In this document: positions 1-64,000 of the stretch, piece after piece
How the letters are laid out: each line of letters begins with the position of its first letter
Position numbering within the stretch: position 1 is the first letter of the stretch
From: Ochrobactrum quorumnocens
Lineage (GTDB): Bacteria > Pseudomonadota > Alphaproteobacteria > Rhizobiales > Rhizobiaceae
NCBI RefSeq assembly: GCF_002278035.1
Contig: NZ_CP022603.1
Coordinates: forward strand, 1,859,501-1,923,500
Reading direction: 5' to 3'
Length of the DNA: 64,000 bases
The notes under the pieces: generated by a model
Database searches by the model: none
What the model was told of the DNA's origin: nothing
What the model saw: only the letters and a program-made list of their open reading frames with translations
Position numbers and translations under genes: made by a program

Positions 1-2
1 CC

Positions 3-266
3 AACACAATCGGCTCTTCCATGCGATTGTATCGGGAATCGGTCGTTCTCGCGGGGTCCGCCGGACCTATCAAGAGACCAACTGCAGTCCCTACAGGCGT
101 TGGTGTATTCCCAAAAGAAATCAACCGCTCGTCTCGCAGGCAGATGGAACGACTTTATAACGTTGTGCACTGGACCGAAATGGCGCGTGGAGGCCATTTT
201 CCAGCGCTGGAACAACCTGACCTATTGGTCGCAGACATCCGCAGCTTCTTCCGGGGCCGTGAGTGA
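3..266 (+). CDS. Epoxide hydrolase, C-terminal part (5' end outside window)
   Basis: The reading frame is open from the left edge and ends at TGA 264-266. The visible ~87 residues match the C-terminus of alpha/beta-fold epoxide hydrolases of the microsomal (EHN) type: an SSMRLYRES segment, then PTGVGVFPKE, then YNVVHWTEMARGGHFPALEQPDLL, in which the His of GGHF is the catalytic histidine. The family opens epoxides to vicinal diols. It is the first of three co-directional genes (aldolase and aldo/keto reductase follow), which fits a ring-opening or side-chain catabolic route. The N-terminal part, with the nucleophilic Asp, is not in the window, so activity cannot be judged. Confidence 0.8.
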   Translation, partial: NTIGSSMRLYRESVVLAGSAGPIKRPTAVPTGVGVFPKEINRSSRRQMERLYNVVHWTEMARGGHFPALEQPDLLVADIRSFFRGRE

Positions 267-304
267 TACAGGGGCTCCTGGGTTGAACATTGAAGGGTAT
301 TGAA

Positions 305-1069
305 ATGACGAGTTCAGCTAGAACACGTATTGAGCAGATGCGGGAACAGGGAAGACAGGCTATCGGCACGATGGTGATGTCGGTCGATCCCATGACGACG
401 GCTATTGCCGGCTCAGTGGGGCTCGACTTCGTGGTTATCGACATGGAGCACGGTCCGTTGACCATAGAAACCGTTTCTCGCCATGTTTTGGCCGCGCGGT
501 CTTGTGGCATGATCGTCTTCGTAAGGGTGCTTGAGAACCGCTCCACCTTAATCCAGGCGGCCATGGATGCCGGGGCGGACGGCGTGATCGCACCCAAAGT
601 GCAATCCGTAGAAGATGCCCAGCGGCTCGCTTTGGCCGTGCGCTACATTCCGGGGGGGCGCGGCGCGTGCCCCACCGTATTGGGCGCAGGTTTCAGCTAT
701 GACAACTGGGACGACTACAGGCAGACGAACAACGCCAACGTCTTGGCCATACCGCTGATTGAGACTGTCCAGGGCGTGGAATGCGTCGATCAGATCATGG
801 CCGTGGAAGGCATAGACGTGGCCTATTTCGGGCGCGTTGATTTCGCGCAGGACAAGGGTTGCGCGCTGGATGCCCCGGAGGTCCTGCAGGCGGCAATATC
901 CGTCAGGACGGCGGCGCGGGCGGCAGGGAAGCTTCTCATGACCGTTCAGTTCAACTCCGAGGATGCGGACCTGGTGGTGCACAACGCTGACCTGATGCTG
1001 TTGCGTGCCGCGTATAACGAGATCGCCACAAATCATCGCGCCAGGCAGGCCGAACAGAGGCGCGCCTGA
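305..1069 (+). CDS. HpcH/HpaI-family class II aldolase (2-oxo-3-deoxy acid aldolase type)
   Basis: A 254-residue protein of the pyruvate-releasing, metal-dependent HpcH/HpaI aldolase family. The residues known from E. coli HpcH are all recognisable with a constant +4 offset: His49 in DMEHGP, Arg74 in FVRV, Glu153 in LIET and Asp179 in GRVDF, plus the PGGRGA loop near 116-121. The usual GPxDLS metal loop is altered to FGRVDFAQD. ATG 305 is chosen over an in-frame TTG at 290 because AAGGG lies just upstream of it. It sits 38 bp after the epoxide hydrolase and 29 bp before an aldo/keto reductase, so the three are probably co-transcribed. It likely cleaves or condenses a 2-oxo acid to pyruvate or glyoxylate plus an aldehyde; the substrate is unknown. 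Confidence 0.82.
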   Translation: MTSSARTRIEQMREQGRQAIGTMVMSVDPMTTAIAGSVGLDFVVIDMEHGPLTIETVSRHVLAARSCGMIVFVRVLENRSTLIQAAMDAGADGVIAPKVQSVEDAQRLALAVRYIPGGRGACPTVLGAGFSYDNWDDYRQTNNANVLAIPLIETVQGVECVDQIMAVEGIDVAYFGRVDFAQDKGCALDAPEVLQAAISVRTAARAAGKLLMTVQFNSEDADLVVHNADLMLLRAAYNEIATNHRARQAEQRRA

Positions 1070-1098
1070 GCAATTCGGTATGGAGTGCTGACAAAGCC

Positions 1099-2178
1099 AT
1101 GATGTATAGCGCACTTGGACAGACAGGTGTTTTTGTTTCCCGACTTTGCCTCGGGACAATGACCTTTGGTGGAAGCTTCGATTCAAGTAACGGGATTGCG
1201 GGCGTGGACAAATCACAGGCTGACAGAATTGTCGGCCGAGCGCTTGAGAGCGGCATCAATTTTGTCGATACAGCTGACGTTTACACAGGCGGGCAGTCTG
1301 AAGAGATCCTCGGGGAGATTTTGGGACCACGCCGCCGGAATCTCGTACTGGCGACCAAAGTCCACGTACGTAGCGGTCCGGGGCCGAATGATGTCGGTCT
1401 GTCCAGAATACATATTATGCAGTCGCTGGAAGAAAGCTTGAAACGACTGCAAACAGATTACATTGATCTCTACCAGATACATAGATGGGATCGGCTCACT
1501 CCGATCGCGGAAACGCTCCGCGCGCTAGACGACGCCGTTCGACAGGGGAAGGTTCGTTATATCGGTGCGTCCAATCTGGCTGCATGGCAGCTGATGAAAT
1601 CACTGGGCGTCTCCGACAAGGAGGGATTGACGCGCTTCTGCACGGTTCAAGCCTATTACTCGCTGGTGGGCCGTGGAGTGGAGGACGAGTTGGTGCCGGC
1701 GATGCTGGACCAGGGCGTCGGCATGATGTGCTGGAGCCCACTGGGCGGTGGGCTACTCTCCGGAAGAGCTTTATCCGGGCCAGTTGCCGGCACCAGGCGC
1801 GGCAAACGGGGAGCTGTCAATCAATTTCCACCCGTCGACGAGGGTAAGGCGTTGCAGATTATTGCAGCCCTGCAGCAAATGGCGGACCGATACGAAGCGT
1901 CTGTCCCGCAAGTTGCACTGGCTTGGCTTCTGAGCCGCCCAGCGGTCGCCAGCGTCATCGTGGGGGCCAGAGCAGTCGAGCAGCTTAACGAAAATCTGGG
2001 GTCTCTCGAAATCACGCTTGAACCAGACGACGTCGCACTCCTCGAATCTCTTAGCGCAGAGCCGGTCCGTTATCCCGCGTGGATGTCGACTTTCGATCTG
2101 GCGCGACGTTTTCCCGATGACAGCCATTATGCCGGTCCAAGCTGGACCGCGGGTCAGGACCCGCTGCCGGATAGGTGA
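1099..2178 (+). CDS. Aldo/keto reductase
   Basis: A 359-residue NADPH-dependent oxidoreductase of the aldo/keto reductase barrel family. The full catalytic tetrad is visible: Asp57 and Tyr62 in FVDTADVY, Lys87 in LATKVH and His128 in YQIHRW. Later segments (YIGASN, QAYYSL, VSVIVGAR) also fit the family. ATG 1099 is followed directly by another ATG and either could be used. The gene lies 29 bp after the aldolase and is convergent with the GMC oxidoreductase across a 100-bp gap. It is expected to reduce or oxidise a carbonyl/alcohol intermediate in the cytoplasm. The subgroup resembles YajO/YghZ-like reductases, but substrate is not inferable. Confidence 0.85.
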   Translation: MMYSALGQTGVFVSRLCLGTMTFGGSFDSSNGIAGVDKSQADRIVGRALESGINFVDTADVYTGGQSEEILGEILGPRRRNLVLATKVHVRSGPGPNDVGLSRIHIMQSLEESLKRLQTDYIDLYQIHRWDRLTPIAETLRALDDAVRQGKVRYIGASNLAAWQLMKSLGVSDKEGLTRFCTVQAYYSLVGRGVEDELVPAMLDQGVGMMCWSPLGGGLLSGRALSGPVAGTRRGKRGAVNQFPPVDEGKALQIIAALQQMADRYEASVPQVALAWLLSRPAVASVIVGARAVEQLNENLGSLEITLEPDDVALLESLSAEPVRYPAWMSTFDLARRFPDDSHYAGPSWTAGQDPLPDR

Positions 2179-2278
2179 CTTGGTGCCACCTTTAGCGGGA
2201 ACCTGGCTTTGGACGAGGAGGGAAGGGGAGAACAAAGTTCAAAGCCCTTACCAAATTCCATGGGGTGCGCGCCCCTGC

Positions 2279-3904
2279 CTAATCGGTGCCGCAGATAAAG
2301 GCCGCGGCTCTCTCGCCTATCATCATGGCAGGAGCATTGGTATGGGTTCCAATGATAGCCGGCATTATCGAAGCGTCTGCCACCCGAAGTCGCCGAACTC
2401 CACGGACGCGAAGCTGTTCGTCAACCACCGACTTTGAATCGCTCCCCATACGGCACGTGCCGCACAAATGAAAGGCCGTTGCCCCGGTTTGTGCGGCGTA
2501 GGCAAGCAGTTCCTCTTCGCTGTCGCCGACATCATTGCCAGGAGCAAGCTCGCCGACGACGTGGTCAGCTAAAGGAGGGATTGCATTGATCGCTCGCAGC
2601 AACCTGAGTGCAGCTACCGCGGCCTTTCGGTCAAATTCATCCGTAAGGTAATTGACGACAATTGACGGTTGCCCGGTCGCGGTGAGATGCACATGACCCT
2701 TGCTGCGCGGATAGCTTTGGTAGCAGTTAAAACTCATGCCGGGAGCACTATCGAGAACAGCCTTGATCTGGCCTCTCACCTGCTTGAACTGGTACGTCAT
2801 CGCATTGCTGTAGACTTCAAGGTCTTGCGGGCCTTCATCCGCAAACAGCCTGACGAACCCAATTAACTCCGATGGTGTCCGACTGAGCGGTCCATGGCGT
2901 CCGAACATATATTGTAGGCCGCTCCAAACTGCTCCAACCCCCTTGTCGGTGCCGTTAAGGGATTTGAGACCACGTAAACGCAGCTTGGTCTGCAACAACA
3001 TGTGATCTCTTGCGTTTTCACCGACTTCACGGCTTTCCGCACGGATGTCTATTCCCAGACTGCTGAGACGCTCAGGGTCGCCGATACCGGCCCCCTCCAG
3101 CAGCAATGGCGAACCCACTGCCCCCGCACAGAGAATGACTTCAGCTTCAGCGTAGATCGTTTCAGTGCGTCCATCTCGTTGAATTTCGATACCGACCGCC
3201 GCTCCGTTCTCCAGCACCACGCGCTGAACAAGAGACCCGGTGACTATTTCCAGGTTCGAGCGAGCTCGTGCAGGGTCAAGATAGGTGCGAGACGTGCTCT
3301 GTCTAATTCCGCGGTGCACATTGGTCTGCATGCGCCCCACCCCAATCGCCTCGGGCGCGTTAGGGTCAGGCATTTCCGGCAGGCCATAGGCCGCACAGGA
3401 TTCGCGCAACAACTCTATGCAGTCGTGTCGCCCCGCGTTGATCTCGACCTTGACCGGGCCGCCTTTCCCTCGATGCTCGCCGCCTTGAGGGAAATCCTCG
3501 AGCCGCTTGAGAAATGGAAGAACCGCCTCATACCCCCAATCGCCGCAACCTGCCTCGACCCAACGCTGGTAATCGTGCCGGCTACCCAGCGTCCAGGCCA
3601 ATCCGTTGATTGAACTTGATCCGCCGAGGGTCTTTCCTCTGGCGTAGTGTAGCATTCGGTTGTTAAGTCCGGGCTCAGGTCCGGTCTTGTAAGACCAGTC
3701 GTACCGAGGATCTCCAATGGTCTTGGAATAACCAATGGGAATATGCAGCCAGGGATTTCTGTCTTTGTTGCCAGCCTCAATCAAAACCACGTTGATCTTC
3801 GGGTTTTCGCTCAGGCGTGAGGCAACAATCGCGCCGGCTGAGCCAGCTCCCACCACCACATAATCGGCTCTAATAGCATTCTGAGAATCCATCAGCTTAC
3901 TCAT
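2279..3904 (-). CDS. GMC-family FAD-dependent alcohol dehydrogenase/oxidase
   Basis: About 541 residues, the normal length for glucose-methanol-choline oxidoreductases. The N-terminal dinucleotide fold reads VVVGAGSAGAIVASRLS (GxGxxG at 19-24) with the acidic Glu of LIEAG after it. GGSSSING is the GMC signature 1 region. The C-terminal active-site histidines lie in AFHLCGTCRMG and GTHTNAP. An alternative GTG start exists at 3919, and an internal ATG at 3892; none has a strong ribosome site. It oxidises a primary or secondary alcohol using FAD. It is the last gene of the leftward P450-ferredoxin-dehydrogenase block and is separated from the dehydrogenase by 131 bp. Confidence 0.85.
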   Translation of the reverse strand: MSKLMDSQNAIRADYVVVGAGSAGAIVASRLSENPKINVVLIEAGNKDRNPWLHIPIGYSKTIGDPRYDWSYKTGPEPGLNNRMLHYARGKTLGGSSSINGLAWTLGSRHDYQRWVEAGCGDWGYEAVLPFLKRLEDFPQGGEHRGKGGPVKVEINAGRHDCIELLRESCAAYGLPEMPDPNAPEAIGVGRMQTNVHRGIRQSTSRTYLDPARARSNLEIVTGSLVQRVVLENGAAVGIEIQRDGRTETIYAEAEVILCAGAVGSPLLLEGAGIGDPERLSSLGIDIRAESREVGENARDHMLLQTKLRLRGLKSLNGTDKGVGAVWSGLQYMFGRHGPLSRTPSELIGFVRLFADEGPQDLEVYSNAMTYQFKQVRGQIKAVLDSAPGMSFNCYQSYPRSKGHVHLTATGQPSIVVNYLTDEFDRKAAVAALRLLRAINAIPPLADHVVGELAPGNDVGDSEEELLAYAAQTGATAFHLCGTCRMGSDSKSVVDEQLRVRGVRRLRVADASIMPAIIGTHTNAPAMMIGERAAAFICGTD

Positions 3905-4035
3905 TAAAGGACGGCGCACATGCGCACGGAGGTCAAAAGGTACATGCCGTAACCCTGATAAAGGTCTTTGTTGGTTGCGCGTTTCACTCTGGAACCTTTG
4001 TCCTTTTTGTCGGTATCGCTACCGTTCCAATTAAC

Positions 4036-5181
4036 TCACAGCGGAGCTGGACGCAGGGCCACTTTAATCGGCCGCCCGTCTAGTTCATGAGCTGCAGCCT
4101 TCAGCGCTGTCTCTGCCTCTTCGAGGGGATAGGTTTCGCTGACCCAGCCGGCAAGATCGACGCCGCGCTTCTGAAGGTCGAGCGCCAATTGCAGCCCTGC
4201 TTCCACAAAATTGGGATGGGATGCAAAGCTGAGCAAACGGATTTCCTTCATTAGCAGCTCTACCCAATCGATCTGCTGAACGGCCGGCGACGATATGGCG
4301 ACGTTCACAAACGTCCCCATTTTGGCGAGCAACCGGAACGCCAATCGCTTCGCAGGGGGAACGCCCGCCAGATCGATCACCACATTGGCCTGACCGCTAC
4401 GCGCCAACAGATCTTGCGCGACCAGATCGGGGTCGGCATCTCGCGCCATGGCCAGTGTCGTGGTCACTCCCAATTGCCGAGCCAGATCCAGGCGGAGTTC
4501 ATCGGTCTCAAGGCCAACCATGGTGACATTGGCGCCGAGTTCCATGGCAGCGACAGCACAACATAATCCCTGTGGTCCGGGACCGATAACGGCAACATGA
4601 TCGCCAGGTTTCACTCCCGCCGAAGTAACCCAGCGCATACCGTTGGCCAAAGGGGAGCCGCCAACCAATGCTGCACCATCGCTGAGCCCATCGGGCAATT
4701 TGTATGCCAGTGCCTCCTTGGGCACAAAGACATGCGTGGCGTATCCACCCCAAAGCTGAGGAGCCTTCCGGTTGGACGTAATCCCGTAGCCGGTGCCTTT
4801 GCCCTTCTGGTCGCAAAGATAGTATTGCCCTGCCCGACAGGAGTCGCAATTGTGGCATGGCCAACGAGCCTCCAGAATTACGCGGTCTCCTACGCTCAAA
4901 TTTCGTGCGCGGCTTGCGGACTCACCGATTGCCTCAACGGTACCAACAATTTCATCACCGAAGGTCAGGGGGGCGAGGTCATTGATCCACCCAAGTTCGC
5001 CCCGATACATGTGCAATTCGGAGCCATCGACACCGCATAAGGCCACACGGATTAGCATATCCTCGGTGCCCATGTCCGGCAGAGGTACCTCCCGCATTGC
5101 GAGTTTCCCCGGAGAGAGGTATTCGACGATCCTGGCCGTGGCGTGCGCCACTGGCATTGAGCTGTGAGAAGCGTTTCCCAT
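4036..5181 (-). CDS. Zinc-dependent medium-chain alcohol dehydrogenase
   Basis: A 381-residue MDR-superfamily dehydrogenase. The catalytic Cys49 (ALCGVDGSE) and the structural-zinc lobe Cys109-x2-Cys112-x2-Cys115-x7-Cys123 are present. The NAD(P) site is VIGPGPQGL followed by Glu in GLETDE. The usual GHE motif carrying a zinc ligand reads Gly75-Asp76-Glu77, so one catalytic zinc ligand would be Asp instead of His. It starts 3 bp after the ferredoxin stop and clearly shares its transcript. It probably oxidises the alcohol made by the P450 to an aldehyde or ketone. Confidence 0.85.
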   Translation of the reverse strand: MGNASHSSMPVAHATARIVEYLSPGKLAMREVPLPDMGTEDMLIRVALCGVDGSELHMYRGELGWINDLAPLTFGDEIVGTVEAIGESASRARNLSVGDRVILEARWPCHNCDSCRAGQYYLCDQKGKGTGYGITSNRKAPQLWGGYATHVFVPKEALAYKLPDGLSDGAALVGGSPLANGMRWVTSAGVKPGDHVAVIGPGPQGLCCAVAAMELGANVTMVGLETDELRLDLARQLGVTTTLAMARDADPDLVAQDLLARSGQANVVIDLAGVPPAKRLAFRLLAKMGTFVNVAISSPAVQQIDWVELLMKEIRLLSFASHPNFVEAGLQLALDLQKRGVDLAGWVSETYPLEEAETALKAAAHELDGRPIKVALRPAPL

Positions 5182-5184
5182 GTT

Positions 5185-5499
5185 CTATTCCTGCGGCGCC
5201 ACTTGAAAGCGCATTTCCTTTAGAGCTTCGTTAACCCGGATCTGACAACACAGGCGTGAGCATTCAGTATAAGCTTCCAAGACCTCAAGCATCTCAGTCT
5301 CGGCCAGCGTCGGCGCCGGTAGCCGACTGATTGCAGCGGGGTCAAGATAGACATGACAGGTTGCGCATGACAGCTCTCCACCGCACTCTCCGATAATGCC
5401 GGGCACTGAATTCTGAACAGCGTTCCACATCACGGAGGTGTCTTCGACTGCATTTAGGGTTAGCTCGCCGCTCTCTGTTACAAAAGTTATCTCAACCAT
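5185..5499 (-). CDS. [2Fe-2S] ferredoxin, adrenodoxin/putidaredoxin type
   Basis: A 104-residue ferredoxin with the cluster ligands Cys39-x5-Cys45-x2-Cys48-x36-Cys85 (ECGGELSCATCH and SRLCCQI), the spacing of the adrenodoxin/putidaredoxin class that feeds electrons to bacterial class I P450s. ATG 5499 is preferred over the upstream in-frame ATG at 5520 because AGAGGA sits 9 bases before it. It is placed 42 bp after the P450 gene, so it is almost certainly the P450's redox partner. No ferredoxin reductase gene is present in the window. Confidence 0.9.
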   Translation of the reverse strand: MVEITFVTESGELTLNAVEDTSVMWNAVQNSVPGIIGECGGELSCATCHVYLDPAAISRLPAPTLAETEMLEVLEAYTECSRLCCQIRVNEALKEMRFQVAPQE

Positions 5500-5541
5500 C
5501 GGCCACGGTCCTCTGTTCATCTGCTAAGGAGGTGGAGGCAA

Positions 5542-6789
5542 TCACTGGAATTTGACCATCAACTGACTAAGGCCGGTGACCTGATGGTCCACGACCCAGT
5601 GCGGAGTGTCATCGCCGGCGAATTCGATATCGGGAAAAGCAGAGAAAATCTTGGAAAACAGTACCTTCAGTTCCAATCGCACAAGAGCGCGTCCCAAGCA
5701 GGCATGAATGCCTTCCCCGAGGGAGAGATGGTCATTAGGAGTGCGACGGATATCGAACTTGTGCGGATTGTCGAACTTGCGTTCATCCTTGTTGCCAGAA
5801 ACTGCGAAGAGGACAACCCAGTCCCCAGGATTGATCGTTTTGCCATGCATCTTGTAAGACGCGCGGGCAACCCGTAGCCGTCCCCTCGCCGGAGTGGTCC
5901 ATCGCAGAATCTCGTCTACGGCGCCGTCGATCAGCGTTGGATTATCGATCAGTAACTGTCGCTGCTCCGGATCCTTAAGAAAACACCACATCCCGACCGA
6001 AATTGCATTCCGGGTGGTTTCGAGCCCGCCTAAAATGAGCAAAAGGAACCAGCCTGCGATTTCGTGCTCATCAAGCGGCGTGCCGTCGACCACCATACGG
6101 GCGATGATCGAAGCCAGATCATCACGCGGGTTGGCCAATCTGTCGCGCGCCATGCGCATGGAATAGTCGCCGATCGCTTCGATTCCAATGAATGACGTTT
6201 CTTCGTGAGTTTTCCCAGGGATTGCGCCACGTGGATCTGCGGGAGAGAAAGCCTGCCATGCGAAGCGACCGAGTTCATCCCAGTCACTCTCTGGGATACC
6301 CAGCATCTTGAACACCACATGCATCGGCAGGACGGCTGCGAATTCGTCGACGACATCCGCCGTCCCCTTTTTGCGGATATCTTCGATGATCTCGTCTACG
6401 ATCTTTTCAATATCGGCGCGCATGCGACCGACCATAGGCGTACTGAAGTGCTTGTTCATGGGCTGCCGCATAACTGTGTGAAGCGGCGGATCCATGAGTG
6501 TGACGCTGGCGTCCCACATAAGCTTGCGCCTCTGCAGGGTAGTCAATCGCCGCCCCGACCGCGGAACACGGCTGTCGAAAGACGAACTAAAGGTCATTGC
6601 ATCGTTCAGGATTGCCTTCATGTCGTCGTAGCGTGTAACGACCCAAAAGTTGCGCCCATAATCATCGGGCTCGGCCCAGTGCAGCGGGTCTTCGTCGCGT
6701 AGGCGACGGAATATCTCATGGTGCTCGCCAGACGGATACCATTCGGGCCGCACAAGATCGGTGTCATAGCTGCTCAGGTCCTTTTCCAT
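5542..6789 (-). CDS. Cytochrome P450 monooxygenase
   Basis: A 415-residue soluble bacterial P450. The I-helix oxygen-activation motif is GGLETT (254-259, usual AGxET/DT), the K-helix ExxR is EILR (293-296), and the heme-binding loop is LGEGIHACLGR with thiolate ligand Cys364. No signal or membrane anchor is seen. The ETTRNAIS I-helix tail is common among P450s acting on terpenoid, steroid or alkyl side-chain substrates, but the substrate cannot be named. It is the first gene of the leftward block and lies about 62 bases downstream of the predicted start site of a minus-strand sigma-54 promoter. Confidence 0.92.
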   Translation of the reverse strand: MEKDLSSYDTDLVRPEWYPSGEHHEIFRRLRDEDPLHWAEPDDYGRNFWVVTRYDDMKAILNDAMTFSSSFDSRVPRSGRRLTTLQRRKLMWDASVTLMDPPLHTVMRQPMNKHFSTPMVGRMRADIEKIVDEIIEDIRKKGTADVVDEFAAVLPMHVVFKMLGIPESDWDELGRFAWQAFSPADPRGAIPGKTHEETSFIGIEAIGDYSMRMARDRLANPRDDLASIIARMVVDGTPLDEHEIAGWFLLLILGGLETTRNAISVGMWCFLKDPEQRQLLIDNPTLIDGAVDEILRWTTPARGRLRVARASYKMHGKTINPGDWVVLFAVSGNKDERKFDNPHKFDIRRTPNDHLSLGEGIHACLGRALVRLELKVLFSKIFSAFPDIEFAGDDTPHWVVDHQVTGLSQLMVKFQ

Positions 6790-6863
6790 AGTCTACCTTT
6801 TCCCAGTGAGTACTGTTGCGCCTGCTAATCGGGCGCGGATGATTTGCGTTGCAGTGCTAACTC

Positions 6864-6878
6864 GCAAGCTCTGTGCCA
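6864..6878 (-). promoter_or_regulatory. Sigma-54 (-24/-12) promoter for the P450 operon
   Basis: Read on the minus strand the 15 bases are TGGCACAGAGCTTGC, matching the RpoN consensus TGGCACRNNNNTTGC at every fixed position. Transcription should start near 6852, leaving about 62 bases before the P450 ATG. It faces away from an equally good plus-strand site at 7075-7089. Confidence 0.78.
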
Positions 6879-6957
6879 AGTCGGCATCTCTGCACTGCGA
6901 TGCGACGAAAGCCTGCGCACTCCAGCCACCACCGCGGCACCGAGTGCCCGTCAAGAA

Positions 6958-6988
6958 TTGTTGCCGCACAACAAACACGCATATGCGT
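6958..6988. promoter_or_regulatory. Paired palindromes, likely activator sites shared by two sigma-54 promoters
   Basis: Two adjacent dyads: TTGTTG-N5-CAACAA at 6958-6974 and the perfect 12-mer ACGCATATGCGT at 6977-6988. They lie about 80-100 bases upstream of both divergent sigma-54 promoters, and the midpoint between those promoters (about 6976) falls between the two dyads. That is the usual placement of enhancer sites for NtrC-type activators. Binding is inferred, not shown. Confidence 0.55.
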
Positions 6989-7074
6989 ATGACGACGACA
7001 ATTCACCCCAACAGTGTATCCGCCAAGGACATACCCTTCCGAAATACATGTTTCAGCTTGAACTCAGTTATCTG

Positions 7075-7089
7075 TGGCACGGACTTTGC
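7075..7089 (+). promoter_or_regulatory. Sigma-54 (-24/-12) promoter for the SDR-lyase-ALDH operon
   Basis: TGGCACGGACTTTGC fits the RpoN consensus TGGCACRNNNNTTGC exactly. The predicted start near 7101 leaves about 48 bases before the TTG start of the SDR gene. It is divergent from the P450 promoter, with shared palindromes midway. Confidence 0.78.
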
Positions 7090-7148
7090 GTGACAAACAT
7101 CAAGTCTCGCTTAGATGCAGCTGAGGCCATCGATGAGAGGCACTACAC

Positions 7149-8042
7149 TTGGAAAATTTTCTCGGCAGGAACGCAGTCGTAACGGGGGGCGGAAGCGGTA
7201 TTGGTCGATCAATCTCACTCGCACTTGCCGGTGCCGGCGCAAATGTCCTGGTGGCTGATATCGATGCGCAAGCGGCTCAAACAGTTGCCTCCGATGCGTG
7301 CGAACTAGGCGTTGCAGGATTGGCTCAGCAAGTCGATGTGTCAAATTTCGATGACGTAACAAAGTTGGCGACACGCGCGTTTGGCGAATTTGGGTCGGTG
7401 GACATTCTCGTGAATAATGCTGGAGTTACACTGAGGCCATTTCGGGCATCCTGGGATACAAGTCTCGAAGATTTTCGCTGGATCATGGATGTGAATTTTT
7501 GGGGCGTGGTTCATGGCCATATGGCTTTTGTTCGATCCATGATCGACCGGCCAGGCGTAAAACACATCGTCAACACATCATCGGTCGGGTCGATTGTTTC
7601 CGTTGCAGGTCATTCTGCATACTGTGCGTCCAAATCAGCAGTGGATGGATTTTCATATAGCGCCAGGGAAGAGCTTCGCGGCTTCGGCATCGGCGTCAGC
7701 TTGTTGCATCCGGCCGGTGTTAAGACAGACATTCCAACGAGCGAACGTTGGCGGACTGAGACAGACAGATCGGGTAATCGCGATGTTGTTCCCTGGTCGC
7801 GCTATGTGAGCGAGGTCGTCAACCCTTCGATCGACGATCCCACCAATGCTGCGAGGCAGGATCCTGTCGAGTTTGCCACAGAGCCATGGCAGTATATCTG
7901 GCCTGAGGATGTCGGCCGCATCGTCATCGAGGGTATCCGCGCCAACCGATGCAACATCCTAACTCACCCGCCACTTACAGAGCGCATCCGTGCTCGTGCT
8001 GAGACCATCATTGCCGGTGCTCCTCAGTCGCCATCGGTCTAG
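7149..8042 (+). CDS. Short-chain dehydrogenase/reductase
   Basis: A 297-residue classical SDR. The cofactor motif TGGGSGIG is at 12-19, the Asp of VADID suggests NAD preference, NNAG is at 89-92, and the catalytic triad is Ser145, Tyr158 and Lys162 (YCASK). The start is a TTG at 7149 with GAGAGG about 9 bases upstream; no ATG in frame gives a complete Rossmann fold. It heads a rightward operon under a sigma-54 promoter, 9 bp ahead of the lyase gene. It probably interconverts a hydroxyl and keto group on a pathway intermediate. Confidence 0.87.
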   Translation: MENFLGRNAVVTGGGSGIGRSISLALAGAGANVLVADIDAQAAQTVASDACELGVAGLAQQVDVSNFDDVTKLATRAFGEFGSVDILVNNAGVTLRPFRASWDTSLEDFRWIMDVNFWGVVHGHMAFVRSMIDRPGVKHIVNTSSVGSIVSVAGHSAYCASKSAVDGFSYSAREELRGFGIGVSLLHPAGVKTDIPTSERWRTETDRSGNRDVVPWSRYVSEVVNPSIDDPTNAARQDPVEFATEPWQYIWPEDVGRIVIEGIRANRCNILTHPPLTERIRARAETIIAGAPQSPSV

Positions 8043-8051
8043 GAGCTTATT

Positions 8052-8960
8052 TTGAACGTTTCTGAAAAGACGAACTTGCGCCAGCGCCTGGACGAACCTG
8101 GAGCGATTTACATGCCGGGTTGCTATGACGCGCTGTCAGCGAAGCTGATAGAAAGTGCCGGCTTTGAGGCCGCCGCTATCAGCGGGTTCGCGCTCGAAGG
8201 CGCTCACTTAGGTGGGCCTGATATCGGGTTAATGACGCTGACGGAACTTGTGGAGCAGTCGGCTCGCATTACCGACGCGGTCAATATTCCTGTCATCGCC
8301 GATGTTGATACCGGATTTGGCGGTGTGCAGAACATTCACCGCACCGTTCGCCTGGCCGAGCGCGCAGGCCTATCGGGCATTCACCTTGAAGACCAGACAT
8401 TGCCAAAGAAATGCCCGTTGCTTCCAGGTCGGAAAGTAGTTGCACTCCAGGAAGCCAAGGATCGCTATGCCGTGGCCCTGGAGGCCAGGAGTAATACCAA
8501 CTTCATTATCATTGCGAGGACCGATGCAGACATCATCGGTTACGACGAACAGATCATGAGGGCCAACGAGTACCTGGCTACGGGCGTAGACTGTGTCCTG
8601 CCGATGATGATCGAGCTCAACGGCGCATCCTTCCACGATCTGCCGCCAGATAAGCAGATGAGGCATATTGAGAGGGTCGTCACCGATATCGATGGCCACG
8701 TAATGTATGTGGGGCCTCCCCCAGGTGGCTATACCGCCTTCGATCTGGGCGCGATCGGAGTAAAGCTAATCTCTCTCTCAGCTGGCACAATCAATGCTGC
8801 GGCGACGGCAATGATGATCGCTCTTGGAGAATTGAAGTCCACCGGAAGGGTATCGTTATTTCAGGAGAAACCAGAACGCCTGGAAGCCGGCTCCGGGCTG
8901 CTGCAGTTCCTAGGGGTGGACTTCTATCTGGATCTCGAAAGGCGCTTCGTGCGCGATTAA
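8052..8960 (+). CDS. Isocitrate lyase/PEP mutase-superfamily lyase
   Basis: A 302-residue protein of the PEP mutase/(methyl)isocitrate lyase superfamily. It shows the metal site ADVDTGFGG (83-91), the HLEDQ strand (111-115) and the flexible catalytic loop LPKKCPLLPG (118-126), where true isocitrate lyases have KKCGH. Loss of the Gly-His after Cys121 argues against plain methylisocitrate lyase; 2-oxo acid cleavage, oxaloacetate decarboxylation or cleavage of a tertiary hydroxy acid are alternatives. TTG 8052 is supported by AGGAG just upstream. It lies between an SDR and an aldehyde dehydrogenase in a co-directional set. Confidence 0.8.
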   Translation: MNVSEKTNLRQRLDEPGAIYMPGCYDALSAKLIESAGFEAAAISGFALEGAHLGGPDIGLMTLTELVEQSARITDAVNIPVIADVDTGFGGVQNIHRTVRLAERAGLSGIHLEDQTLPKKCPLLPGRKVVALQEAKDRYAVALEARSNTNFIIIARTDADIIGYDEQIMRANEYLATGVDCVLPMMIELNGASFHDLPPDKQMRHIERVVTDIDGHVMYVGPPPGGYTAFDLGAIGVKLISLSAGTINAAATAMMIALGELKSTGRVSLFQEKPERLEAGSGLLQFLGVDFYLDLERRFVRD

Positions 8961-9015
8961 CCATGTTCCCAAGAGCAGTCCTGGGAAGACGAAACAGTCA
9001 AAGGAGCGGGATTTC

Positions 9016-10539
9016 ATGTCTCAAACATCAATTGGCGGCCAGCCGCACGGCATCCGGCAACCCGGTGCGTTTTACATAGGTGGTGAATGGGTGGCACCGG
9101 AGTCTGGTGATCGTCTCGATGTCGTTACCCCTTCAACGGAAGAGGTTTTCGGCCGGTTCGCAGCGGCAAATATACAGGATATCAACAAGGCGGTTGGAGC
9201 CGCACGCATTGCATTTGACGAGGGGCCGTGGCCTCGTTTGACACATGCCGAACGGGCAGAATATCTCAGGGCATTGTCGAAAGAATTGTCTTCACGCATT
9301 CCGGACCTGAGCAATATCTGGACATCCGAGGTGGGTGTGACATGCAGAATTGCGAACGCTTCCGTGCCACGCTCTGCAGCTGTCTTCGACTATTACGCCG
9401 GGTTCGCCGAACGCTTCCCCTTTGTCGAAAGGCATCAGCCGCGCAGTGGGGGCAACCATGGCTATCTTGTCCATGAGCCAGTGGGCGTCGTCGGCGCGAT
9501 CGTCGCCTGGAACGGCTCGCTGGGGCTAACTGTCTGGAAATGCGCGCCAGCCCTTTTGGCAGGTTGTACGGTAGTGGTTAAGGCGTCGCCCGAATCCCCC
9601 GGTCCGGCCTGGGTTATAGCTGAGGCCGCTGCTGCGGTCGGCATTCCGTCTGGTGTGTTCAACGTTGTGCTCGCAGACCGCGAAGTTTCGGAGCATCTCG
9701 TTCGCCATCCTGATGTCGATAAGATTACATTTACGGGCTCGAGTGCCGTCGGCAAACGCATCGCTTCCATTTGTGGCGAACGTGTCGCGCGCTGCACGCT
9801 CGAACTCGGCGGGAAATCGGCTGCCCTCATTCTCGATGATTACGATGTGGAGAAGGCTGCCCTATCGATTTCCCAATCAGCACGTGTGTTGTCGGGACAG
9901 ATTTGTTCGTCACTCACGCGGCTCATAGTGCCACGGACGCGTCAGGACCAGCTCATTGAAGCCCTTTCGGCAGCATTTCTGTCTACAAAGGTTGGCGATC
10001 CGTTCGACAGAGAAACAGATATGGGGCCACTCGCCTCTTCGCGCCAACGAGACCGGGTTGAGAGTTACATCGCCAAGGGCCGGGACGAAGGGGCAAGACT
10101 CGTTGTGGGCGGAAAGCGCCCGGACCGGCTGAATAGGGGTTTCTACGTGGAGCCGACTGTATTTTCCGATGTCGACAACGCGATGACGATTGCCAGAGAC
10201 GAGATTTTTGGCCCCGTGCTCAGTGTGATACCGGTCGATGATGACGAGCAGGCAATAGCCGTTGCCAACGATAGTCCTTACGGCCTCAATGCGTCCGTAT
10301 TCACCGATGACGCAGACCGCGCATGGGAAATTGCGCGGAGACTGCGATCAGGCACTGTAGGACATAACTCGTTCCGCACAGATTTTTACATCGCAGCGGG
10401 TGGCTTCAAACAGTCAGGTCTGGGCCGTGAAGGCGGCAGCGAGGGGCTCAGGGGCTTTCTGGAACCCAAAACTATTATCCTCGACGCGGAACCGACGAAG
10501 GGAAGAGAACAGTCAAATAGCACGGGTGCTTTGGGGTAA
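9016..10539 (+). CDS. NAD(P)-dependent aldehyde dehydrogenase
   Basis: A 507-residue ALDH-superfamily enzyme. The oxyanion Asn166 (VAWNGS), the general base Glu263 (LELGGK) and the catalytic Cys297 (SGQICSS) are all visible. It also has the FTGSSAVGK nucleotide loop and the DEIFGPVLSV region. ATG 9016 has AAAGGAG upstream. It should oxidise an aldehyde intermediate to the acid that the downstream CoA ligase could activate. A 55-bp spacer separates it from the lyase gene, so the SDR-lyase-ALDH set is likely one operon. Confidence 0.92.
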   Translation: MSQTSIGGQPHGIRQPGAFYIGGEWVAPESGDRLDVVTPSTEEVFGRFAAANIQDINKAVGAARIAFDEGPWPRLTHAERAEYLRALSKELSSRIPDLSNIWTSEVGVTCRIANASVPRSAAVFDYYAGFAERFPFVERHQPRSGGNHGYLVHEPVGVVGAIVAWNGSLGLTVWKCAPALLAGCTVVVKASPESPGPAWVIAEAAAAVGIPSGVFNVVLADREVSEHLVRHPDVDKITFTGSSAVGKRIASICGERVARCTLELGGKSAALILDDYDVEKAALSISQSARVLSGQICSSLTRLIVPRTRQDQLIEALSAAFLSTKVGDPFDRETDMGPLASSRQRDRVESYIAKGRDEGARLVVGGKRPDRLNRGFYVEPTVFSDVDNAMTIARDEIFGPVLSVIPVDDDEQAIAVANDSPYGLNASVFTDDADRAWEIARRLRSGTVGHNSFRTDFYIAAGGFKQSGLGREGGSEGLRGFLEPKTIILDAEPTKGREQSNSTGALG

Positions 10540-10959
10540 AGGTGCGCGATCGCTCTTCTGTGGGGCGTCCTACAGGTCGCGGAAACGGTGCTTCCGGGTG
10601 GATGAGGATACAGTTTTGCTGAACAAGGCACGGAGTGCCAGTCTCTGCGGCGACGGAGAGGCTCGGCGTTGTGTTGCCTGAAAAAAAGGGGATGAGCGGC
10701 ACTCAAGCCGGCGAGACGGCAAGCCGTGGAGCCTTGAGAAGAACTGAATTATCGGATGCGATGTTTGGCTCAGTTCAGCGACGCTGAACAATTTGCTTTG
10801 CCTAACCGAAGGGCCGTTCGCGAGTTGACCCAAAGTTCATTGGTGACATCAGAAAGACACTGGAAACAGTGGTGGGGAAAGCAATAAGCCGATGGCTTGG
10901 ATGATAAGATCCGATGTCTCTTGGCTTCAACATAAATCAAAATCTTGGGAGAGGTTGAA
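10540..10959. other. 420-bp intergenic region before the outer-membrane protein gene
   Basis: No convincing gene was found. It contains the palindrome at 10773-10789, a second dyad CACTG-N4-CAGTG at 10858-10871 and GGCAC-N3-GTGCC near 10629-10641. Its length suggests the outer-membrane protein has its own promoter. No good -24/-12 site was found here. Confidence 0.5.
10773..10789. promoter_or_regulatory. 17-bp perfect palindrome upstream of outer-membrane protein gene
   Basis: GTTCAGCG-A-CGCTGAAC has 8-bp perfect arms around a single base, and lies 170 bp upstream of the ATG. It looks like an operator or activator site. The protein that binds is unknown. Confidence 0.45.
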
Positions 10960-11838
10960 ATGAAGCTTTTGAGATACACGTTTGCGGGGACGTTGCTCGC
11001 GTTTTTTGGGTTGGCAGCAGATAAGTCTCACGCGATTGACATCCAGCCATATGACGTGCTGACGGCACCACCTGGAACTGCCATTTGGACCCAGTATTTC
11101 AGTTTTGGCAAGTCAAACAGCGCATATCTCAATGGCGCTGACGTTGGTGGATCGCTTCAGTCTTTTGCGATTGCTCAGCGCCTGACCTATTATTTCGATA
11201 TCCCAGGTCAGAAGGCATTGATCACTGGCATTATCCCTTATGTCGACTTACGAGACGGAAGCCTTGCGGGCGTTCCACTCAATGAGACGGATGGTATTGG
11301 GGATACGACGCTTGCCTTCACTTACGGGTTATACAATGATTTCGCGACGAAGCGTAACTTGGACTTTATCGCCTATCTGGGTGTCCCTACGGGTAAATAC
11401 AATGGCTTTGACCCACTCAACCCGGGAGCCAATCGAACGTCGTACGCACTGCAAATGAGCGGTTCTTATGGGTTGGGAGATAACTGGCTCCTGGAAGGCG
11501 CGATCGACGTCTCCTTCTATCGAGACAACAAGAATGCCGATGGCAATGGAAGCGTTCTGGCGCAGGATCCGACATACGCCGCCCAAGCCTGGCTCAGCTA
11601 TGCCGTAACTTCCACATTGTCATTCTCGGGTGGCTGGGGCACCTCGTGGGGCGGTGAGCAGAAGCTGAACGGCATTGCCAGCGGTTTCAACTCTGAGCGG
11701 CAGCAAATTCGTGGCGCTGTCTCCTATTGGGTCACTCCAACTTGGCAGCTTCTGGGGCAGGTCAACCATGATTTCGATGTGAAGGGTGGGTTCCAGTCTG
11801 ATACTTCATATCTCTTGAGAGTGAGCAAGCTTTTCTGA
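10960..11838 (+). CDS. Outer-membrane protein of the MetA-pathway (phenol degradation) family
   Basis: About 292 residues. ATG 10960 with GGGAGAGG upstream is chosen over an in-frame TTG at 10945. The N-terminus is a signal peptide (MKLLRYTFAGTLLAFFGLAA...SHA), and the rest consists of alternating beta-strand segments rich in aromatic and glycine residues. It ends in ...LLRVSKLF, with the terminal Phe typical of outer-membrane barrels. The family (Phenol_MetA_deg) is found in operons for aromatic or hydrophobic substrates and is thought to aid uptake. It follows the aldehyde dehydrogenase by 420 bp and fits a substrate-entry role for the island. Confidence 0.82.
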   Translation: MKLLRYTFAGTLLAFFGLAADKSHAIDIQPYDVLTAPPGTAIWTQYFSFGKSNSAYLNGADVGGSLQSFAIAQRLTYYFDIPGQKALITGIIPYVDLRDGSLAGVPLNETDGIGDTTLAFTYGLYNDFATKRNLDFIAYLGVPTGKYNGFDPLNPGANRTSYALQMSGSYGLGDNWLLEGAIDVSFYRDNKNADGNGSVLAQDPTYAAQAWLSYAVTSTLSFSGGWGTSWGGEQKLNGIASGFNSERQQIRGAVSYWVTPTWQLLGQVNHDFDVKGGFQSDTSYLLRVSKLF

Positions 11839-12036
11839 CGATTGACTTCCTTAATATCTGGTGAGAGCGACCTGCATGTCATACAGCGGGGCGCTCCATT
11901 TCCACTAAGGCAAGAATGCGACATAGTCATATATTTCCTCGTTTTATACGATCCACGAGGATGGCCTGGTGGGTTCAAAGATGAAGTGCGACTTTGCGAA
12001 TGACGCCAATAGGTTATCAATTGCAAGAAAACTTCA

Positions 12037-12269
12037 ATGGAATGCACCTACTCCTGCTCCCATATAGACCTTAATGAACGTCGCAGGATCGCGCGTTGGT
12101 GCCAGGTCGGCCTGAGTGGATATCATCGCTGAGAAGCTCGGGCGGCATCGTTCGACGATTTTCCGCGAGCGCAGTCCCAATGTATTCATCGACAAGGAAT
12201 GGCCTGAACTGAGCGGCTACCACTGCGTGAGGGCGCATGACATGGCTAGCAAGCGCGCGCCAAGCAGAG
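12037..12269 (+). pseudogene. IS30-family transposase, 5' fragment
   Basis: From ATG 12037 the frame reads METCTYSC-like residues, then HIDLNERRRIARWCQVGLS, the N-terminal HTH region of IS30 transposases. A frameshift near 12113 moves the continuation (VDIIAEKLGRHRSTIFRE) to another frame. The fragment ends where an IS21-family element has inserted. The 3' fragment resumes at 14859. The gene was already decayed before or after that insertion. Confidence 0.75.
12265..12269. repeat. Target-site duplication (left copy) of IS21 element 1
   Basis: CAGAG lies directly before the left inverted repeat and is repeated at 14854-14858 directly after the right inverted repeat. Five bases is within the normal range for IS21-family elements. 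Confidence 0.7.
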
Positions 12270-12374
12270 TGCGTATTTCAGTTAAAGCGGACAGCGTTTC
12301 CGCTAATATGCGGACATTGTTTTCATTAAATTGCGGACAGTTTTTGTTTCTATGTTTTACGAGTCATTTGTTGA

Positions 12375-13151
12375 TCACTCAGTGATGATTTCTGCGTTTT
12401 GAGTTTGCGTCAAGACAGCCCCTGCTTTTTGCTTTCGCATGCTATCTCCTTCAAGGTTGATGCGATGTGCATTGTGGACAATACGATCGAGTATTGCGTC
12501 GGCTACGGTGGCATCTGCGATGACGTCGTGCCACGCTGACACGGGGATTTGAGCTGTTATGAGGGTTGATCGGCGTTGATAGCGTTCTTCTACGATTTCA
12601 AATAAATGAAGACGCTGCTGCTCAGTAAGGGCATGTGTTCCAAAATCATCGAGGATTAGGAGTTGTACTTTTGCAAGCCTGTCCATCAGACGTGGGAAGC
12701 GCCCATCAAGACGCGCAACAGCCAGGTCCTCGAACAGACGGGGTGCTCGCACATAAAGCGCTGAGTGATCATGGCGTGCAGCTTGCCGGGCAAATGCACA
12801 GGCAAGCCAGGACTTTCCTGTTCCGGTTTTACCAGTGATGATCATGTTCTCATGATTGTTAACCCACTGTCCCTGTGCCAGGGCCATTGTGTTGCGTCGG
12901 TCAAGCTTTCGAGATGCTGCAAAATCAATATCTTCGATACACGCTTGTGGAAAGCGTAGCTTTGCCGCTGCAAGTCGGTTTGTCAGGCGTTTATCGGCAC
13001 GCATGGCCACTTCTCTGTCGAACATGAGGCCAAGCCATTCATCTCGGCTCAGTTCATGACTATTGTCGTGTTCCGCCAATTCACGATAAGCGCTCGCCAT
13101 CCCGGGTAGACCAAGCGCGTGCATTTGTTCAAGGGTGGGGTTTGTAAGCAT
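12375..13151 (-). CDS. istB: IS21 helper ATPase IstB
   Basis: A 258-residue AAA+ ATPase that assists the IstA transposase in target selection. Walker A is GKTGTGKS (near 108-115) and Walker B is LLILDDFG (near 170). The N-terminal [21 protein letters not shown] helical domain is typical. It appears intact and starts 18 bp after the istA stop. Its partner istA is disrupted. Confidence 0.9.
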
Positions 13152-13169
13152 ATCTGATCTTTCTCTGTA

Positions 13170-14692
13170 TCAATGGTAATAGCCCCGACCACGAATATTG
13201 ACGTGTGGTGGAAGCGATTGACCGGTTTCCGCGACAGGCTTTGCCCTGTCGAGGCCGGATTTAAGAATGGAATTGACCGAAGAATATGAAAGCGCCTGAA
13301 TAGTCAGCGCGCGTTCGCATGCAGCTTCAAGCCGTTGCGGATCATAGCGCCGTGCTAAAGATAAAATGCCCATCACGGCTCGAAAGCCATGTTCAGGATG
13401 TGGTTTGTCATGCATGAGCCGTTCAACGAATATAGCGGTGCTTGTGCCGATTTTCTCCGCCTGTCGAACCAAGCTTGCTGCATTCAGGCCAGCGTAGCGC
13501 TGATGAGATTTGGGCATATGCTCATTGATAGTGACATGACCATTGCGTTGAGAACGACGAATATCTCAATAACGCGGTGCGTAAGACGAATAGTCACTTT
13601 TTGACCGATCAAGCTATGCGGAACCGAATAAAATGTCTTGTCGACCTCGACATGATAATCGGGATGTACTTTTGCCGTCTTCCACTCAGCATATTCAAAG
13701 GGCACTTCCGGTAAGTCTGATAGTACAGTGCGCTCAATCTCCTCAAAGAGTTGACGACGGGATTTATCGTAATGGCGCATTGGACGATTGTTGAGATCTT
13801 CCAGTAAGGCAGCAATAGTTGTATTCAAGTCCGACAGGGAGAAGAAGGTCCGGTTCCTCAGTCGTGCAAGTATCCAGCGCTCGACAATCAGTACCGCGCC
13901 TTCGACTTTGGCTTTGTCCTTCGGTTTGCGCGAACGCGTCGGCAGAATAGTGGTGTCATAGTGCTCTGCCATGGCTGCAAAAGTAGGATTGATGGTTGGT
14001 TCGAACCAAAGTGGCTTCGCGACACCGGCTTTAAGATTGTCGCAGACAATCGTTTTAGGAACGCCGCCAAAGAACGACAGAGCTCTAATCTGCCCCTCGA
14101 TCCAATCAGGTAGCTTCTGGCTAAGACTGGCATAGGCAAAGGTCAAATTGGAAGCAGGAAGTACTGCGACAAATACCTGCGCTTGACATATTTCTCCGGT
14201 CTTCGGATCAATCAATGGTAGCGTTTGCCCAGCATAATCTGTCTGCATTACAGCACCCGCCTCATGACGGTTGCGATAGGACGGGTTTATCTTGCAAGCA
14301 AAAGCGGCGTAGTTGGTACAAAACCATGTGAAGCCGTATCCATCAGGATGCGCTTGCCGGTACTCCTGCCAAAGCAATGTTAATGTTACGCCCTTGCGTT
14401 TAAGTTCACGAGCAATCGTGCTCCAATCCGGAATGCTCAAATCCTGAGGCGGTCGTCCCGCACGCTTGAACACAAGTTGTTCCAGCGCATTATCATTCTC
14501 ATAGGCAGACAATAATGGCCAACTGCAGATACCAGCTTCACGGGCACGCAGCAGATACGTACTGACGGCAGTCTTTCCGATTTCAAGCCGTTCCGAAATC
14601 TCACGAACAGATAGCCCTTGCTCATAGCTCAGGCGCAGAATTGATCGTATGTCCTTCACGTTGATACGTCTCGCTTGCTTCCTGCGCGGCAT
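13170..14692 (-). pseudogene. istA: IS21 transposase IstA, frameshifted
   Basis: Starting at ATG 14692 (GGAG upstream), the protein carries an HTH (LSVREISERLEIGKTAVS) and the DDE core: Asp in MQTDYAG, Asp in VCDNLKAG and Glu in KAKVEGAV. The frame runs into unrelated residues after HRVIEIF near 13545 and stops at 13484. The expected C-terminus (RSQRNGHVTINEHMPKSHQ...) continues in another frame to the stop at 13170. A single-base loss or two-base gain near 13545-13555 explains this. All catalytic residues lie before the shift. Confidence 0.82.
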
Positions 14693-14853
14693 GAAAACTC
14701 CATGGAAAAACCATAAGGAAATCATGCTGCGTGGCGATCGCAAAACACACTTCAAAAACTGTCCGCATATTAGCGAAATCACTGTCCGCTAATTACTGAA
14801 ACACGTGTCCGCTATTTAGTGAAGAAACTGTCCGGGAATTACTGAAACACGCA

Positions 14854-14858
14854 CAGAG
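14854..14858. repeat. Target-site duplication (right copy) of IS21 element 1
   Basis: CAGAG directly follows the right inverted repeat and copies 12265-12269. Confidence 0.7.
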
Positions 14859-15035
14859 GAAGCTTTCGCGCTTCTTGCACGTCAGGCAGTCCGTCATCGA
14901 CCGGATCTTATACGGCTGGTCGCCGCAGCAGATTGCGGGCCGGATGCGGCTGGAGCGCCATTCGACCTCCGTCAGCCACGAGACAATCTACCAGTTCGCC
15001 CATTCGGCGGACGGACATGCCGTTAAGCTCGCCAT
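14859..15035 (+). pseudogene. IS30-family transposase, 3' fragment
   Basis: The segment encodes EAFALLARQAV in one frame and then SVIDRILYGWSPQQIAGRMRLE...SHETIYQFAHSADGHAVKL in another. These are consecutive parts of the IS30 transposase mid-region, so there is a second frameshift near 14888. Homology fades after HAVKL near 15035, and the catalytic C-terminal half is missing. About 118 unassigned bases follow before the thiolase stop codon. Confidence 0.72.
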
Positions 15036-15152
15036 GCCAGACTTTCTCAACGCCGCTCTCAGTACCGTCTTCCTCAGTTATCGCCTACTTCCGTTACGAG
15101 CGGCAGTTATGGGGGATCGGCGAGCTGGAATATGAGCATAATGTAGCCTTGC

Positions 15153-16337
15153 TCAAATGAGTTCGAACGCGAGTGCAATTCCCTGTCCCCCTCCGATGCA
15201 AAGCGTGACGATGCCTTTAGAGAGGCCGTCGCGGCGCAGCGAATGCAGCAAACGGGTTGTCAGGATCGCACCCGTCGCACCGATCGGGTGGCCATGGGCA
15301 ACTGCACCACCATCAACATTGACGATGTCTTCTGGCAGCCCCATTTCTTTGATGATTGCGAGTGGCACGGCGGCGAAGGCTTCGTTGATTTCGAAACGCT
15401 CAACCTTGCCAAGCGACCATCCCGCCTTGTCGAGGGCGCGTTGCACCGCCGGCACGGGGCCTAGTCCAAAGAGGCCGGGTTCGATCGCGCCAACGCCATA
15501 ACCGGCTAGACGTGCGACAGGCTCGACGCCGGCTCTTTCGGCAAAGCTACGCTCCGCCACGACCACTGCTGCCGCACCGGCATTCAGACCCGGCGCGTTG
15601 CCCGCAGTGATGGTTCCATCCTTGCGAAAGGCAGGCTTCAGCTGGGCCAGCGTTTCCATGGTCGTGTCAGGGCGGGGCGCTTCGTCGATCGCAAAAAGTT
15701 CCGTGCCTTTCCGACCAATTATCTCCACGGGCAAGATTTCGTCCGCAAAATGTCCAGCCGCGCTGGCTATTGCGAAACGCTGCTGGGATCGCGCCGCAAA
15801 GGCGTCCTGCGCCTCGCGACCGATCTCAAGCTTGGCCACCAGATCCTCGGTATGCCAACCTGAGTGCTCGCCCGAGAAGGCATCATTGAGGCCATCGGTC
15901 AGCATGCTATCCAGAATCTGGGCAGGTCCCATGCGGTATCCCCAGCGTCCGCCATCCAGCAAATAGGGTGCTCGATCCATATTCTCCATCCCGCCAGCGA
16001 TCGCAGCCAGGCTATCACCGGCAACAATTTCCAGCGCGGCTGAAAGAATGGCTTGTGCGCCGGAGCCGCAGACACGATTGACCGTCAGCGCTGGAACGGA
16101 GACAGGCAGGCCGCCGCCGATGGATGCCTGACGTGCCGGGTTCATCCGGTTGCCGGCCTGGACGACATTGCCGAGAACGACACTGCCTATTTGCCCGGCC
16201 TCGAGACCTGACCGGCGTAGGGTCTCGCGGACAACAAGTGCTCCGAGTTCGGTGGCCGGCATGCCTTTCAGCTTGCCGTTATAAGCCCCAATAGCAGTGC
16301 GAACCGGGGCTGCGATAACAATTTCTGGGGTGGACAT
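15153..16337 (-). CDS. Acetyl-CoA acetyltransferase (thiolase)
   Basis: A 394-residue thiolase of normal length. It has the acyl-accepting Cys90 (NRVCGSGAQA), the VNVDGGAVAHGHPIGATGA histidine motif and the C-terminal CIGGGQGIA cysteine motif. It catalyses thiolytic cleavage of a 3-oxoacyl-CoA, or acetoacetyl-CoA synthesis. It follows an SDR gene on the same strand by 141 bp, in line with tctCBA. The arrangement suggests the last steps of a CoA-dependent pathway. The 3' end lies close to an IS30 remnant, so the original downstream context may have been lost. Confidence 0.92.
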   Translation of the reverse strand: MSTPEIVIAAPVRTAIGAYNGKLKGMPATELGALVVRETLRRSGLEAGQIGSVVLGNVVQAGNRMNPARQASIGGGLPVSVPALTVNRVCGSGAQAILSAALEIVAGDSLAAIAGGMENMDRAPYLLDGGRWGYRMGPAQILDSMLTDGLNDAFSGEHSGWHTEDLVAKLEIGREAQDAFAARSQQRFAIASAAGHFADEILPVEIIGRKGTELFAIDEAPRPDTTMETLAQLKPAFRKDGTITAGNAPGLNAGAAAVVVAERSFAERAGVEPVARLAGYGVGAIEPGLFGLGPVPAVQRALDKAGWSLGKVERFEINEAFAAVPLAIIKEMGLPEDIVNVDGGAVAHGHPIGATGAILTTRLLHSLRRDGLSKGIVTLCIGGGQGIALAFELI

Positions 16338-16478
16338 AGAGGAACCTTTCGATCGTGTTGATGGTCAAACAACGACCCTAACTGCCTTGCAGCAGGGATC
16401 ACGGGCGCAGCAATCAATGCTGAATCCAAATTGGCTGAGACCTTAAAAAATGGACAAGGCGTCGTCTTTGCATCCGTA

Positions 16479-17363
16479 TTACCTTGGTCGGCTAGGCCCA
16501 GAGTGCCATCCGAGCTCTCCACCTCCGAGCGCCGCTACATCCTCTCCGGTTGCATCGCACAGGCCATATTCGCGACGTATTCTCCCATATTTGCTATCGA
16601 TTACACGTGCATATTCGGGCTGTGGAAGTATCAAGAACTGACGACTGCGAAGGGCGTTCAGAACGTCGGTACCGAGGCGGTCGGGAAGAAGGGCAGCGCG
16701 ATCGCCAATCCTGCTGGAAGGCTCTCGAGACAACGTGGAAACAATACCGCTCAATCGCTTGTGGACCTCTCGATCTGCCGCCAGTGGTGTTTCGACGAAT
16801 CCGGGGCAAATGACTGATACCTCGATCAGTGTGTCAGAAAGTTCCATGTGCAATGCTTCGGACATGCCAACCACCGCGTATTTGCATGCGACATAGTCTG
16901 CCGCATTGGCGGTAGCAAACAGGCCCAAGACGGAGGCCGTATTGATGATATGGCCGGGTCTTCCGGCCCGCTTCATCGCAGGCAACCAGGTCGCTATGCC
17001 GTTGCGAATCCCATTCAAGTTGACACCAACGATCCAATTCCAGTCTTCGTCAGAGATTTGTTCGAAGGGAAGATTAGCTGGTGCCACACCCGCATTGTTG
17101 CAAAGAATATCGATTCCACCGAAGCGATCCTCCGTTTGCGCTCGAGCCGATTTCCACGATTCGATATCGGCGACGTTGAGTTCGACCCCTAACGCTTCCG
17201 TTCCGTCGCGGTTAAATTTTAAGACGACCTCCTCAAGTCGTGGACCGTTGATATCAGCCAACACCAAATTTGCGCCCGCCGATGAAAAAGCCCGCGCCAA
17301 AGCGAGCCCGATCCCCGAGGCTCCGCCCGTGATGAATGCAATCCTGTCGGTAAAGTCATCCAT
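16479..17363 (-). CDS. Short-chain dehydrogenase/reductase
   Basis: About 294 residues from ATG 17363. An in-frame start 42 bases upstream would add a basic leader not typical for the family. The cofactor motif TGGASGIG, the Asp of VLADI, NNAG, and the Ser/Tyr/Lys triad (NTASVLG and YVACK) are present. It may act as a 3-hydroxyacyl-CoA or alcohol dehydrogenase. It lies between the tctCBA transporter (179 bp upstream) and the thiolase on the same strand, so all five could be read from the sigma-54 promoter before tctC. Confidence 0.85.
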   Translation of the reverse strand: MDDFTDRIAFITGGASGIGLALARAFSSAGANLVLADINGPRLEEVVLKFNRDGTEALGVELNVADIESWKSARAQTEDRFGGIDILCNNAGVAPANLPFEQISDEDWNWIVGVNLNGIRNGIATWLPAMKRAGRPGHIINTASVLGLFATANAADYVACKYAVVGMSEALHMELSDTLIEVSVICPGFVETPLAADREVHKRLSGIVSTLSREPSSRIGDRAALLPDRLGTDVLNALRSRQFLILPQPEYARVIDSKYGRIRREYGLCDATGEDVAALGGGELGWHSGPSRPR

Positions 17364-17541
17364 AACACACCGCTGTCTGTTGCATCTCTGTCGAGACATT
17401 ATCAAATGGCAAAATTGCCTATGTCAGCTATTTTCAGCCGAACACCGGAATTAGGTACCTGTAAGTCGGAGGGATACAAAATGGTCCAACATCATAGATG
17501 CTGCTGACCTTGACACCCCGTTATGCTTTTCGGTTAAGCCA

Positions 17542-19065
17542 TCAGACGCTGGTCTTTCTGCGCTTCCCTCTGGAAAGCCGCGGGACGCCTCCGATCGTCT
17601 TAAGCAATGGGGGAGCTAAAAGGATCAACAATGAGAGGCTTAGAAACACCGCGCTAATCGGACGTTCCACTAGTACGGATGGGTTGCCGGCAGAGATAAG
17701 CATGGTGCGCCGGAAGTTCTCCTCGATCATCGGTCCCAATATGAAGCCAAGAAGAAGCGGGACGATCGGGTAACGCATTGCGGTAAGGGCATAACCTAAT
17801 ACACCGGCGACGACACAGACCGCTACATCGAAGGTGCTGCCTCTGATGCTGAACACGCCAATGCAGATAAAAAACAACATTGCGGGGTAAAGAACGTAAT
17901 AGGGGATCGAAAGCAGTCTCACCCAGATGCCAATCAATGGGATATTGAGTACAAGCAACAGTACGTTTCCAACCCAAAAACTTGCGACTAACCCCCAGAA
18001 CATGTCGGGGTGCTCTGATATGAGTTGTGGCCCCGGTGTGACCCCATGCAGCAGCATAGCGCCCAGCAGTATGGCCATAACAGCATCACCGGGAATCCCA
18101 AGACTAAGTGTTGGAATGAAGGCGGCCTGGACAGCTGCGTTGTTTGCGGCTTCTGGCGCTGCGACACCTTCGATTGCACCCTTGCCAAATTGTTCAGGAT
18201 GCTTCGCTATCCGTTTTTCAGCAATATAGGAGATGAAAGTAGCGATCGTAGCTCCCGTCCCGGGCAATATTCCCATGACTGACCCGAAGAAAGAACCTCG
18301 CAGCGTTGGCATGAGCGATCGTCGCATTTCCGATAGCGTGGGTATCATCCCCCGGACTGTGATCGATTTCGGATCTACTCGGACCGTGTACTTTTGCCCG
18401 ATTGAATTGAGAATTTCCACGACCCCAAACAGTCCCATGGCCAGGGCAACCAGGCTAATGCCGTCGGTAAGATGGAATAGGCCGAATGTGAATCGGTAGT
18501 AACCCGAAGTCACGTCAGTGCCAACCAAACCCAACACGATGCCCAAAAGCACCATCGAAATGCCTTTGATCGGGCTACCGTCTCCAGCACTCGAAGAAGC
18601 AACCAGCGCAAACAACATCACGGAAAAGTAGTCGGCCGAGTTGAAATGGATTGATACTCTGGCCAAGGTAGGTGCAAACAACATGAGTAGGATGATTGCG
18701 AGAGATCCGCCTACGAATGATGCAACGGCCGTGATGAACAACGCTTGCCCCGCGCGCCCCTGTTGCGCCATCGGGTAACCGTCCAGGCAAGTCACGGCCG
18801 CCGTCGCAGTACCGGGGATGTTAATCAAAATTGACGAAATTGAACTGCCATATTGCGAACCGTAAAAAATGCCCGCCAGCATGATCAAGGCGGTGGTCGG
18901 CTCTAGATAGAGCGTTAATGGCAGACACATTGATATTGCTGCCAAGGCGCCGATGCCAGGAAGCGCTCCGACGAAAGTTCCGATCGTGACGCCAATGAAG
19001 CAAAATAATAAAGCCTCAAACGAAAGTGCGACGGAAAAGCCAGCGGCAATGCTTGTAAGGTCCAT
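17542..19065 (-). CDS. tctA: Tripartite tricarboxylate transporter, large membrane subunit TctA
   Basis: About 507 residues and very hydrophobic, with around 12 predicted membrane segments. The conserved GxxxGxLPGIG loop (FVGALPGIGALAA) and a second related loop (GILPGTGATIATF) mark the TctA family. ATG 19065 is chosen because it lies 2 bp after the tctB stop and begins MDLTSIAAGF, the usual N-terminus. An ORF extension upstream is read-through of tctB sequence. It forms the permease of a binding-protein-dependent, ion-gradient-driven carboxylate importer in the inner membrane. Confidence 0.92.
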   Translation of the reverse strand: MDLTSIAAGFSVALSFEALLFCFIGVTIGTFVGALPGIGALAAISMCLPLTLYLEPTTALIMLAGIFYGSQYGSSISSILINIPGTATAAVTCLDGYPMAQQGRAGQALFITAVASFVGGSLAIILLMLFAPTLARVSIHFNSADYFSVMLFALVASSSAGDGSPIKGISMVLLGIVLGLVGTDVTSGYYRFTFGLFHLTDGISLVALAMGLFGVVEILNSIGQKYTVRVDPKSITVRGMIPTLSEMRRSLMPTLRGSFFGSVMGILPGTGATIATFISYIAEKRIAKHPEQFGKGAIEGVAAPEAANNAAVQAAFIPTLSLGIPGDAVMAILLGAMLLHGVTPGPQLISEHPDMFWGLVASFWVGNVLLLVLNIPLIGIWVRLLSIPYYVLYPAMLFFICIGVFSIRGSTFDVAVCVVAGVLGYALTAMRYPIVPLLLGFILGPMIEENFRRTMLISAGNPSVLVERPISAVFLSLSLLILLAPPLLKTIGGVPRLSRGKRRKTSV

Positions 19066-19067
19066 GG

Positions 19068-19550
19068 TCACATCCAGCCGAACGCACGTATGGGAAGGCG
19101 AAACCCCAAAATGAAAACGAGGTATCCGATCGCTGGAATGGCGATTGACAGCGCCAGGGTCCGCACAGGATTGACAGGGCTGACGCCCAGACAACTGATG
19201 ACGACAAGCAGTGCCGTAGCAGGCACCAATCCAAGGGAATTAACGGTTGCTGCCCAAATCAGCATGGCGGCAATCACGCACACCGACGCACGCCATGATA
19301 TTTGAGGCTGTTGCGTTTCGCTTCGGCGTTGTTTGATTCCAATCAGGATGGAAAATACGGACAGTATGCTCCCGATTGCAAGCGGGACTGCGCCCGGGCC
19401 GAGTTGCCTGAGTGTACCAAGGGGATACCGAAGGCTCTCGATCACGATAACGGCACCCGTTGCCAAAAGGAGAGCTGCCGTTCCTATCTCCCATAGGTTG
19501 CGGGTTTTCCCTGACGATCCAAGCGAAGTCCCATTTGGGGTTCCCAGCAT
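19068..19550 (-). CDS. tctB: Tripartite tricarboxylate transporter, small membrane subunit TctB
   Basis: A 160-residue protein with four hydrophobic segments (near 22-40, 51-70, 87-110 and 120-150) and the RQLGPGAVPLAIG motif after the first helix that marks the TctB family. It is encoded between tctC and tctA with a 2-bp gap to tctA, consistent with translational coupling. Confidence 0.88.
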   Translation of the reverse strand: MLGTPNGTSLGSSGKTRNLWEIGTAALLLATGAVIVIESLRYPLGTLRQLGPGAVPLAIGSILSVFSILIGIKQRRSETQQPQISWRASVCVIAAMLIWAATVNSLGLVPATALLVVISCLGVSPVNPVRTLALSIAIPAIGYLVFILGFRLPIRAFGWM

Positions 19551-19648
19551 TCAATCCTCCTTCACACGCTCATAGGATGCTGCTTTTGAATGAGCGGGAG
19601 GGATTAAATTACGCCGCCCTCCACGTCCGTCTAGATGCCAATCTCAGA

Positions 19649-20620
19649 CTACTGTTGCACCGCTCCCGATGCATCAACGATCGGACGCCACCTCTCCAGC
19701 TCAAGCGAGATCAGCGCTTGGAGACGTTCAGTGGACGGATCACTCGCGGGGAGCATTCTGAGTTTTTCCAGGGCTTCCAGCCATTCTTCTGTCTTACTGA
19801 TATCGATAAGTGCAGCGCTGATTTTGGTCACGACATCCTCAGGTACGCCAACAGGCGCCCAAAGAGCCCACCAGTTGTCAATGGTGACATCTGCGACCCC
19901 GGCCTCTATAGCGCTTGGTACCTCCGGCAAGCTTTCGAGCCGCTTTTCGGTAGTCACAGCTATCGCCCTCAGCGAGCCATCCTTCACGAAGTCGATGCCT
20001 GATGGAGGTCCAAACATCATGGTTGTCTCACCGCCAGCAAGGCCTACGAGCGCAGGAGACGACCCTGTATATGCGATCGGTGTGAAGTGCGCACCGACCG
20101 TCTCATTGAGGAGAACACAAGACAGGTGCTGAGAAGATCCGACACCGGCATGCGCGCACGTTACGTTTGAGCCATCGCGCTTACCAAACGCGATCAACTC
20201 GTCAAGGGTCCGAATATCGCTACTTGACGGCACGAAAACGATACTTGCACTGGAAGCCACTTGGCCCAGAGGTTGGAAATCAGCCTTTACGTCAAACGGA
20301 AGTTTGCGCATTGCAGGCAAAATGGTCGAGGTACTTATCGTTCCCAATAGCAGCGTGTAGCCATCCGGGGCTGCCCTCGCAACATACTGAAATCCAATCG
20401 CACCGCCAGCGCCCTCCCGATGTTCGACGACGAAATTTTGGCCGAGCCTTTTCGCGAGCTCATTTCCCAACAAAGTTGCAACGGTCGTACCGAGGCCACC
20501 AGGCGCAAACGGCATGACAATAGTCACCGGCCTTTCAGGATAGTCTTGGCTGGCTACGCCATCAGAGGCAAAAGTTGCGCCCAAGACTGTTGCGATAAGC
20601 AAAGCTCTGCGAGATAACAT
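19649..20620 (-). CDS. tctC: Tripartite tricarboxylate transporter periplasmic receptor (TctC/Bug)
   Basis: A 323-residue periplasmic solute-binding protein. ATG 20620 has a near-ideal GGAGGAATAAA upstream and begins a signal peptide (MLSRRALLIATVLGATF...). The mature part starts with YPERPVTIVMPFAPGG, the Bug-family signature, and includes the NFVVEHREGAGGAIG ligand loop. It captures a carboxylate or similar anion for TctAB. It is the first gene of the operon and lies about 53 bases downstream of a predicted sigma-54 start. Confidence 0.92.
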   Translation of the reverse strand: MLSRRALLIATVLGATFASDGVASQDYPERPVTIVMPFAPGGLGTTVATLLGNELAKRLGQNFVVEHREGAGGAIGFQYVARAAPDGYTLLLGTISTSTILPAMRKLPFDVKADFQPLGQVASSASIVFVPSSSDIRTLDELIAFGKRDGSNVTCAHAGVGSSQHLSCVLLNETVGAHFTPIAYTGSSPALVGLAGGETTMMFGPPSGIDFVKDGSLRAIAVTTEKRLESLPEVPSAIEAGVADVTIDNWWALWAPVGVPEDVVTKISAALIDISKTEEWLEALEKLRMLPASDPSTERLQALISLELERWRPIVDASGAVQQ

Positions 20621-20684
20621 TTTATTCCTCCGGTAGTCGTTCCCATCTTTCTGACAGCTTGAGCACTGCTTGATTGAAATTGCC

Positions 20685-20699
20685 GCAATAACCATGCCA
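20685..20699 (-). promoter_or_regulatory. Sigma-54 promoter for tctCBA
   Basis: On the minus strand the bases are TGGCATGGTTATTGC, one mismatch from TGGCACRNNNNTTGC. The predicted start near 20673 leaves about 53 bases to the tctC ATG. Confidence 0.68.
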
Positions 20700-20787
20700 A
20701 ACGTCGACTGGCGATTGGGGTTTTGGTACAAGAGGTCTCAAAGAGATTGCTTCAGTTTGCGCTGGTTCTGATCACCTGAAGTGTATT

Positions 20788-20801
20788 TTTTGAAGTCAAA
20801 A
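20788..20801. promoter_or_regulatory. Palindrome midway between divergent sigma-54 promoters
   Basis: TTTTGA-AG-TCAAAA is a perfect dyad. Its centre (about 20794) is within two bases of the midpoint of the promoter pair at 20685-20699 and 20893-20907, about 95 bases from each. The position suits an activator site, but the sequence differs from the dyads in the P450/SDR intergenic region. Confidence 0.42.
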
Positions 20802-20892
20802 TGTCGCGCATCTGTCGTTGTCAAGGACAGGAGAGGTGCCTTATTTAGCTTCAGTTAATCAATCGGCATACTTGGCGAATGATATCCGCCTC

Positions 20893-20907
20893 TGGCTCGG
20901 GACTTGC
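20893..20907 (+). promoter_or_regulatory. Sigma-54 promoter for the enoyl-CoA hydratase gene
   Basis: TGGCTCGGGACTTGC has one mismatch from TGGCACRNNNNTTGC. The predicted start near 20919 leaves a leader of about 145 bases to the TTG start codon. Confidence 0.6.
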
Positions 20908-21063
20908 GAGTGACAACTCTCCTGACGAGACCGCTTTCCAGCCATAGCGCAAAAAAACGTGCATCGACGGGGTTAGTAATGTCTCCGTGATCAAGCGAAG
21001 CGACATTAGGATCGGGCATTCGCTGACGTTGCTACAGTCAGGTTTAAGGAAAGGGAGCAGCCT

Positions 21064-21837
21064 TTGCAGAACTATCAGAGCCTTACCATATCGCGCCGAG
21101 GACGGATTGCGACCGTTTCGCTGAACCGCCCACAGGTACGCAATGCTACCGATGCAACGCTCCATAGAGAGCTTGCGAACATCTTCTATGATCTGGACAG
21201 CGACCGGGAAACTGACGTGATTATCTTGACCGGAAATGGCTCGGCGTTCTGCGCCGGCGGGGATGTTCAATACATGCAGGATCTCGTCAGGGAACAAGCA
21301 TTCTATGATCGCATTATTCCGGAAGCAAAGCGCATCGTCGGTTCCATTCTCGACTGCCGTAAACCCATCATAGCAAAGCTGAATGGTCACGCGACAGGCT
21401 TCGGAGCCACTCTGGCGCTCTTCTGTGACGTCGTCTTCGGGAACAGGACCGCAAAAATCGGCGATCCTCACGTTCTCGTGGGGCTTACAGCAGGCGACGG
21501 CTCGTCCGTGATCTGGCCGCAGCTAATTGGTCACGCCAGAGCCAAAGAGTACCTGATGACCGGTGATCTCATCACGATGGCGAAGGCGGCCGAAATTGGC
21601 CTGATCAACCACGCACTCCCATTGGAAGAACTCGATTCAGCGGTTGAAGCGTTCGCGGACAAGTTGGCTTGCCTGCCACAACTGGCCATTCAGACCACTA
21701 AAATCGCGGTCAACATTTCTCTAAAGCAACTCGTTGCCAGCATAATGGATGCGTCCCTCGCATATGAGGTTATTTCCAGCGAGCGGGAACCGCATCGGAA
21801 AGCCGTTGAGGAGTTCGTTCGCGACGGCTCCCCTTAA
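21064..21837 (+). CDS. Enoyl-CoA hydratase/isomerase-family protein
   Basis: A 257-residue crotonase-fold protein. The oxyanion-hole segments are AFCAGGD (near 61-67) and the GATLALFCDV region (near 109-118). Enoyl-CoA hydratases usually carry two catalytic Glu residues: the second helix has HVLVGLTAGDGSS where the Glu would be expected, so an isomerase, hydrolase or lyase-like crotonase is possible. TTG 21064 is supported by GGGAG upstream; no ATG fits. It is followed after 266 bp by the SCP-x-type thiolase, which has its own sigma-54 site. Confidence 0.82.
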   Translation: MQNYQSLTISRRGRIATVSLNRPQVRNATDATLHRELANIFYDLDSDRETDVIILTGNGSAFCAGGDVQYMQDLVREQAFYDRIIPEAKRIVGSILDCRKPIIAKLNGHATGFGATLALFCDVVFGNRTAKIGDPHVLVGLTAGDGSSVIWPQLIGHARAKEYLMTGDLITMAKAAEIGLINHALPLEELDSAVEAFADKLACLPQLAIQTTKIAVNISLKQLVASIMDASLAYEVISSEREPHRKAVEEFVRDGSP

Positions 21838-21932
21838 AGCTTTGACCGGAGCGTAAAGAGGGAATCCGCACCCCGTATGAATACCCTTTGGATCGACCCT
21901 GCTCGCTTCAATGTTCGACAGTCGATGATCTT

Positions 21933-21947
21933 TGGCACAAAGCTTGC
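21933..21947 (+). promoter_or_regulatory. Sigma-54 promoter for the SCP-x thiolase operon
   Basis: TGGCACAAAGCTTGC matches the RpoN consensus TGGCACRNNNNTTGC at every fixed position. The predicted start near 21959 gives a leader of about 145 bases to ATG 22104, the same leader length as at the enoyl-CoA hydratase gene. Confidence 0.72.
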
Positions 21948-22103
21948 GCTGTCTCAGGTTTGAAACAGAGCGATATGTATGGCGCTCGTAAATGCATTGA
22001 TAATATCTACGCATGTTCGTCGACTTGGTTAGCCAGATAATCGCATTGGAGTGTTAGAAACTATGGGTTTGTTCAGCACCAGACTGTTTGATGGAAGAGC
22101 ACA

Positions 22104-23339
22104 ATGAGTGAGATTTTTGTTGTCGGCGTGGGTATGACGCCATTCGGGAAGATGCTTGACCGTTCCGTCAAGGATCTGACGCGCCAGGCGGTCGAGGTTG
22201 CCATGAGCGACGCGTCAACGAGTGCAGATTCGATCGGATCGCTGTTTTTTTCGAATTCGACCCAATCGATCATGGAAGGCCAGCATATGATTCCTGGCCA
22301 GATTGCGCTACGTGAATTGGGATTTCAGCGAAAGCCAATATTCAACGTCGAGAACGCATGTGCCGGAGGTACTTCGGCTTTTCATCTGGCCTATGTCGAT
22401 TTGCTCGCGGGGCAATGTGACGTCGCGCTTGCTGTCGGCGTCGAGAAAATGGTTCATACGGACAAGGCGCTGAGCCTTTCGATCTTTGATGGGGCCTGGG
22501 ACGTCGCGACACGAGATGAAACGTTTGAGATCCTTTCCGCACTCGGTCAGGATATGGCCATCCCCGAGCCATACGAGAACGCCACCGGTAACCGCAGCGT
22601 CTTCATGGATATGTATGCGTCGATCGCGCGCCATCACATGGCGAAGTTTGGTTTAACCCAACGTCAAATCGCCATAGTCGCCGCCAAAAATCATCAGCAC
22701 TCGATCCAAAATCCGTTCGCACAGTATCAGAATGCCGTGTCCGTCGAAGAGGTGCTTTCGTCTCGAGTGATCGCCTGGCCTTTGACCCTTCCGATGTGTG
22801 CGCCCGTCTCCGACGGGGCCGCTGCGGTAATTCTTTGCCGAAAGGAAGCGCTACACAAGTTCGACCGTAGTCGCGCAATTCGCATCGACGCTTCGGTTAT
22901 CGGAGGCGGAACCGATCGCGATCCGCGTGATACCAGTAAGCATATCGGGCGATTGGCGGCCATCGAGGCCTATGAGCGTGCCGGCATGGAGCCATCTGAT
23001 ATGCACCTTGCCGAAGTCCACGACGCATCTGCTTTTGCGGAAATTCTCCAAACGGAAAACCTGGGTTTCTGCGACATCGGCGAAGGCGGGCGTCTGGCGG
23101 AAAGCGGGGCAACGACGATCGGCGGGCGCATCCCGGTGAACCCATCGGGAGGCCTTATCTCCCGAGGTCATCCGATCAGTGCCACCGGGCTTGCTCAGAT
23201 TCATGAACTGGTAATGCAGCTCCGCGAGGAGGCTGGACCTCGCCAGGTAGATGGGGCTCGTGTCGCAATCGCTGAGAACGGAGGCGGTTTCTACAAGTAC
23301 GAAGAAGCCGTTGCCGCGATTACCATCTTAAGTCGTTGA
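22104..23339 (+). CDS. SCP-x-type thiolase (lipid-transfer protein family)
   Basis: A 411-residue thiolase-fold enzyme of the sterol-carrier/lipid-transfer class rather than the short acetyl-CoA type. The nucleophile is Cys86 (NVENACAGGTSAF), and the histidine motif is PSGGLISRGHPISATG. These enzymes cleave bulky or branched 3-oxoacyl-CoA such as steroid or terpenoid side chains. ATG 22104 has GGAAGAG upstream. Its stop overlaps the spacer of the acyl-CoA ligase gene, which starts 11 bp later, so the two are co-transcribed. Confidence 0.87.
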   Translation: MSEIFVVGVGMTPFGKMLDRSVKDLTRQAVEVAMSDASTSADSIGSLFFSNSTQSIMEGQHMIPGQIALRELGFQRKPIFNVENACAGGTSAFHLAYVDLLAGQCDVALAVGVEKMVHTDKALSLSIFDGAWDVATRDETFEILSALGQDMAIPEPYENATGNRSVFMDMYASIARHHMAKFGLTQRQIAIVAAKNHQHSIQNPFAQYQNAVSVEEVLSSRVIAWPLTLPMCAPVSDGAAAVILCRKEALHKFDRSRAIRIDASVIGGGTDRDPRDTSKHIGRLAAIEAYERAGMEPSDMHLAEVHDASAFAEILQTENLGFCDIGEGGRLAESGATTIGGRIPVNPSGGLISRGHPISATGLAQIHELVMQLREEAGPRQVDGARVAIAENGGGFYKYEEAVAAITILSR

Positions 23340-23350
23340 AGGGGCCAACT

Positions 23351-24886
23351 ATGAACATTGCTCAATTCCTGCCATCAATCGCCCTGCAATATAGAGACAG
23401 GCCCGCCGTATCCAGCGGTGCCAAGCTGCTTTATAGCTATGCTGATCTTGAGAGACGTGTCGGACAACTGGCCTATCAGCTTCGTCACAAATTCGGTCTC
23501 GGGGTCGGCGACCGTGTCGCGCTGGCGATGACAAATGGTCCAGCCTACATCGAAGTTCTGCTGGCCTGCTGGCGCGCCGGACTGTGTGCAGTTCCCATGA
23601 ACCCGAAGCTTCATACCAAGGAGTTGCTCTACATTATCGAAAATGCGGAGGCTTCTGTTTGTTTTACCACTGAAGACCTCGCGACGGGACTGGCGACTGG
23701 AACGCCAGCCTGCCTGAAGCATGTGATCAATGTAGATGATGAGCCATTCCAGTCGCTGGCATCCGGGCCGTCGCTTGCAACGGTTGACGTGAATGAGTCC
23801 GATGTGGCCTGGTTGTTTTACACCAGCGGTACAACGGGCCGTCCCAAGGGCGCTATGCTCAGCCATGGTAATCTGCTTGCAATGACCCTGCGCTACTACG
23901 CCGACATCGAGCAGGTGTCGGAAAAGAGTTGCTACCTGCATCTTGCGCCGACGTCGCACGGTGCCGGGCTTTATGCATTGCCCCATTTGATGAAGGGGTC
24001 AAATCAGGTAATTCCAGTCAGCCGTGGCTTCGATGTTGACGAACTGATCGATCTTCTTGGGACATACGAAGGTGTCACCTTTTACGTCGCGCCCACCATG
24101 CTGACCAGACTCACCAATCATTCCCGGGTGGGTTCGATACCCGTCGAACACATCAACACCATCTTCTATGGCGGTGCCCCGACTTACGTCGAGGACATCA
24201 AGCGTTCCATTAATGTTTTCGGGCCGAGGCTCTACCAAATCTACGGACAAGGGGAGTCCCCGATGACCGGCACTGGTTTATCGAAAACCATGCACGTCGA
24301 CGCCTCGCATCCTGCATATGAGCAGCGTCTGGCGAGCGTCGGCATTCCGAGGACGGGTATGGAAATCCGCGTTGTAACTGCGGACGGTGAGGATTGCACA
24401 ACCGACGAACTCGGAGAGGTAATTTTCCGCAGCGACGTAACGATGCTGGGATACTGGAAGAATGAGGAAGCAACGCAAAAAGCCATCCAGAATGGATGGC
24501 TTTACTCGGGCGACATTGGATCACTCGACAGGTGGGGCCTTCTCACCTTGCGGGATCGTTCAAAAGACGTCGTGATCAGCGGCGGAAGCAATATCTATCC
24601 CCGTGAAGTCGAAGAGATATTGCTGATGGACGAGCGCGTTCTGGAAGTTTCGGTCGTGGGCAGACCTCATCCGGATTGGGGCGAGGAAGTCGTCGCCTTT
24701 GTCGTGCCACGTCCTGGTCAGACGATTGTCGAGAGCGATCTGGACAAGCTTTGCCTTGATCACATAGCCCGGTTCAAGCGTCCAAAGGACTATATCGTTC
24801 TCGACGCCTTGCCAAAGAGTAATTACGGCAAGATCCTGAAATCCGAGTTGAGAAAACATTTTCAGCCGACCGGGCTGCAAGCATGA
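23351..24886 (+). CDS. AMP-forming acyl-CoA synthetase/ligase
   Basis: About 511 residues of the adenylate-forming (ANL) superfamily. The P-loop-like motif is LFYTSGTTGRPKGAMLSH, followed by YGQGESP and YSGDIGSLDRWG. The hinge is RDRSKDVVISGGSNIYPREVEE, and the C-terminal lysine motif is LPKSNYGKILKSEL. ATG 23351, with AAGGGG upstream, is chosen over an in-frame TTG at 23336. It activates a carboxylic acid intermediate to its CoA thioester. It overlaps the next gene by four bases (ATGA). Confidence 0.92.
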   Translation: MNIAQFLPSIALQYRDRPAVSSGAKLLYSYADLERRVGQLAYQLRHKFGLGVGDRVALAMTNGPAYIEVLLACWRAGLCAVPMNPKLHTKELLYIIENAEASVCFTTEDLATGLATGTPACLKHVINVDDEPFQSLASGPSLATVDVNESDVAWLFYTSGTTGRPKGAMLSHGNLLAMTLRYYADIEQVSEKSCYLHLAPTSHGAGLYALPHLMKGSNQVIPVSRGFDVDELIDLLGTYEGVTFYVAPTMLTRLTNHSRVGSIPVEHINTIFYGGAPTYVEDIKRSINVFGPRLYQIYGQGESPMTGTGLSKTMHVDASHPAYEQRLASVGIPRTGMEIRVVTADGEDCTTDELGEVIFRSDVTMLGYWKNEEATQKAIQNGWLYSGDIGSLDRWGLLTLRDRSKDVVISGGSNIYPREVEEILLMDERVLEVSVVGRPHPDWGEEVVAFVVPRPGQTIVESDLDKLCLDHIARFKRPKDYIVLDALPKSNYGKILKSELRKHFQPTGLQA

Positions 24887-25740
24887 ATGAAGCGGTGGAT
24901 TTCCATGAAGAAAGCCGGGGGTTACACAAGCTTCTCGATGGGAAAATGGAGATACTTCAACACCTTCCCACGCAATTCAAGCAGTGGACCATTGCTGACA
25001 TCGTCCGGCACCTGCATGCATGGAACCTGGCAGCGTTACTCACCACCCGTAGCGCGGTAGACTTTGAGACCTATTTCACTCGGGCAAGGCCATATATAGA
25101 GCAACAGAACGTGCGGCAGTTCGAGCGCGGCGAGTTTGGCGGGCTTTACGGCGCTGGCCTGCTTGAGGAGTGGTGGCTTGGCGCTGAACAGGTCACCGCG
25201 ACGTTTCGAAGTATAGATCCCCGACAGCGGTTAAGCTGGGGTGGGCCCTCTATGAGCGCAAGATCCTGCATCTCCGCTCGGCTCATGGAAACGTGGGCGC
25301 ACGGGCAGGCGATATATGATTTGCTTGGTATCGAGCGGCAGGAAACCGACCGGATCAAGAGCATTGCGGTTCTGGGAATGAACACGTTCGGATGGAGTTT
25401 TTCCGTCAAGGGAATCGAGCCCCCCGCCCAGCGACCGAGTGTCCGCCTGACTGCGCCGTCGGGGGCAGAATGGGCCTGGATTAACGAGCACAGCGAAGAT
25501 GCCATATGCGGCGATGCGGTAGCCTTTTGCCAGGTCGTTACCCAGACACGGAATATTGCCGATACATCATTGCTTGTAGTCGGTAGCGATGCCAAACGGT
25601 GGATGGATATCGCACAGTGCTTTGCCGGACCGCCGAGCTATCCACCGCTTCCAGGCACGCGCAGATATAAGGCGGCCGAGGACGTTTTTCCAGTTGATGC
25701 CTGGCCGTCAGGAGGGTTTGGAACCGAGCGGGGGATGTAG
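24883..25740 (+). CDS. TIGR03084-like protein (DinB/MDMPI-type metal-binding fold)
   Basis: A 285-residue protein resembling the TIGR03084 family. It has an N-terminal DinB-like helical bundle of the kind in mycothiol-dependent maleylpyruvate isomerase (WTIADIVRHLHAWN, with His residues suited to metal binding; later AHGQAIYDLL) and a C-terminal wing domain near 190-240. The ATGA overlap with the ligase shows tight coupling. Such genes recur beside lipid-transfer thiolases and acyl-CoA ligases in catabolic clusters, but the reaction is not known. A thiol-dependent isomerase or CoA-intermediate hydratase role is only a guess. Confidence 0.72.
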   Translation: MNEAVDFHEESRGLHKLLDGKMEILQHLPTQFKQWTIADIVRHLHAWNLAALLTTRSAVDFETYFTRARPYIEQQNVRQFERGEFGGLYGAGLLEEWWLGAEQVTATFRSIDPRQRLSWGGPSMSARSCISARLMETWAHGQAIYDLLGIERQETDRIKSIAVLGMNTFGWSFSVKGIEPPAQRPSVRLTAPSGAEWAWINEHSEDAICGDAVAFCQVVTQTRNIADTSLLVVGSDAKRWMDIAQCFAGPPSYPPLPGTRRYKAAEDVFPVDAWPSGGFGTERGM

Positions 25741-25871
25741 ATGTGGAGTTGTCCGGCAGTTGCGTTGATCAACGTTGAAAAAATGATCTTCCACTTCATT
25801 GGGGACACGCTCCGCCCATATATCACCAATACGATTTATTTCTCGGTTGTTATTGAGCAGAGGACGGCCGA

Positions 25872-26798
25872 ATGAAGTTTGAATTTCGCCATTTGCGATA
25901 TTTCCTCGCGGCGGCGGAACAACGGAGCTTCAGGCGTGCTGCGCGCGCCCTATCCGTCGAGCCTTCGACGGTTAGTCGGCGCATCCGTGATTTGGAGGAT
26001 GAAATTGGCGCTGCCCTGTTCATTCGCGGGCATGGCGGCGTCAGCCTTACGGGTGCGGGCGAGCGATTCATCGGAAGGGTGCGCAAGGCGCTGAACCATC
26101 TCGCCCGTGCAGCCGCAGATGTTGACGTCGTCGGGCGGGGTCAGGAGGGCGTTGTTCGGATTGGTCTGATGTCCTCGATGGCCTCCGGCTTCATTGCCAA
26201 TTTGGTGGACACATACGGCGAGAGCCATGTGGGAGTGCAGATTGATTATGCGGAAGGAGATGCGGCGGACCATATCACGGCGGTTCGGCAGCATCGACTG
26301 GACGTCGCGTTTCTGACGGGAGGTCCAGTGGCCGAGGGTTGCGATCTTGCGCATCTTTGGAATGAACGCATCTATGTAGCGATGTCAGAAAAGCACGAAC
26401 TGGCCGAGATTGAAGAGGTCTCTTGGAGCGATCTGCAGGACCGATCATTCGTCGTCAGCAAGGCGCAGGCTGGGCCGGAGATCCAAGACTATCTGGTAAA
26501 GCATCTTTCGCGGCCAGGCCATATTCCGAATGTTCAGTTACACGCGGTTTATCGTGACACGCTGATGCAGATTGTGGCCCAAGGGCAAAGCCTCACGCTG
26601 ACCAGCGAGGCGACCATAGCTACAAAGTTCCCAGGCGTTACCTATCGCCCGCTCGCCGGAGAGATTCTGCCCTTTTGTGCCGTATGGTCGCCACGCAACG
26701 ACAATCCCGCTTTCCGGCGCTTGCTCAGTCTCGCGAAGCTCATCTCTAAGCGCTGCGAAACCTGTTTGGTCACGAAGGGCTTAATTGATCATTCGTAG
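25872..26798 (+). CDS. LysR-family transcriptional regulator
   Basis: A 308-residue LysR regulator. The N-terminal winged HTH is FRHLRYFLAAAEQRSFRRAARALSVEPSTVSRRIRDLEDEIG (near 5-46), followed by the linker and a periplasmic-binding-protein-like effector domain. The start ATG follows a 131-bp spacer. Its 3' end overlaps the convergent DUF2274 gene of the trb operon by 29 bp. It could regulate the catabolic genes to its left, or belong to the conjugative element, as LysR genes often sit at this end of Tn4371-like trb operons. Confidence 0.88.
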   Translation: MKFEFRHLRYFLAAAEQRSFRRAARALSVEPSTVSRRIRDLEDEIGAALFIRGHGGVSLTGAGERFIGRVRKALNHLARAAADVDVVGRGQEGVVRIGLMSSMASGFIANLVDTYGESHVGVQIDYAEGDAADHITAVRQHRLDVAFLTGGPVAEGCDLAHLWNERIYVAMSEKHELAEIEEVSWSDLQDRSFVVSKAQAGPEIQDYLVKHLSRPGHIPNVQLHAVYRDTLMQIVAQGQSLTLTSEATIATKFPGVTYRPLAGEILPFCAVWSPRNDNPAFRRLLSLAKLISKRCETCLVTKGLIDHS

Positions 26799-27030
26799 TC
26801 CGCCGGAGCTGTCCCTGTACTCGCCGTGCCTTTGCAAAGCCGCGATCCGTCGCGATAAACCGCTCTAGCATTGGCACGATAAGCTTCTTCGGGTCCGTTG
26901 CGCTCTGGCCGCTTTCGCGCGCCATGACCTCGGCATAAGCGACCAGATCACGATGCAGCTCACCGGGTAAATCGATGGTGATCTTGACCGGCTTGTCTTC
27001 GAAGATTGGTCCGAGTTTCAACTTGGTCAT
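26770..27030 (-). CDS. DUF2274 small protein at the end of the trb operon
   Basis: About 86 residues starting MTKLKLGPIFEDKPVKITIDLPGELHRDLVAYAEVMARE. This is a ribbon-helix-helix-like opening (PVKITIDLPGELHRDL), which suggests a DNA-binding regulator rather than a pore component. ATG 27030 lies just after the trbI stop. The family is found next to trbI in conjugative elements of proteobacteria. The role is undefined, and autoregulation of transfer is a plausible inference. Confidence 0.75.
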   Translation of the reverse strand: MTKLKLGPIFEDKPVKITIDLPGELHRDLVAYAEVMARESGQSATDPKKLIVPMLERFIATDRGFAKARRVQGQLRRTTNDQLSPS

Positions 27031-27031
27031 G

Positions 27032-28246
27032 TCAGCCTCCATAGGGTTCGAGAACAAGATCGCGGGTCACAACCACCCGGACCGGGAAACCCGGCCGGAT
27101 GGTGAGTGTCGGCTGGACATTGAGCTGGCGGCGCACGATCTGCTGTCCGGCGTCGTTGATGGTATCCTGGCCGCCGTCGCGGATTGCTCGGAGCAGACGG
27201 TCATCGTCATCGACGGCAAGCTCGGCGCCAATGGACAAGAGGGTCGAGAGCCCTGCGGCCTTTGCGAGATCCCACCAGTGATAATCGACCCCGTCCTCCA
27301 GACCGGCATAGCCCTGACCATCGGTGCCGGGCTGACGTTCCAGAACGATCGAGCGCCCGTTGGGCATGATCAGCCGGTTCCAGACCAGCAGCACACGTCG
27401 CTGCCCGAACCCGACGCCATTGTCATATTCGCCTATGATGCGGCTGCCCTGCGGCACGAGCAGGATACGGCCGGTTGGGCTGTCGTAGATGTTTTCCGTG
27501 ACCTGCGCAGTGATCTGGCCGGGAAGGTCGGAGCGGATACCGGTGATGAGCGCCGCCGAGATCACCGCTCCGGCCTGAAGCACATAGGGCGAAGCCGGGG
27601 CCGCGACGCGATCGCCCGAGACGGTGCGCCGATCAACAGGGGCATTGAGGAAGGCCCCCTGACGATCCTGTGCCGTCTGCGCGCCGCCCTGACCTGCGAG
27701 ACCCATGCTTGCGAAGTCCGGCGTTGCGCCGCCAGCCGCTGCGCCGACGCCGGGTCGGGCTTCGGTCTGGAAGAACACCCGGCTGGTGCGGGCCGCTTCC
27801 TCTTCCGCAAGGCGGCGCTGCTCTTCCTGATCCATCCCCGGTGCGCCAGCCATGGTCGGGGGAACGACGGGTTGGCCACGGTTCTGAGCGTCAAGGATCG
27901 GGCCACCAAGATCGCCGGGAAGAGGAGGTCCGAGAACCGGACCGGTATAGTCGCGTGGCAGGCCGGCCAGGCCGTCCGCCGTGCTGCGATTGTCGACGGA
28001 ATAGAGTTCTTCGCCGCCAGGGCCTGCCTCGCGGGTCTGAAGCGCGTAAATCAGCGCGCCGCCGACACCGAGCGCGGTGACGACGCCAAGCCCGGCCAGA
28101 ACCTTGCGCGACAGGCGGGTGACTCGCGGAGCCTCGGCGCGCAGGCGCATTGTCGGCGCAGAATCGCCGGACGCACCCGCCAGCGAGATGGCGGAATCGT
28201 CGTCAGATCCGGTTGGCTCACTTCTGCTGTTGTCTGTAGCACTCAT
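27032..28246 (-). CDS. trbI: Conjugal transfer protein TrbI (VirB10-like)
   Basis: A 404-residue inner-membrane protein spanning the envelope. A cytoplasmic N-terminus precedes one membrane segment (VLAGLGVVTALGVGGALIYAL near 53-73). A proline-rich linker follows, and the C-terminal VirB10/TrbI beta-barrel domain includes LVPQGSRIIGEYDN and RLIMPNGRSIVLERQPG. It links the outer-membrane core (TrbG) to inner-membrane ATPases in the type IV secretion channel. It overlaps trbG by four bases. Confidence 0.93.
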   Translation of the reverse strand: MSATDNSRSEPTGSDDDSAISLAGASGDSAPTMRLRAEAPRVTRLSRKVLAGLGVVTALGVGGALIYALQTREAGPGGEELYSVDNRSTADGLAGLPRDYTGPVLGPPLPGDLGGPILDAQNRGQPVVPPTMAGAPGMDQEEQRRLAEEEAARTSRVFFQTEARPGVGAAAGGATPDFASMGLAGQGGAQTAQDRQGAFLNAPVDRRTVSGDRVAAPASPYVLQAGAVISAALITGIRSDLPGQITAQVTENIYDSPTGRILLVPQGSRIIGEYDNGVGFGQRRVLLVWNRLIMPNGRSIVLERQPGTDGQGYAGLEDGVDYHWWDLAKAAGLSTLLSIGAELAVDDDDRLLRAIRDGGQDTINDAGQQIVRRQLNVQPTLTIRPGFPVRVVVTRDLVLEPYGG

Positions 28247-29223
28247 GATGCGGGCCTTCCGTCGGTGCGAACGATCCTGACGACCTGCTGGCGGTCGCCG
28301 CTGCCAAGACGCAGCTCGGCGGCGCCGAACAGGCGGTCCACGATAAGGATATGCTGGTGGATGCGGCTGTTGACGATCTGCGCTTCGCTGTCGGGGCCGA
28401 TGACGAAGAGTGGGGGCATCTCGCCCTGCACGATGCCGCGCGGGAACTCGACATAGACGCGCCGGCCATCGTCATAGATGGAGACGGGCTTCCATGGTGG
28501 ATTGCCGCCGGTGAGACCATAACGGTAGTTCCGAGCCGTCGCGGCCGGGATAATGGGCGTGGTCGGCACGGTCTGCCGCGATCCCGGCTGTGCGGGATAG
28601 GCCCAGGCGACGGCTGGCATGTAGAGGGCCTCTCGGGCGCGCAGCTCGATCATATAGGTCCGACGATCGGTGGTGATGATGAGGTTGGTCGCGATGTCGG
28701 CGCGCGTCGGCTTGACCAGCACTTGCACCCGGCGACTCAGGCCAGCGCCGCTTTCGGTATCGCCGATGATCCAGCGCGCGGTGTCACCGGCTGCGATGGG
28801 ACCTGCGCCGGTCAGGATCTCACCCGGTTCGAGCGCGATTGTGGTGATCTGGCCGACAGCAGCATAGACCTGATAGAGCGCGCCTTCACTCCAGGGGTAG
28901 ATCTGGATGGCGTTGTAATACCCCTCGCGTCTTGGCTCAACGCGGGCGGCGGCATTGGCGTTTTCGACGCGTCCGCCAGGCGTTGCAGCCGCGGTGCCGC
29001 CCCGGCTAACTGTCCAGCCAGGGGGAAAATGCAAGGGGCGCGGCGCCTGTTCTGTCACGACAGTCGGGACGGCTGGCAGTGGCGGAACATCGGAATCGTA
29101 GCTGATCTCCGGCGGCTTTTTCATCGTGGCGCAGCCGGCGAGCGTGGTTGCGGCGAGGAGAACCGCGAGAAGGGCTGGGTTTTTACTCGCCTGTCGGTCC
29201 GATGGTCTGATGACTGTGTTCAT
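28243..29223 (-). CDS. trbG: Conjugal transfer protein TrbG (VirB9-like lipoprotein)
   Basis: A 326-residue outer-membrane-core component. The N-terminus has a lipoprotein signal with lipobox LAGC (near 27-30). The central part carries TrbG/VirB9 features (IQIYPWSEGALYQVYAAVGQITTIALEPGE and YRYGLTGGNPPWKPVSIYDDGRRVYVEFP). It works with TrbI and TrbH-like proteins to form the outer ring; no trbH is seen, which is usual for this operon type. ATGA-type overlaps link it to trbI and trbF. Confidence 0.92.
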   Translation of the reverse strand: MNTVIRPSDRQASKNPALLAVLLAATTLAGCATMKKPPEISYDSDVPPLPAVPTVVTEQAPRPLHFPPGWTVSRGGTAAATPGGRVENANAAARVEPRREGYYNAIQIYPWSEGALYQVYAAVGQITTIALEPGEILTGAGPIAAGDTARWIIGDTESGAGLSRRVQVLVKPTRADIATNLIITTDRRTYMIELRAREALYMPAVAWAYPAQPGSRQTVPTTPIIPAATARNYRYGLTGGNPPWKPVSIYDDGRRVYVEFPRGIVQGEMPPLFVIGPDSEAQIVNSRIHQHILIVDRLFGAAELRLGSGDRQQVVRIVRTDGRPAS

Positions 29224-29909
29224 TGGCTCATCTCCCGCGACCAGGAGATCGCATTGACGTAGATGCCCAATGGGTTGGACTTCAGCCGTTCGGCGTCACG
29301 CGGAGGCTGCAGGACAATCGTGAGGATCGCTGTCCAGCGCTGCGTGCCGGAGAGCTGGCCGTTCTCATAGTGGCGCTCCGTCCAGGCCACGCGGAAACTA
29401 TCGGGCGATGCCCGGATGACACTCGATACCTCGACGGCGATCTGGTCCCGGCCGACCTTGGTGAAGGGATCATTGGCGCGGGCGTAATCGTTGAGCGCGG
29501 CCGCTCCTCGATCAGTGGTAAACTCATATGCACGCAGCCAGTTCTGGCGAACGATGATCGCGTCGGCGGGGATCGAACGGACCTGCTCGATGAAGCGTCC
29601 GAGATGCCAGGCCACCTGCGGATCGGTCGGCCGGTAGTCGGCGGTTGCCGGGGCGACAGCCTGCGACTGGCCGAGATTGTCGACCTGTACGACCCAGGGA
29701 ACGACGGTGCCGCGCGCCGACTGCCAGACCAAGGCTGAAGCAAAACCGGCCGACAGGATCAGCGAGCCGAAGGCCATAAAGCGCCAGTTCCTAGCCTGGA
29801 TGCGCGCCGAACCTATGCGATCGTCCCAGACCTGAGAGGCCTTCTGGTAGGGTGTTTCGGGTTCGGGTGATTTGCCATAGTGGGTTGCGGGGCGTTTGAA
29901 GATGCTCAT
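29220..29909 (-). CDS. trbF: Conjugal transfer protein TrbF (VirB8-like)
   Basis: A 229-residue bitopic inner-membrane protein. Its cytoplasmic N-terminus (YQKASQVWDDRIGSARIQARNWR) precedes one membrane helix near 45-65 and a periplasmic NTF2-like VirB8 domain. It scaffolds channel assembly. Its start overlaps the trbL stop by one base, and it overlaps trbG by four. Confidence 0.92.
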   Translation of the reverse strand: MSIFKRPATHYGKSPEPETPYQKASQVWDDRIGSARIQARNWRFMAFGSLILSAGFASALVWQSARGTVVPWVVQVDNLGQSQAVAPATADYRPTDPQVAWHLGRFIEQVRSIPADAIIVRQNWLRAYEFTTDRGAAALNDYARANDPFTKVGRDQIAVEVSSVIRASPDSFRVAWTERHYENGQLSGTQRWTAILTIVLQPPRDAERLKSNPLGIYVNAISWSREMSQ

Positions 29910-31231
29910 CAGCGGTCACTTTCAGAAAGGTTGATGGAAGAGCCGCCGCCATGGGCGTCGCCGGAGCGCACGGCATGGGCGGCGGCCGAGACGCCGTGGG
30001 ACATCGATTGCGAGCGCTTCATGCGCTTTGCCCAGGCCGGCTCGCCGCCAGATGCGGCAGGAGATGCAGCCTCAGAGGACCCGCCCGTGGTCTCGAAGGC
30101 GGATTTGGCGCCGTCAGAAAAGCTGGTTTTGACGCTGTTGGTGGCTTTGGACGCGGCGCGCTTGAGGGGCGAGACGGCGGCGGAGCCTGCGGCTTTCGTC
30201 ACACCGCCGAGACCGGAGGCCACACAGCCTGCGCCGGTTTGACCGTCAGAGGCGAGGCTATAGGCGGTCGATGCGCCGCCGGCGGCCGCGGCGCCACCAC
30301 GAACGGCGGCAGCTCCACCGGACAGGGCAGCAGCGCCGCCTCTGGCCGCGAGACCGGCAGCACCAGCGCCAGCCATCATCGCACCGCCAACCGCAAGCCC
30401 GGTGCCGACGGCAGCGCCAGCTCCAAGCTGCGGACCGCCAGAGACGAGGCCGTTGGCGATGCCGGGGCCGAAGATGCCGAGACCGAGAAGGGACAGTGCC
30501 GCCAGCACGATCGCCATGGCGTCATCAATGCTAGGCGCTGCTCCCCCGAACCCTGCGGTGAACTGGCCAAACAAGGTTGATCCGATGCCGATGATGACGG
30601 CGAGCACCAGCACCTTGATGCCGGAAGAAATCACATTGCCCAACACCTTCTCGGCCATGAAGGCTGATTTGCCGAACAGGCCGAAGGGAATGAGCACGAA
30701 GCCGGCCAATGTCGTCAACTTGAACTCGATCAGCGTGACAAAGAGCTGGACGGCGAGAATGAAGAAGGCGAGCAGCACCAGCGCCCAGGCAAACATCAGG
30801 CAGGCGATCTGAATGAAGTTCTCGAAGAAGGACCAGTAGCCCATCAGGCCGGAGATCGATTCGAGCAGCGGTCGACCCGCATCGAGGCCGGTCTGGGCGA
30901 CCTTGCCGGGGCACAGCAATTCGGCGGTCGTGAATCTGGTGCCTGACCCTTTGAGGCCAAGCCCGGCGAAACTGTCGAAGACGATCTTCGCGAGATTGTT
31001 CCAGTTGCCGATGATGTAGGCGAAGGCGCCGACGAACAGGGTTTTTTTGACCAGGCGCGCGACGATGTCGTCGTCGGCGCCCCAGGACCAGAACAGGGCG
31101 GCCAGCGTCACGTCGATGACGATCAGGGTGGTGGCAATGAAGGCGACTTCGCCGCCGAGCAGGCCAAAGCCGCTGTCGATGTAGCTGGTGAAGACCTGGA
31201 GGAATTGGTCAATGACGCCAGTGCCGCCCAT
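29909..31231 (-). CDS. trbL: Conjugal transfer protein TrbL (VirB6-like)
   Basis: A 440-residue polytopic membrane protein with about six hydrophobic segments in its first 290 residues. The N-terminus is MGGTGVIDQFLQVFTSYIDSGFGLLGGEVAF, and a long Ala/Gly/Ser-rich hydrophilic tail follows, as is normal for TrbL. It forms part of the inner-membrane channel. It follows the small trbK-like gene by 2 bp. Confidence 0.92.
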   Translation of the reverse strand: MGGTGVIDQFLQVFTSYIDSGFGLLGGEVAFIATTLIVIDVTLAALFWSWGADDDIVARLVKKTLFVGAFAYIIGNWNNLAKIVFDSFAGLGLKGSGTRFTTAELLCPGKVAQTGLDAGRPLLESISGLMGYWSFFENFIQIACLMFAWALVLLAFFILAVQLFVTLIEFKLTTLAGFVLIPFGLFGKSAFMAEKVLGNVISSGIKVLVLAVIIGIGSTLFGQFTAGFGGAAPSIDDAMAIVLAALSLLGLGIFGPGIANGLVSGGPQLGAGAAVGTGLAVGGAMMAGAGAAGLAARGGAAALSGGAAAVRGGAAAAGGASTAYSLASDGQTGAGCVASGLGGVTKAAGSAAVSPLKRAASKATNSVKTSFSDGAKSAFETTGGSSEAASPAASGGEPAWAKRMKRSQSMSHGVSAAAHAVRSGDAHGGGSSINLSESDR

Positions 31232-31233
31232 GA

Positions 31234-31539
31234 TTATTGTCCTTCGTTCTGATGCGGCGCGGCCGGCAATACGGGTGCGACGGGTGAGGGGACGCCGAGG
31301 AAGCGGTCACGGCTCTCGGCCCAGACGCCCAGGCATTCCGTATCGCGGGTCGCAGCTTCACCCAGGAGCTGGCAGCGCCGCTGCCCGGCGCGCAGCGGAT
31401 CGGCGCTGGACGGCTGAAGCTGCCGGGCGGAGGGGGCTGCGGGCATCTCCTCCTCACGGGTCATCTCGATGGCGGTCGCCGTAATGGCGATCGCGACGAA
31501 TATGATGGCGCCCAGGCGGGCCAGCATCTTGCCGTCCAT
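31234..31539 (-). CDS. TrbK-alt-like entry-exclusion protein
   Basis: A 101-residue protein with one N-terminal membrane helix (ARLGAIIFVAIAITATAIEM) and a short periplasmic part with two cysteines in the pattern RRCQLLG-x7-ECLGVW. This matches the alternative TrbK family encoded between trbJ and trbL. TrbK proteins block redundant transfer into cells that already carry the element. Function is assigned by position and family resemblance. Confidence 0.78.
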   Translation of the reverse strand: MDGKMLARLGAIIFVAIAITATAIEMTREEEMPAAPSARQLQPSSADPLRAGQRRCQLLGEAATRDTECLGVWAESRDRFLGVPSPVAPVLPAAPHQNEGQ

Positions 31540-31558
31540 GGTGTTTCCCTTTCCGGGC

Positions 31559-32326
31559 TCAGTTGCCGTTGTTGAACATCTGCGCGTTGCCCGGCTGGTA
31601 GCCGGAACCGGGCGTCAGGAAGCGGCGGCGCTGCTCGCGGCCCTGTTCGGCCGCCGCAGCCTGTTCGGCAGCGGAGAGAGCGCCGGCGCGGCCGTTGGCG
31701 GCCAGCAGCGCAGTCAGGTCGGAAAGCTGCTGGGCCTGAAGGGCGAGAAGCTGGTTTCCAGCTTGGGTCGCTTGCAGCGCTCCGGTCGCGCCCTGGCTCT
31801 GGCCGACCAGCGCCGACATCTCGGCGCGGTTGGTGTCGATGTTGCCGACAACACCGGCCTGCACGCGCATGGCGTCCTGAAGACCGCCGACCGTGTTCTG
31901 CCAGCGGTCGCGCGCGCCGACGACGAGCGCCTGATCCGACGCCGACATCGACGCATTGCCATATTGGGTTTGGAAGGCCTGATCGATTTTCTGGACGTCG
32001 AAGGCGATGTTCTGCGCCTGGCTCAGAAGTTGCTGCGTCTTCTGGACAGACTGCTGGAGTTGCTGGAGCGAGGAATAGGGCAGGCTCGCCAGGTTGCGGG
32101 CCTGATTGATCAGCATCGTCGCCTCGTTTTGAAGGGACGTGATCTGTTGATTGATCTGCTGGAGCGTGCGCGCCGCCGTCAGCACATTCTGACTGTAGTT
32201 GGTCGGGTCATAGACGATGCGCCCGAACTGCGCATGGGCGGGCACTGAAAAGACCGGCGACAGCGCCACCGGCACGGCAAAAAGGGTGGCGGCAATGAGG
32301 GCCGCGCGGGAGCGACGGATGATCAT
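31559..32326 (-). CDS. trbJ: Conjugal transfer protein TrbJ (VirB5-like)
   Basis: About 255 residues from ATG 32326 (CAGGAG upstream), with a cleavable signal peptide ending PAHA-QF. Long Gln-rich helical heptads follow (TLQQINQQITSLQNEATMLINQARNLASLPYSSLQQLQQSVQKTQQLL), typical of the pilus-tip adhesin TrbJ/VirB5. The start overlaps the trbE stop by four bases. A longer ORF start upstream lies inside trbE and is discarded. Confidence 0.92.
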   Translation of the reverse strand: MIIRRSRAALIAATLFAVPVALSPVFSVPAHAQFGRIVYDPTNYSQNVLTAARTLQQINQQITSLQNEATMLINQARNLASLPYSSLQQLQQSVQKTQQLLSQAQNIAFDVQKIDQAFQTQYGNASMSASDQALVVGARDRWQNTVGGLQDAMRVQAGVVGNIDTNRAEMSALVGQSQGATGALQATQAGNQLLALQAQQLSDLTALLAANGRAGALSAAEQAAAAEQGREQRRRFLTPGSGYQPGNAQMFNNGN

Positions 32327-34761
32327 GGTAGTTTCTCCTGGAGGGTGAGGTCGGGGATGAGGTCGATGGCCCAGGCCACATCGCGGTGGCGCAGCCATGC
32401 GGCGAGGAAGCCCTCGCGGCCATGTTCAGCGACGATGCGCTGAATCTCGGTCTGGTCGGTTTTGGAAGAGGCGGCGCAGAGCGCCAGGGCCACGTCGGAC
32501 AGGCCCAGCTCGAACAGCCGGTTGCCGCGGCGGGACTGGCAGTAATAATCCCGCTTGGGCGTGGCGCGTGCGAGGATCTCGATCTGCCGGTCGTTCAGAC
32601 CGAAGCGCCGGTAGATCGCGGTGATCTGCGGCTCGATTGCCCGCTCGTTCGGTAACAGAAGCCGCGTCTGGCAGCTTTCGATGATGGCGGGAGCGATGTT
32701 GCTACCGTCGATGTCGGACAGGCTTTGCGTGGCGAAGACGACGCTAGCGTTCTTTTTGCGCAGGGTCTTCAGCCACTCGCGGAGCTGACCGGCGAAGCCG
32801 TCATCGTCGAGCGCCAGCCAGCCCTCGTCGATGATCAGCATGGTCGGCGAACCGTCGAGCCGGTCCTCGATGCGGTGAAAGAGATAAGAGAGCACGGCGG
32901 GGGCCGCACCCGTGCCGATCAGCCCCTCGGTCTCGAAGGTCTGCACGGATGCCGCGCCGAGATGCTCAGCCTCGGCGTCTAGCAACCGACCATAAGGGCC
33001 GCCCACGCAATAAGGTCGCAGCGCCTGTTTCAGATCGTTGGATTGCAGCAGCACGGCGAGGCCGGTGATAGTGCGCTCATTCACTGGGGCGGAGGCCAGC
33101 GAGGTTAACGCCGTCCAGATATATTCCTTCACTTCCGGCGTGATGGTTACGCCCTCGCGGGTGAGGATCGAGACGATCCAGTCGGCGGCCCAAGCGCGTT
33201 CTGGGACATCGTGGATGCCGGCGAGCGGTTGTAGCGAAACGCTGTCGTCGGCGTCTTCGCTTAAGCCCCCGCCAAGATCATGCCAGTCACCACCCATGGC
33301 GAGTGCGGCTGCCCGGATCGAACCGCCGAAGTCGAAGGCGAAGACCTGTGCGCCGGGATAGCGCCGGAATTGCAAGGCCATCAGCGCCAGCAGGACGGAC
33401 TTGCCCGCGCCGGTGGGGCCGACAATCAGGGTGTGGCCGACATCGCCAACGTGAAGGGAAAACCGGAACGGGGTCGAGCCTTCGGTCTTGCCGAAGAGCA
33501 GAGGGGGCGCTGCAAAATGCTCGTCCCGTTCCGGCCCCGCCCACACCGCCGAGAGCGGGATCATGTGGGCGAGATTGAGTGTGCTGATGGGTGGTTGCCG
33601 GACATTGGCATAAACATGGCCGGGCAGGGAGCCGAGCCAGGCGTCCACGGCGTTGATGCCTTCCGCCATCGCCGTGAAGTCGCGGCCCTGAATGATCTTT
33701 TCGACCAGCCGGAGTTTTTCGGCAGCGATCCGGGGATCGTTGTCCCAGACTGTCACGGTCGCGGTGACATAGGCTTGCCCCGCGAAATCCGCGCCCAGTT
33801 CCTGAAGCGCCAGATCGGCATCGGCGGCCTTGTTCGACGCATCGGTGTCAACGAGAGCCGAGGCCTCGTTGGTCATGATCTCCTTGAGGATCGATGCGAT
33901 CGACTTGCGCTTGGCGAACCATTGGCGGCGGATCTTGACCAGCAGCTTGGTCGCGTCGGTCTTGTCGAGCATCACTGCCCGCGTCGACCAGCGGTAGGGG
34001 AAGGCCAGCCGGTTGAGTTCGTCGAGAATTCCCGGCGTTGTCGCGGTCGGAAAGCCGACGATGGTGAGGATGCGCAGATGGGAGGCGCCGAGGCGCGGCT
34101 CCAGCCCGCCGGTTAGCGGTTGGTCAGCCAGAAGCGCATCGAGATACATCGGCGTTTCGGGCACGCGGACGCGGTGCCGTTTGGTCGAGATGCAGCCGTG
34201 CAGATAGGTCAAGGTCTCGGCATCATCGAGCCATTCGCATTCCGGCATGAAGCCATCGACGAGCTGGATCACGCGGTCGGTGCGGTCGACGAAGCTGCGG
34301 CGAATTTCCCGTGCATCGACGCCGGATTGCTCGCGGCCCTCATAGAGCCAGCTCTCCGCGCGCGCCGCATCTTCGGCGGGTGGGAGATAAAGGAAGGTCA
34401 GGAAGTAGCTGGACTCGAAATGCGTGCCGTCTTCCTCGAACCCCGCCTTGCGCTCGGCATCGAACAGGGCTGATGCCGCGTCGGGAAAGCGGCTGGCCGG
34501 ATAGGTGGCGGAGGCATGGCGCTGCGCTTCGACGAAAATTGCCCAACCGGAGCCGAGGCGGCGGAAGGCGTTGTTCAACCGTCCGGCAACGGCCGCCAGT
34601 TCGGCGGGCACGGCGCTGTCGAGATCCGGCCCGCGAAACCGCGCGGTCCTCTGGAAGGAGCCGTCCTTGTTCAGCACCACGCCGTCACCGGCCAATGCTG
34701 CCCAGGGCAGGAAGTCGGCGAGGCGGGTGGCGGTGCGGCGATATTCTACGAGGTTCATCAT
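32323..34761 (-). CDS. trbE: Conjugal transfer ATPase TrbE (VirB4-like)
   Basis: About 812 residues. The N-terminal CagE/TrbE/VirB domain (NLVEYRRTATRLADFLPWAALAGDGVVLNKDGSFQ) is followed by the ATPase core with Walker A IVGPTGAGKSVLL (near 445) and Walker B MLIIDEGWLAL (near 645). It also carries FATQSLSDIDGS. It powers pilus assembly and substrate transfer. ATG 34761 has GAGGAG about 10 bases upstream, and another ATG follows immediately. It is full length for the family. Confidence 0.95.
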   Translation of the reverse strand: MMNLVEYRRTATRLADFLPWAALAGDGVVLNKDGSFQRTARFRGPDLDSAVPAELAAVAGRLNNAFRRLGSGWAIFVEAQRHASATYPASRFPDAASALFDAERKAGFEEDGTHFESSYFLTFLYLPPAEDAARAESWLYEGREQSGVDAREIRRSFVDRTDRVIQLVDGFMPECEWLDDAETLTYLHGCISTKRHRVRVPETPMYLDALLADQPLTGGLEPRLGASHLRILTIVGFPTATTPGILDELNRLAFPYRWSTRAVMLDKTDATKLLVKIRRQWFAKRKSIASILKEIMTNEASALVDTDASNKAADADLALQELGADFAGQAYVTATVTVWDNDPRIAAEKLRLVEKIIQGRDFTAMAEGINAVDAWLGSLPGHVYANVRQPPISTLNLAHMIPLSAVWAGPERDEHFAAPPLLFGKTEGSTPFRFSLHVGDVGHTLIVGPTGAGKSVLLALMALQFRRYPGAQVFAFDFGGSIRAAALAMGGDWHDLGGGLSEDADDSVSLQPLAGIHDVPERAWAADWIVSILTREGVTITPEVKEYIWTALTSLASAPVNERTITGLAVLLQSNDLKQALRPYCVGGPYGRLLDAEAEHLGAASVQTFETEGLIGTGAAPAVLSYLFHRIEDRLDGSPTMLIIDEGWLALDDDGFAGQLREWLKTLRKKNASVVFATQSLSDIDGSNIAPAIIESCQTRLLLPNERAIEPQITAIYRRFGLNDRQIEILARATPKRDYYCQSRRGNRLFELGLSDVALALCAASSKTDQTEIQRIVAEHGREGFLAAWLRHRDVAWAIDLIPDLTLQEKLP

Positions 34762-34775
34762 GATGGTGTGGCTCC

Positions 34776-35057
34776 TCAAACGCCGAGATGGCCGGGGATG
34801 CGCAGATGGCGGCGCACGACATCGACGAACATCGGATCGCGTTTGGCCGCCCAGACGGCAGCGAAGTGGCCGAGCAGTCCGAGCGCGATGCCGACCAGCC
34901 AGAGGCGCAGCCCGAGGCCGAGGGCGGCCGCGAGCGTTCCGTTGACGATGGCTATGGAACGCGGGGCTCCGCCGAGCAGGATGTGCTCGGTCAGCGCCCG
35001 GTGGACCGGCACTATGAAGCCCGGCACTTCGGCCAGGTTTTCAAGCGAACTCGCCAT
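34776..35057 (-). CDS. trbD: Conjugal transfer protein TrbD (VirB3-like)
   Basis: A 93-residue inner-membrane protein. The start (MASSLENLAEVPGFIVPVHRALTEHILLGGAPRS) is the standard TrbD opening, followed by two membrane helices near 36-54 and 54-72. ATG 35057 shares one base with the trbC stop; a longer frame in the same phase is only read-through of trbC. It partners TrbE/VirB4. Confidence 0.9.
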   Translation of the reverse strand: MASSLENLAEVPGFIVPVHRALTEHILLGGAPRSIAIVNGTLAAALGLGLRLWLVGIALGLLGHFAAVWAAKRDPMFVDVVRRHLRIPGHLGV

Positions 35058-35389
35058 CAGACAAGCGCTCCGCCGCCAAAGCTGAAGAAGCTCAGGAAGA
35101 ACGAGCTGGCAGCAAACGCAATCGAGAGACCAAGGACGATCTGGATCAGCTTGCGGGCGCCGCCAGAACTGTCGCCAAAGGCAAGCGTCAGGCCGGTGAC
35201 GATGATGATGATCACCGCGATGATCTTGGCGACCGGGCCTTCGATCGATTGCAGGATCGATTGGAGCGGGGCTTCCCACGGCATGGATGAGCCGGAGGCA
35301 TGGGCGGTCGGTGCGAGGACCAGGGTGGCGTAGGTGACAGCGGCGGCCGTCGCGATGTGGCGACGGATACGCGAGGGACGGCGGATCAT
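35057..35389 (-). CDS. trbC: Conjugal transfer pilin TrbC (VirB2-like)
   Basis: A 110-residue prepilin. A long signal peptide (to about residue 31, TAHA-SG) is followed by two hydrophobic helices (IIAVIIIIVTGLTLAFG and LIQIVLGLSIAFAASSFFL) separated by a short basic loop, as in cyclic TrbC/VirB2 pilins. It overlaps trbB by four bases. Confidence 0.9.
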   Translation of the reverse strand: MIRRPSRIRRHIATAAAVTYATLVLAPTAHASGSSMPWEAPLQSILQSIEGPVAKIIAVIIIIVTGLTLAFGDSSGGARKLIQIVLGLSIAFAASSFFLSFFSFGGGALV

Positions 35390-36327
35390 GAAAGGTCTCC
35401 TGTTGGGCTGGGGGCATCGGTTGCGGGGATGACGCGGTAGTCGCCGTCGGGGCCGAGGCCCTGGACGCTGGCGAGTTCGACAAGACGGCGCAGCGATCCG
35501 CGGCCCGACAGCACGGCGACCAGATCGATGGTCTCGGCGATCAGCGCGCGGGGCACCGTGATGACGGCTTCCTGAATGAGCTGCTCGAGACGGCGCAGCG
35601 CACCGATGCCGGTGCTAGCGTGGATGGTGCCGATCCCGCCGGGGTGGCCGGTTCCCCAGGCCTTCAGGAGATCGAGCGCTTCGGGGCCGCGCACCTCGCC
35701 GATCGGAATACGATCGGGGCGCAGACGTAGCGATGACCGAACGAGATCGGAGAGCGACGCCACGCCGTCCTTGGTGCGCATGGCCACAAGGTTCGGCGAA
35801 GCGCATTGCAGCTCGCGGGTATCCTCGATCAGCACGACGCGGTCGGAGGTCTTGGCGACCTCGGCGAGTAGCGCGTTGGTGAGGGTGGTCTTGCCGGTTG
35901 AGGTGCCGCCCGCGACAAGAATATTGGCGCGAGACGCAACGGCCTGCCGCAATGCCTCGGCTTGGCCAACATTCATGATCCCGGCGGCAACATAATCGTC
36001 GAGGGTGAAGACAGCGACGGCCGGCTTGCGGATCGCAAAGCTCGGCGCAGCGACAACGGGGGGCAGAAGGCCCTCGAACCGTTCTCCCGTCTCGGGGAGT
36101 TCGGCTGAAACACGTGGAGCGCCGGAATGCACTTCAGCGCCGACATGGTGCGCCACCAGACGGACGATCCGTTCTCCGTCCGCAGGTGACAGGCGTTCAC
36201 CGGTATCGGAGAGGCCTTCAGAAAGCCGGTCGATCCAGAGCCGGCCGTCAGGATTGAGCATCACCTCGACGATCGACGGGTCTTCCAGAAACCGGGCGAT
36301 GGCGGGGCCAAGGGCGGTGCGCAGCAT
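35386..36327 (-). CDS. trbB: Conjugal transfer ATPase TrbB (VirB11-like), start lost to IS66
   Basis: A hexameric secretion ATPase with Walker [18 protein letters not shown], the Asp box [10 protein letters not shown], Walker [16 protein letters not shown] and the His box IGTIHASTG. The first ATG is 36327, but recognisable TrbB sequence ([11 protein letters not shown]) continues in frame upstream to about 36361. There it meets the predicted left end of an IS66 element at 36368. The original start codon and ribosome site are therefore gone. Translation from 36327 would omit roughly ten or more N-terminal residues and needs a new promoter. Confidence 0.85.
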
Positions 36328-36449
36328 GCGCGCGCCCCGCGTGATCGCCTCAGATTTCCGGTGAATAGTAACCGCTGTTTCGGCCCCACATTTTCTCGCG
36401 CTGTTTGATCTGCGAAGGGCTTTTCATGGATGGATGAAGGAGTTTCCCC

Positions 36450-36836
36450 ATGGGGCCTACGGTGGAGTTTCTCACCCCTGAGAAGAGTATTAGCGGGGGA
36501 AGCAATAAATGGACGCCGGAATTCAAGGCCAGACTGGTCTCAGAAACGCTTCGGCCTGGTGCCCGTGTGGTTGATGTGGCGCAGCGTTATGGTGTTCGAG
36601 CAAACAGATTATCTATGTGGCGAACGCTAGCCAAGCGCGGTCAACTGGTTTTGCCAGCACCGGAAGACGGAATAGAATTCGCAGGGTTGGTGATCAGCGA
36701 GCCCTTGGCGGAACAACCGGGCTCTGACACCAGCTGCGTGGAGATATGCATTGGTTCAGTGACAGTACGTCTTGAATCGGGTGCGCCGATTTCGCGTATT
36801 GTTGCAGTTGCACGTGGACTGGCAGTCTCATCATGA
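36450..36836 (+). CDS. tnpA: IS66 TnpA-like accessory protein (element A)
   Basis: A 128-residue protein with an N-terminal HTH of the IS3/IS66 OrfA type (KWTPEFKARLVSETLRPGARVVDVAQRYGVRANRLSMWR). The C-terminal VRLESGAPISRIVAVARGL segment is shared by IS66 TnpA proteins. ATG 36450 has AAGGAG upstream. It overlaps tnpB by four bases. Confidence 0.88.
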   Translation: MGPTVEFLTPEKSISGGSNKWTPEFKARLVSETLRPGARVVDVAQRYGVRANRLSMWRTLAKRGQLVLPAPEDGIEFAGLVISEPLAEQPGSDTSCVEICIGSVTVRLESGAPISRIVAVARGLAVSS

Positions 36837-37186
36837 TATTTCCTTCCAATCGGGTGCGGATCATGGTGGCAACAAAGCCTGTTGACTTCCGCAGAGGGCA
36901 TGACGGGCTAGCTTCGTTGGTGAAGAACGAATTGCGCAAAGATCCTTTCACTGGAACTGTATTTGTTTTTCGCTCGCGCAAGGCCGATCGGCTAAAACTG
37001 ATCTACTGGGATGGCACAGGTATGGTTCTGGCTTATAAGCGTTTGGAAGCCCATACGTTCAGCTGGCCAGAGATCCGGGATGGGCTGATGTCGTTGAACC
37101 ATGCACAGTTTGAGGCTTTGTTTGCTGGGCTTGACTGGCGACGTGTGCGCGCAGTGGAGGTGAGAGCGCCGATTACGGTTGAATAG
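36833..37186 (+). CDS. tnpB: IS66 TnpB accessory protein (element A)
   Basis: A 117-residue IS66 Orf2 protein. It has the family signature VATKPVDFRRGHDGLASLV, then FVFRSRKADRLKLIYWDGTGMVLAYKRLE. It is intact and translationally coupled to tnpA. It is needed for transposition of IS66 elements, but its biochemical role is unclear. Confidence 0.92.
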   Translation: MIFPSNRVRIMVATKPVDFRRGHDGLASLVKNELRKDPFTGTVFVFRSRKADRLKLIYWDGTGMVLAYKRLEAHTFSWPEIRDGLMSLNHAQFEALFAGLDWRRVRAVEVRAPITVE

Positions 37187-37276
37187 CTATTGAGCACCTG
37201 TCTCATAGCTGCGGCACGATGACTCTGGCAGCATAATCCTCAAGCATATCAAGGCCGGATTTGGTAAGTTTAGCCC

Positions 37277-37699
37277 ATGCTGGATGCCTCTGATCTTCCC
37301 AATGATATTGCTGAGTTGAAGGCGCTTCTGATTGCAGCAACAGCGCTCGGTCTTCGTAAGGATGATCGGATTGCGCGGCTGGAGAAGCTGGTTGCAGCCT
37401 TCAAACAGGCCGCTTTTGGACGCAAGTCAGAGAAGATTAATCCAGAGCAGTTTGATCTGGCCCTGGAAGATCTGGAAACAGCTATTGCGGCGATCCATGC
37501 GGAGGATGAAGCGGATACAGCATCCACCAAGCCTGCCTCAAAGCCACGTGCCATCAATCGCGGTTCTCTTCCAAAGCACCTGCCACGTATCGACGAAGTG
37601 ATAGAACCGGAAAGTCTGATTTGCGCCTGCGGTGGTTGCATGCATTGCATTGGCGAAGATGTTTCTGAGCGACTGGTGTTGATTTCCACCCAGAAGTGA
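37277..37699 (+). pseudogene. tnpC: IS66 transposase TnpC, N-terminal fragment (element A)
   Basis: The first ~133 codons encode a leucine-rich coiled coil (ELKALLIAATALGLRKDDRIARLEKLVAAF), a QAAFGRKSEKI motif and part of the zinc-binding region (CACGGCMHCIGEDVSERL). The last few codons to the stop come from the IS21 end. The DDE catalytic domain is absent. The sequence differs from the TnpC at 44.2 kb, so it belongs to another IS66 subtype. Confidence 0.85.
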
Positions 37700-37705
37700 G
37701 CCGGA

Positions 37706-39314
37706 GGGGGTGCGGATAAAAACTTGGACTGGTTTTACGTTACAATGCCAAGACTGTTTCGATATTCGATTGGGCTTCGTGCGCCAAGTGACATTTTGAT
37801 CCGTTTCTCATTGTACCATCGAATATAGTCATCGACTTCCTTGATAAACTGCTCAAGTGTGGTGGTCTTCCAATCACGGGGGTAGAAGAGTTCTGTTTTC
37901 AGCCTTCCGAAGAAGCCTTCGCATGCAGCGTTATCTGGGGAGCACGCCTTGCGGGACATTGAGCGCACCAGCTTCGCATCACTGATCCTCGATAGCCAAC
38001 CCGGCCAGCGATAGTGTGCTCCCCGATCAGAATGTACTATTGGCCACTCATCTCTACCTGTGACAGTTTCTATGGCGGCATCAAGCATCGTATTGACCAA
38101 TTCCGCATCTGGTCTCACTCCGATAGACCAGCTGATGACCAAACCATCGAAGCAGTCGATGATGGGCGAGAGATACACCTTGCCAGCCGGAATATGGAAT
38201 TCAGTGATATCGGTCAGCCATTTCTCGTTTGGGGCTGTGGCCTGAAAGTCGCGATTAATAAGATTCTCGGGTGCCGGACTGATTTCTCCGAGATAAGAGC
38301 GGTATCGCCGCCGCTTTGGCGTGGCAACGATCAGGTTCTCCTGCTTCATCAAGCGCTGCACAACCTTCTCTGAGATTGTAACGCATTGTTTGGCTAATGA
38401 CGCCTGTAGCCTGCGGTAGCCATAGCATCGACGGTTGGCTTCGAAGATTTCGGTGATGTTTTGACGAATAGTGAGGTACTTGTCGCTCATCCTCATGCGG
38501 GTTCGATGGTAAAAATATGAGCTGCGCGCCAGTCCCAACTGAGCAAGCAGATCCGGGAGTTGATAAAGATCTTTTAGGGCGTCAACCAACAGCGTTTTCT
38601 CCCGATTATTCAGGAGTTGCAGATCGACGCCCAGGTCTTTTTTTAGAATTTCATTCGCTTTCTTCAAAAGGTCGTGCTCAAGCTGCAGTTTCTGAATATC
38701 GTGCTGCAGTGTTTCGAGCTGGCGCTCTAATTCTTTTCGCTCTGGCACTGGCGGTGAGTTGTTCTTGCGTTTCATGATTGCGGGAGCCTCCGGACCAAGT
38801 AACTGGTTTTTCCAGTTATACAGTGTCGGTCTGCATACGCCGAGCTTTTCGGCCAGGGCCTGCGCACTTTCTTGCCGATTATAAAGTCCGACGACGCCAG
38901 CCTTCTTCAACGTCTCCGGATATCGTGGAGGACCAACTCTACCAACTGTCGCTTTTCGAGCTTCAGGAAACGCCTCACGAACCCATGCTGTCAACGTTGC
39001 ACGACCTGGATAGCCTAAGGCGCGCATCGTTGCAGAAACACAACGACTATGTGTGCGGTAGTGCTCAACAGCCGCTTCCTTCTGCGCCTGTGTGAACTTT
39101 GGGGCTCGGGGCGCAAATCCTAAACGCAGATCAAGAAGGTGCTCATATTCCAGGTACCAGCCCTTCAAAGCATTCTTGCTTGGATAGCCCAACTGGCGAA
39201 TAGTCGCTTTCGGGCGTTTGCCAAGCTTGATGTAGAGCGCAACTGCTCGCATCCGGTCTTCGTAGGAATACATGAACTAGCTCCATGATAGTCCAAGTTT
39301 TCGTCCGCACCCCC
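37706..39314 (-). mobile_element. IS3-family insertion sequence (1,609 bp)
   Basis: The inverted ends are GGGGGTGCGGATAAAAACTT (left) and GGGGGTGCGGACGAAAACTT (right, reverse strand). A 3-bp GGA duplication lies at 37703-37705 and 39315-39317. It carries one transposase gene on the minus strand. Removing it restores the repeat structure of the surrounding IS21 left end. Confidence 0.87.
37735..39273 (-). CDS. IS3-family transposase, single-frame OrfAB
   Basis: A 512-residue transposase. Two N-terminal HTH units (residues ~1-60 and ~60-140) are followed by a leucine-zipper-like coiled coil (ELERQLETLQHDIQKLQLEHDLLKKANEILKKDLG). The HTH_21 region precedes an integrase core with Asp in WLTDITEF, Asp in IVHSDRGAHY and Glu in NAACEGFFGRLKTE. 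Most IS3 elements make the full protein by -1 frameshifting between orfA and orfB; here it is one uninterrupted frame. Confidence 0.92.
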   Translation of the reverse strand: MYSYEDRMRAVALYIKLGKRPKATIRQLGYPSKNALKGWYLEYEHLLDLRLGFAPRAPKFTQAQKEAAVEHYRTHSRCVSATMRALGYPGRATLTAWVREAFPEARKATVGRVGPPRYPETLKKAGVVGLYNRQESAQALAEKLGVCRPTLYNWKNQLLGPEAPAIMKRKNNSPPVPERKELERQLETLQHDIQKLQLEHDLLKKANEILKKDLGVDLQLLNNREKTLLVDALKDLYQLPDLLAQLGLARSSYFYHRTRMRMSDKYLTIRQNITEIFEANRRCYGYRRLQASLAKQCVTISEKVVQRLMKQENLIVATPKRRRYRSYLGEISPAPENLINRDFQATAPNEKWLTDITEFHIPAGKVYLSPIIDCFDGLVISWSIGVRPDAELVNTMLDAAIETVTGRDEWPIVHSDRGAHYRWPGWLSRISDAKLVRSMSRKACSPDNAACEGFFGRLKTELFYPRDWKTTTLEQFIKEVDDYIRWYNEKRIKMSLGARSPIEYRNSLGIVT

Positions 39315-39401
39315 GGAATTGCGGGTAATTTCCATTGAGAACTGAGCCATGTGACCCTGCCTCCACTGTTTTGTGCAGCGGAGGACAACGGAGTGATCCA
39401 C

Positions 39402-40934
39402 ATGGGACTTTTGAACATCATTCGCCGCATGTTTTTGCGGGACAAGCTCTCGATCCGTGAGATTGCACGGCGGACTGGTCTTTCACGCAATACTGTTACA
39501 AAGCATGTTTCCTCGGGTACGATTGAGCTTAAATTTGCGACACCGGATCGACCCAGCAAGCTTGATCCTTACGCAGACAAGCTTGCAGCATGGCTAAAAA
39601 TTGAAGCAGGTAAATCGCGGAAACAACGCCGTAATCTGAAGCAACTTCATGCTGATCTGGTCGCTCTTGGTTTTGACGGATCTTATGGCCGGGTTGCAGC
39701 CTTCGCTAGGAACTGGCGTGCAGATCGCCAACGGGAGCAGCAGACAAGCGGGCGCGGAACCTTCATTCCGCTGACTTTCCGCGCGGGTGAAGCTTTTCAA
39801 TTTGATTGGAGTGAGGATTTTGCTGTGCTGGGTGGAGAACGCACCAAGTTACAGGTTGCGCATTTTAAATTGTCTCACAGTCGAGCATTTGTGGTCAGGG
39901 CTTACCTGCTTCAGACCCATGAGATGCTGTTCGATGCCCATTGGCACGGGTTGCGCGTCCTGGGTGGTGTGCCCGAACGCGGTATATACGATAACATGAA
40001 GACGGCAGTTGACCGGGTTGGCCGTGGCAAAGAACGGCATATCAACATGCGCTTTCTTGCCATGGCGAACCACTATGTCTTCGAGCCAGAGTTCTGCAAC
40101 CCTGCTGCTGGATGGGAGAAGGGGCAGGTCGAGAAGAATGTGCAAGATGCTCGCCCGCGCTTGTGGCAACCAATACCCAGCTTTCCCGATCTGGATGCAC
40201 TTAATGGGTGGCTGGAACAGCGTTGTATTGAGCTTTGGAATGAGATCCCGCATGGCACTCTTACTGGATCAATTGCGGATGTTTGGGTGGGTGAACAATC
40301 ATCACTGATGCCAATGCCAGTAGCATTTGACGGCTTTGTTGAGCAAAGCAAGCGTGTCTCCCCGACCTGCCTGATTAACTTTGAGCGTAATCGCTACAGT
40401 GTACCGGCATCATTTGCGAACCGTCGGGTTAGTCTGCGGATCTATCCTGATCGACTTGTCATCGTCGCAGAAGGGCAGTTCTTATGTGAACATCCACGTA
40501 TCATTGACCGATCACACAGAATGCCTGCACGCACAATTTATGACTGGCATCATTATCTGGCAGTGATCCAGCGCAAACCAGGTGCCTTGCGCAATGGCGC
40601 GCCCTTTGCTCAATTACCGATTGCCTTCAAACAGTTACAGGACATTATGCTTCGTCGCCCCGGCGGAGATCGCGAGATGGCTGATATACTGGCATTGGTG
40701 TTGCAACACGATGAGCAGGCCGTACTTACGGCTGTGGAACTCGCTCTTTGCGAAGGTGTGGCGACCAAAACCCATGTGCTAAATCTGTTGCACCGACTGA
40801 TTGATGGTAAGACAAGCAACGGACCAAACCTCGACACTCCGCAGGCATTGAACTTAAAGCATGAGCCTAAAGCCAACGTTGAGCGGTATGATGATCTACG
40901 CATGCAGCTAACGGGAGGCCGTCATGCGTCATGA
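39402..40934 (+). CDS. istA: IS21 transposase IstA (element 2)
   Basis: About 510 residues from ATG 39402 (GGAG upstream). The HTH reads [21 protein letters not shown]. The DDE residues are Asp in FQFDWSEDF, Asp in [10 protein letters not shown] and Glu in EKGQVEKNV. It is full length and apparently intact. It overlaps istB by eleven bases, the usual coupled arrangement. Confidence 0.92.
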
Positions 40935-41703
40935 TCCTGCCAGTGGGGCTATTGTCATCATGCTTCGCAGTTTGAAGATACATGGTATGGCACAGGCGGT
41001 TACTGACCTCATCGAGCAGGGTGCGCCCGCTTTTGAAGCTGCAGTTCCGATCCTGTCTCAACTGCTCAAAGCTGAGCTGGCCGAACGAGAAGTTCGTTCT
41101 GTTGCCTACCACATGAAAGCAGCCCGCTTCCCTGCTTATAAGGACCTCTCGGCATTTGACTTCGCAGCCAGCGAGATCAATGAAGCAAGCTTACGACAGC
41201 TACATCGCTGTGAGTTCCTCAATGAGGCGCAGAATATCGTGCTGATTGGCGGACCGGGAACAGGGAAGACCCATGCCGCAACAGCCATCGGTGTTCATGC
41301 CATCGAACATTATCGGCGCAAGGTTCGTTTCTTCTCAACCATTGAGCTCGTCAACGCACTTGAACTGGAAAAGGCCAAGGGTAAGGCAGGCCAGATTGCT
41401 GAGAACTTAACACGGCTGGATTTGGTGATCCTGGACGAACTTGGATATCTGCCATTCAGTGCGTCAGGGGGAGCACTTCTATTCCACCTGCTCAGCAAGC
41501 TCTATGAGCGTACCAGCGTTGTCATCACGACCAATCTCAGCTTCAGCGAATGGGCCAGCGTCTTTGGCGATGCAAAGATGACGACGGCACTTCTCGATAG
41601 ACTGACGCACCGCTGTCATATCCTGGAAACTGGAAACGATAGCTTCAGATTTAAAGCGAGTTCTGCAGCAGCAGCTCAAAAAGACAAAGGAAAAAACCAA
41701 TGA
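40924..41703 (+). CDS. istB: IS21 helper ATPase IstB (element 2)
   Basis: A 259-residue AAA+ ATPase with Walker [17 protein letters not shown] and Walker [14 protein letters not shown], and an N-terminal IstB helical domain. It is intact and, with the intact istA, suggests this IS21 copy may remain active. It differs clearly in sequence from the IstB at 12.4-13.2 kb. Confidence 0.93.
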
Positions 41704-41791
41704 CTTGACCTAAGCATAAGCCGGAATCCATAATTAATGGTGGCTCACTTCTCGGTGAAAATTCCGGCTCACTTCTACGTGGAAATCAACA

Positions 41792-42699
41792 ATTGGGTGA
41801 TCGGTTCGAGCGAAAAGCACCTCTCTCGTATTTATGACGCACTGAAACTCCGGCTCAGATCGCAGACACTCATTCACGGCGACGAGACCACGGTTCAGGT
41901 GCTGAAAGAAAAGGACAAGGCTGCCACCAGCACGTCCTACATGTGGGCATACCGGAGTGGCGAAGACAGCGTTGAACCGATCGTGCTGCTCGATTATCAG
42001 CCCGGTCGCGGGCAGCAATATCCCCAGGCCTTTCTCGGTGACTATCGCGGCATAGTGATGAGCGATGGTTATACGGCCTGGCGCACTTTGAAAAGTGCCA
42101 CACATATTGGTTGCATGGCGCATTCGCGGCGGCGCTTTGTCGAAGCGCTGCGTGCCAGAAAGAAAGGCGGTGGACCGGCAGAGCAGGCGCTGAAGTTCTT
42201 CGAGCAGCTTTACCGGATTGAAAAACAGGCTCGCGATGAATGCCCGAATGACGGTGAAACGCAGGCAGACTGCATTCGTCGCTTTCGCCAACAGCACAGC
42301 ATTCCGGTCCTGAATGCCCTCAAGGAATGGCTCGACAAGATAGCTCCGAAGGTTTTGCCGGAAAGCAAGCTTGAGGATGCGGTCTCCTATACGATCAATC
42401 AATGGCAATATCTGACGCGTTACACCGAAGACGGCAACGTGCCGATCGACAACAATTTGCTGGAACGCGATATCAGAATTTTTGCCACCGGCAGGAAATC
42501 GTGGCTCTTCAGCGATACCATAGACGGAGCGCGGGCCAGCGCCATCGTCTACAGTCTCATGCTGACCTGTCGTGCATGCGGCGTTGAACCATTTGCATGG
42601 CTTAAGCACGTCCTCACCGAACTGCCGCAGCGACCCGACGATACCAATATTGTCGACCTGCTGCCATTCAACTTCAATAGCCTAAGGCTCAACCGATAA
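41792..42699 (+). pseudogene. tnpC: IS66 transposase TnpC, C-terminal fragment (element B)
   Basis: The frame resumes at WVIGSSEKHLSRIYDALK and runs to the normal TnpC C-terminus. It keeps the catalytic segments HGDETTVQVL, MSDGYTAW and NLLERDIRIFATGRKSWLFSD. It is closely similar to residues ~229-536 of the TnpC at 44.2-45.8 kb but not to the fragment at 37.3 kb. The first ~228 residues are missing. Bases 42700-42740 retain part of the right IS66 end. Confidence 0.87.
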
Positions 42700-42766
42700 T
42701 GGCACCGTCAAATCGCCACAACGTATATTGAATTGCATGCTGGTTTTGGCCAAGCGACTTATCACT

Positions 42767-43231
42767 TTATCCGCTGCTCACAGACTGCGCAGGTCGCCAT
42801 TCGTAAATAGTGTCAAGCGTATCAGCAGAAACAAATTCAAATCCGCAAAAGCGGTAAAATTTGTTGGACGGACTTCCATTCAGGGCCAGAAGCCTGATGG
42901 GTAATCCACATGTCTCCGCTTGCCTCTTTAGAGCCTTGATCACCCTCTGGCCGATGCCGCGCCCCTGAGAGTTGGGAACGATGTAGAGGTGGTCCAGGTA
43001 AAGATGATCGGAGTGTTTACGCAAAACATAGAAACCGACAATTCTGTCATTTAGATAGATGATCTCTGTATCTTTTGGATCAAAGGACGACAAGAAGCGC
43101 TCCCGAGCGCGATCCGGATCAAATCTTCCGACGGCTTCAAGGCTTGGACGCATGGCTTCTACCCGGATTGCAGCGAGTTGCTCAGCCGCTGTGCCGACCG
43201 CAGTTTCTGTCCGATAACCGATGATCTCCAA
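42767..43231 (-). CDS. GNAT-family N-acetyltransferase
   Basis: A 154-residue acetyltransferase. The acetyl-CoA pyrophosphate loop is VPNSQGRGIGQRVI (the QGRGIG A motif) after the strand LYLDHLYI. The C-terminal NKFYRFCGFEFV is typical of motif B. AAGGAG lies upstream of ATG 43231. It is isolated between two IS66 copies, so it may be a passenger brought in with the mobile DNA. Substrate unknown. Confidence 0.85.
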   Translation of the reverse strand: MEIIGYRTETAVGTAAEQLAAIRVEAMRPSLEAVGRFDPDRARERFLSSFDPKDTEIIYLNDRIVGFYVLRKHSDHLYLDHLYIVPNSQGRGIGQRVIKALKRQAETCGLPIRLLALNGSPSNKFYRFCGFEFVSADTLDTIYEWRPAQSVSSG

Positions 43232-43363
43232 ATTGGACTCCTTAAGCTAATAGCGCTTTCCCAAAAAGCTTGAGCATAAGTTTGATCAGACGGCAACAGC
43301 GGCTTTGTTACAAGACCTCATTACTTTGCCCAAGAACATGCAGGGAAATGAGCGCTTACGTTT

Positions 43364-43801
43364 GTGGACCGTCAAGGGAACCATCACTATGATCGCGAAT
43401 GGAAGAAGCAGGTTGTTGCGGTTGCGCTCGAGCCGGGCACTTCGCTATCGCGTGTTGCCATTGATCACGGGATAAATACGAACCTTGTGCGCAAGTGGGT
43501 GCGTAAGCATAAGGAGGCGCAGATGGATACCCTGCAGCCATCGCCGCCTTTAGGGTCAGCCTTTATTCCGGTTCGGGTTGAATCTGCTGCAGATGATGTC
43601 GTGACGAGAAGTGACAGGCCTCGCGCGCTGGCCCTGAAATCCCGTAATTCTGGTGAGATGCGGCCGACGCCTGCGAAGATCGCCTCGTTCTCCTCTGTAG
43701 CGAGGCTGACTGTGTCCTTGCCCAATGGGATAAAGCTGTCGCTGGAATGCGACGATGTGCGGGCATTAACGGCGGTCATCGGAGCCGTGAGCGATGTTTA
43801 G
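43364..43801 (+). CDS. tnpA: IS66 TnpA-like accessory protein (element C)
   Basis: A 145-residue HTH protein (DREWKKQVVAVALEPGTSLSRVAIDHGINTNLVRKWVRKHKEAQ) with the C-terminal VSLPNGIKLSLECDDVRALTAVIGAV segment of IS66 TnpA. The start is a GTG lying inside the terminal repeat, closer to the element's end than usual, so the N-terminus may be trimmed. It overlaps tnpB by eight bases. Confidence 0.8.
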   Translation: MDRQGNHHYDREWKKQVVAVALEPGTSLSRVAIDHGINTNLVRKWVRKHKEAQMDTLQPSPPLGSAFIPVRVESAADDVVTRSDRPRALALKSRNSGEMRPTPAKIASFSSVARLTVSLPNGIKLSLECDDVRALTAVIGAVSDV

Positions 43802-44147
43802 TTTTGCTTCTGAAGTTCAGGTCTATCTGCACCGTGATCCCATCGACTTCCGAGCCGGGATCAATAGCCTTGCGGTTCTTGTTCAGGAGGAGATGGAGCT
43901 TGACCCGTTTGCACTGGCGATCTTTGCATTTTGCAACCGCCGTCGCGACCGGATGAAGATTTTGTTCTTTGATCGCTCAGGTTTTGTACTCATATTGAAG
44001 CGATTAACTGACGACAAGTTCCGCTGGCCGCAGCGTCAGGAAACAATCATGCAGCTTGACGTTGAGCAATTGCACTGGTTGCTAGACGGCATTGATATCG
44101 ATGCGATGGTTCGTCACCCGGTACGACAATATAGAATTGCTGGTTGA
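43794..44147 (+). CDS. tnpB: IS66 TnpB accessory protein (element C)
   Basis: A 117-residue IS66 Orf2 protein with VYLHRDPIDFRAGINSLAVLV and the FFDRSGFVLILKRLTDDKFRWP core. It is intact. Confidence 0.92.
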   Translation: MFSFASEVQVYLHRDPIDFRAGINSLAVLVQEEMELDPFALAIFAFCNRRRDRMKILFFDRSGFVLILKRLTDDKFRWPQRQETIMQLDVEQLHWLLDGIDIDAMVRHPVRQYRIAG

Positions 44148-44232
44148 TGGGTATTAAGCTCAGCGGATAAATATAAACGGAAACAGCATTCATTTATTGA
44201 CGTGGCGCGTTACGTTCGATTCAAACATTGGA

Positions 44233-45807
44233 ATGAATCGGACAGGTACACCTGATGTTGCGGAATTGATGGCACTATTGGCGGCGAAGGCTGCCGAGAT
44301 CGCTGCGCTGCAAGCAGAAAACCAGAAACTGAACGAGCGGGTCTTCACACTTGAGGAAGAACTGGCGCTCGCAAGATTACATCGCTTTGCGCCGCGCAGC
44401 GAAAAGCACACTGACCGTGTCTTCAATGAAGCTGAACAGGCTGCTCTTGAGGATGATGCAGGCGACGCGGACACCGTTGAACTGCCCGAAACGGGGTTGC
44501 CAGACTCCGAAGCGCGGCAAGGCAAGAAGCGCGGGCGTAAACCGCTGCCTGCCAATCTGCCGCGCGAGCGTGTCGAATATGACCTTCCCGATGATCAGAA
44601 GATGTGTCCGTGTTGCAGTTATCGGATGCATCGCATGGGTGAGCTCGTTACCGAACAGCTTCATATTGAGGTGAAGGTCAAGGTTTTGCAGAACGTGCGG
44701 GCCAAATATGCGTGTCGCAACTGCGATCGCACCGGGATCAAAACCCCGATTGTGATCGCACCGATACACGCTCAGCCCTTGCCAGGCAGCATTGCCACGG
44801 CCTCGACGCTGGCATTTGCGCTCGTTCACAAATATGTCGACGGCACGCCGCTTTATCGTCTGGCGAAAGCCTTCGAGCGTGCGGGCGTTCCTGTCAGCCG
44901 TGGTGCTCTGGGGCATTGGGTGATCGGTTCCAGTGAAAAGCATCTTTCCCGTATCTATGATGTGCTGAAATTGCGGCTGAGATCCCAGCCTCTCATTCAT
45001 GGCGACGAGACTACAGTTCAAGTACTGAAGGAAAAGGACAAAGCTCCCACCAGTACATCCTACATGTGGGCGTACCGAAGCAGTCAGGATTGTGCCCAAC
45101 CGATCGTGCTGCTCGATTATCAGCCTGGTCGTGGGCAGATTTACCCGCAGGCCTTTCTTGGCGACTATCGTGGCATACTGGTGAGCGATGGTTATACGGC
45201 CTGGCGCACCTTGAAAGGAGCCACGCATATCGGCTGCATGGCGCATTCGCGGCGGCGCTTTGTCGAAGCGCTGCGCGCCAGAAAGAAAGGCGGCGGGCCA
45301 CCAGAGCAGGCGCTGAAATTCTACGAGCAGCTTTACCGGATTGAAAAACAGGCCCGCGACGAAAACCCGGATGACGGTGAAACGCAAGCTGACTGCATCC
45401 GACGCTTTCGCCAGCAACACAGCGTTCCGGTTCTCCAAGCTCTCAAGCAATGGCTGGATAAAATTGCACCCAAGGTTTTGCCACAGAGCAAGCTTGAAGA
45501 TGCTGTCTCCTATACGCGCAATCAGTGGGAATACCTGACCCGTTACACTGAAGACGGCACTATGCCGATCGACAACAATTTATTGGAACGGGACATCAGA
45601 ATTTTTGCCACTGGAAGAAAATCGTGGCTCTTCAGCGATACCGTCGACGGAGCACGGGCCAGCGCCGTCATCTACAGCCTCATGCTGACCTGCCGCGCGT
45701 GCGGTGTTGAACCATTCGAATGGCTGAAGCACGTCCTCACCGAATTGCCACAACGCTCAAACGATGCGGATATGGAAGATCTGCTGCCATTTAAATTCAA
45801 AAAATAA
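44233..45807 (+). CDS. tnpC: IS66 transposase TnpC (element C)
   Basis: About 524 residues. It has an N-terminal coiled coil (AALQAENQKLNERVFTLEEELAL) and the RFAPRSEKH motif. Two zinc-binding pairs follow (CPCC and CRNCD), then the DDE domain (HGDETTVQVL, VSDGYTAW, NNLLERDIRIFATGRKSWL). ATG 44233 is chosen over an in-frame TTG at 44197. It appears complete and is the template against which the fragment at 41.8 kb can be recognised. Confidence 0.92.
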   Translation: MNRTGTPDVAELMALLAAKAAEIAALQAENQKLNERVFTLEEELALARLHRFAPRSEKHTDRVFNEAEQAALEDDAGDADTVELPETGLPDSEARQGKKRGRKPLPANLPRERVEYDLPDDQKMCPCCSYRMHRMGELVTEQLHIEVKVKVLQNVRAKYACRNCDRTGIKTPIVIAPIHAQPLPGSIATASTLAFALVHKYVDGTPLYRLAKAFERAGVPVSRGALGHWVIGSSEKHLSRIYDVLKLRLRSQPLIHGDETTVQVLKEKDKAPTSTSYMWAYRSSQDCAQPIVLLDYQPGRGQIYPQAFLGDYRGILVSDGYTAWRTLKGATHIGCMAHSRRRFVEALRARKKGGGPPEQALKFYEQLYRIEKQARDENPDDGETQADCIRRFRQQHSVPVLQALKQWLDKIAPKVLPQSKLEDAVSYTRNQWEYLTRYTEDGTMPIDNNLLERDIRIFATGRKSWLFSDTVDGARASAVIYSLMLTCRACGVEPFEWLKHVLTELPQRSNDADMEDLLPFKFKK

Positions 45808-45869
45808 CCCAGTCGAGCGGCTTCCAGTTCCGTCAAATCACCTCGACGTGCACTAAAATGAGCGCTTAC

Positions 45870-46268
45870 GATCTACGCAAGGGCACGGTTGCGCAGGCCC
45901 CCGATGGCCCGTTCGATGGTGCAACTTGCCTATTGACCCTCCATCATCTCGACGGAGGCGAACGGCTACGAACGCTGGAGGGCATCCGGCGCCGTCTCAC
46001 ACCAGGGGCTAGCCTTATCATCACTGAGCATACGGCTCCTGACCCCGACCCTGTGCGGTGGATGACGCGATCTGTCGCCTTTGGTGACCGAGACGGGCTT
46101 GATTGGGAGAAGGCCGAGACCACGGGCAGGATGATGATCGAGCGGTTGACGTTATTGTCTCCCGCCGATGAAGAGAGTTTCTTGCGCGAAGCCGGCTTTA
46201 CGGAAATCGCCCTGTTTTATGCTGCTCTGTCTTTTCGTGGTTGGATTGCAAGCGTCGGCCGGCCCTGA
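45870..46268 (+). pseudogene. Class I SAM-dependent methyltransferase, 3' fragment
   Basis: The remaining ~132 codons contain the C-terminal half of a methyltransferase: GPFDGATCLLTLHHLDGGERLRTLEGIRRRLTPGASLIITEHTA, then LLSPADEESFLREAGFTEIALFYAALSFRGW. The SAM-binding motif I (ExGxGxG region) is missing because IS66 element C ends directly upstream. The first four in-frame codons (from ATG 45858) belong to the IS end. Any short product would lack cofactor binding. Confidence 0.78.
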
Positions 46269-46423
46269 CCAGCGTGTCGCAGCCGGAAAAAATACGTTCG
46301 AGCCAGAACCTTGCATCCCATCTGGCTGTAATCTTCGCGTAATTCTGTTGCCCTAGCTGCGATGTGATCGAAGCGGTGCTCGTGTCGCCCAAAAGCAGAC
46401 ATGAGAATACAAAGGAGACGGGA

Positions 46424-47104
46424 ATGAAGATTCGCAGCAAGGGGATGCAATTGTCCCGGCCCGGCTGGCCAGAAGTCGCAGTCGCTTTGCTCATCTATTT
46501 GATGCTGCTAGCCGTCATTGCCGTCATGATGGCACGGATTTCCGACGAGAATGCCGTATTGCGTGGCAATTTTGGCATGGTGGCTAATGGTATAGCGGGT
46601 GTTCTCGCGTTAGCAGCGGCGATTTCCATGCGCATCCGCAGCCTAAGAAAATTCGGCCTTCGCCGCGTTGCCGTGACGTGGCTATTTGCGGGGGCGGTGA
46701 TCGGGATTGCGGCCTATGGCATCAGTCATGTCATGGAGGCCGTCTATTTCACCTACATCGCCGAGCAAAACACTCAGGCAGATTTTCAGGCCGCCGCAAC
46801 TGACGGGGCGCTCTCGTTTCTCATATTGCTGGTGAGTGGCGCGATTCTTACGCCTTTTGGCGAAGAAGCCGTGTTTCGCAGCGTCGTTGCCAACGCTTTG
46901 AATCGCTATGGCGGATGGGCCGGCGTCGGCGGCAGTGCATTCATCTTTGCTGCCATTCACGGGCCAAGTGTGGTCTTCCTCAACGCATTTCTTATAGGCG
47001 TCCTCACCGGCCTGCTGTTTCGCAAGACAAATTCGATTTGGCCCGGCCTTGTCGTGCATGCCGTTTTCAACGGCCTATGGCTGATCACCTATGCGGTCGC
47101 CTGA
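46424..47104 (+). CDS. CPBP-family intramembrane metalloprotease
   Basis: About 226 residues with roughly six to seven membrane segments. The CPBP/Abi signature is present as FGEEAVFRSVV (EExxxR) followed by FAAIHG and a later HAVFN. ATG 46424 (GGAGACGGG upstream) is preferred over an in-frame ATG at 46364. Family members are type II CAAX-prenyl-endopeptidase-like proteases; bacterial roles include bacteriocin self-immunity and envelope regulation. The role here is unknown. Confidence 0.82.
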   Translation: MKIRSKGMQLSRPGWPEVAVALLIYLMLLAVIAVMMARISDENAVLRGNFGMVANGIAGVLALAAAISMRIRSLRKFGLRRVAVTWLFAGAVIGIAAYGISHVMEAVYFTYIAEQNTQADFQAAATDGALSFLILLVSGAILTPFGEEAVFRSVVANALNRYGGWAGVGGSAFIFAAIHGPSVVFLNAFLIGVLTGLLFRKTNSIWPGLVVHAVFNGLWLITYAVA

Positions 47105-47385
47105 ATGGTTCGGCCCCCGGGGTCTTTGGTTTCAGGCCCTGTGGTTCGCGGCCATTTAACATGTCGAACCGCAGCCGGAACTGAAGATTTACTGCTTTTT
47201 ACTTCAGCGATGGCGAAGACGATCCGGTTGACGATAAGGGCGAGCAGCCCATCATTATTGGAGCACAGCTTTAAAAAATGCTGCCTCGGTCGTCCCGCGT
47301 GACGCTCCGTTTCCACAACTCGCCCGCCCTTTTGATCGGGCGAGTTATGCCGGTGGGGCACAGACCAAAACGCGGTCACTCAATT
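47105..47385. other. Intergenic region between convergent CPBP and RidA genes
   Basis: No gene recognised. Apart from the strong hairpin at 47317-47346, it holds a weak dyad CTGAAG...CTTCAG near 47179-47205. Confidence 0.4.
47317..47346. terminator. Hairpin between convergent genes
   Basis: AACTCGCCCG and CGGGCGAGTT form a perfect 10-bp stem around a 10-base loop. It lies between the ends of the convergent CPBP and RidA genes. There is no clear T-run after the stem on the plus strand; read on the minus strand the loop contains the A/T-rich part. It may act as a bidirectional transcription stop. Confidence 0.5.
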
Positions 47386-47784
47386 TTATGACACGGAGGG
47401 GATGCGCGCGATAACCTTTATCTCAACATCAAACCCTGCAAGCCAGTTCACTCCAACAGCTGTCCAGTTTGGATAGGGCGCTTCTGGGAAGGCCTCGGCC
47501 TTCGCCGTCATGAAGGCCTCGAACTGTTTCTCCGGATCTGTATGAAAGCTGGTCACATCAACGATATCGGCAAAGCCGCATCCGGCTGCTGATAGGACGG
47601 CTTTGAGATTGGCGAAGGCGCGGCGGGCTTGTGCCGGATAGTCTGGTTCAGGACTACCATCTTCTCTGCTGCCGACCTGCCCAGATACGAAAAGCAGATC
47701 ACCGGATCGAATTGCAGCCGAATAGCCATGCGCTTCGTAAAGAGCATGGCGGTCGGCGGGGAAAACAGGGGTAGGGGTCGTCAT
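47386..47784 (-). CDS. RidA/YjgF/UK114-family protein
   Basis: A 132-residue RidA-superfamily protein. It has SGDLLFVSGQVG near the N-terminus and NWTAVGVNWLAGFDVEIKVIA at the C-terminus. The catalytic Arg of canonical RidA (around residue 105, in RxxV) is not evident: the TAVGVNWL segment lacks it. It therefore may belong to a Rid subgroup without imine deaminase activity. It is divergent from a TetR gene with palindromic operators between them, so is probably the TetR target. Confidence 0.83.
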   Translation of the reverse strand: MTTPTPVFPADRHALYEAHGYSAAIRSGDLLFVSGQVGSREDGSPEPDYPAQARRAFANLKAVLSAAGCGFADIVDVTSFHTDPEKQFEAFMTAKAEAFPEAPYPNWTAVGVNWLAGFDVEIKVIARIPSVS

Positions 47785-47830
47785 TCTTACCTCTTGGGTT
47801 CGAGAGCCTTCACACTAGGCAAGGTTTCAG

Positions 47831-47871
47831 ATACGATGCGTATGTGTAACTGACATACGGTTCGTATGTCA
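47831..47871. promoter_or_regulatory. Tandem TetR-type operators
   Basis: Two dyads share a CGTAT core. ATACG-N3-CGTAT lies at 47831-47843, and the stronger TGACATACG-N3-CGTATGTCA (9-bp perfect arms) at 47851-47871. Their centres are 24 bases apart. They lie between divergent ridA-like and tetR genes and fit binding of two TetR dimers that repress both. Confidence 0.65.
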
Positions 47872-47899
47872 ATCGTGTGTGCAACAGAAAGGCAACCTA

Positions 47900-48499
47900 G
47901 TGGTGAGAAGCACGTCCAGAAGCCGGTCTTCGATGATGGAGGAAACTCGGCTTAGACTGATCGCTGCGGGAAGGCGTGCCTTTGCTGAGAAGGGTTTCGC
48001 TGCAGCGTCCATGGACGATCTTACGGCAGCTGCCGGACTGACGCGGGGTGCTCTGTATCACCATTTCGGCGACAAGAAGGGGTTGTTTGCCGCAGTTGTG
48101 GCGCAGATCGATGGAGAGATGGCCGAGCGCGCTCGGCTGGCAGGAGAAAAGGCAGTAACCGGTTGGGCAGCGCTGGAAGCACAGGGCGTAGCCTACATCG
48201 AGGCGGCACTTGATCCCGAAATTCAGCGTATTGTGCTGTTAGACGGGCCGGCCTTTCTAGGCGATCCATCGCAATGGCCCAGCCAATGCGTATGTCTTGA
48301 GGATACCCGCGTGGCGTTGGCCAATATGTCCGGGGCTGGTGTTCTCAAGCCAGTTGACATTGAAGCCGCGGCACGCCTGCTGAACGGGGCGGCTCTGAAT
48401 GCAGCACTTTGGGTCGCGGCGAGTGACGATCCGCATGCAACACTGCCCAAAGCATTAGAAGCCTTCAGGCTGGTTTCGTCGGGGTTCCTGGCGACCTGA
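47900..48499 (+). CDS. TetR-family transcriptional regulator
   Basis: About 199 residues. The N-terminal TetR HTH (RLIAAGRRAFAEKGFAAASMDDLTAAAGLTRGALYHHFGDKKGLFAAVV) is complete. The C-terminal ligand domain has no recognisable specificity. GTG 47900 is preferred because AAAGG sits seven bases before it. A GTG at 47879 would start almost inside the operator, and an ATG at 47933 is another option. It is divergent from the RidA-like gene. Confidence 0.87.
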   Translation: MVRSTSRSRSSMMEETRLRLIAAGRRAFAEKGFAAASMDDLTAAAGLTRGALYHHFGDKKGLFAAVVAQIDGEMAERARLAGEKAVTGWAALEAQGVAYIEAALDPEIQRIVLLDGPAFLGDPSQWPSQCVCLEDTRVALANMSGAGVLKPVDIEAAARLLNGAALNAALWVAASDDPHATLPKALEAFRLVSSGFLAT

Positions 48500-48885
48500 G
48501 GCAAAAGCATCATTGCAGCAGTGTATGGAAACAGCAGACGCCAGATCTGCGCGGGCTCTTATCTTCAACTCTCATATTCCTCTGTCCACTCGTCTGGGTG
48601 CCGGCCGTCGTCCCCATCTCTAGGAACATCGTCCTGATTCCAGCTTGGCGGTAAGGTGGGTACGGCGAAGCTTCGGTGAACGTTTTGGACGTGCGAAGCA
48701 TTGATCGAGCCTGTCCTCCCTGACGCACTGGGAAGGCGCGCGTTGTGAGCACAGTTACACAAGCCTGCTGTTCAGCGCGCTTAAATGGGTCGAACGCATC
48801 GTTCTTCGCGTCACCGCCTTAGCGATGGCTCCGCCAACGTCAGTATCGATTGTCCGGCGTCGGCACCGTCGGATAACCGTTGCAC
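48500..48885. other. 386-bp gap between TetR and HxlR genes
   Basis: No gene, RNA or repeat could be recognised. Short frames in it have no family features. It may be decayed coding sequence. Confidence 0.4.
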
Positions 48886-49266
48886 CTAGCCACTATTAGC
48901 TGCGTCGTATCGCGTTTGTGCTTGCTCAATCTCTTCGAAGTTCGTCGACGCCCACCGCACCAGCGATCTGATGGCGGGAGCCAACGCAAAGCCAAGCTCG
49001 GTGCCACGATACTCCACGCCCGGTGGCGATCCAGCAATGATCTGTCTCGATATAAGGCCGCTTCGCTCGAGCCTGCGCAGGGTCTGCGCCAAGGCTTTTG
49101 GCGTTACCGGCCCGACGCAACGTCGCAGTGCGTTGAAGCGCAGCGGGCCATGGCAAAGCTGTACGAGGATCAACAAGGTCCACTTTTCAGCCAGAAGTGC
49201 CATCAGGCTTCTGGCCCCTTCGGATAGTTCCGGGGGCGGATCGTCGTAAGGGGGCAGTATCGTCAT
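48886..49266 (-). CDS. HxlR-family transcriptional regulator
   Basis: A 126-residue winged-helix protein. The HxlR signature is ALLAEKWTLLILVQLCHGPLRFNALRRCVGPVTPKALAQTLRRLERSGLISR, followed by the VEYRGTELGFALAP wing. These regulators usually control a divergent oxidoreductase gene in response to quinones, aldehydes or other electrophiles, and one lies 91 bp away on the other strand. The usual N-terminal cysteine of redox-sensing members is not present near the start. Confidence 0.88.
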   Translation of the reverse strand: MTILPPYDDPPPELSEGARSLMALLAEKWTLLILVQLCHGPLRFNALRRCVGPVTPKALAQTLRRLERSGLISRQIIAGSPPGVEYRGTELGFALAPAIRSLVRWASTNFEEIEQAQTRYDAANSG

Positions 49267-49311
49267 GGCTACTATATGACCCTTTAGTGCGTTCTTGTGC
49301 AGTTAGTATAC

Positions 49312-49330
49312 AAGATATATCTCCTATCTT
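49312..49330. promoter_or_regulatory. Palindrome between hxlR and the oxidoreductase gene
   Basis: AAGATA-N7-TATCTT is a perfect dyad, 26 bp before the oxidoreductase ATG, with a further GTATAC dyad just left of it. The AT-rich, spaced arms fit an HxlR-family operator. Confidence 0.45.
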
Positions 49331-49356
49331 AGGTGCAACTCAAAGGAAAAACAAGC

Positions 49357-50217
49357 ATGAGAACTATTGTTTCGAAAGGACCCCGGACCGAACTGAAAAT
49401 TGTCGAGGTGGAACCGCCGGCTGCAGGTGTCGGGGAGGTGGTCATCGATGTTCGCGCGATCGGCGTTGGCCGCGTCGACCTGATCATGCGAGAGATAATT
49501 TCGGCGGATTTCGTACCTGGCATCGAGGTTGCGGGCATCGTCTTGGCGGCAGGTCCTGATTGCGATCCACAATGGCTCGGTCGACGCGTGTTTTCGCGCA
49601 CAAAGGCTGGTGCCTATGCCGATCAGGTGGTCGTCAGCAGCGCTGTGCTTGTCGCCTTGCCGGAGGGATTGTCTTTCGAAGCTGCGGTCGCTTCGGGGGT
49701 CAATGCGCTGGTTGCCCAGTTTTGTCTGACCAAGGCGCAGGTGATTGGCGGCGAACATGTTCTCGTACGGGGTGCGCAGGGAGGTATTGGCCACCTCGCG
49801 GTCCAAATGGCGGCAAGCTTGGGGGCCCAATTGATCGATAGCCCCAGAGGCAGTTCACCTGCACCCACCGATGTGGTCATCGACCTCGTCGCAGGATCGG
49901 ACACAGGCGCCTTTATCGAACAGCTCAATGCGAACGGTCGCTACGTGATCGCAGGAATTTCTGCAGGCATGCCGCCAGCGGATTTCGCTAGTTCCCTGCT
50001 CGCGGACTTCAGGCGGTCCCGGTCTCTCATCACGCTCAGCCTAGATACCGTTCCCGATGCCCATCTCAACAGCGCCGCAGAAAAGATTTTCGCCGACGTT
50101 ACAGCCGGGAACATCAAGCCGGTCGTCGCTCAGACACTGACGTTCGAGCAGGCAGACCAAGCGCATCACCTGATCGTAGAAGGCGGGCTACACGGCAAGA
50201 TCGTTCTTGTGCCCTGA
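49357..50217 (+). CDS. MDR-family quinone oxidoreductase-like protein
   Basis: About 286 residues from ATG 49357 (AAAGGAA upstream). It is a medium-chain reductase without zinc ligands. The N-terminal GroES-like fold (VGEVVIDVRAIGVGRVDLIMRE...PGIEVAGIVLAAG) is followed by a NADPH-binding VRGAQGGIGHLAVQMAASLGAQLI motif. This is the quinone oxidoreductase/zeta-crystallin type, slightly shorter than the usual ~320 residues. It is divergent from an HxlR regulator and likely inducible by electrophiles. Confidence 0.82.
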   Translation: MRTIVSKGPRTELKIVEVEPPAAGVGEVVIDVRAIGVGRVDLIMREIISADFVPGIEVAGIVLAAGPDCDPQWLGRRVFSRTKAGAYADQVVVSSAVLVALPEGLSFEAAVASGVNALVAQFCLTKAQVIGGEHVLVRGAQGGIGHLAVQMAASLGAQLIDSPRGSSPAPTDVVIDLVAGSDTGAFIEQLNANGRYVIAGISAGMPPADFASSLLADFRRSRSLITLSLDTVPDAHLNSAAEKIFADVTAGNIKPVVAQTLTFEQADQAHHLIVEGGLHGKIVLVP

Positions 50218-50298
50218 TGCTTTAAAGCCCACGACCACATCAATGGGCAGGACTCTAATCCATTCTGGAGGAAATTCTCAGTGGCAGGTCAAACTCCG

Positions 50299-50320
50299 CG
50301 TAACTTCCACGTAATTTTCG
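50299..50320 (+). promoter_or_regulatory. Tandem 11-bp box upstream of the lipoprotein gene
   Basis: Two direct repeats with an 11-base period, CGTAACTTCCA then CGTAATTTTCG, end 77 bp before the lipoprotein ATG. The second unit is identical to that in the box at 53141-53162 before the efflux operon. One-helical-turn direct repeats are the usual binding pattern of OmpR/PhoP-type regulators such as the one encoded next door. Confidence 0.6.
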
Positions 50321-50397
50321 GCGGCCATACGTCTCTGTCTTGGTGCTTCTCAACGGTCGACGGACGGCCGTAGCGGCGATGGATCGAAAGGACAGGC

Positions 50398-50682
50398 ATG
50401 AAAAAGATTATTGCAGGCGTATTCGTTTGCTTGACGCTGACAGCGTGCAGCCAGACGGAAAAGGGTGCAGGCATTGGTGCGGCGGGCGGCGCTATCATCG
50501 GTGGGCTGGCAAGCGGGACGTGGGAAGGCGCTGCAGTGGGAGCCGCTGCAGGTGGCGCGGGAGGGGCCGTAGTGGGCAACATCAGCGAAAATAAAGACAG
50601 GAACCGCCGCAACCGCTGGGAGCAACGGGACCGACGTAATTACGGCTGCAAATACCGGGATCATTACGGTCGTTGTCGATAA
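50398..50682 (+). CDS. Small glycine-zipper lipoprotein
   Basis: A 94-residue exported protein. The signal ends in lipobox LTAC (Cys17). Next comes a Gly/Ala-rich zipper (GAGIGAAGGAIIGGLASGTWEGAAVGAAAGGAGGAVVG), then a short Arg/Tyr-rich tail with two Cys. It is probably lipidated and outer-membrane located, like YMGG/SlyB-type proteins induced by envelope stress. The 11-bp tandem box upstream suggests control by the adjacent two-component system. Confidence 0.82.
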   Translation: MKKIIAGVFVCLTLTACSQTEKGAGIGAAGGAIIGGLASGTWEGAAVGAAAGGAGGAVVGNISENKDRNRRNRWEQRDRRNYGCKYRDHYGRCR

Positions 50683-50849
50683 GGATTGCTGGCTGGGCGG
50701 CGCGCGTCAAAGGCGAAATGGATAGCGGACGAACTTCGGTTTCTCCGGTCTCCACGCCCGCAGCAATCTCATGATGTACAACAACCTGACGGTCAGAACG
50801 TCGCGCCCGTCGATTTTATCTGAACCAGAGTCTTAGTTTTGCTGTAGAG

Positions 50850-50867
50850 ACTATCAGGAATGATAGT
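50850..50867. promoter_or_regulatory. Dyad upstream of the response regulator gene
   Basis: ACTATC-N6-GATAGT is a perfect inverted repeat ending 25 bp before the response regulator ATG. It is unlike the 11-bp tandem box and may be an operator for another factor or part of the promoter. Confidence 0.3.
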
Positions 50868-50892
50868 TCGAGACTTAAATCATTAGACGATT

Positions 50893-51567
50893 ATGAAACT
50901 TCTACTTATCGAAGATGATCCGGAAATGACGGATGCGTTGAGGGTAGCTCTCTCGCAGCATGGCATCGTTCTTGACGCCGTTGGAGATCTGGCAACGGCG
51001 CGGGAAGCAATCGCCATGGCGGATTACGATATTGTCCTTATTGATCGGCAACTGCCGGATGGTGATGGCAGTACTTTCCTCGCCGATTTGCGTCGCGCGG
51101 GTTCAAATACGCGATCCATCATCATCTCCGCTCTGAGGTCGACCGACGAGCGAATTTCCGGGCTCAATGACGGTGCTGATGACTATTTGCCGAAGCCGTT
51201 CGAAATTCCCGAGCTGATTGCCAGAATGAGCGCTGTGCTGAGGCGGGCGCCGACAACCGGCCCGTTCGTCCTGTCGGCAGGAAACGTCACCTATGATCGT
51301 GTTTCATGCGATGTGCATGTCAACGGCGTCCGGCTTGCGCTCACCCGCAGGGAACTGCTCATTATCGAAACACTTCTGAGAAACCGAGGCCGTACCGTGT
51401 TGCGCTCGTCCCTTGAGGGGCAGGTCTATTCATTTGACGATGAGATCCAGTCGAACTCACTGGAATCCAATATGTCTCGCCTGCGCCGAAAGCTTGGCGA
51501 AGCGGAGGCCGACATTGTTATCAAGAACATTCGTGGCATAGGCTACTACCTTCATGAGCAGAAATAG
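50893..51567 (+). CDS. OmpR/PhoB-family response regulator
   Basis: A 224-residue response regulator. The receiver domain has the acidic pair in IEDDPE, phospho-acceptor Asp51 (VLIDRQLPDGDG), the Thr/Ser switch position (IIISALR) and Lys in LPKPF. The C-terminal winged helix covers about 128-222 (LTRRELLIIETLLRN, SNSLESNMSRLRRKL, GIGYYL). It lies 1 bp before the sensor kinase gene. Two copies of a CGTAATTTT tandem box flank the pair. Confidence 0.93.
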   Translation: MKLLLIEDDPEMTDALRVALSQHGIVLDAVGDLATAREAIAMADYDIVLIDRQLPDGDGSTFLADLRRAGSNTRSIIISALRSTDERISGLNDGADDYLPKPFEIPELIARMSAVLRRAPTTGPFVLSAGNVTYDRVSCDVHVNGVRLALTRRELLIIETLLRNRGRTVLRSSLEGQVYSFDDEIQSNSLESNMSRLRRKLGEAEADIVIKNIRGIGYYLHEQK

Positions 51568-51568
51568 G

Positions 51569-52918
51569 ATGACCAGCACATCCCTTCGTTGGCGATTCAC
51601 TTTTGGTTTTATTGTCCTGCAGCTCTGCGGGGTCGTCGCGTCGCTCAGCCTGGTTTTCTATCTCCTTTCTGGCCTCAAGCCCGATGTGGCGATCACCTCC
51701 ATCTGGCTGTCTCAGGAAATAGCAGATTCGGTTCGTCTCGAGCCGAATGGCCGGCCCCAGCTGGTGCCGACGGCCAAGCTAAAAGAGATCATGGAGGAAG
51801 CGCCTGACCTTTGGTTCGTGGCAGACCTGGGCAAAGATATCGTCCTTGCACACGGCGTGCCTCCCGGGAAAATTGCCGACAACATACCATTCTTGCGGAC
51901 GTTCAGAAGCGTCGAGCTCCATGGTGATCTGAAGGATCCGTTGAGTGTCGCCCGCATGGAGCGTTTCGACACAGAGGCCGGTGAGGCAACGATTTTCGCT
52001 GGCGGTGTTTCGATGTCCCAATATGGTGTGACCGTGCTGTTGGGTAACCTTGCCATCGGCGTGCCGGCGCTGATCCTCGTCGCCATCTCCCTCATTGGCG
52101 TTCCGTTCGTCACACGCTGGGCGCTGCGGTCCTTCAGCGACCTGACCGGGCGTCTCGACAGGATCGATCTCGACACTCGCGGTGCCCTGGTCGAAGAGCG
52201 TGGCTTGCCCAACGAAGTTCTTCGCGTTGTGCGTGACATCAACAGGGCGTTACGTCGTCTCGATAGTGGCTTCGAGGCGACGGAGCGCTTCTTCGTCAAC
52301 GCGGCGCATGAACTTCGAACGCCGATCGCTATCCTGCAGGTGAGAATCGACACCCTTTCACCAGGTTCGGACAAGACACACCTACAGACGGCCATCAAAC
52401 GACTTACAGCGATCGCGAACCAGCTTCTCGACACTGAGAAGTACCGGCAGAAACCTCAGCAAAATGTACCTGTCGATCTCAACAACGTTGTGTCGAAGGT
52501 GGTCGCCGAACTTGCTCCCTTGGCCATCGCCGAAGGCTACGAAATCTCGTTCGACAGCTACGCGGAAGGCATGTTCGTTCCCGGTGATGCCGAAGCTTTG
52601 GAGCGTGCATTCGTCAATCTGGTACGTAATGCGGTTCAGTACGGAGGTGGAAGGGGACAGATATCGGTCGGTATTGAGGCTGACGGCAGCGTGACTGTCG
52701 CCGATCAGGGCTGCGGAATTGCCGGCGACAAGCATTCGCGCATATTCGAGCCGTTCTACCGGGTCAACCCTCACGGCTCAGGTGCGGGCCTGGGGCTCAG
52801 TATGGTCAACGAGATCGTGACCCGCCATGGCGGTTACGTCGAGCTTTCTTCCGCGCCAGGCAAGGGCAGCACCTTTGTGGTGCGCTGGCGCGACATGCGC
52901 GTTTTCCGCCAGCCGTAG
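51569..52918 (+). CDS. Membrane sensor histidine kinase
   Basis: About 449 residues. Membrane helices lie near 12-34 and 157-180 with a ~120-residue periplasmic sensor between them, then a HAMP-like linker. The HisKA domain has phospho-His247 (NAAHELRTPIAIL). The ATPase domain has the N box NLVRNAVQYG, G1 DQGCGIAG, F box EPFYR and G2 GAGLGLSMV. ATG 51569 is chosen over an ATG at 51554 that overlaps the regulator gene. It pairs with the upstream regulator and probably senses an envelope signal or antimicrobial agent. Confidence 0.92.
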   Translation: MTSTSLRWRFTFGFIVLQLCGVVASLSLVFYLLSGLKPDVAITSIWLSQEIADSVRLEPNGRPQLVPTAKLKEIMEEAPDLWFVADLGKDIVLAHGVPPGKIADNIPFLRTFRSVELHGDLKDPLSVARMERFDTEAGEATIFAGGVSMSQYGVTVLLGNLAIGVPALILVAISLIGVPFVTRWALRSFSDLTGRLDRIDLDTRGALVEERGLPNEVLRVVRDINRALRRLDSGFEATERFFVNAAHELRTPIAILQVRIDTLSPGSDKTHLQTAIKRLTAIANQLLDTEKYRQKPQQNVPVDLNNVVSKVVAELAPLAIAEGYEISFDSYAEGMFVPGDAEALERAFVNLVRNAVQYGGGRGQISVGIEADGSVTVADQGCGIAGDKHSRIFEPFYRVNPHGSGAGLGLSMVNEIVTRHGGYVELSSAPGKGSTFVVRWRDMRVFRQP

Positions 52919-53140
52919 GGAACCCGCCGGTTGCGCCGGCTGGTCGATGAGACGGTATCATTTGTGGATAGGGCCGTTATCGCACTCAATGTCTCGCGGG
53001 CAATCTCTGGCATGCCATCAATCTGGCAAGCACTCTTTGCCGACCGGTCGACTTTGCAATGGGCGCCAAACACACCAGGCGTGACAACAGCCAGGTGATG
53101 TCGGGTTCCTGACCAGCGGCCAGCCGGGACGGCCGCTCTC

Positions 53141-53162
53141 CGTAATTTTTGCGTAATTTTCG
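53141..53162 (+). promoter_or_regulatory. Tandem 11-bp box upstream of the MacAB-type efflux operon
   Basis: Two direct repeats, CGTAATTTTTG then CGTAATTTTCG, have an exact 11-base period and end 45 bp before the adaptor ATG. The second unit is identical to that at 50310-50320. This is a likely binding site for the adjacent OmpR-type regulator. Confidence 0.65.
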
Positions 53163-53207
53163 TGACGGAGAAAGCCCGCAATTCTCAATAGCACGGACCA
53201 TGAATTG

Positions 53208-54401
53208 ATGACACGACACATTACCCGCAAGCGTCTGATCCTGGCGGCAGTGACCCTTGTGGGTCTGCTGGTTGTCTGGACCCTGTTTCTGCGTCCGCCG
53301 GCGAAACCTGAACTGGTGACCACGCAGGCGAGAACGGGTGACATTGAAGAGGTCGTGTTGGCGACAGGGGTTCTCGAACCGCTCGAGCTGGTGCGTGTCG
53401 GCGCTCAGGCGTCGGGTCGCGTTGAGCGTTTGGCGGTCGAGATCGGTGACGTTGTCGAAGCTGGCCAATTGGTGGCCGAGATCGATTCCCAGACCCGACG
53501 CAACACCTTGCGAGACCGGGAGGCCGCCTTGGCCAACATCCGGGCCGTTCACGCCGCGCGTATGGCCGGACTGGTGAAAGCCGAGAAGGATTTCGAGCGC
53601 CAGCGTGACCTGCTGGCAGGTGGTTCCACGCCGCGCGCCCAGTATGACGCCGCGGTTGCGATGCGAGACACCGCACGGGCTGAGGTTCAGTCGCTGGACG
53701 CTCAGGTCTCCCAAGCGCAGGTCGCGCTGGAGTCTGCGGGTATAGAACTGGACTATACCCGCATCACTGCCCCAATCGCCGGCACAGTGGTCGCGATCGT
53801 CACCGACGAAGGTCAAACCGTCAATGCCCTGCAGACTGCGCCGACCATCGTCATGATCGCGCGATTGGACAGAATGAAGGTGCGCGCGGATATCTCCGAG
53901 GCTGACGTCGTGCGTGTCCGGCGGGGCCTGCCGGTCTGGTTCAGCATTCTTGGCGATCCGAAGCGTCGTTTCGATGGGGAGTTGCGCCAGGTGGAACCGG
54001 CTCCCGCCTCCATCGCCAACGAAGGCAGCACTGCTGCAAGCGGGCCTGGCTCAACCAAAGGTGCTGTCTATTACACCGGGCTGATCGACGTCGCAAACGC
54101 GGACGGGGTTCTGCGGCCTTCCATGACGGCGCAGGTGTCCATTGTTCTCAGCCGCGTCAGCGGCGCCGTGTTGGTGCCGCTGAGTGCTGTGGAGGGTGCG
54201 CCGCGAGCTGGCGACACGGCACGCATCCGGGTGCTCGACGCGGCGAGCGAGGTTCAGATCCGGCAGGTGCAGGTCGGTGTCGACAACGGCGCGGACATCC
54301 AGATCCTTAGCGGTCTTCAGACAGGCGAGATCATCGTCCTGGGAGCATCCACGGACGAGCGCACGGATGGTCAGTCTCAACTGGCCGCGGCGCAGCGGTA
54401 G
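53208..54401 (+). CDS. macA: Efflux periplasmic adaptor (MacA-like)
   Basis: About 397 residues. One N-terminal membrane helix (LILAAVTLVGLLVVWTLFL) is followed by the biotinyl-lipoyl halves (VRVGAQASGRVERLAVEIGDVVEAGQLVAEID ... DYTRITAPIAGTVVAIVTDEGQTV), an alpha-hairpin and a beta-barrel domain. It links the MacB-type ABC transporter to an outer-membrane channel. ATG 53208 is used; an in-frame TTG precedes it. It lies 9 bp before macB. Confidence 0.88.
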   Translation: MTRHITRKRLILAAVTLVGLLVVWTLFLRPPAKPELVTTQARTGDIEEVVLATGVLEPLELVRVGAQASGRVERLAVEIGDVVEAGQLVAEIDSQTRRNTLRDREAALANIRAVHAARMAGLVKAEKDFERQRDLLAGGSTPRAQYDAAVAMRDTARAEVQSLDAQVSQAQVALESAGIELDYTRITAPIAGTVVAIVTDEGQTVNALQTAPTIVMIARLDRMKVRADISEADVVRVRRGLPVWFSILGDPKRRFDGELRQVEPAPASIANEGSTAASGPGSTKGAVYYTGLIDVANADGVLRPSMTAQVSIVLSRVSGAVLVPLSAVEGAPRAGDTARIRVLDAASEVQIRQVQVGVDNGADIQILSGLQTGEIIVLGASTDERTDGQSQLAAAQR

Positions 54402-54410
54402 GGCGGTGTC

Positions 54411-56360
54411 ATGACGGAGCCACTGATCCGCGTACGCGGGGTATCCCGCGCTTTTCCCGCAGGCGACGAGATGGTGCGCGTGCTGAAAGACGTCGACCTC
54501 GACATCGAGGCCGGCGAGATGATGGCCATTATCGGTGCCTCGGGTTCTGGCAAGTCGACACTGATGAACATCCTTGGCTGCCTCGATCGTCCAACGACTG
54601 GCAGTTACTGGATCGAAGGGCGCGAGACGTCGAAGATGGCTGTGGACGAACTGGCTGCGCTACGCCGTGAGCGGTTCGGGTTCATCTTCCAGCGTTATCA
54701 TCTGCTTGGCGACCTCAGCGCAGCGAGTAATGTCGAGGTGCCGGCCATCTATGCCGGACGCAGCCGATCCGACCGGCACAAGCGAGCCATCTCCTTGTTG
54801 AGCCGACTGGGCCTGGCCGAGCGGACGGGCAATATCCCTGGCAAGCTGTCGGGCGGCCAGCAGCAGCGGGTATCGATCGCCCGCGCCCTGATGAATGGCG
54901 GCGAGATAATTCTGGCCGACGAGCCGACCGGAGCACTGGATACCCACAGTGGCGCCGAGGTTATGAAGATCCTGCGCGAACTTCACGCCGAAGGGCACAC
55001 CATCATCCTGGTCACCCACGACAAGAAGATCGCCGACCACGCGGATCGGGTTGTCGAGATCAGCGACGGCGTTATCATTTCCGACGAGCGCAATATATCC
55101 AAGTCCGCTGCGACGGCCCGTCCCATCCGCGAGCACGCGCCGGGCGCTGGCTGGCGCGGCGCAATCGATCGGATGACTGAGGCCTTTCGTATGGCTGGCG
55201 CGGCAATCTGGGCGCACAAGATGCGCTCGCTTCTGACCATGCTCGGCATCATCATCGGTATCGCCTCGGTGGCGGCTATCTCGGCCCTGGGCGCTGGCTC
55301 GCAGCAACAAATCCTGAGCAGTATCAGTTCGCTCGGCACCAACACGATAGAGGTGCGAGCCGGGAAAGGCTTCGGCGATCTGGAAGCGGGGCGAATACGG
55401 ACTCTGGTGCCTGCCGATGCGGAAGCCCTGGCGAACCAGCCCTATGTCGACAGCGTGACGCCAACCGTCGCGACGAACGTGACTGTCAAGCGCGCCGCCG
55501 TGGCAGTTAATGCGGCAGTCACCGGGGTCGGCGCGGATTTCTTTCGCGCAAGGGGCCTTGAATTGGCGCAGGGACATCTGTTCGACGCCCGGGACGTTAC
55601 CGGCTACAGCCAGAATGTGGTGATTGATGCAAATGCCGCGCGAGACCTGTTTGCCGACCGGGTGAACCCGGTGGGACAGGTCATCCTTCTGGGTACAATG
55701 CCGGCGAGGGTCGTTGGCGTGACAAAGCAGGAGAAGTCCTTCGGCCCGGCGGTTGATACATTGACGGTTTATGCGCCTTACACAACCGTCATGGGCCGTA
55801 TGCTGGGCCGTCCGAATGTCGACGGCATAACGGTCCGCATTAGCGACGGTGTCGATCCGGGGAATGTCGAGGCCGCGGTTTCGCGCCTTATCGAGCGTCG
55901 GCACGGCGCGAAAGACTTCTTCCTCACCAACTCGGCGACCATTCGCGAAACCATCGAGACCACCACGCGAACCCTGACGCTGCTGATATCCTCAGTCGCC
56001 GTGATCTCGCTGATTGTCGGCGGCATCGGCGTGATGAACATCATGCTGGTGTCGGTGACCGAGCGCACCAAGGAGATCGGGGTTCGTGTGGCCGTCGGCG
56101 CGCGCCGCAGCGACATCCTCTCCCAGTTCCTGATCGAGGCCGTCATGGTCTGCCTTGTCGGCGGCTTCATGGGAGTGATGCTCGCCCTCGGGATCAGCGC
56201 TCTTTTCAATTTGCTGAGCTCCGACTTCAAAATGGTCTTCTCTTCGGGCTCCATCATAATGGCCTTCACCTGCTCGACCCTGATCGGAATCGTCTTCGGC
56301 TTCCTTCCCGCCCGCAATGCGGCAAAACTTGACCCGATCGAAGCCTTGGCGCGCGACTGA
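54411..56360 (+). CDS. macB: MacB-type ABC efflux transporter (fused ATPase-permease)
   Basis: A 649-residue protein, the normal MacB length. The N-terminal ATPase has Walker A GASGSGKST (42-50), the signature LSGGQQQRVSIARAL and Walker B IILADEPTGALD. The C-terminal half has the MacB periplasmic domain and FtsX-type helices (SSVAVISLIVGGIGVMNIMLVSVTERTKEIGVRVAVGARR). With the adaptor it forms a tripartite pump for macrolides, peptides or lipids. No outer-membrane factor gene is adjacent, so a shared TolC is likely. Confidence 0.92.
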   Translation: MTEPLIRVRGVSRAFPAGDEMVRVLKDVDLDIEAGEMMAIIGASGSGKSTLMNILGCLDRPTTGSYWIEGRETSKMAVDELAALRRERFGFIFQRYHLLGDLSAASNVEVPAIYAGRSRSDRHKRAISLLSRLGLAERTGNIPGKLSGGQQQRVSIARALMNGGEIILADEPTGALDTHSGAEVMKILRELHAEGHTIILVTHDKKIADHADRVVEISDGVIISDERNISKSAATARPIREHAPGAGWRGAIDRMTEAFRMAGAAIWAHKMRSLLTMLGIIIGIASVAAISALGAGSQQQILSSISSLGTNTIEVRAGKGFGDLEAGRIRTLVPADAEALANQPYVDSVTPTVATNVTVKRAAVAVNAAVTGVGADFFRARGLELAQGHLFDARDVTGYSQNVVIDANAARDLFADRVNPVGQVILLGTMPARVVGVTKQEKSFGPAVDTLTVYAPYTTVMGRMLGRPNVDGITVRISDGVDPGNVEAAVSRLIERRHGAKDFFLTNSATIRETIETTTRTLTLLISSVAVISLIVGGIGVMNIMLVSVTERTKEIGVRVAVGARRSDILSQFLIEAVMVCLVGGFMGVMLALGISALFNLLSSDFKMVFSSGSIIMAFTCSTLIGIVFGFLPARNAAKLDPIEALARD

Positions 56361-56450
56361 TGACCTTGGAAGGACATCGTAAACTTGACGATGTGGGAAA
56401 ACGAAGCATGACAAACCGTAAGCCGGTTCTGTTCGGGACGCTTCTCATCT

Positions 56451-56512
56451 GCTTGAATGTTGATTTTGCGCTGAGGAGTGGTCAGCGCTCAGCGCAAAAT
56501 CAACATTCAAGC
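56451..56512. repeat. Perfect 24-bp inverted repeat downstream of macB
   Basis: The arms at 56451-56474 and 56489-56512 are exact reverse complements, with a 14-base loop. The loop ends in a second copy of TCAGCGC, so GCGCTGA (56468-56474) can pair either with 56482-56488 (short hairpin) or with 56489-56495 (long hairpin). It could terminate macAB transcription, but there is no T-run. A small mobile palindrome is an alternative. Confidence 0.6.
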
Positions 56513-56630
56513 GAATCTACCGGCTAACTTCAGAGAGAAGGCAAGAGCCATTGCAGTTTACAGCCTAAATTGCCACTCGCAACGAATGTCGGTATCGGTG
56601 GTTGCGTGCCCCCGCAACCAAATCAAAAAT

Positions 56631-56655
56631 AGCCCCGTCTCCGACGGGGCTTTTT
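56631..56655 (+). terminator. Rho-independent terminator
   Basis: AGCCCCGTC and GACGGGGCT form a 9-bp GC-rich stem around TCC, followed by five T. Just upstream GGTTGCG...CGCAACC (near 56600-56618) forms another hairpin. The pair may end macAB transcription or be the 3' end of a small RNA starting within 56513-56600. Confidence 0.75.
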
Positions 56656-57334
56656 GCGTTTAAAGCAAACCAAATCTAAACAATAATCAAAAAACCAAGC
56701 AAGCACCCCACGAAAACTTGCCGATAAATAAAATGAACAGCGGAAAAGGAGCAGATCCAAGCCGCCGCAGCTCGCTGAAGTACCCCTAGAAAGAGCACAC
56801 AAGATAATCGTAAAAGGGCAGTCCTAGTGATCAGTCCGCTCGTCACCATAAAGAACAACCTCGGCAAACTTTAGTTGAGCGGGGCTAAGTTATTTGGAAC
56901 CTGCGTAGGGCGCGCGCCGGAGGCGATGTCGGGCTTGGAGATTATTACGCAGGATCGCTCCTGCAATTCATGCGCAAGTCGGACGTTTGCAAGGTAAGGT
57001 CTGGCCGAAACATCATGTCGATAACCTGCTGAAACCGGCCAACAACCGAGGTCAAATTGATCGACGAAGCTAAAGCGGGTGCCGATGCGATGCCACTGTA
57101 TCGACTTACCCGGCAGACGGAAGATATTTCCAAGCCAGCAGTGGAAAACACCAATGACCGCTTCGCGCCGTCCTTCCAGTCGTCAGCACAGCATTCTCAG
57201 GCAGTTCAATGCGGCCGTTGCGCTTATCCTGCTTTCAACGTTCGTGAAAGGCTGGAAAGAGGAAGATTCAGGTTTTACAACCGGATGCTATAAGCTGGCC
57301 TTCGTTGGCAACCAGTGGCACGAAGGAGTTTAGC
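56656..57334. other. About 680-bp region without a recognisable gene
   Basis: Short frames exist on both strands, but none shows family features or a ribosome site. The left half is AT-richer than its surroundings. It may be decayed mobile DNA. Confidence 0.4.
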
Positions 57335-58357
57335 ATGACTATGGACGCGGATCGAGATGAGTTGTCCTGCCGCTACCATCGTTTTGCAGTTCGTGAGGCT
57401 AGCGGACGGTCTCCGCTATACGAGCACCTCACCATGAGCGTATCGAAAGACGCAGAGGTCCTCAGCCTGATTTCGGCCTTGCCTCAACCAAAGCAGCAGC
57501 CCAACCTACTTCTTGCCGCCTACCGACACCTCTTCGGTGTGCCGTCGAACTACAGCGAGTTCAGGCAAGTTTTGGTGGATCGCTTCGATGGAGTTCGCTC
57601 CATCATGCTTGAGCGCTCGACGCAAACCAACGAGCCGGGACGGTGCGCTGTGCTTCTGCCGGTTTTAGCGAGCCTGCCGCAGCCTCTGGCGCTTTTGGAA
57701 GTCGGAGCGTCCGCTGGGCTTTGCCTATTCCCTGATCGCTACGGATACGAGTACCCCTCACGTAGCCTTCGGCCCTCGGCGGAGGCCAAACCGCATCCCG
57801 TGTTCCCATGTAAGGCTGCCGCAAATATCCAACTCCCTGACACGCTTCCGCAGATCGTTTGGCGGGCTGGGCTCGATCTAAATCCGCTGGACGCTGGCGA
57901 CCCAGACGATGCTGCCTGGCTCGAAACACTTATCTGGCCCGAACAGGAAGAGCGCCGCAGCCGGCTTCGTTTGGCACTAGATATCGTGGCAGGAGAGCAG
58001 CCGAAGATCGCAAAGGGTGATCTCCTGGGACCTGAGTTCGAAGCTCTGTGCCGTCAAGCTCCGCAGGATGCCACGCTGGTGGTCTTCCATACCGCCGTTC
58101 TCGCCTACGTCCCAAACAAGGGCGACCGCGTGAAATTTGCCGACCAAGTCTCTGCGCTATCCGACATATGGATCTGCAACGAGGCACCGGGCGTCGTGTC
58201 GCATTCTGGCTTCGCCTCTGCAGACGCTCCATCGCAAGGTGCCTTCCTGCTGTCGGTCAACAATCAACCTACAGCATGGACCGACCCGCACGGCGCTTGG
58301 ATTGAAACGATTACGGATGCAACGTCAACTTCCGAGGGCGCTACCGGGTTTCAATAA
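57335..58357 (+). CDS. DUF2332-family protein
   Basis: About 340 residues. AAGGAG lies before ATG 57335. The DUF2332 pattern is visible: YRHFAVREASGRSPLYEHL at the start, then LLLAAYRHLFG, LLEVGASAGLCLFPDRYGYEY and IVWRAGLDLNPLDAGDPDDAAWLETLIWPEQ. The EVGASAGL segment recalls a methyltransferase SAM loop, so a methyltransferase-like fold is possible, but no reaction is known for the family. No operon partner is evident. Confidence 0.8.
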   Translation: MTMDADRDELSCRYHRFAVREASGRSPLYEHLTMSVSKDAEVLSLISALPQPKQQPNLLLAAYRHLFGVPSNYSEFRQVLVDRFDGVRSIMLERSTQTNEPGRCAVLLPVLASLPQPLALLEVGASAGLCLFPDRYGYEYPSRSLRPSAEAKPHPVFPCKAAANIQLPDTLPQIVWRAGLDLNPLDAGDPDDAAWLETLIWPEQEERRSRLRLALDIVAGEQPKIAKGDLLGPEFEALCRQAPQDATLVVFHTAVLAYVPNKGDRVKFADQVSALSDIWICNEAPGVVSHSGFASADAPSQGAFLLSVNNQPTAWTDPHGAWIETITDATSTSEGATGFQ

Positions 58358-58612
58358 CGAGCGAAATCGGCCTCTTAGCTGCCTGTCGGCTGTGCGTCTT
58401 CATTCCGGACATTGGCCGCCAGCTAAGAGCAAGCTAAAAGCTTTCGATCCGCTTAAGTCATGAGGGGCGGCGGTTAGGGTTGAAAGCCGAAGGGGGGGTA
58501 TCGGAATGGGGTTTTCGTAAGCGGACCTTGAACTGGTCGTTGGCTGCGGGCGCCTTGACGGTCGGCCCGTCGCGGACATCGAAGTCTCAGGGCAACAAAA
58601 ACGCATCTCAGC

Positions 58613-59371
58613 CTATTTGGGCCGCAGAGCCTCGAAACTAATGATCTCGTCGTCCTTGTGTGGTGCTCTTCCGTGCTGGTAGTTGCCCGACACCACTACA
58701 TCGGCAAACCCAGTGAACTGCAACGCCATCAGGAACTCTTCGACACCCCACCATCTCAGCTTAAACAAATCGAGCTCGGATTGAACAAGTTCTCCGTCTC
58801 GCCAGAGTTCATAACGCAGATGGGCTAGCGTGGTTTGCGCGACATAATCGGTCTCAACCCTTTGCTCTGTCAGTGTAAGCAAATCTCCACCTTCGGTCTT
58901 CCAACGCCGAACAGAACCGGTCGTCCCAATGAAACTGCCTATTGGATCGAGATCTATGATCAGTTTTGCCCCAGGAACTAGACAATCATAAAACCGCTTT
59001 AGCGTAGCAATCGCCGATTTCGTATCCGTGACCAGCTGGAATGACCCCGCCGGAATAATAACCGCAGCAAAGCGTTTGCTAAAGGAGAATTCTTCGAATG
59101 TCTGTCGTGTGAGGCTCGCGGAAAGGTTTCTCTTCCTGCATTCATCTTGGCAGTACCCCAGCATCTCGTCAGATGCATCGAATCCCTCTATCGAAAATCC
59201 GGACTCCAGAAGCGGCACATAAACACGACCGTTGCCGACGGCAGGTTCCAAGATCGGACCTTCGGTTTTCGCAAGGCGTTGCTGATAATATTCCACATCG
59301 CCGAATGAGCGGCCGACCGGTTTATCGAGATTATAGACCCAGGAAGCCAGTCTTCCGTAACGATTATTCAT
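58613..59371 (-). CDS. Class I SAM-dependent methyltransferase
   Basis: A 252-residue methyltransferase. Motif I is ILEPAVGNGRVYVPLLESG (a Pro-Ala variant of ExGxGxG near 40-58). The acidic residue after strand 2 is in EGFDASDEML, and motif IV lies around FAAVIIPAGSFQLV. The C-terminal region has WWGVEEFLMALQFTGFADV. Methyl acceptor unknown. It is convergent with the DUF2332 gene across 255 bp with no visible gene. Confidence 0.83.
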   Translation of the reverse strand: MNNRYGRLASWVYNLDKPVGRSFGDVEYYQQRLAKTEGPILEPAVGNGRVYVPLLESGFSIEGFDASDEMLGYCQDECRKRNLSASLTRQTFEEFSFSKRFAAVIIPAGSFQLVTDTKSAIATLKRFYDCLVPGAKLIIDLDPIGSFIGTTGSVRRWKTEGGDLLTLTEQRVETDYVAQTTLAHLRYELWRDGELVQSELDLFKLRWWGVEEFLMALQFTGFADVVVSGNYQHGRAPHKDDEIISFEALRPK

Positions 59372-59805
59372 TCTAGCCTCGTAGGATTAAGTACCGCGAT
59401 GCGTTCGCCCTATGCAAATTCGATTACAATATAATTAAGGGAGCCAGTCCTCATGGTTTCAACGTTACCATAAATGAGCTAGACGCAGACCTCGCGAAAG
59501 TGGCCGCACTGGGCAGGGCTTCCACGAATGTCAGTTTTTTGGTTAACTCCAGCGCATTGTTTTGACCGTGGGTGGGCGCTAGCTGCCGGTCAGTAACGCG
59601 TCTTATTTCCGGTCATTGGTGTTTTTGCCGGGCACATCCAGAAGGCGACATTCTGTCGGCGTCTCCAGTAAATGCCTGCGAAGAGGTGGATCCATCCGAC
59701 GGCTCTTGGAATTCGCAATAGATACGCAGTCTTTTGGGAACACGGTCACTGATGTTTCCCAACCAATTGCGGCGCCTACACCCATGGTGCAGGCGCCAAC
59801 TCAGC
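59372..59805. other. 434-bp gap between methyltransferase and hydrolase genes
   Basis: No gene recognised. It should contain the methyltransferase promoter at the left end and holds a terminator-like hairpin at 59771-59797 near the hydrolase stop. Confidence 0.45.
59771..59797 (-). terminator. Terminator-like hairpin after the hydrolase operon
   Basis: GGCGCCT-A-CACC and GGTG-C-AGGCGCC form an 11-bp stem with one mismatch around a CAT loop, 8 bp past the hydrolase stop codon. No T-run follows on the minus strand, so it could be a mRNA-stabilising stem rather than a terminator. Confidence 0.5.
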
Positions 59806-60912
59806 TTAAGCGGCGAGATGCTGATTGAAGAAGCTGGTCAGTTTATCGAATGGGATCATGTCCACCTTGTCATAGAGATCGACGTGGTTGGCGTCGGGGA
59901 CAATTACCAGTTCCTTCGGTTCGGCAGCGTTTGCATAGGCGGTTTCGCTGAAGTAGCGTGAATGCGCCTTCTCGCCATGGATGAACAGTACCGGCCGCGG
60001 TGAGATTTCCTTGATGTAGTTCAGGATCGGCATGTTCATGAAAGACATCGGCGTCGTGATGGTCCATGCGTTGCCGGAATTGACCGCGCGCTTATGGTAG
60101 CCGCGCGGCGTCATGTAATAATCGTGGTAATCGACCAGGAACTGGGTCTCGCCGCCCTTCAGCTCATTATACGGCGGCTGGTAGGCTGGGGCACCATTCG
60201 CCGCGTCTTCCCAGCGCTGCCGGCTCAACTGCTTCAGTGCCTGCGTGCGCTGTTCGAGCGGCATGCTGTCATTGTAGCCCTTCGACATGACGCGGGTCAT
60301 GTCGTACATAGTGCTGGCAACAACGGCCTTCACGCGCTTGTCGGCGGCAACGGCGTTCAGCGCCATACCGCCCCAGCCGCAGATGCCGATAACGCCGATG
60401 CGCTCCCGGTCGACGGAATCATGAAGGCCTAGATAATCCACGCCCGCCATGAAATCCTCGGTGTTGATGTCCGGCGAGGCGACATTGCGCGGCTCACCGC
60501 CGCTTTCGCCGGTAAACGACGGATCGAAGGCCAGCGTGACGAAGCCGCGCTCGGCCATGGTCTGGGCATAGAGGCCGGATGACTGTTCCTTGACCGCGCC
60601 GAACGGACCGCTGACAACAATGGCTGGCAGCTTTTTGTCGGCGCGATCGTTAGGCAGATAGAGATCGCCGGCAAGCGTGATGCCGTAGCGGTTCCTGAAC
60701 GTGACCTTCTGATGGTCGACTTTCTGGCTTTTAGGGAAAACCTTGTCCCATTCTTGCGATATATTCTGAGCATTCGCGTTGGAAATATCGAAAAGTGACG
60801 CCGCGCCGAGAGCGGCCATGCCGACGCCGCTCATTTTGAGAAGATTGCGGCGACCGGCATCGGGCGCTACCTGATGATGGAGTGCGTTTTCGGATTCAAC
60901 ATTCTGTTTCAT
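59806..60912 (-). CDS. Tat-exported alpha/beta hydrolase with cysteine nucleophile
   Basis: About 368 residues from ATG 60912 (AAGGAG upstream). A twin-arginine signal is visible (GRRNLLKMSGVGMAALGAASLF...ANA). The hydrolase fold follows, with the nucleophile elbow GICGWGG, which puts Cys178 rather than Ser at the nucleophile position, as in dienelactone hydrolases. The likely His is in DANHVDLYD near the C-terminus. It lies 59 bp after a second Tat-type exported protein and shares its operon with an MFS transporter. Confidence 0.83.
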   Translation of the reverse strand: MKQNVESENALHHQVAPDAGRRNLLKMSGVGMAALGAASLFDISNANAQNISQEWDKVFPKSQKVDHQKVTFRNRYGITLAGDLYLPNDRADKKLPAIVVSGPFGAVKEQSSGLYAQTMAERGFVTLAFDPSFTGESGGEPRNVASPDINTEDFMAGVDYLGLHDSVDRERIGVIGICGWGGMALNAVAADKRVKAVVASTMYDMTRVMSKGYNDSMPLEQRTQALKQLSRQRWEDAANGAPAYQPPYNELKGGETQFLVDYHDYYMTPRGYHKRAVNSGNAWTITTPMSFMNMPILNYIKEISPRPVLFIHGEKAHSRYFSETAYANAAEPKELVIVPDANHVDLYDKVDMIPFDKLTSFFNQHLAA

Positions 60913-60971
60913 TGCAGGTTCTCCTTGCGGTTTCAAACGGGCTGGTCTCCTCACGAGATTGGCGTCGCGCG

Positions 60972-61442
60972 TCAGGACGACGCTTCAATGCGAAGCGGAA
61001 ATTCGCCGCGCACCAGGAGTGGCTTGGCTCCCTTGTCCAGCCGGCCAAGCCGGATCAGTCCGCGCGACCAGTGGTAAGGGCCATGGAACATCGCCAGATT
61101 GCCCCACGGCGCGTAGTAGCAAAGGTCGCCAATCGCCTCGTTGCCGAAGCGACCACTGCCTTCTTCGGTCAGTTTGCGCGGCAGATAGGCAATCTTCTCA
61201 TTGGTCGAATAATCGTCGATCGTGAGAACGAGCGACAGCATCGCGAACAGGTCGTGTGCCGAAGGGTTGTCCTCCAGCGTCGCGATGAAATCCTGGTCGG
61301 CGAAGGTCAGTCTGAGGCGCATAGCCGTTCCTCCCTGTGCTTGAGTTCTCCCCGTCAACGCGGAAACAAAAGTGGGGATGAAGAGGCTGGCAGCGCCCGC
61401 TGCCAGCAGTCGACGTCGAGATCTCGATGAGAACGGGCTCAT
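60972..61442 (-). CDS. Exported cyclophilin-like fold protein
   Basis: A 156-residue protein with a twin-arginine-like signal (SRSRRRLLAAGAASLFIPTFVSAL) and a mature domain of the bacterial cyclophilin-like family (LTFADQDFIATLEDNPSAHDLFAMLSLVLTIDDYSTNEKIAYLP ... GDLCYYAPWGNLAMFHG). The fold resembles cyclophilin, but peptidyl-prolyl isomerase activity is doubtful. Its start lies 1 bp after the MFS stop, so the two are translationally coupled. Confidence 0.8.
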   Translation of the reverse strand: MSPFSSRSRRRLLAAGAASLFIPTFVSALTGRTQAQGGTAMRLRLTFADQDFIATLEDNPSAHDLFAMLSLVLTIDDYSTNEKIAYLPRKLTEEGSGRFGNEAIGDLCYYAPWGNLAMFHGPYHWSRGLIRLGRLDKGAKPLLVRGEFPLRIEASS

Positions 61443-61443
61443 G

Positions 61444-62637
61444 TCAGGCCGCCTCCGCCTCCGGCTTCAGCATCCGCTTGCCGTTGCCGATCATCATGAC
61501 TGCCAGGACCGCCAGAACGATACTGCCGATGAAAGTCGCATGAACGGAGATGCCGTCGAGCAGCAATCCGCCGACTAGGGCCCCGAGCAGGATCGACATC
61601 TGGATCGCTGCGACCATCAAGCTGCCGGCGGCCTCCGGAATGTCATCGGCGTTCTGCGACATCCACGTCATCCAGATGACGGAGAACATGGTGTTCATTG
61701 CACCCCAGACAGCCATGAACAGGCCGGCGGCGATGATCGAGAAGCCAAGTAGCAGGAGACCGAGGGTGGCCCCGCCCATGACTAGGGCCGGCAGTTTCAG
61801 GAAGGGGGCAACGTCGCCTTTCAGGAAGCGTCCCGCCGCCCATGTTCCGATGAAACCGGCGCATCCCAGAAGCAGCAGGAGAGCCGATAGTGTGGTTACA
61901 TCAACCCGCGTAACCTGCTCCAGAAACGGGCGCAGATAGGTGAACATCGTAAAGGCAGAGCCCCAGGACAGCATGCAGGCTGCAAGTCCGCGTTGAAAAT
62001 ATGGCCGCTTCAACAAGGCTAACATCAATCGGAAGTCCTGCCTTTCGCGTGCGGGCAGGGACGGGAGTGCCGCAACGTGCCATACGAGATTGATAGCTAC
62101 AATTGGCGTCAGCGCCCAGAACACCTCACGCCAGTCGAACAGACCGCCTAGGTAGCTTCCAATCGGCGCGGCAAAGGCCGCGGCGATGGCTTGGCCGCCA
62201 TACATCAAAGCCAGCGCCCGGGGCACGTCCGCGGCCGGCACCAGACGCATGATGACGGCTGTGGCCAAAGCCCAGAAACCACCGATGCAGACGCCGAGAA
62301 GCGCGCGGCCGAGTATAAGGACAGCAAAGTTTGGCGCGGTGGCGACCAGAACCAGCGATGCCAGCATAAGCGCGGTCATCGCCACCAGAACCCATTTCCG
62401 ATTCAGCGTGCCAGCAGCCGTCGTGATTAACAAGCTGGCAACGACAGCGAAAAAGCCGCTCACTGAGATCGCCTGACCGGTCTGCCCCTCGGTCGCGTGC
62501 AGCCCTTCTGCCATTGGCGTTAATAGACTCACTGGCATGAATTCCGAAGCAATGAGCATTGCCACGCAGAGCGCCATCGAAAGCACCGCGCCCCAGGCAG
62601 CGGGTCTGCCGCCGGCATTTTCCTCAGTGGAAACCAT
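61444..62637 (-). CDS. MFS transporter, 12-TMS drug/sugar efflux type
   Basis: A 397-residue protein with about 12 membrane helices. The loop 2-3 motif is altered (LNRKWVLVAMTALML), and the family resembles the AraJ/SotB/YdhP efflux group (ISVSGFFAVVASLL, LGVCIGGFWALATAVIMRLVPAADVPRALALMYGGQAIAAAFAAPIGSYLGG). It heads the minus-strand operon with the two exported proteins and is divergent from the LysR gene, its probable regulator. Substrate unknown. Confidence 0.88.
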   Translation of the reverse strand: MVSTEENAGGRPAAWGAVLSMALCVAMLIASEFMPVSLLTPMAEGLHATEGQTGQAISVSGFFAVVASLLITTAAGTLNRKWVLVAMTALMLASLVLVATAPNFAVLILGRALLGVCIGGFWALATAVIMRLVPAADVPRALALMYGGQAIAAAFAAPIGSYLGGLFDWREVFWALTPIVAINLVWHVAALPSLPARERQDFRLMLALLKRPYFQRGLAACMLSWGSAFTMFTYLRPFLEQVTRVDVTTLSALLLLLGCAGFIGTWAAGRFLKGDVAPFLKLPALVMGGATLGLLLLGFSIIAAGLFMAVWGAMNTMFSVIWMTWMSQNADDIPEAAGSLMVAAIQMSILLGALVGGLLLDGISVHATFIGSIVLAVLAVMMIGNGKRMLKPEAEAA

Positions 62638-62721
62638 TCTCTGCGTATTCCTAAAATGAAACTATGAGGTCTGCACATCAATATAGCCTATCGACCTGCG
62701 ACCGATTAGCCGTTACAATTT

Positions 62722-62747
62722 GATTGGATCAATCGATATGATCGATT
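62722..62747. promoter_or_regulatory. Overlapping LysR-type dyads between MFS and LysR genes
   Basis: AATCGAT-ATG-ATCGATT at 62731-62747 is a perfect 7-bp-arm dyad and contains T-N11-A patterns. GATTG-GAT-CAATC at 62722-62734 overlaps its left arm. Both lie 33-58 bp before the LysR ATG. This is the typical place for LysR binding that controls its own gene and the divergent operon. Confidence 0.6.
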
Positions 62748-62779
62748 AATCTAAGGCCCACAGGAATGGGTGGAATTAC

Positions 62780-63673
62780 ATGGAGAAGACGGATTTCAAC
62801 CAGTTGACCTGGTTCAGAATCGTTGCCGAGGAGAAGAGCTTCACCAAAGCGGCAGCAAAGATCGGCGTCGCGCAATCGACCCTCAGCTACGCGATCAAAC
62901 AGTTGGAAGCCGGCATGGGTATCCGCCTCCTGACGCGCACGACCAGAAACGTCAGCACGACGCCTGCGGGGGAACGGCTCCTCAAGACGATCACCCCTCG
63001 AATGGCCGAGATCGAGGACGAGATCGCCGCGTTGATGACGTTCCGCGACAAACCATCCGGTTCGATCCGGCTGACGCTTTCCGATCATGCGCTGGAAAGC
63101 GTGGTCTGGCCGAACCTGAAGCCGGTGTTACGTGAATATCCTGACATCGCCGTCGAGCTGATCCTGGACAGCACCTTCCGCAATATAGTTGAGGAAGGTT
63201 TTGACGCTGGCGTTCGGCTGGGCGAGAGCGTCGAGAAGGATATGATTGCGGTCAGGATCGGACCGGACTGGCGGTTGGTGGCCGTGGCCTCGCCCGACTA
63301 TCTCGCCAAACATGGCGTGCCGGAACATCCGCAGGATCTAGTCCGGCACCGCTGCATCAACATGCGTCATGAGACTGGCGGCGGCCTTTATGCCTGGGAA
63401 TTCGAGAAAGAGAGACAGGAGCTGCGCGTCCGTGTGTCTGGCCAGCTTACCTTCAACAATTCATACGCCATGATTGATGCAGCGGTTAGTGGTTATGGTA
63501 TCGTCTATGTGCCTGAAAACATCGTCGCGCAGCACATTGCTTCCGGCGAGCTGATCCAAGTTTTGGACGACTGGTCGCCCTTATTCGATGGCTACTTTCT
63601 CTACTATCCCAGCCGCCGCCAGAATCTGCCCGCATTCAAAGTCATCATCGACGCTCTGCGATACCGTGGGTAG
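62780..63673 (+). CDS. LysR-family transcriptional regulator
   Basis: A 297-residue LysR regulator of the DsdC/AaeR-like group. The HTH reads TKAAAKIGVAQSTLSYAIKQLEAGMGIRLLTRTTRNVSTTPAGERLL (residues ~19-65), followed by a full effector domain (PSGSIRLTLSDHALE ... FDAGVRLGESVEKDMIAVRIG). It is divergent from the MFS-cyclophilin-hydrolase operon across 142 bp containing two dyads. Confidence 0.92.
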   Translation: MEKTDFNQLTWFRIVAEEKSFTKAAAKIGVAQSTLSYAIKQLEAGMGIRLLTRTTRNVSTTPAGERLLKTITPRMAEIEDEIAALMTFRDKPSGSIRLTLSDHALESVVWPNLKPVLREYPDIAVELILDSTFRNIVEEGFDAGVRLGESVEKDMIAVRIGPDWRLVAVASPDYLAKHGVPEHPQDLVRHRCINMRHETGGGLYAWEFEKERQELRVRVSGQLTFNNSYAMIDAAVSGYGIVYVPENIVAQHIASGELIQVLDDWSPLFDGYFLYYPSRRQNLPAFKVIIDALRYRG

Positions 63674-64000
63674 AGAAATACAACGTCATGCTCTGGCTTA
63701 GAGAAATCATTTACCGCGTCTCAAGAAAATGATCTTGCCGATGGAAAGGCAGTTTTTTGCAGACCAATTTGCTCACAGTCCAAACTGTACCGTTAGTCTT
63801 TCTGGACGAACGGCAGGCTTCGGTCGTAACTCATAGCCTTGGGGACGGGGACCATCAAGGTCGAAAACTGCCGGTAGGCAACGCGCCCGCTTATCAGTCA
63901 TTAAAATGATTGTCTGGAACACCTATAAGCGGACGCCATACCTACAACTCGGTAAATGTCTGTGAGTAGTGGGTACCGGTCGGGCAGCTTTCGGATTGGT
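63674..64000. other. 327-bp right end without a recognisable gene
   Basis: No coding region, RNA or strong repeat was seen after the LysR stop codon. Confidence 0.45.

What the first reader, a model, noticed from the sequence alone, without database searches (positions are those of the whole stretch)
6864..7089. Back-to-back sigma-54 promoters with palindromes exactly midway
The 359-bp gap between the P450 operon and the SDR operon carries TGGCACAGAGCTTGC (minus) and TGGCACGGACTTTGC (plus), both fitting the RpoN consensus at every fixed base. Two dyads (TTGTTG-N5-CAACAA and ACGCATATGCGT) straddle the midpoint, about 80-100 bp from each promoter. One activator bound there could loop to both promoters and switch the two halves of the pathway together. 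Such a symmetric bidirectional design is uncommon.
Basis: partly seen in the sequence, partly recalled or inferred. Interest (0 to 1): 0.75.

Follow-up and report, generated by a model that had tools for sequence, protein, structure and literature searches.

The report
Two-way promoter with private sigma factor
Two operons of a bacterial breakdown gene cluster start back to back from matching sigma-54 promoter sequences, and they are predicted to be switched on together by one activator working with a second, private sigma-54, whose genes lie in the same cluster and whose likely promoters carry an unusual letter seen mainly where that second sigma gene is present.

Summary
The two back-to-back sigma-54 sequences are real, exact and conserved in a relative. 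They belong to a larger unit. Seven exact TGGCAC-N5-TTGC sites lie in 40.7 kb (0.30 expected). Beside them stand a second rpoN (rpoN2) and, divergent from it, an enhancer-binding protein (bEBP) gene. The cluster holds three back-to-back pairs (209, 211, 208 bp apart; the finding is the middle one). Each contains two TGTC-N9-GACA-like boxes exactly 31 bp apart. The doublet recurs in Advenella, where an orthologous cluster has a bEBP but no rpoN2.

Target sites read TTGC-G where an rpoN2-type gene adjoins the bEBP (19 of 22 sites, three loci) and mostly TTGC-T where none does (G in 7 of 42). Position -11 is the reported discriminator between RpoN1 and RpoN2 in Cereibacter sphaeroides. Best reading: a catabolic cluster that likely carries its own sigma-54/activator pair with retuned promoters; this gap is one of three two-way switches. 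Divergent sigma-54 pairs as such are known. Nothing here is experimental.

The parts
6864..6878 (-). sigma-54 promoter-like site of the P450 operon, TGGCACAGAGCTTGC, -11 = G
   Evidence: conserved in G025
7075..7089 (+). sigma-54 promoter-like site of the SDR operon, TGGCACGGACTTTGC, -11 = G
   Evidence: conserved in G025
6984..7000 (.). predicted activator box a, TGCGTATGACGACGACA (2 mismatches to TGTC-N9-GACA), centre 6992
7015..7031 (.). predicted activator box b, TGTATCCGCCAAGGACA (1 mismatch), centre 7023, 31 bp from box a
   Evidence: 4 of 3000 shuffles of this gap give a doublet as good
5542..6789 (-). cytochrome P450 (first gene of the minus operon)
5185..5520 (-). 2Fe-2S ferredoxin
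4036..5181 (-). zinc-type alcohol dehydrogenase
2279..3919 (-). GMC oxidoreductase
7149..8042 (+). short-chain dehydrogenase (TTG start; first gene of the plus operon)
8052..8960 (+). PEP mutase / isocitrate lyase superfamily protein
9016..10539 (+). aldehyde dehydrogenase
10945..11838 (+). Phenol_MetA_deg family protein (porin-like; porin role recalled)
20685..20699 (-). sigma-54-like site of pair 3 (minus arm, upstream of the TctC gene), TGGCATGGTTATTGC, -11 = G
20893..20907 (+). sigma-54-like site of pair 3 (plus arm, upstream of the enoyl-CoA hydratase gene), TGGCTCGGGACTTGC (one mismatch), -11 = G
20782..20798 (.). predicted activator box of pair 3, TGTATTTTTTGAAGTCA, centre 20790
20813..20829 (.). 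predicted activator box of pair 3, TGTCGTTGTCAAGGACA, centre 20821, 31 bp from its partner
21933..21947 (+). sigma-54 promoter-like site of the thiolase operon, TGGCACAAAGCTTGC, -11 = G

Best explanation
The 359-bp gap carries two divergent, conserved sigma-54 promoter sequences that are predicted to be fired together by one cluster-encoded enhancer-binding protein bound at two boxes 31 bp apart between them, likely with the cluster's own second sigma-54 (RpoN2) rather than the housekeeping one. Shown by sequence: the exact sites, their conservation, three such pairs in one cluster, the box doublets, the rpoN2 and bEBP genes some 30 kb away at the cluster's other end, and G at -11 in nearly all target sites. 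Inferred: that the bEBP binds TGTC-N9-GACA and contacts holoenzyme on either side by looping; that RpoN2 prefers or tolerates -11 G; that this sets the regulon apart from that of RpoN1; and that the P450 and SDR operons are induced together by a pathway substrate sensed by the bEBP's N-terminal region.
For: 7 of 41 exact genome-wide sites fall in 40.7 kb; 0.30 expected, Poisson P 3e-8. rpoN2 and the bEBP gene stand divergently in the cluster, and the relative with the same gap has both. Three pairs at 209, 211 and 208 bp in G000 and 212, 211 and 210 in G025; pair 1 also in Advenella at 206, between orthologous genes: three flanking proteins compared are 84-92% identical. Box doublet at 31 bp, total 3 mismatches or fewer, in 3 of 3 pairs (0 of 1000 shuffle sets reach 3). 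With motif and spacing fixed beforehand, 5 of 10 Advenella upstream regions have it (mean over 71 spacings 0.23; most in 1000 shuffle sets 1). At 42 sites near further bEBP orthologs, a single box with up to 1 mismatch occurs at 22 for gap 9 and at 0-9 for the 14 other gaps tried; exact boxes 10 against 0-2. -11 G: 19 of 22 with an adjacent rpoN2-type gene against 7 of 42 without, Fisher P 7e-8. Likely housekeeping control, upstream of the genus's P-II genes: T in 28, A in 2, G in 0 of the 30 loci with a site; 1 more locus had none and 4 of 35 genomes were not examined. -11 is reported as relevant for RpoN1/RpoN2 discrimination in Cereibacter sphaeroides (PMC11999139 and PMC3162934, passages).
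Against: No expression or binding data. The 31-bp doublet is not general: at 37 sites near 15 other betaproteobacterial bEBP loci it occurs at 4, no more than spacings 12 and 19 (4 each; mean 0.92), and at 0 of 7 sites in G017. None of the 7 single promoters of G000 has it; 2 have doublets at 21 or 41 bp and 5 have none. Pair 2, the finding, has the weakest doublet of the three (3 mismatches in 16; 4 in G025) and it is off-centre. Some loci without rpoN2 also have G: G854 2 of 2, G842 2 of 8, G898 1 of 3, G1005 1 of 5, G1008 1 of 1. G017's second RpoN lies outside the tight 18-row RpoN2 clade and shares 1 of its 8 signature residues, yet 5 of its 7 sites have G. rpoN2's own promoter has A in three genomes but G in G981. 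In Bradyrhizobium DOA9 two RpoN proteins bound mostly the same promoters in vitro (PMC13207237, passages). Related genomes are not independent counts.
Confidence: 0.74

Rival explanations
1. The promoters are real sigma-54 promoters shared by one bEBP, but the housekeeping RpoN1 serves them; rpoN2 is redundant or serves something else, and -11 G is lineage drift.
For: An RpoN match is present in all 35 genus genomes. Some loci without rpoN2 have -11 G. Two RpoN proteins of Bradyrhizobium DOA9 bound mostly the same promoters.
Against: G in 11 of 12 exact non-CDS cluster sites of G000 against 0 of 30 P-II sites in the genus, G000's own included. The association recurs in G017 and G981. An orthologous promoter with the same core, TGGCACGTAAATTGC, has T in Advenella and G in G000, beside genes 84-92% identical in protein.
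Confidence: 0.17
2. The promoters work as described, but the first reader's dyads bind the main activator or an additional co-regulator (for example a repressor) specific to this pair.
For: TTGTTG-N5-CAACAA keeps both arms in G025 and sits near the midpoint.
Against: Two such dyads are expected in 12% of shuffles. Neither exact dyad occurs elsewhere in the 98.5-kb region scanned, so not at the other two pairs. ACGCATATGCGT is broken in G025. The 31-bp doublet is at all three pairs and recurs in Advenella.
Confidence: 0.06
3. One or both sites are chance matches and the operons start from ordinary promoters.
For: The reversed pattern gives 17 matches in this genome against 41 for the true pattern, so many matches are chance.
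Against: Clustering (P 3e-8), placement upstream of first genes, conservation, recurrence as pairs, and the rpoN2 and bEBP genes in the cluster.
Confidence: 0.03

Closest known systems
Desulfovibrio vulgaris orp1/orp2 divergent operons (sigma-54, EBP DVU2106, IHF); PMC3897727, passages seen
   Same: Two divergent sigma-54 operons coregulated by one cognate EBP; the paper proposes that it acts through palindromes between the promoters.
   Different: There IHF sites between the promoters were tested; here no strict IHF consensus was found in the three pairs. Here the design is repeated three times and a second sigma-54 gene lies in the cluster.
Cereibacter (Rhodobacter) sphaeroides RpoN1-RpoN3 with cognate bEBPs; PMC11999139, passages seen; the 2006 paper it cites for -11 is not held
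   Same: Several RpoN paralogs with cognate activators; position -11 reported as relevant for the discrimination of RpoN1 and RpoN2 promoters.
   Different: There flagella, nitrogen fixation and an Xre regulator; here a catabolic gene cluster, with rpoN2 and the bEBP gene divergent neighbours, an arrangement seen here in alpha- and betaproteobacteria.
E. coli zraP/zraSR divergent spacer; PMC8743547, passages and table rows seen
   Same: Divergent spacer listed among RpoN-holoenzyme binding sites.
   Different: Single housekeeping RpoN; zinc response (recalled).
Bradyrhizobium sp. DOA9 RpoNc/RpoNp; PMC13207237, passages seen
   Same: A second, megaplasmid-borne RpoN with a smaller predicted regulon and a shifted motif.
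   Different: The motif shift is reported just before GG and before GC, not at -11; both proteins bound most tested promoters alike.

Membership tests
sigma-54-dependent promoter | invariant GG and GC with 10 bases between them | tested here: met
sigma-54-dependent promoter | extended consensus YTGGCACGrNNNTTGCW, that is A/T at -11 | tested here: not met
   both sites have G at -11; consensus as printed in PMC13207237
sigma-54-dependent promoter | activator sites about 80-150 bp upstream | tested here: met
   box centres 114 and 145 bp from the P450 site, 83 and 52 bp from the SDR site; one lies nearer than usual; range from PMC13207237
sigma-54-dependent promoter | transcription start 12 bp downstream and dependence on RpoN | not testable with these tools
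   no expression data
divergent sigma-54 pair with shared EBP (orp-like) | two outward-facing sigma-54 promoters with EBP palindromes between them | tested here: met
   by sequence only; three pairs
divergent sigma-54 pair with shared EBP (orp-like) | one cognate EBP shown to bind and co-activate both | not testable with these tools
   bEBP gene found, binding not tested
sigma-54 factor (RpoN2) | AID, core-binding and DNA-binding domains with an intact RpoN box | tested here: met
   Pfam domains; ARRTVAKYR present
specialised RpoN paralog with its own promoter set | promoters differ from those of RpoN1 at a discriminating position | tested here: met
   -11 counts; correlation only
specialised RpoN paralog with its own promoter set | identified RpoN residues that read the changed base | tested here: inconclusive
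   8 residues invariant in 9 RpoN2-clade rows and absent from 10 RpoN1 rows, C-terminal part only; G017's factor shares 1 of 8

The most novel reading that the evidence does not exclude
A portable, orthogonal sigma-54 circuit: a catabolic regulon exists in a T-at-(-11) form run by housekeeping RpoN and a G-at-(-11) form run by a captured RpoN2/activator pair, with whole sets of promoters rewritten at one base while the enzyme genes stayed nearly the same; rpoN2 itself, whose promoter keeps A at -11 in three genomes, is switched on by housekeeping RpoN, making a sigma-54-to-sigma-54 cascade that opens three two-way gates at once.
Probability: 0.35. Interest if true: 0.8.

Novelty: new variant of a known kind. 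Interest (0 to 1): 0.62.

Why it matters
Many bacteria share one sigma-54 among several activators. Here a catabolic cluster appears to bring both partners and to differ from a sigma-sharing ortholog at one promoter base, so the question of how sigma-54 paralogs keep their promoters apart gets a natural with-and-without pair in two bacterial classes. It also gives a predicted operator (TGTC-N9-GACA) for a bEBP subfamily and three matched two-way switches.

Tried and rejected
Strict IHF consensus in the three pairs: none. The 31-bp doublet as a rule for all bEBP orthologs: not borne out. A residue explanation for -11 G: inconclusive. Trees: a first tree of 42 rows held three very long rows (G801, G548, G253), which I put down to my longest-frame rule, and is set aside; a second of 41 rows uses frames checked for the RpoN box, and G906 was left out because no such frame was found. 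It splits 14 housekeeping-type rows (with P0018) from 27 secondary rows (support 100/100); RpoN2 sits in an 18-row clade (P0001-P0017, P0022; 100/100), and G017's second RpoN lies among the 27 but outside the 18. Substrate: the P450's nearest solved relatives are CYP125-like, CYP126 and others including P450terp, and an FAD dehydrogenase matches 3-ketosteroid dehydrogenase models below their cut-offs; left open. Literature searches that might have shown a catabolic cluster with its own rpoN gave 0, 1 (Ralstonia rpoN1/rpoN2, listing only) and 0 papers; the held open-access library only. No structure was predicted.

Full report
What is there. The window lies at G000:C2:1859501-1923500 of a 5.65-Mb genome. 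The P450 operon (P450, ferredoxin, zinc-type ADH, GMC oxidoreductase) and the SDR operon (SDR, PEP mutase/isocitrate-lyase-like protein, aldehyde dehydrogenase, MetA-type porin) diverge from a 359-bp gap. Both sigma-54 sites are exact. The genus RpoN1 looks alphaproteobacterial to me (judged from recall), and a contig of the same length as that of the closest relative, G025:C57, is titled Brucella sp. 21LCYQ03; I infer a Brucella/Ochrobactrum-type organism.

A regulon, not a lone pair. TGGCAC-N5-TTGC occurs 41 times in the genome, against 17 for the pattern read backwards. Seven of the 41 lie within C2:1840710-1881447, where 0.30 are expected (Poisson P 3e-8). All seven lie outside the ORFs kept at 120 aa or more; of the other 34 only 4 do. 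Allowing one mismatch adds sites conserved in G025, among them both arms of a third divergent pair at window 20685(-)/20893(+). The three pairs are 209, 211 and 208 bp apart in G000 and 212, 211 and 210 in G025.

Its own sigma and activator. At C2:1833078-1834781 (-) lies a bEBP gene (567 aa; PAS below cut-off, AAA+, Fis-type HTH), and divergent from it at 1834928 (+) an rpoN of 459 aa with all three sigma-54 domains. All 35 genus genomes have an RpoN match. G000 and G025, the only 2 of 35 with a DNA match to the gap, both have a second one; so do G001, G013 and G017, while the second rows of G002 and G009 look like split genes. In the protein database, RpoN2 relatives include an unnamed 86% match, a Rhizobiaceae MAG (66%) and Alcaligenaceae such as Castellaniella defragrans (51%) and Paenalcaligenes niemegkensis (46%).

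The operator. Each pair contains two TGTC-N9-GACA-like boxes whose centres are exactly 31 bp apart, in both genomes. For the finding they are TGCGTATGACGACGACA (centre 6992) and TGTATCCGCCAAGGACA (centre 7023): 3 mismatches in 16, reached in 4 of 3000 shuffles of this gap. The motif was derived from G000, so Advenella incenata served as a test: P450 ortholog 68%, bEBP 44%, one rpoN match, 34%. Of the 15 sites with up to one mismatch listed there I used 11, leaving out four inside genes; they make 10 upstream regions, of which 5 have the 31-bp doublet with at most 3 mismatches (mean over 71 spacings 0.23; most in 1000 shuffle sets 1). Near further bEBP orthologs, 22 of 42 sites have a single box with up to one mismatch at gap 9, and 0-9 at the 14 other gaps tried. 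Misses: the doublet does not generalise to them. At 37 sites of 15 loci the 31-bp spacing gives 4, the same as spacings 12 and 19, and in G017 it gives 0 of 7. None of the 7 single promoters in G000 has it with at most 3 mismatches; two have doublets at 21 and 41 bp.

The -11 base. In G000, 11 of 12 exact TGGCAY-N5-TTGC sites outside genes have G next; the twelfth, before rpoN2, has A. G025 also gives 11 of 12. The likely housekeeping promoter before the P-II gene (TGGCAC-N5-NTGC) has T in 28 and A in 2 of 30 loci with a site, G000's own being T; one more locus had none and 4 of 35 genomes were not examined. Advenella has T in 10 of 10; of its four left-out sites inside genes the next bases are T, C, A and G. 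One of the ten is an ortholog with the same core as in G000, TGGCACGTAAATTGC, followed by T instead of G. It flanks a pair whose three compared proteins are 84-92% identical between the two bacteria, whereas the bEBPs are only 44% identical and Advenella lacks rpoN2: the enzymes and transporters match while the regulators differ.

The wider comparison. I collected bEBP orthologs (E 1e-110 or better): 3 of 385 class genomes, the window's own included, and 23 of 268 genomes of Advenella's family, and fetched their surroundings, giving 29 regions with the earlier ones. Adjacent divergent rpoN2-type genes occur in G000, G025, G017, G925 and G981. The other 23 of 28 genomes searched have only RpoN matches of 33-43% identity, none of them beside the bEBP in the regions fetched. 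Counting G000, G017 and G981, G stands at 19 of 22 non-CDS sites; in 21 regions without such a gene, 15 of which have sites, at 7 of 42 (Fisher P 7e-8). Dropped before this count: G025 as a near-copy of G000, G925 (no site), and G816, G848 and G822 as look-alikes of G842. Exceptions: G854 (2 of 2 G), G842 (2 of 8), G898, G1005 and G1008 (one each). A tree of 41 RpoN rows splits housekeeping-type from secondary factors (100/100); RpoN2 lies in an 18-row clade within the secondary group, and G017's factor in that group but outside the clade.

Mechanism. The bEBP likely binds the doublet and, by looping, contacts sigma-54 holoenzyme at either promoter, so the two operons would rise together. A private RpoN2 using -11 G would keep the regulon apart from that of RpoN1. 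The promoter of rpoN2 keeps A in G000, G025 and G017 but G in G981; a cascade from RpoN1 to RpoN2 is therefore possible but not settled.

Against the known. Divergent sigma-54 operons under one EBP are known (D. vulgaris orp1/orp2, PMC3897727, passages). A role of -11 in telling RpoN1 from RpoN2 promoters is reported for C. sphaeroides (PMC11999139 and PMC3162934, passages). I did not find, in the held library and with the searches, a catabolic cluster with its own RpoN and promoters changed at -11. I rate it a new variant of a known kind.

Noticed in passing
window 29909-36327: TrbL/VirB6, VirB4/TraG-like, VirB3 and type II/IV secretion ATPase genes, a conjugation-type secretion locus a few kb beyond the last catabolic genes.
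   Followed up: no
window 12375-14782, 37735-41703, 44197-45807: IS21, IS3-like and IS66 transposase genes; an IS21 element sits right after the SDR operon, inside a stretch (about 11926-15151) that has no counterpart in the G025 alignment.
   Followed up: partly
G017:C47:18397-21690 (L197): bEBP ortholog (62%) with a divergent second rpoN in another genus member in which the P450 was not found on the contig; five of seven sites have -11 G.
   Followed up: partly
G842, G816, G848, G822 (L230-L237): Two bEBP orthologs about 16 kb apart in one region, without an adjacent rpoN2, suggesting paired activators.
   Followed up: no
L075:4755-7728 and L202:2588-6460: Transport and thiolase proteins 84-92% identical between the window's alphaproteobacterium and Advenella, which suggests recent horizontal transfer.
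   Followed up: partly
G000:C2:677792 and 1093072: Identical sigma-54-like sites with identical near flanks, probably within a repeated element.
   Followed up: no
window 50893-56360: Two-component system next to an HlyD/MacB-type efflux system.
   Followed up: no
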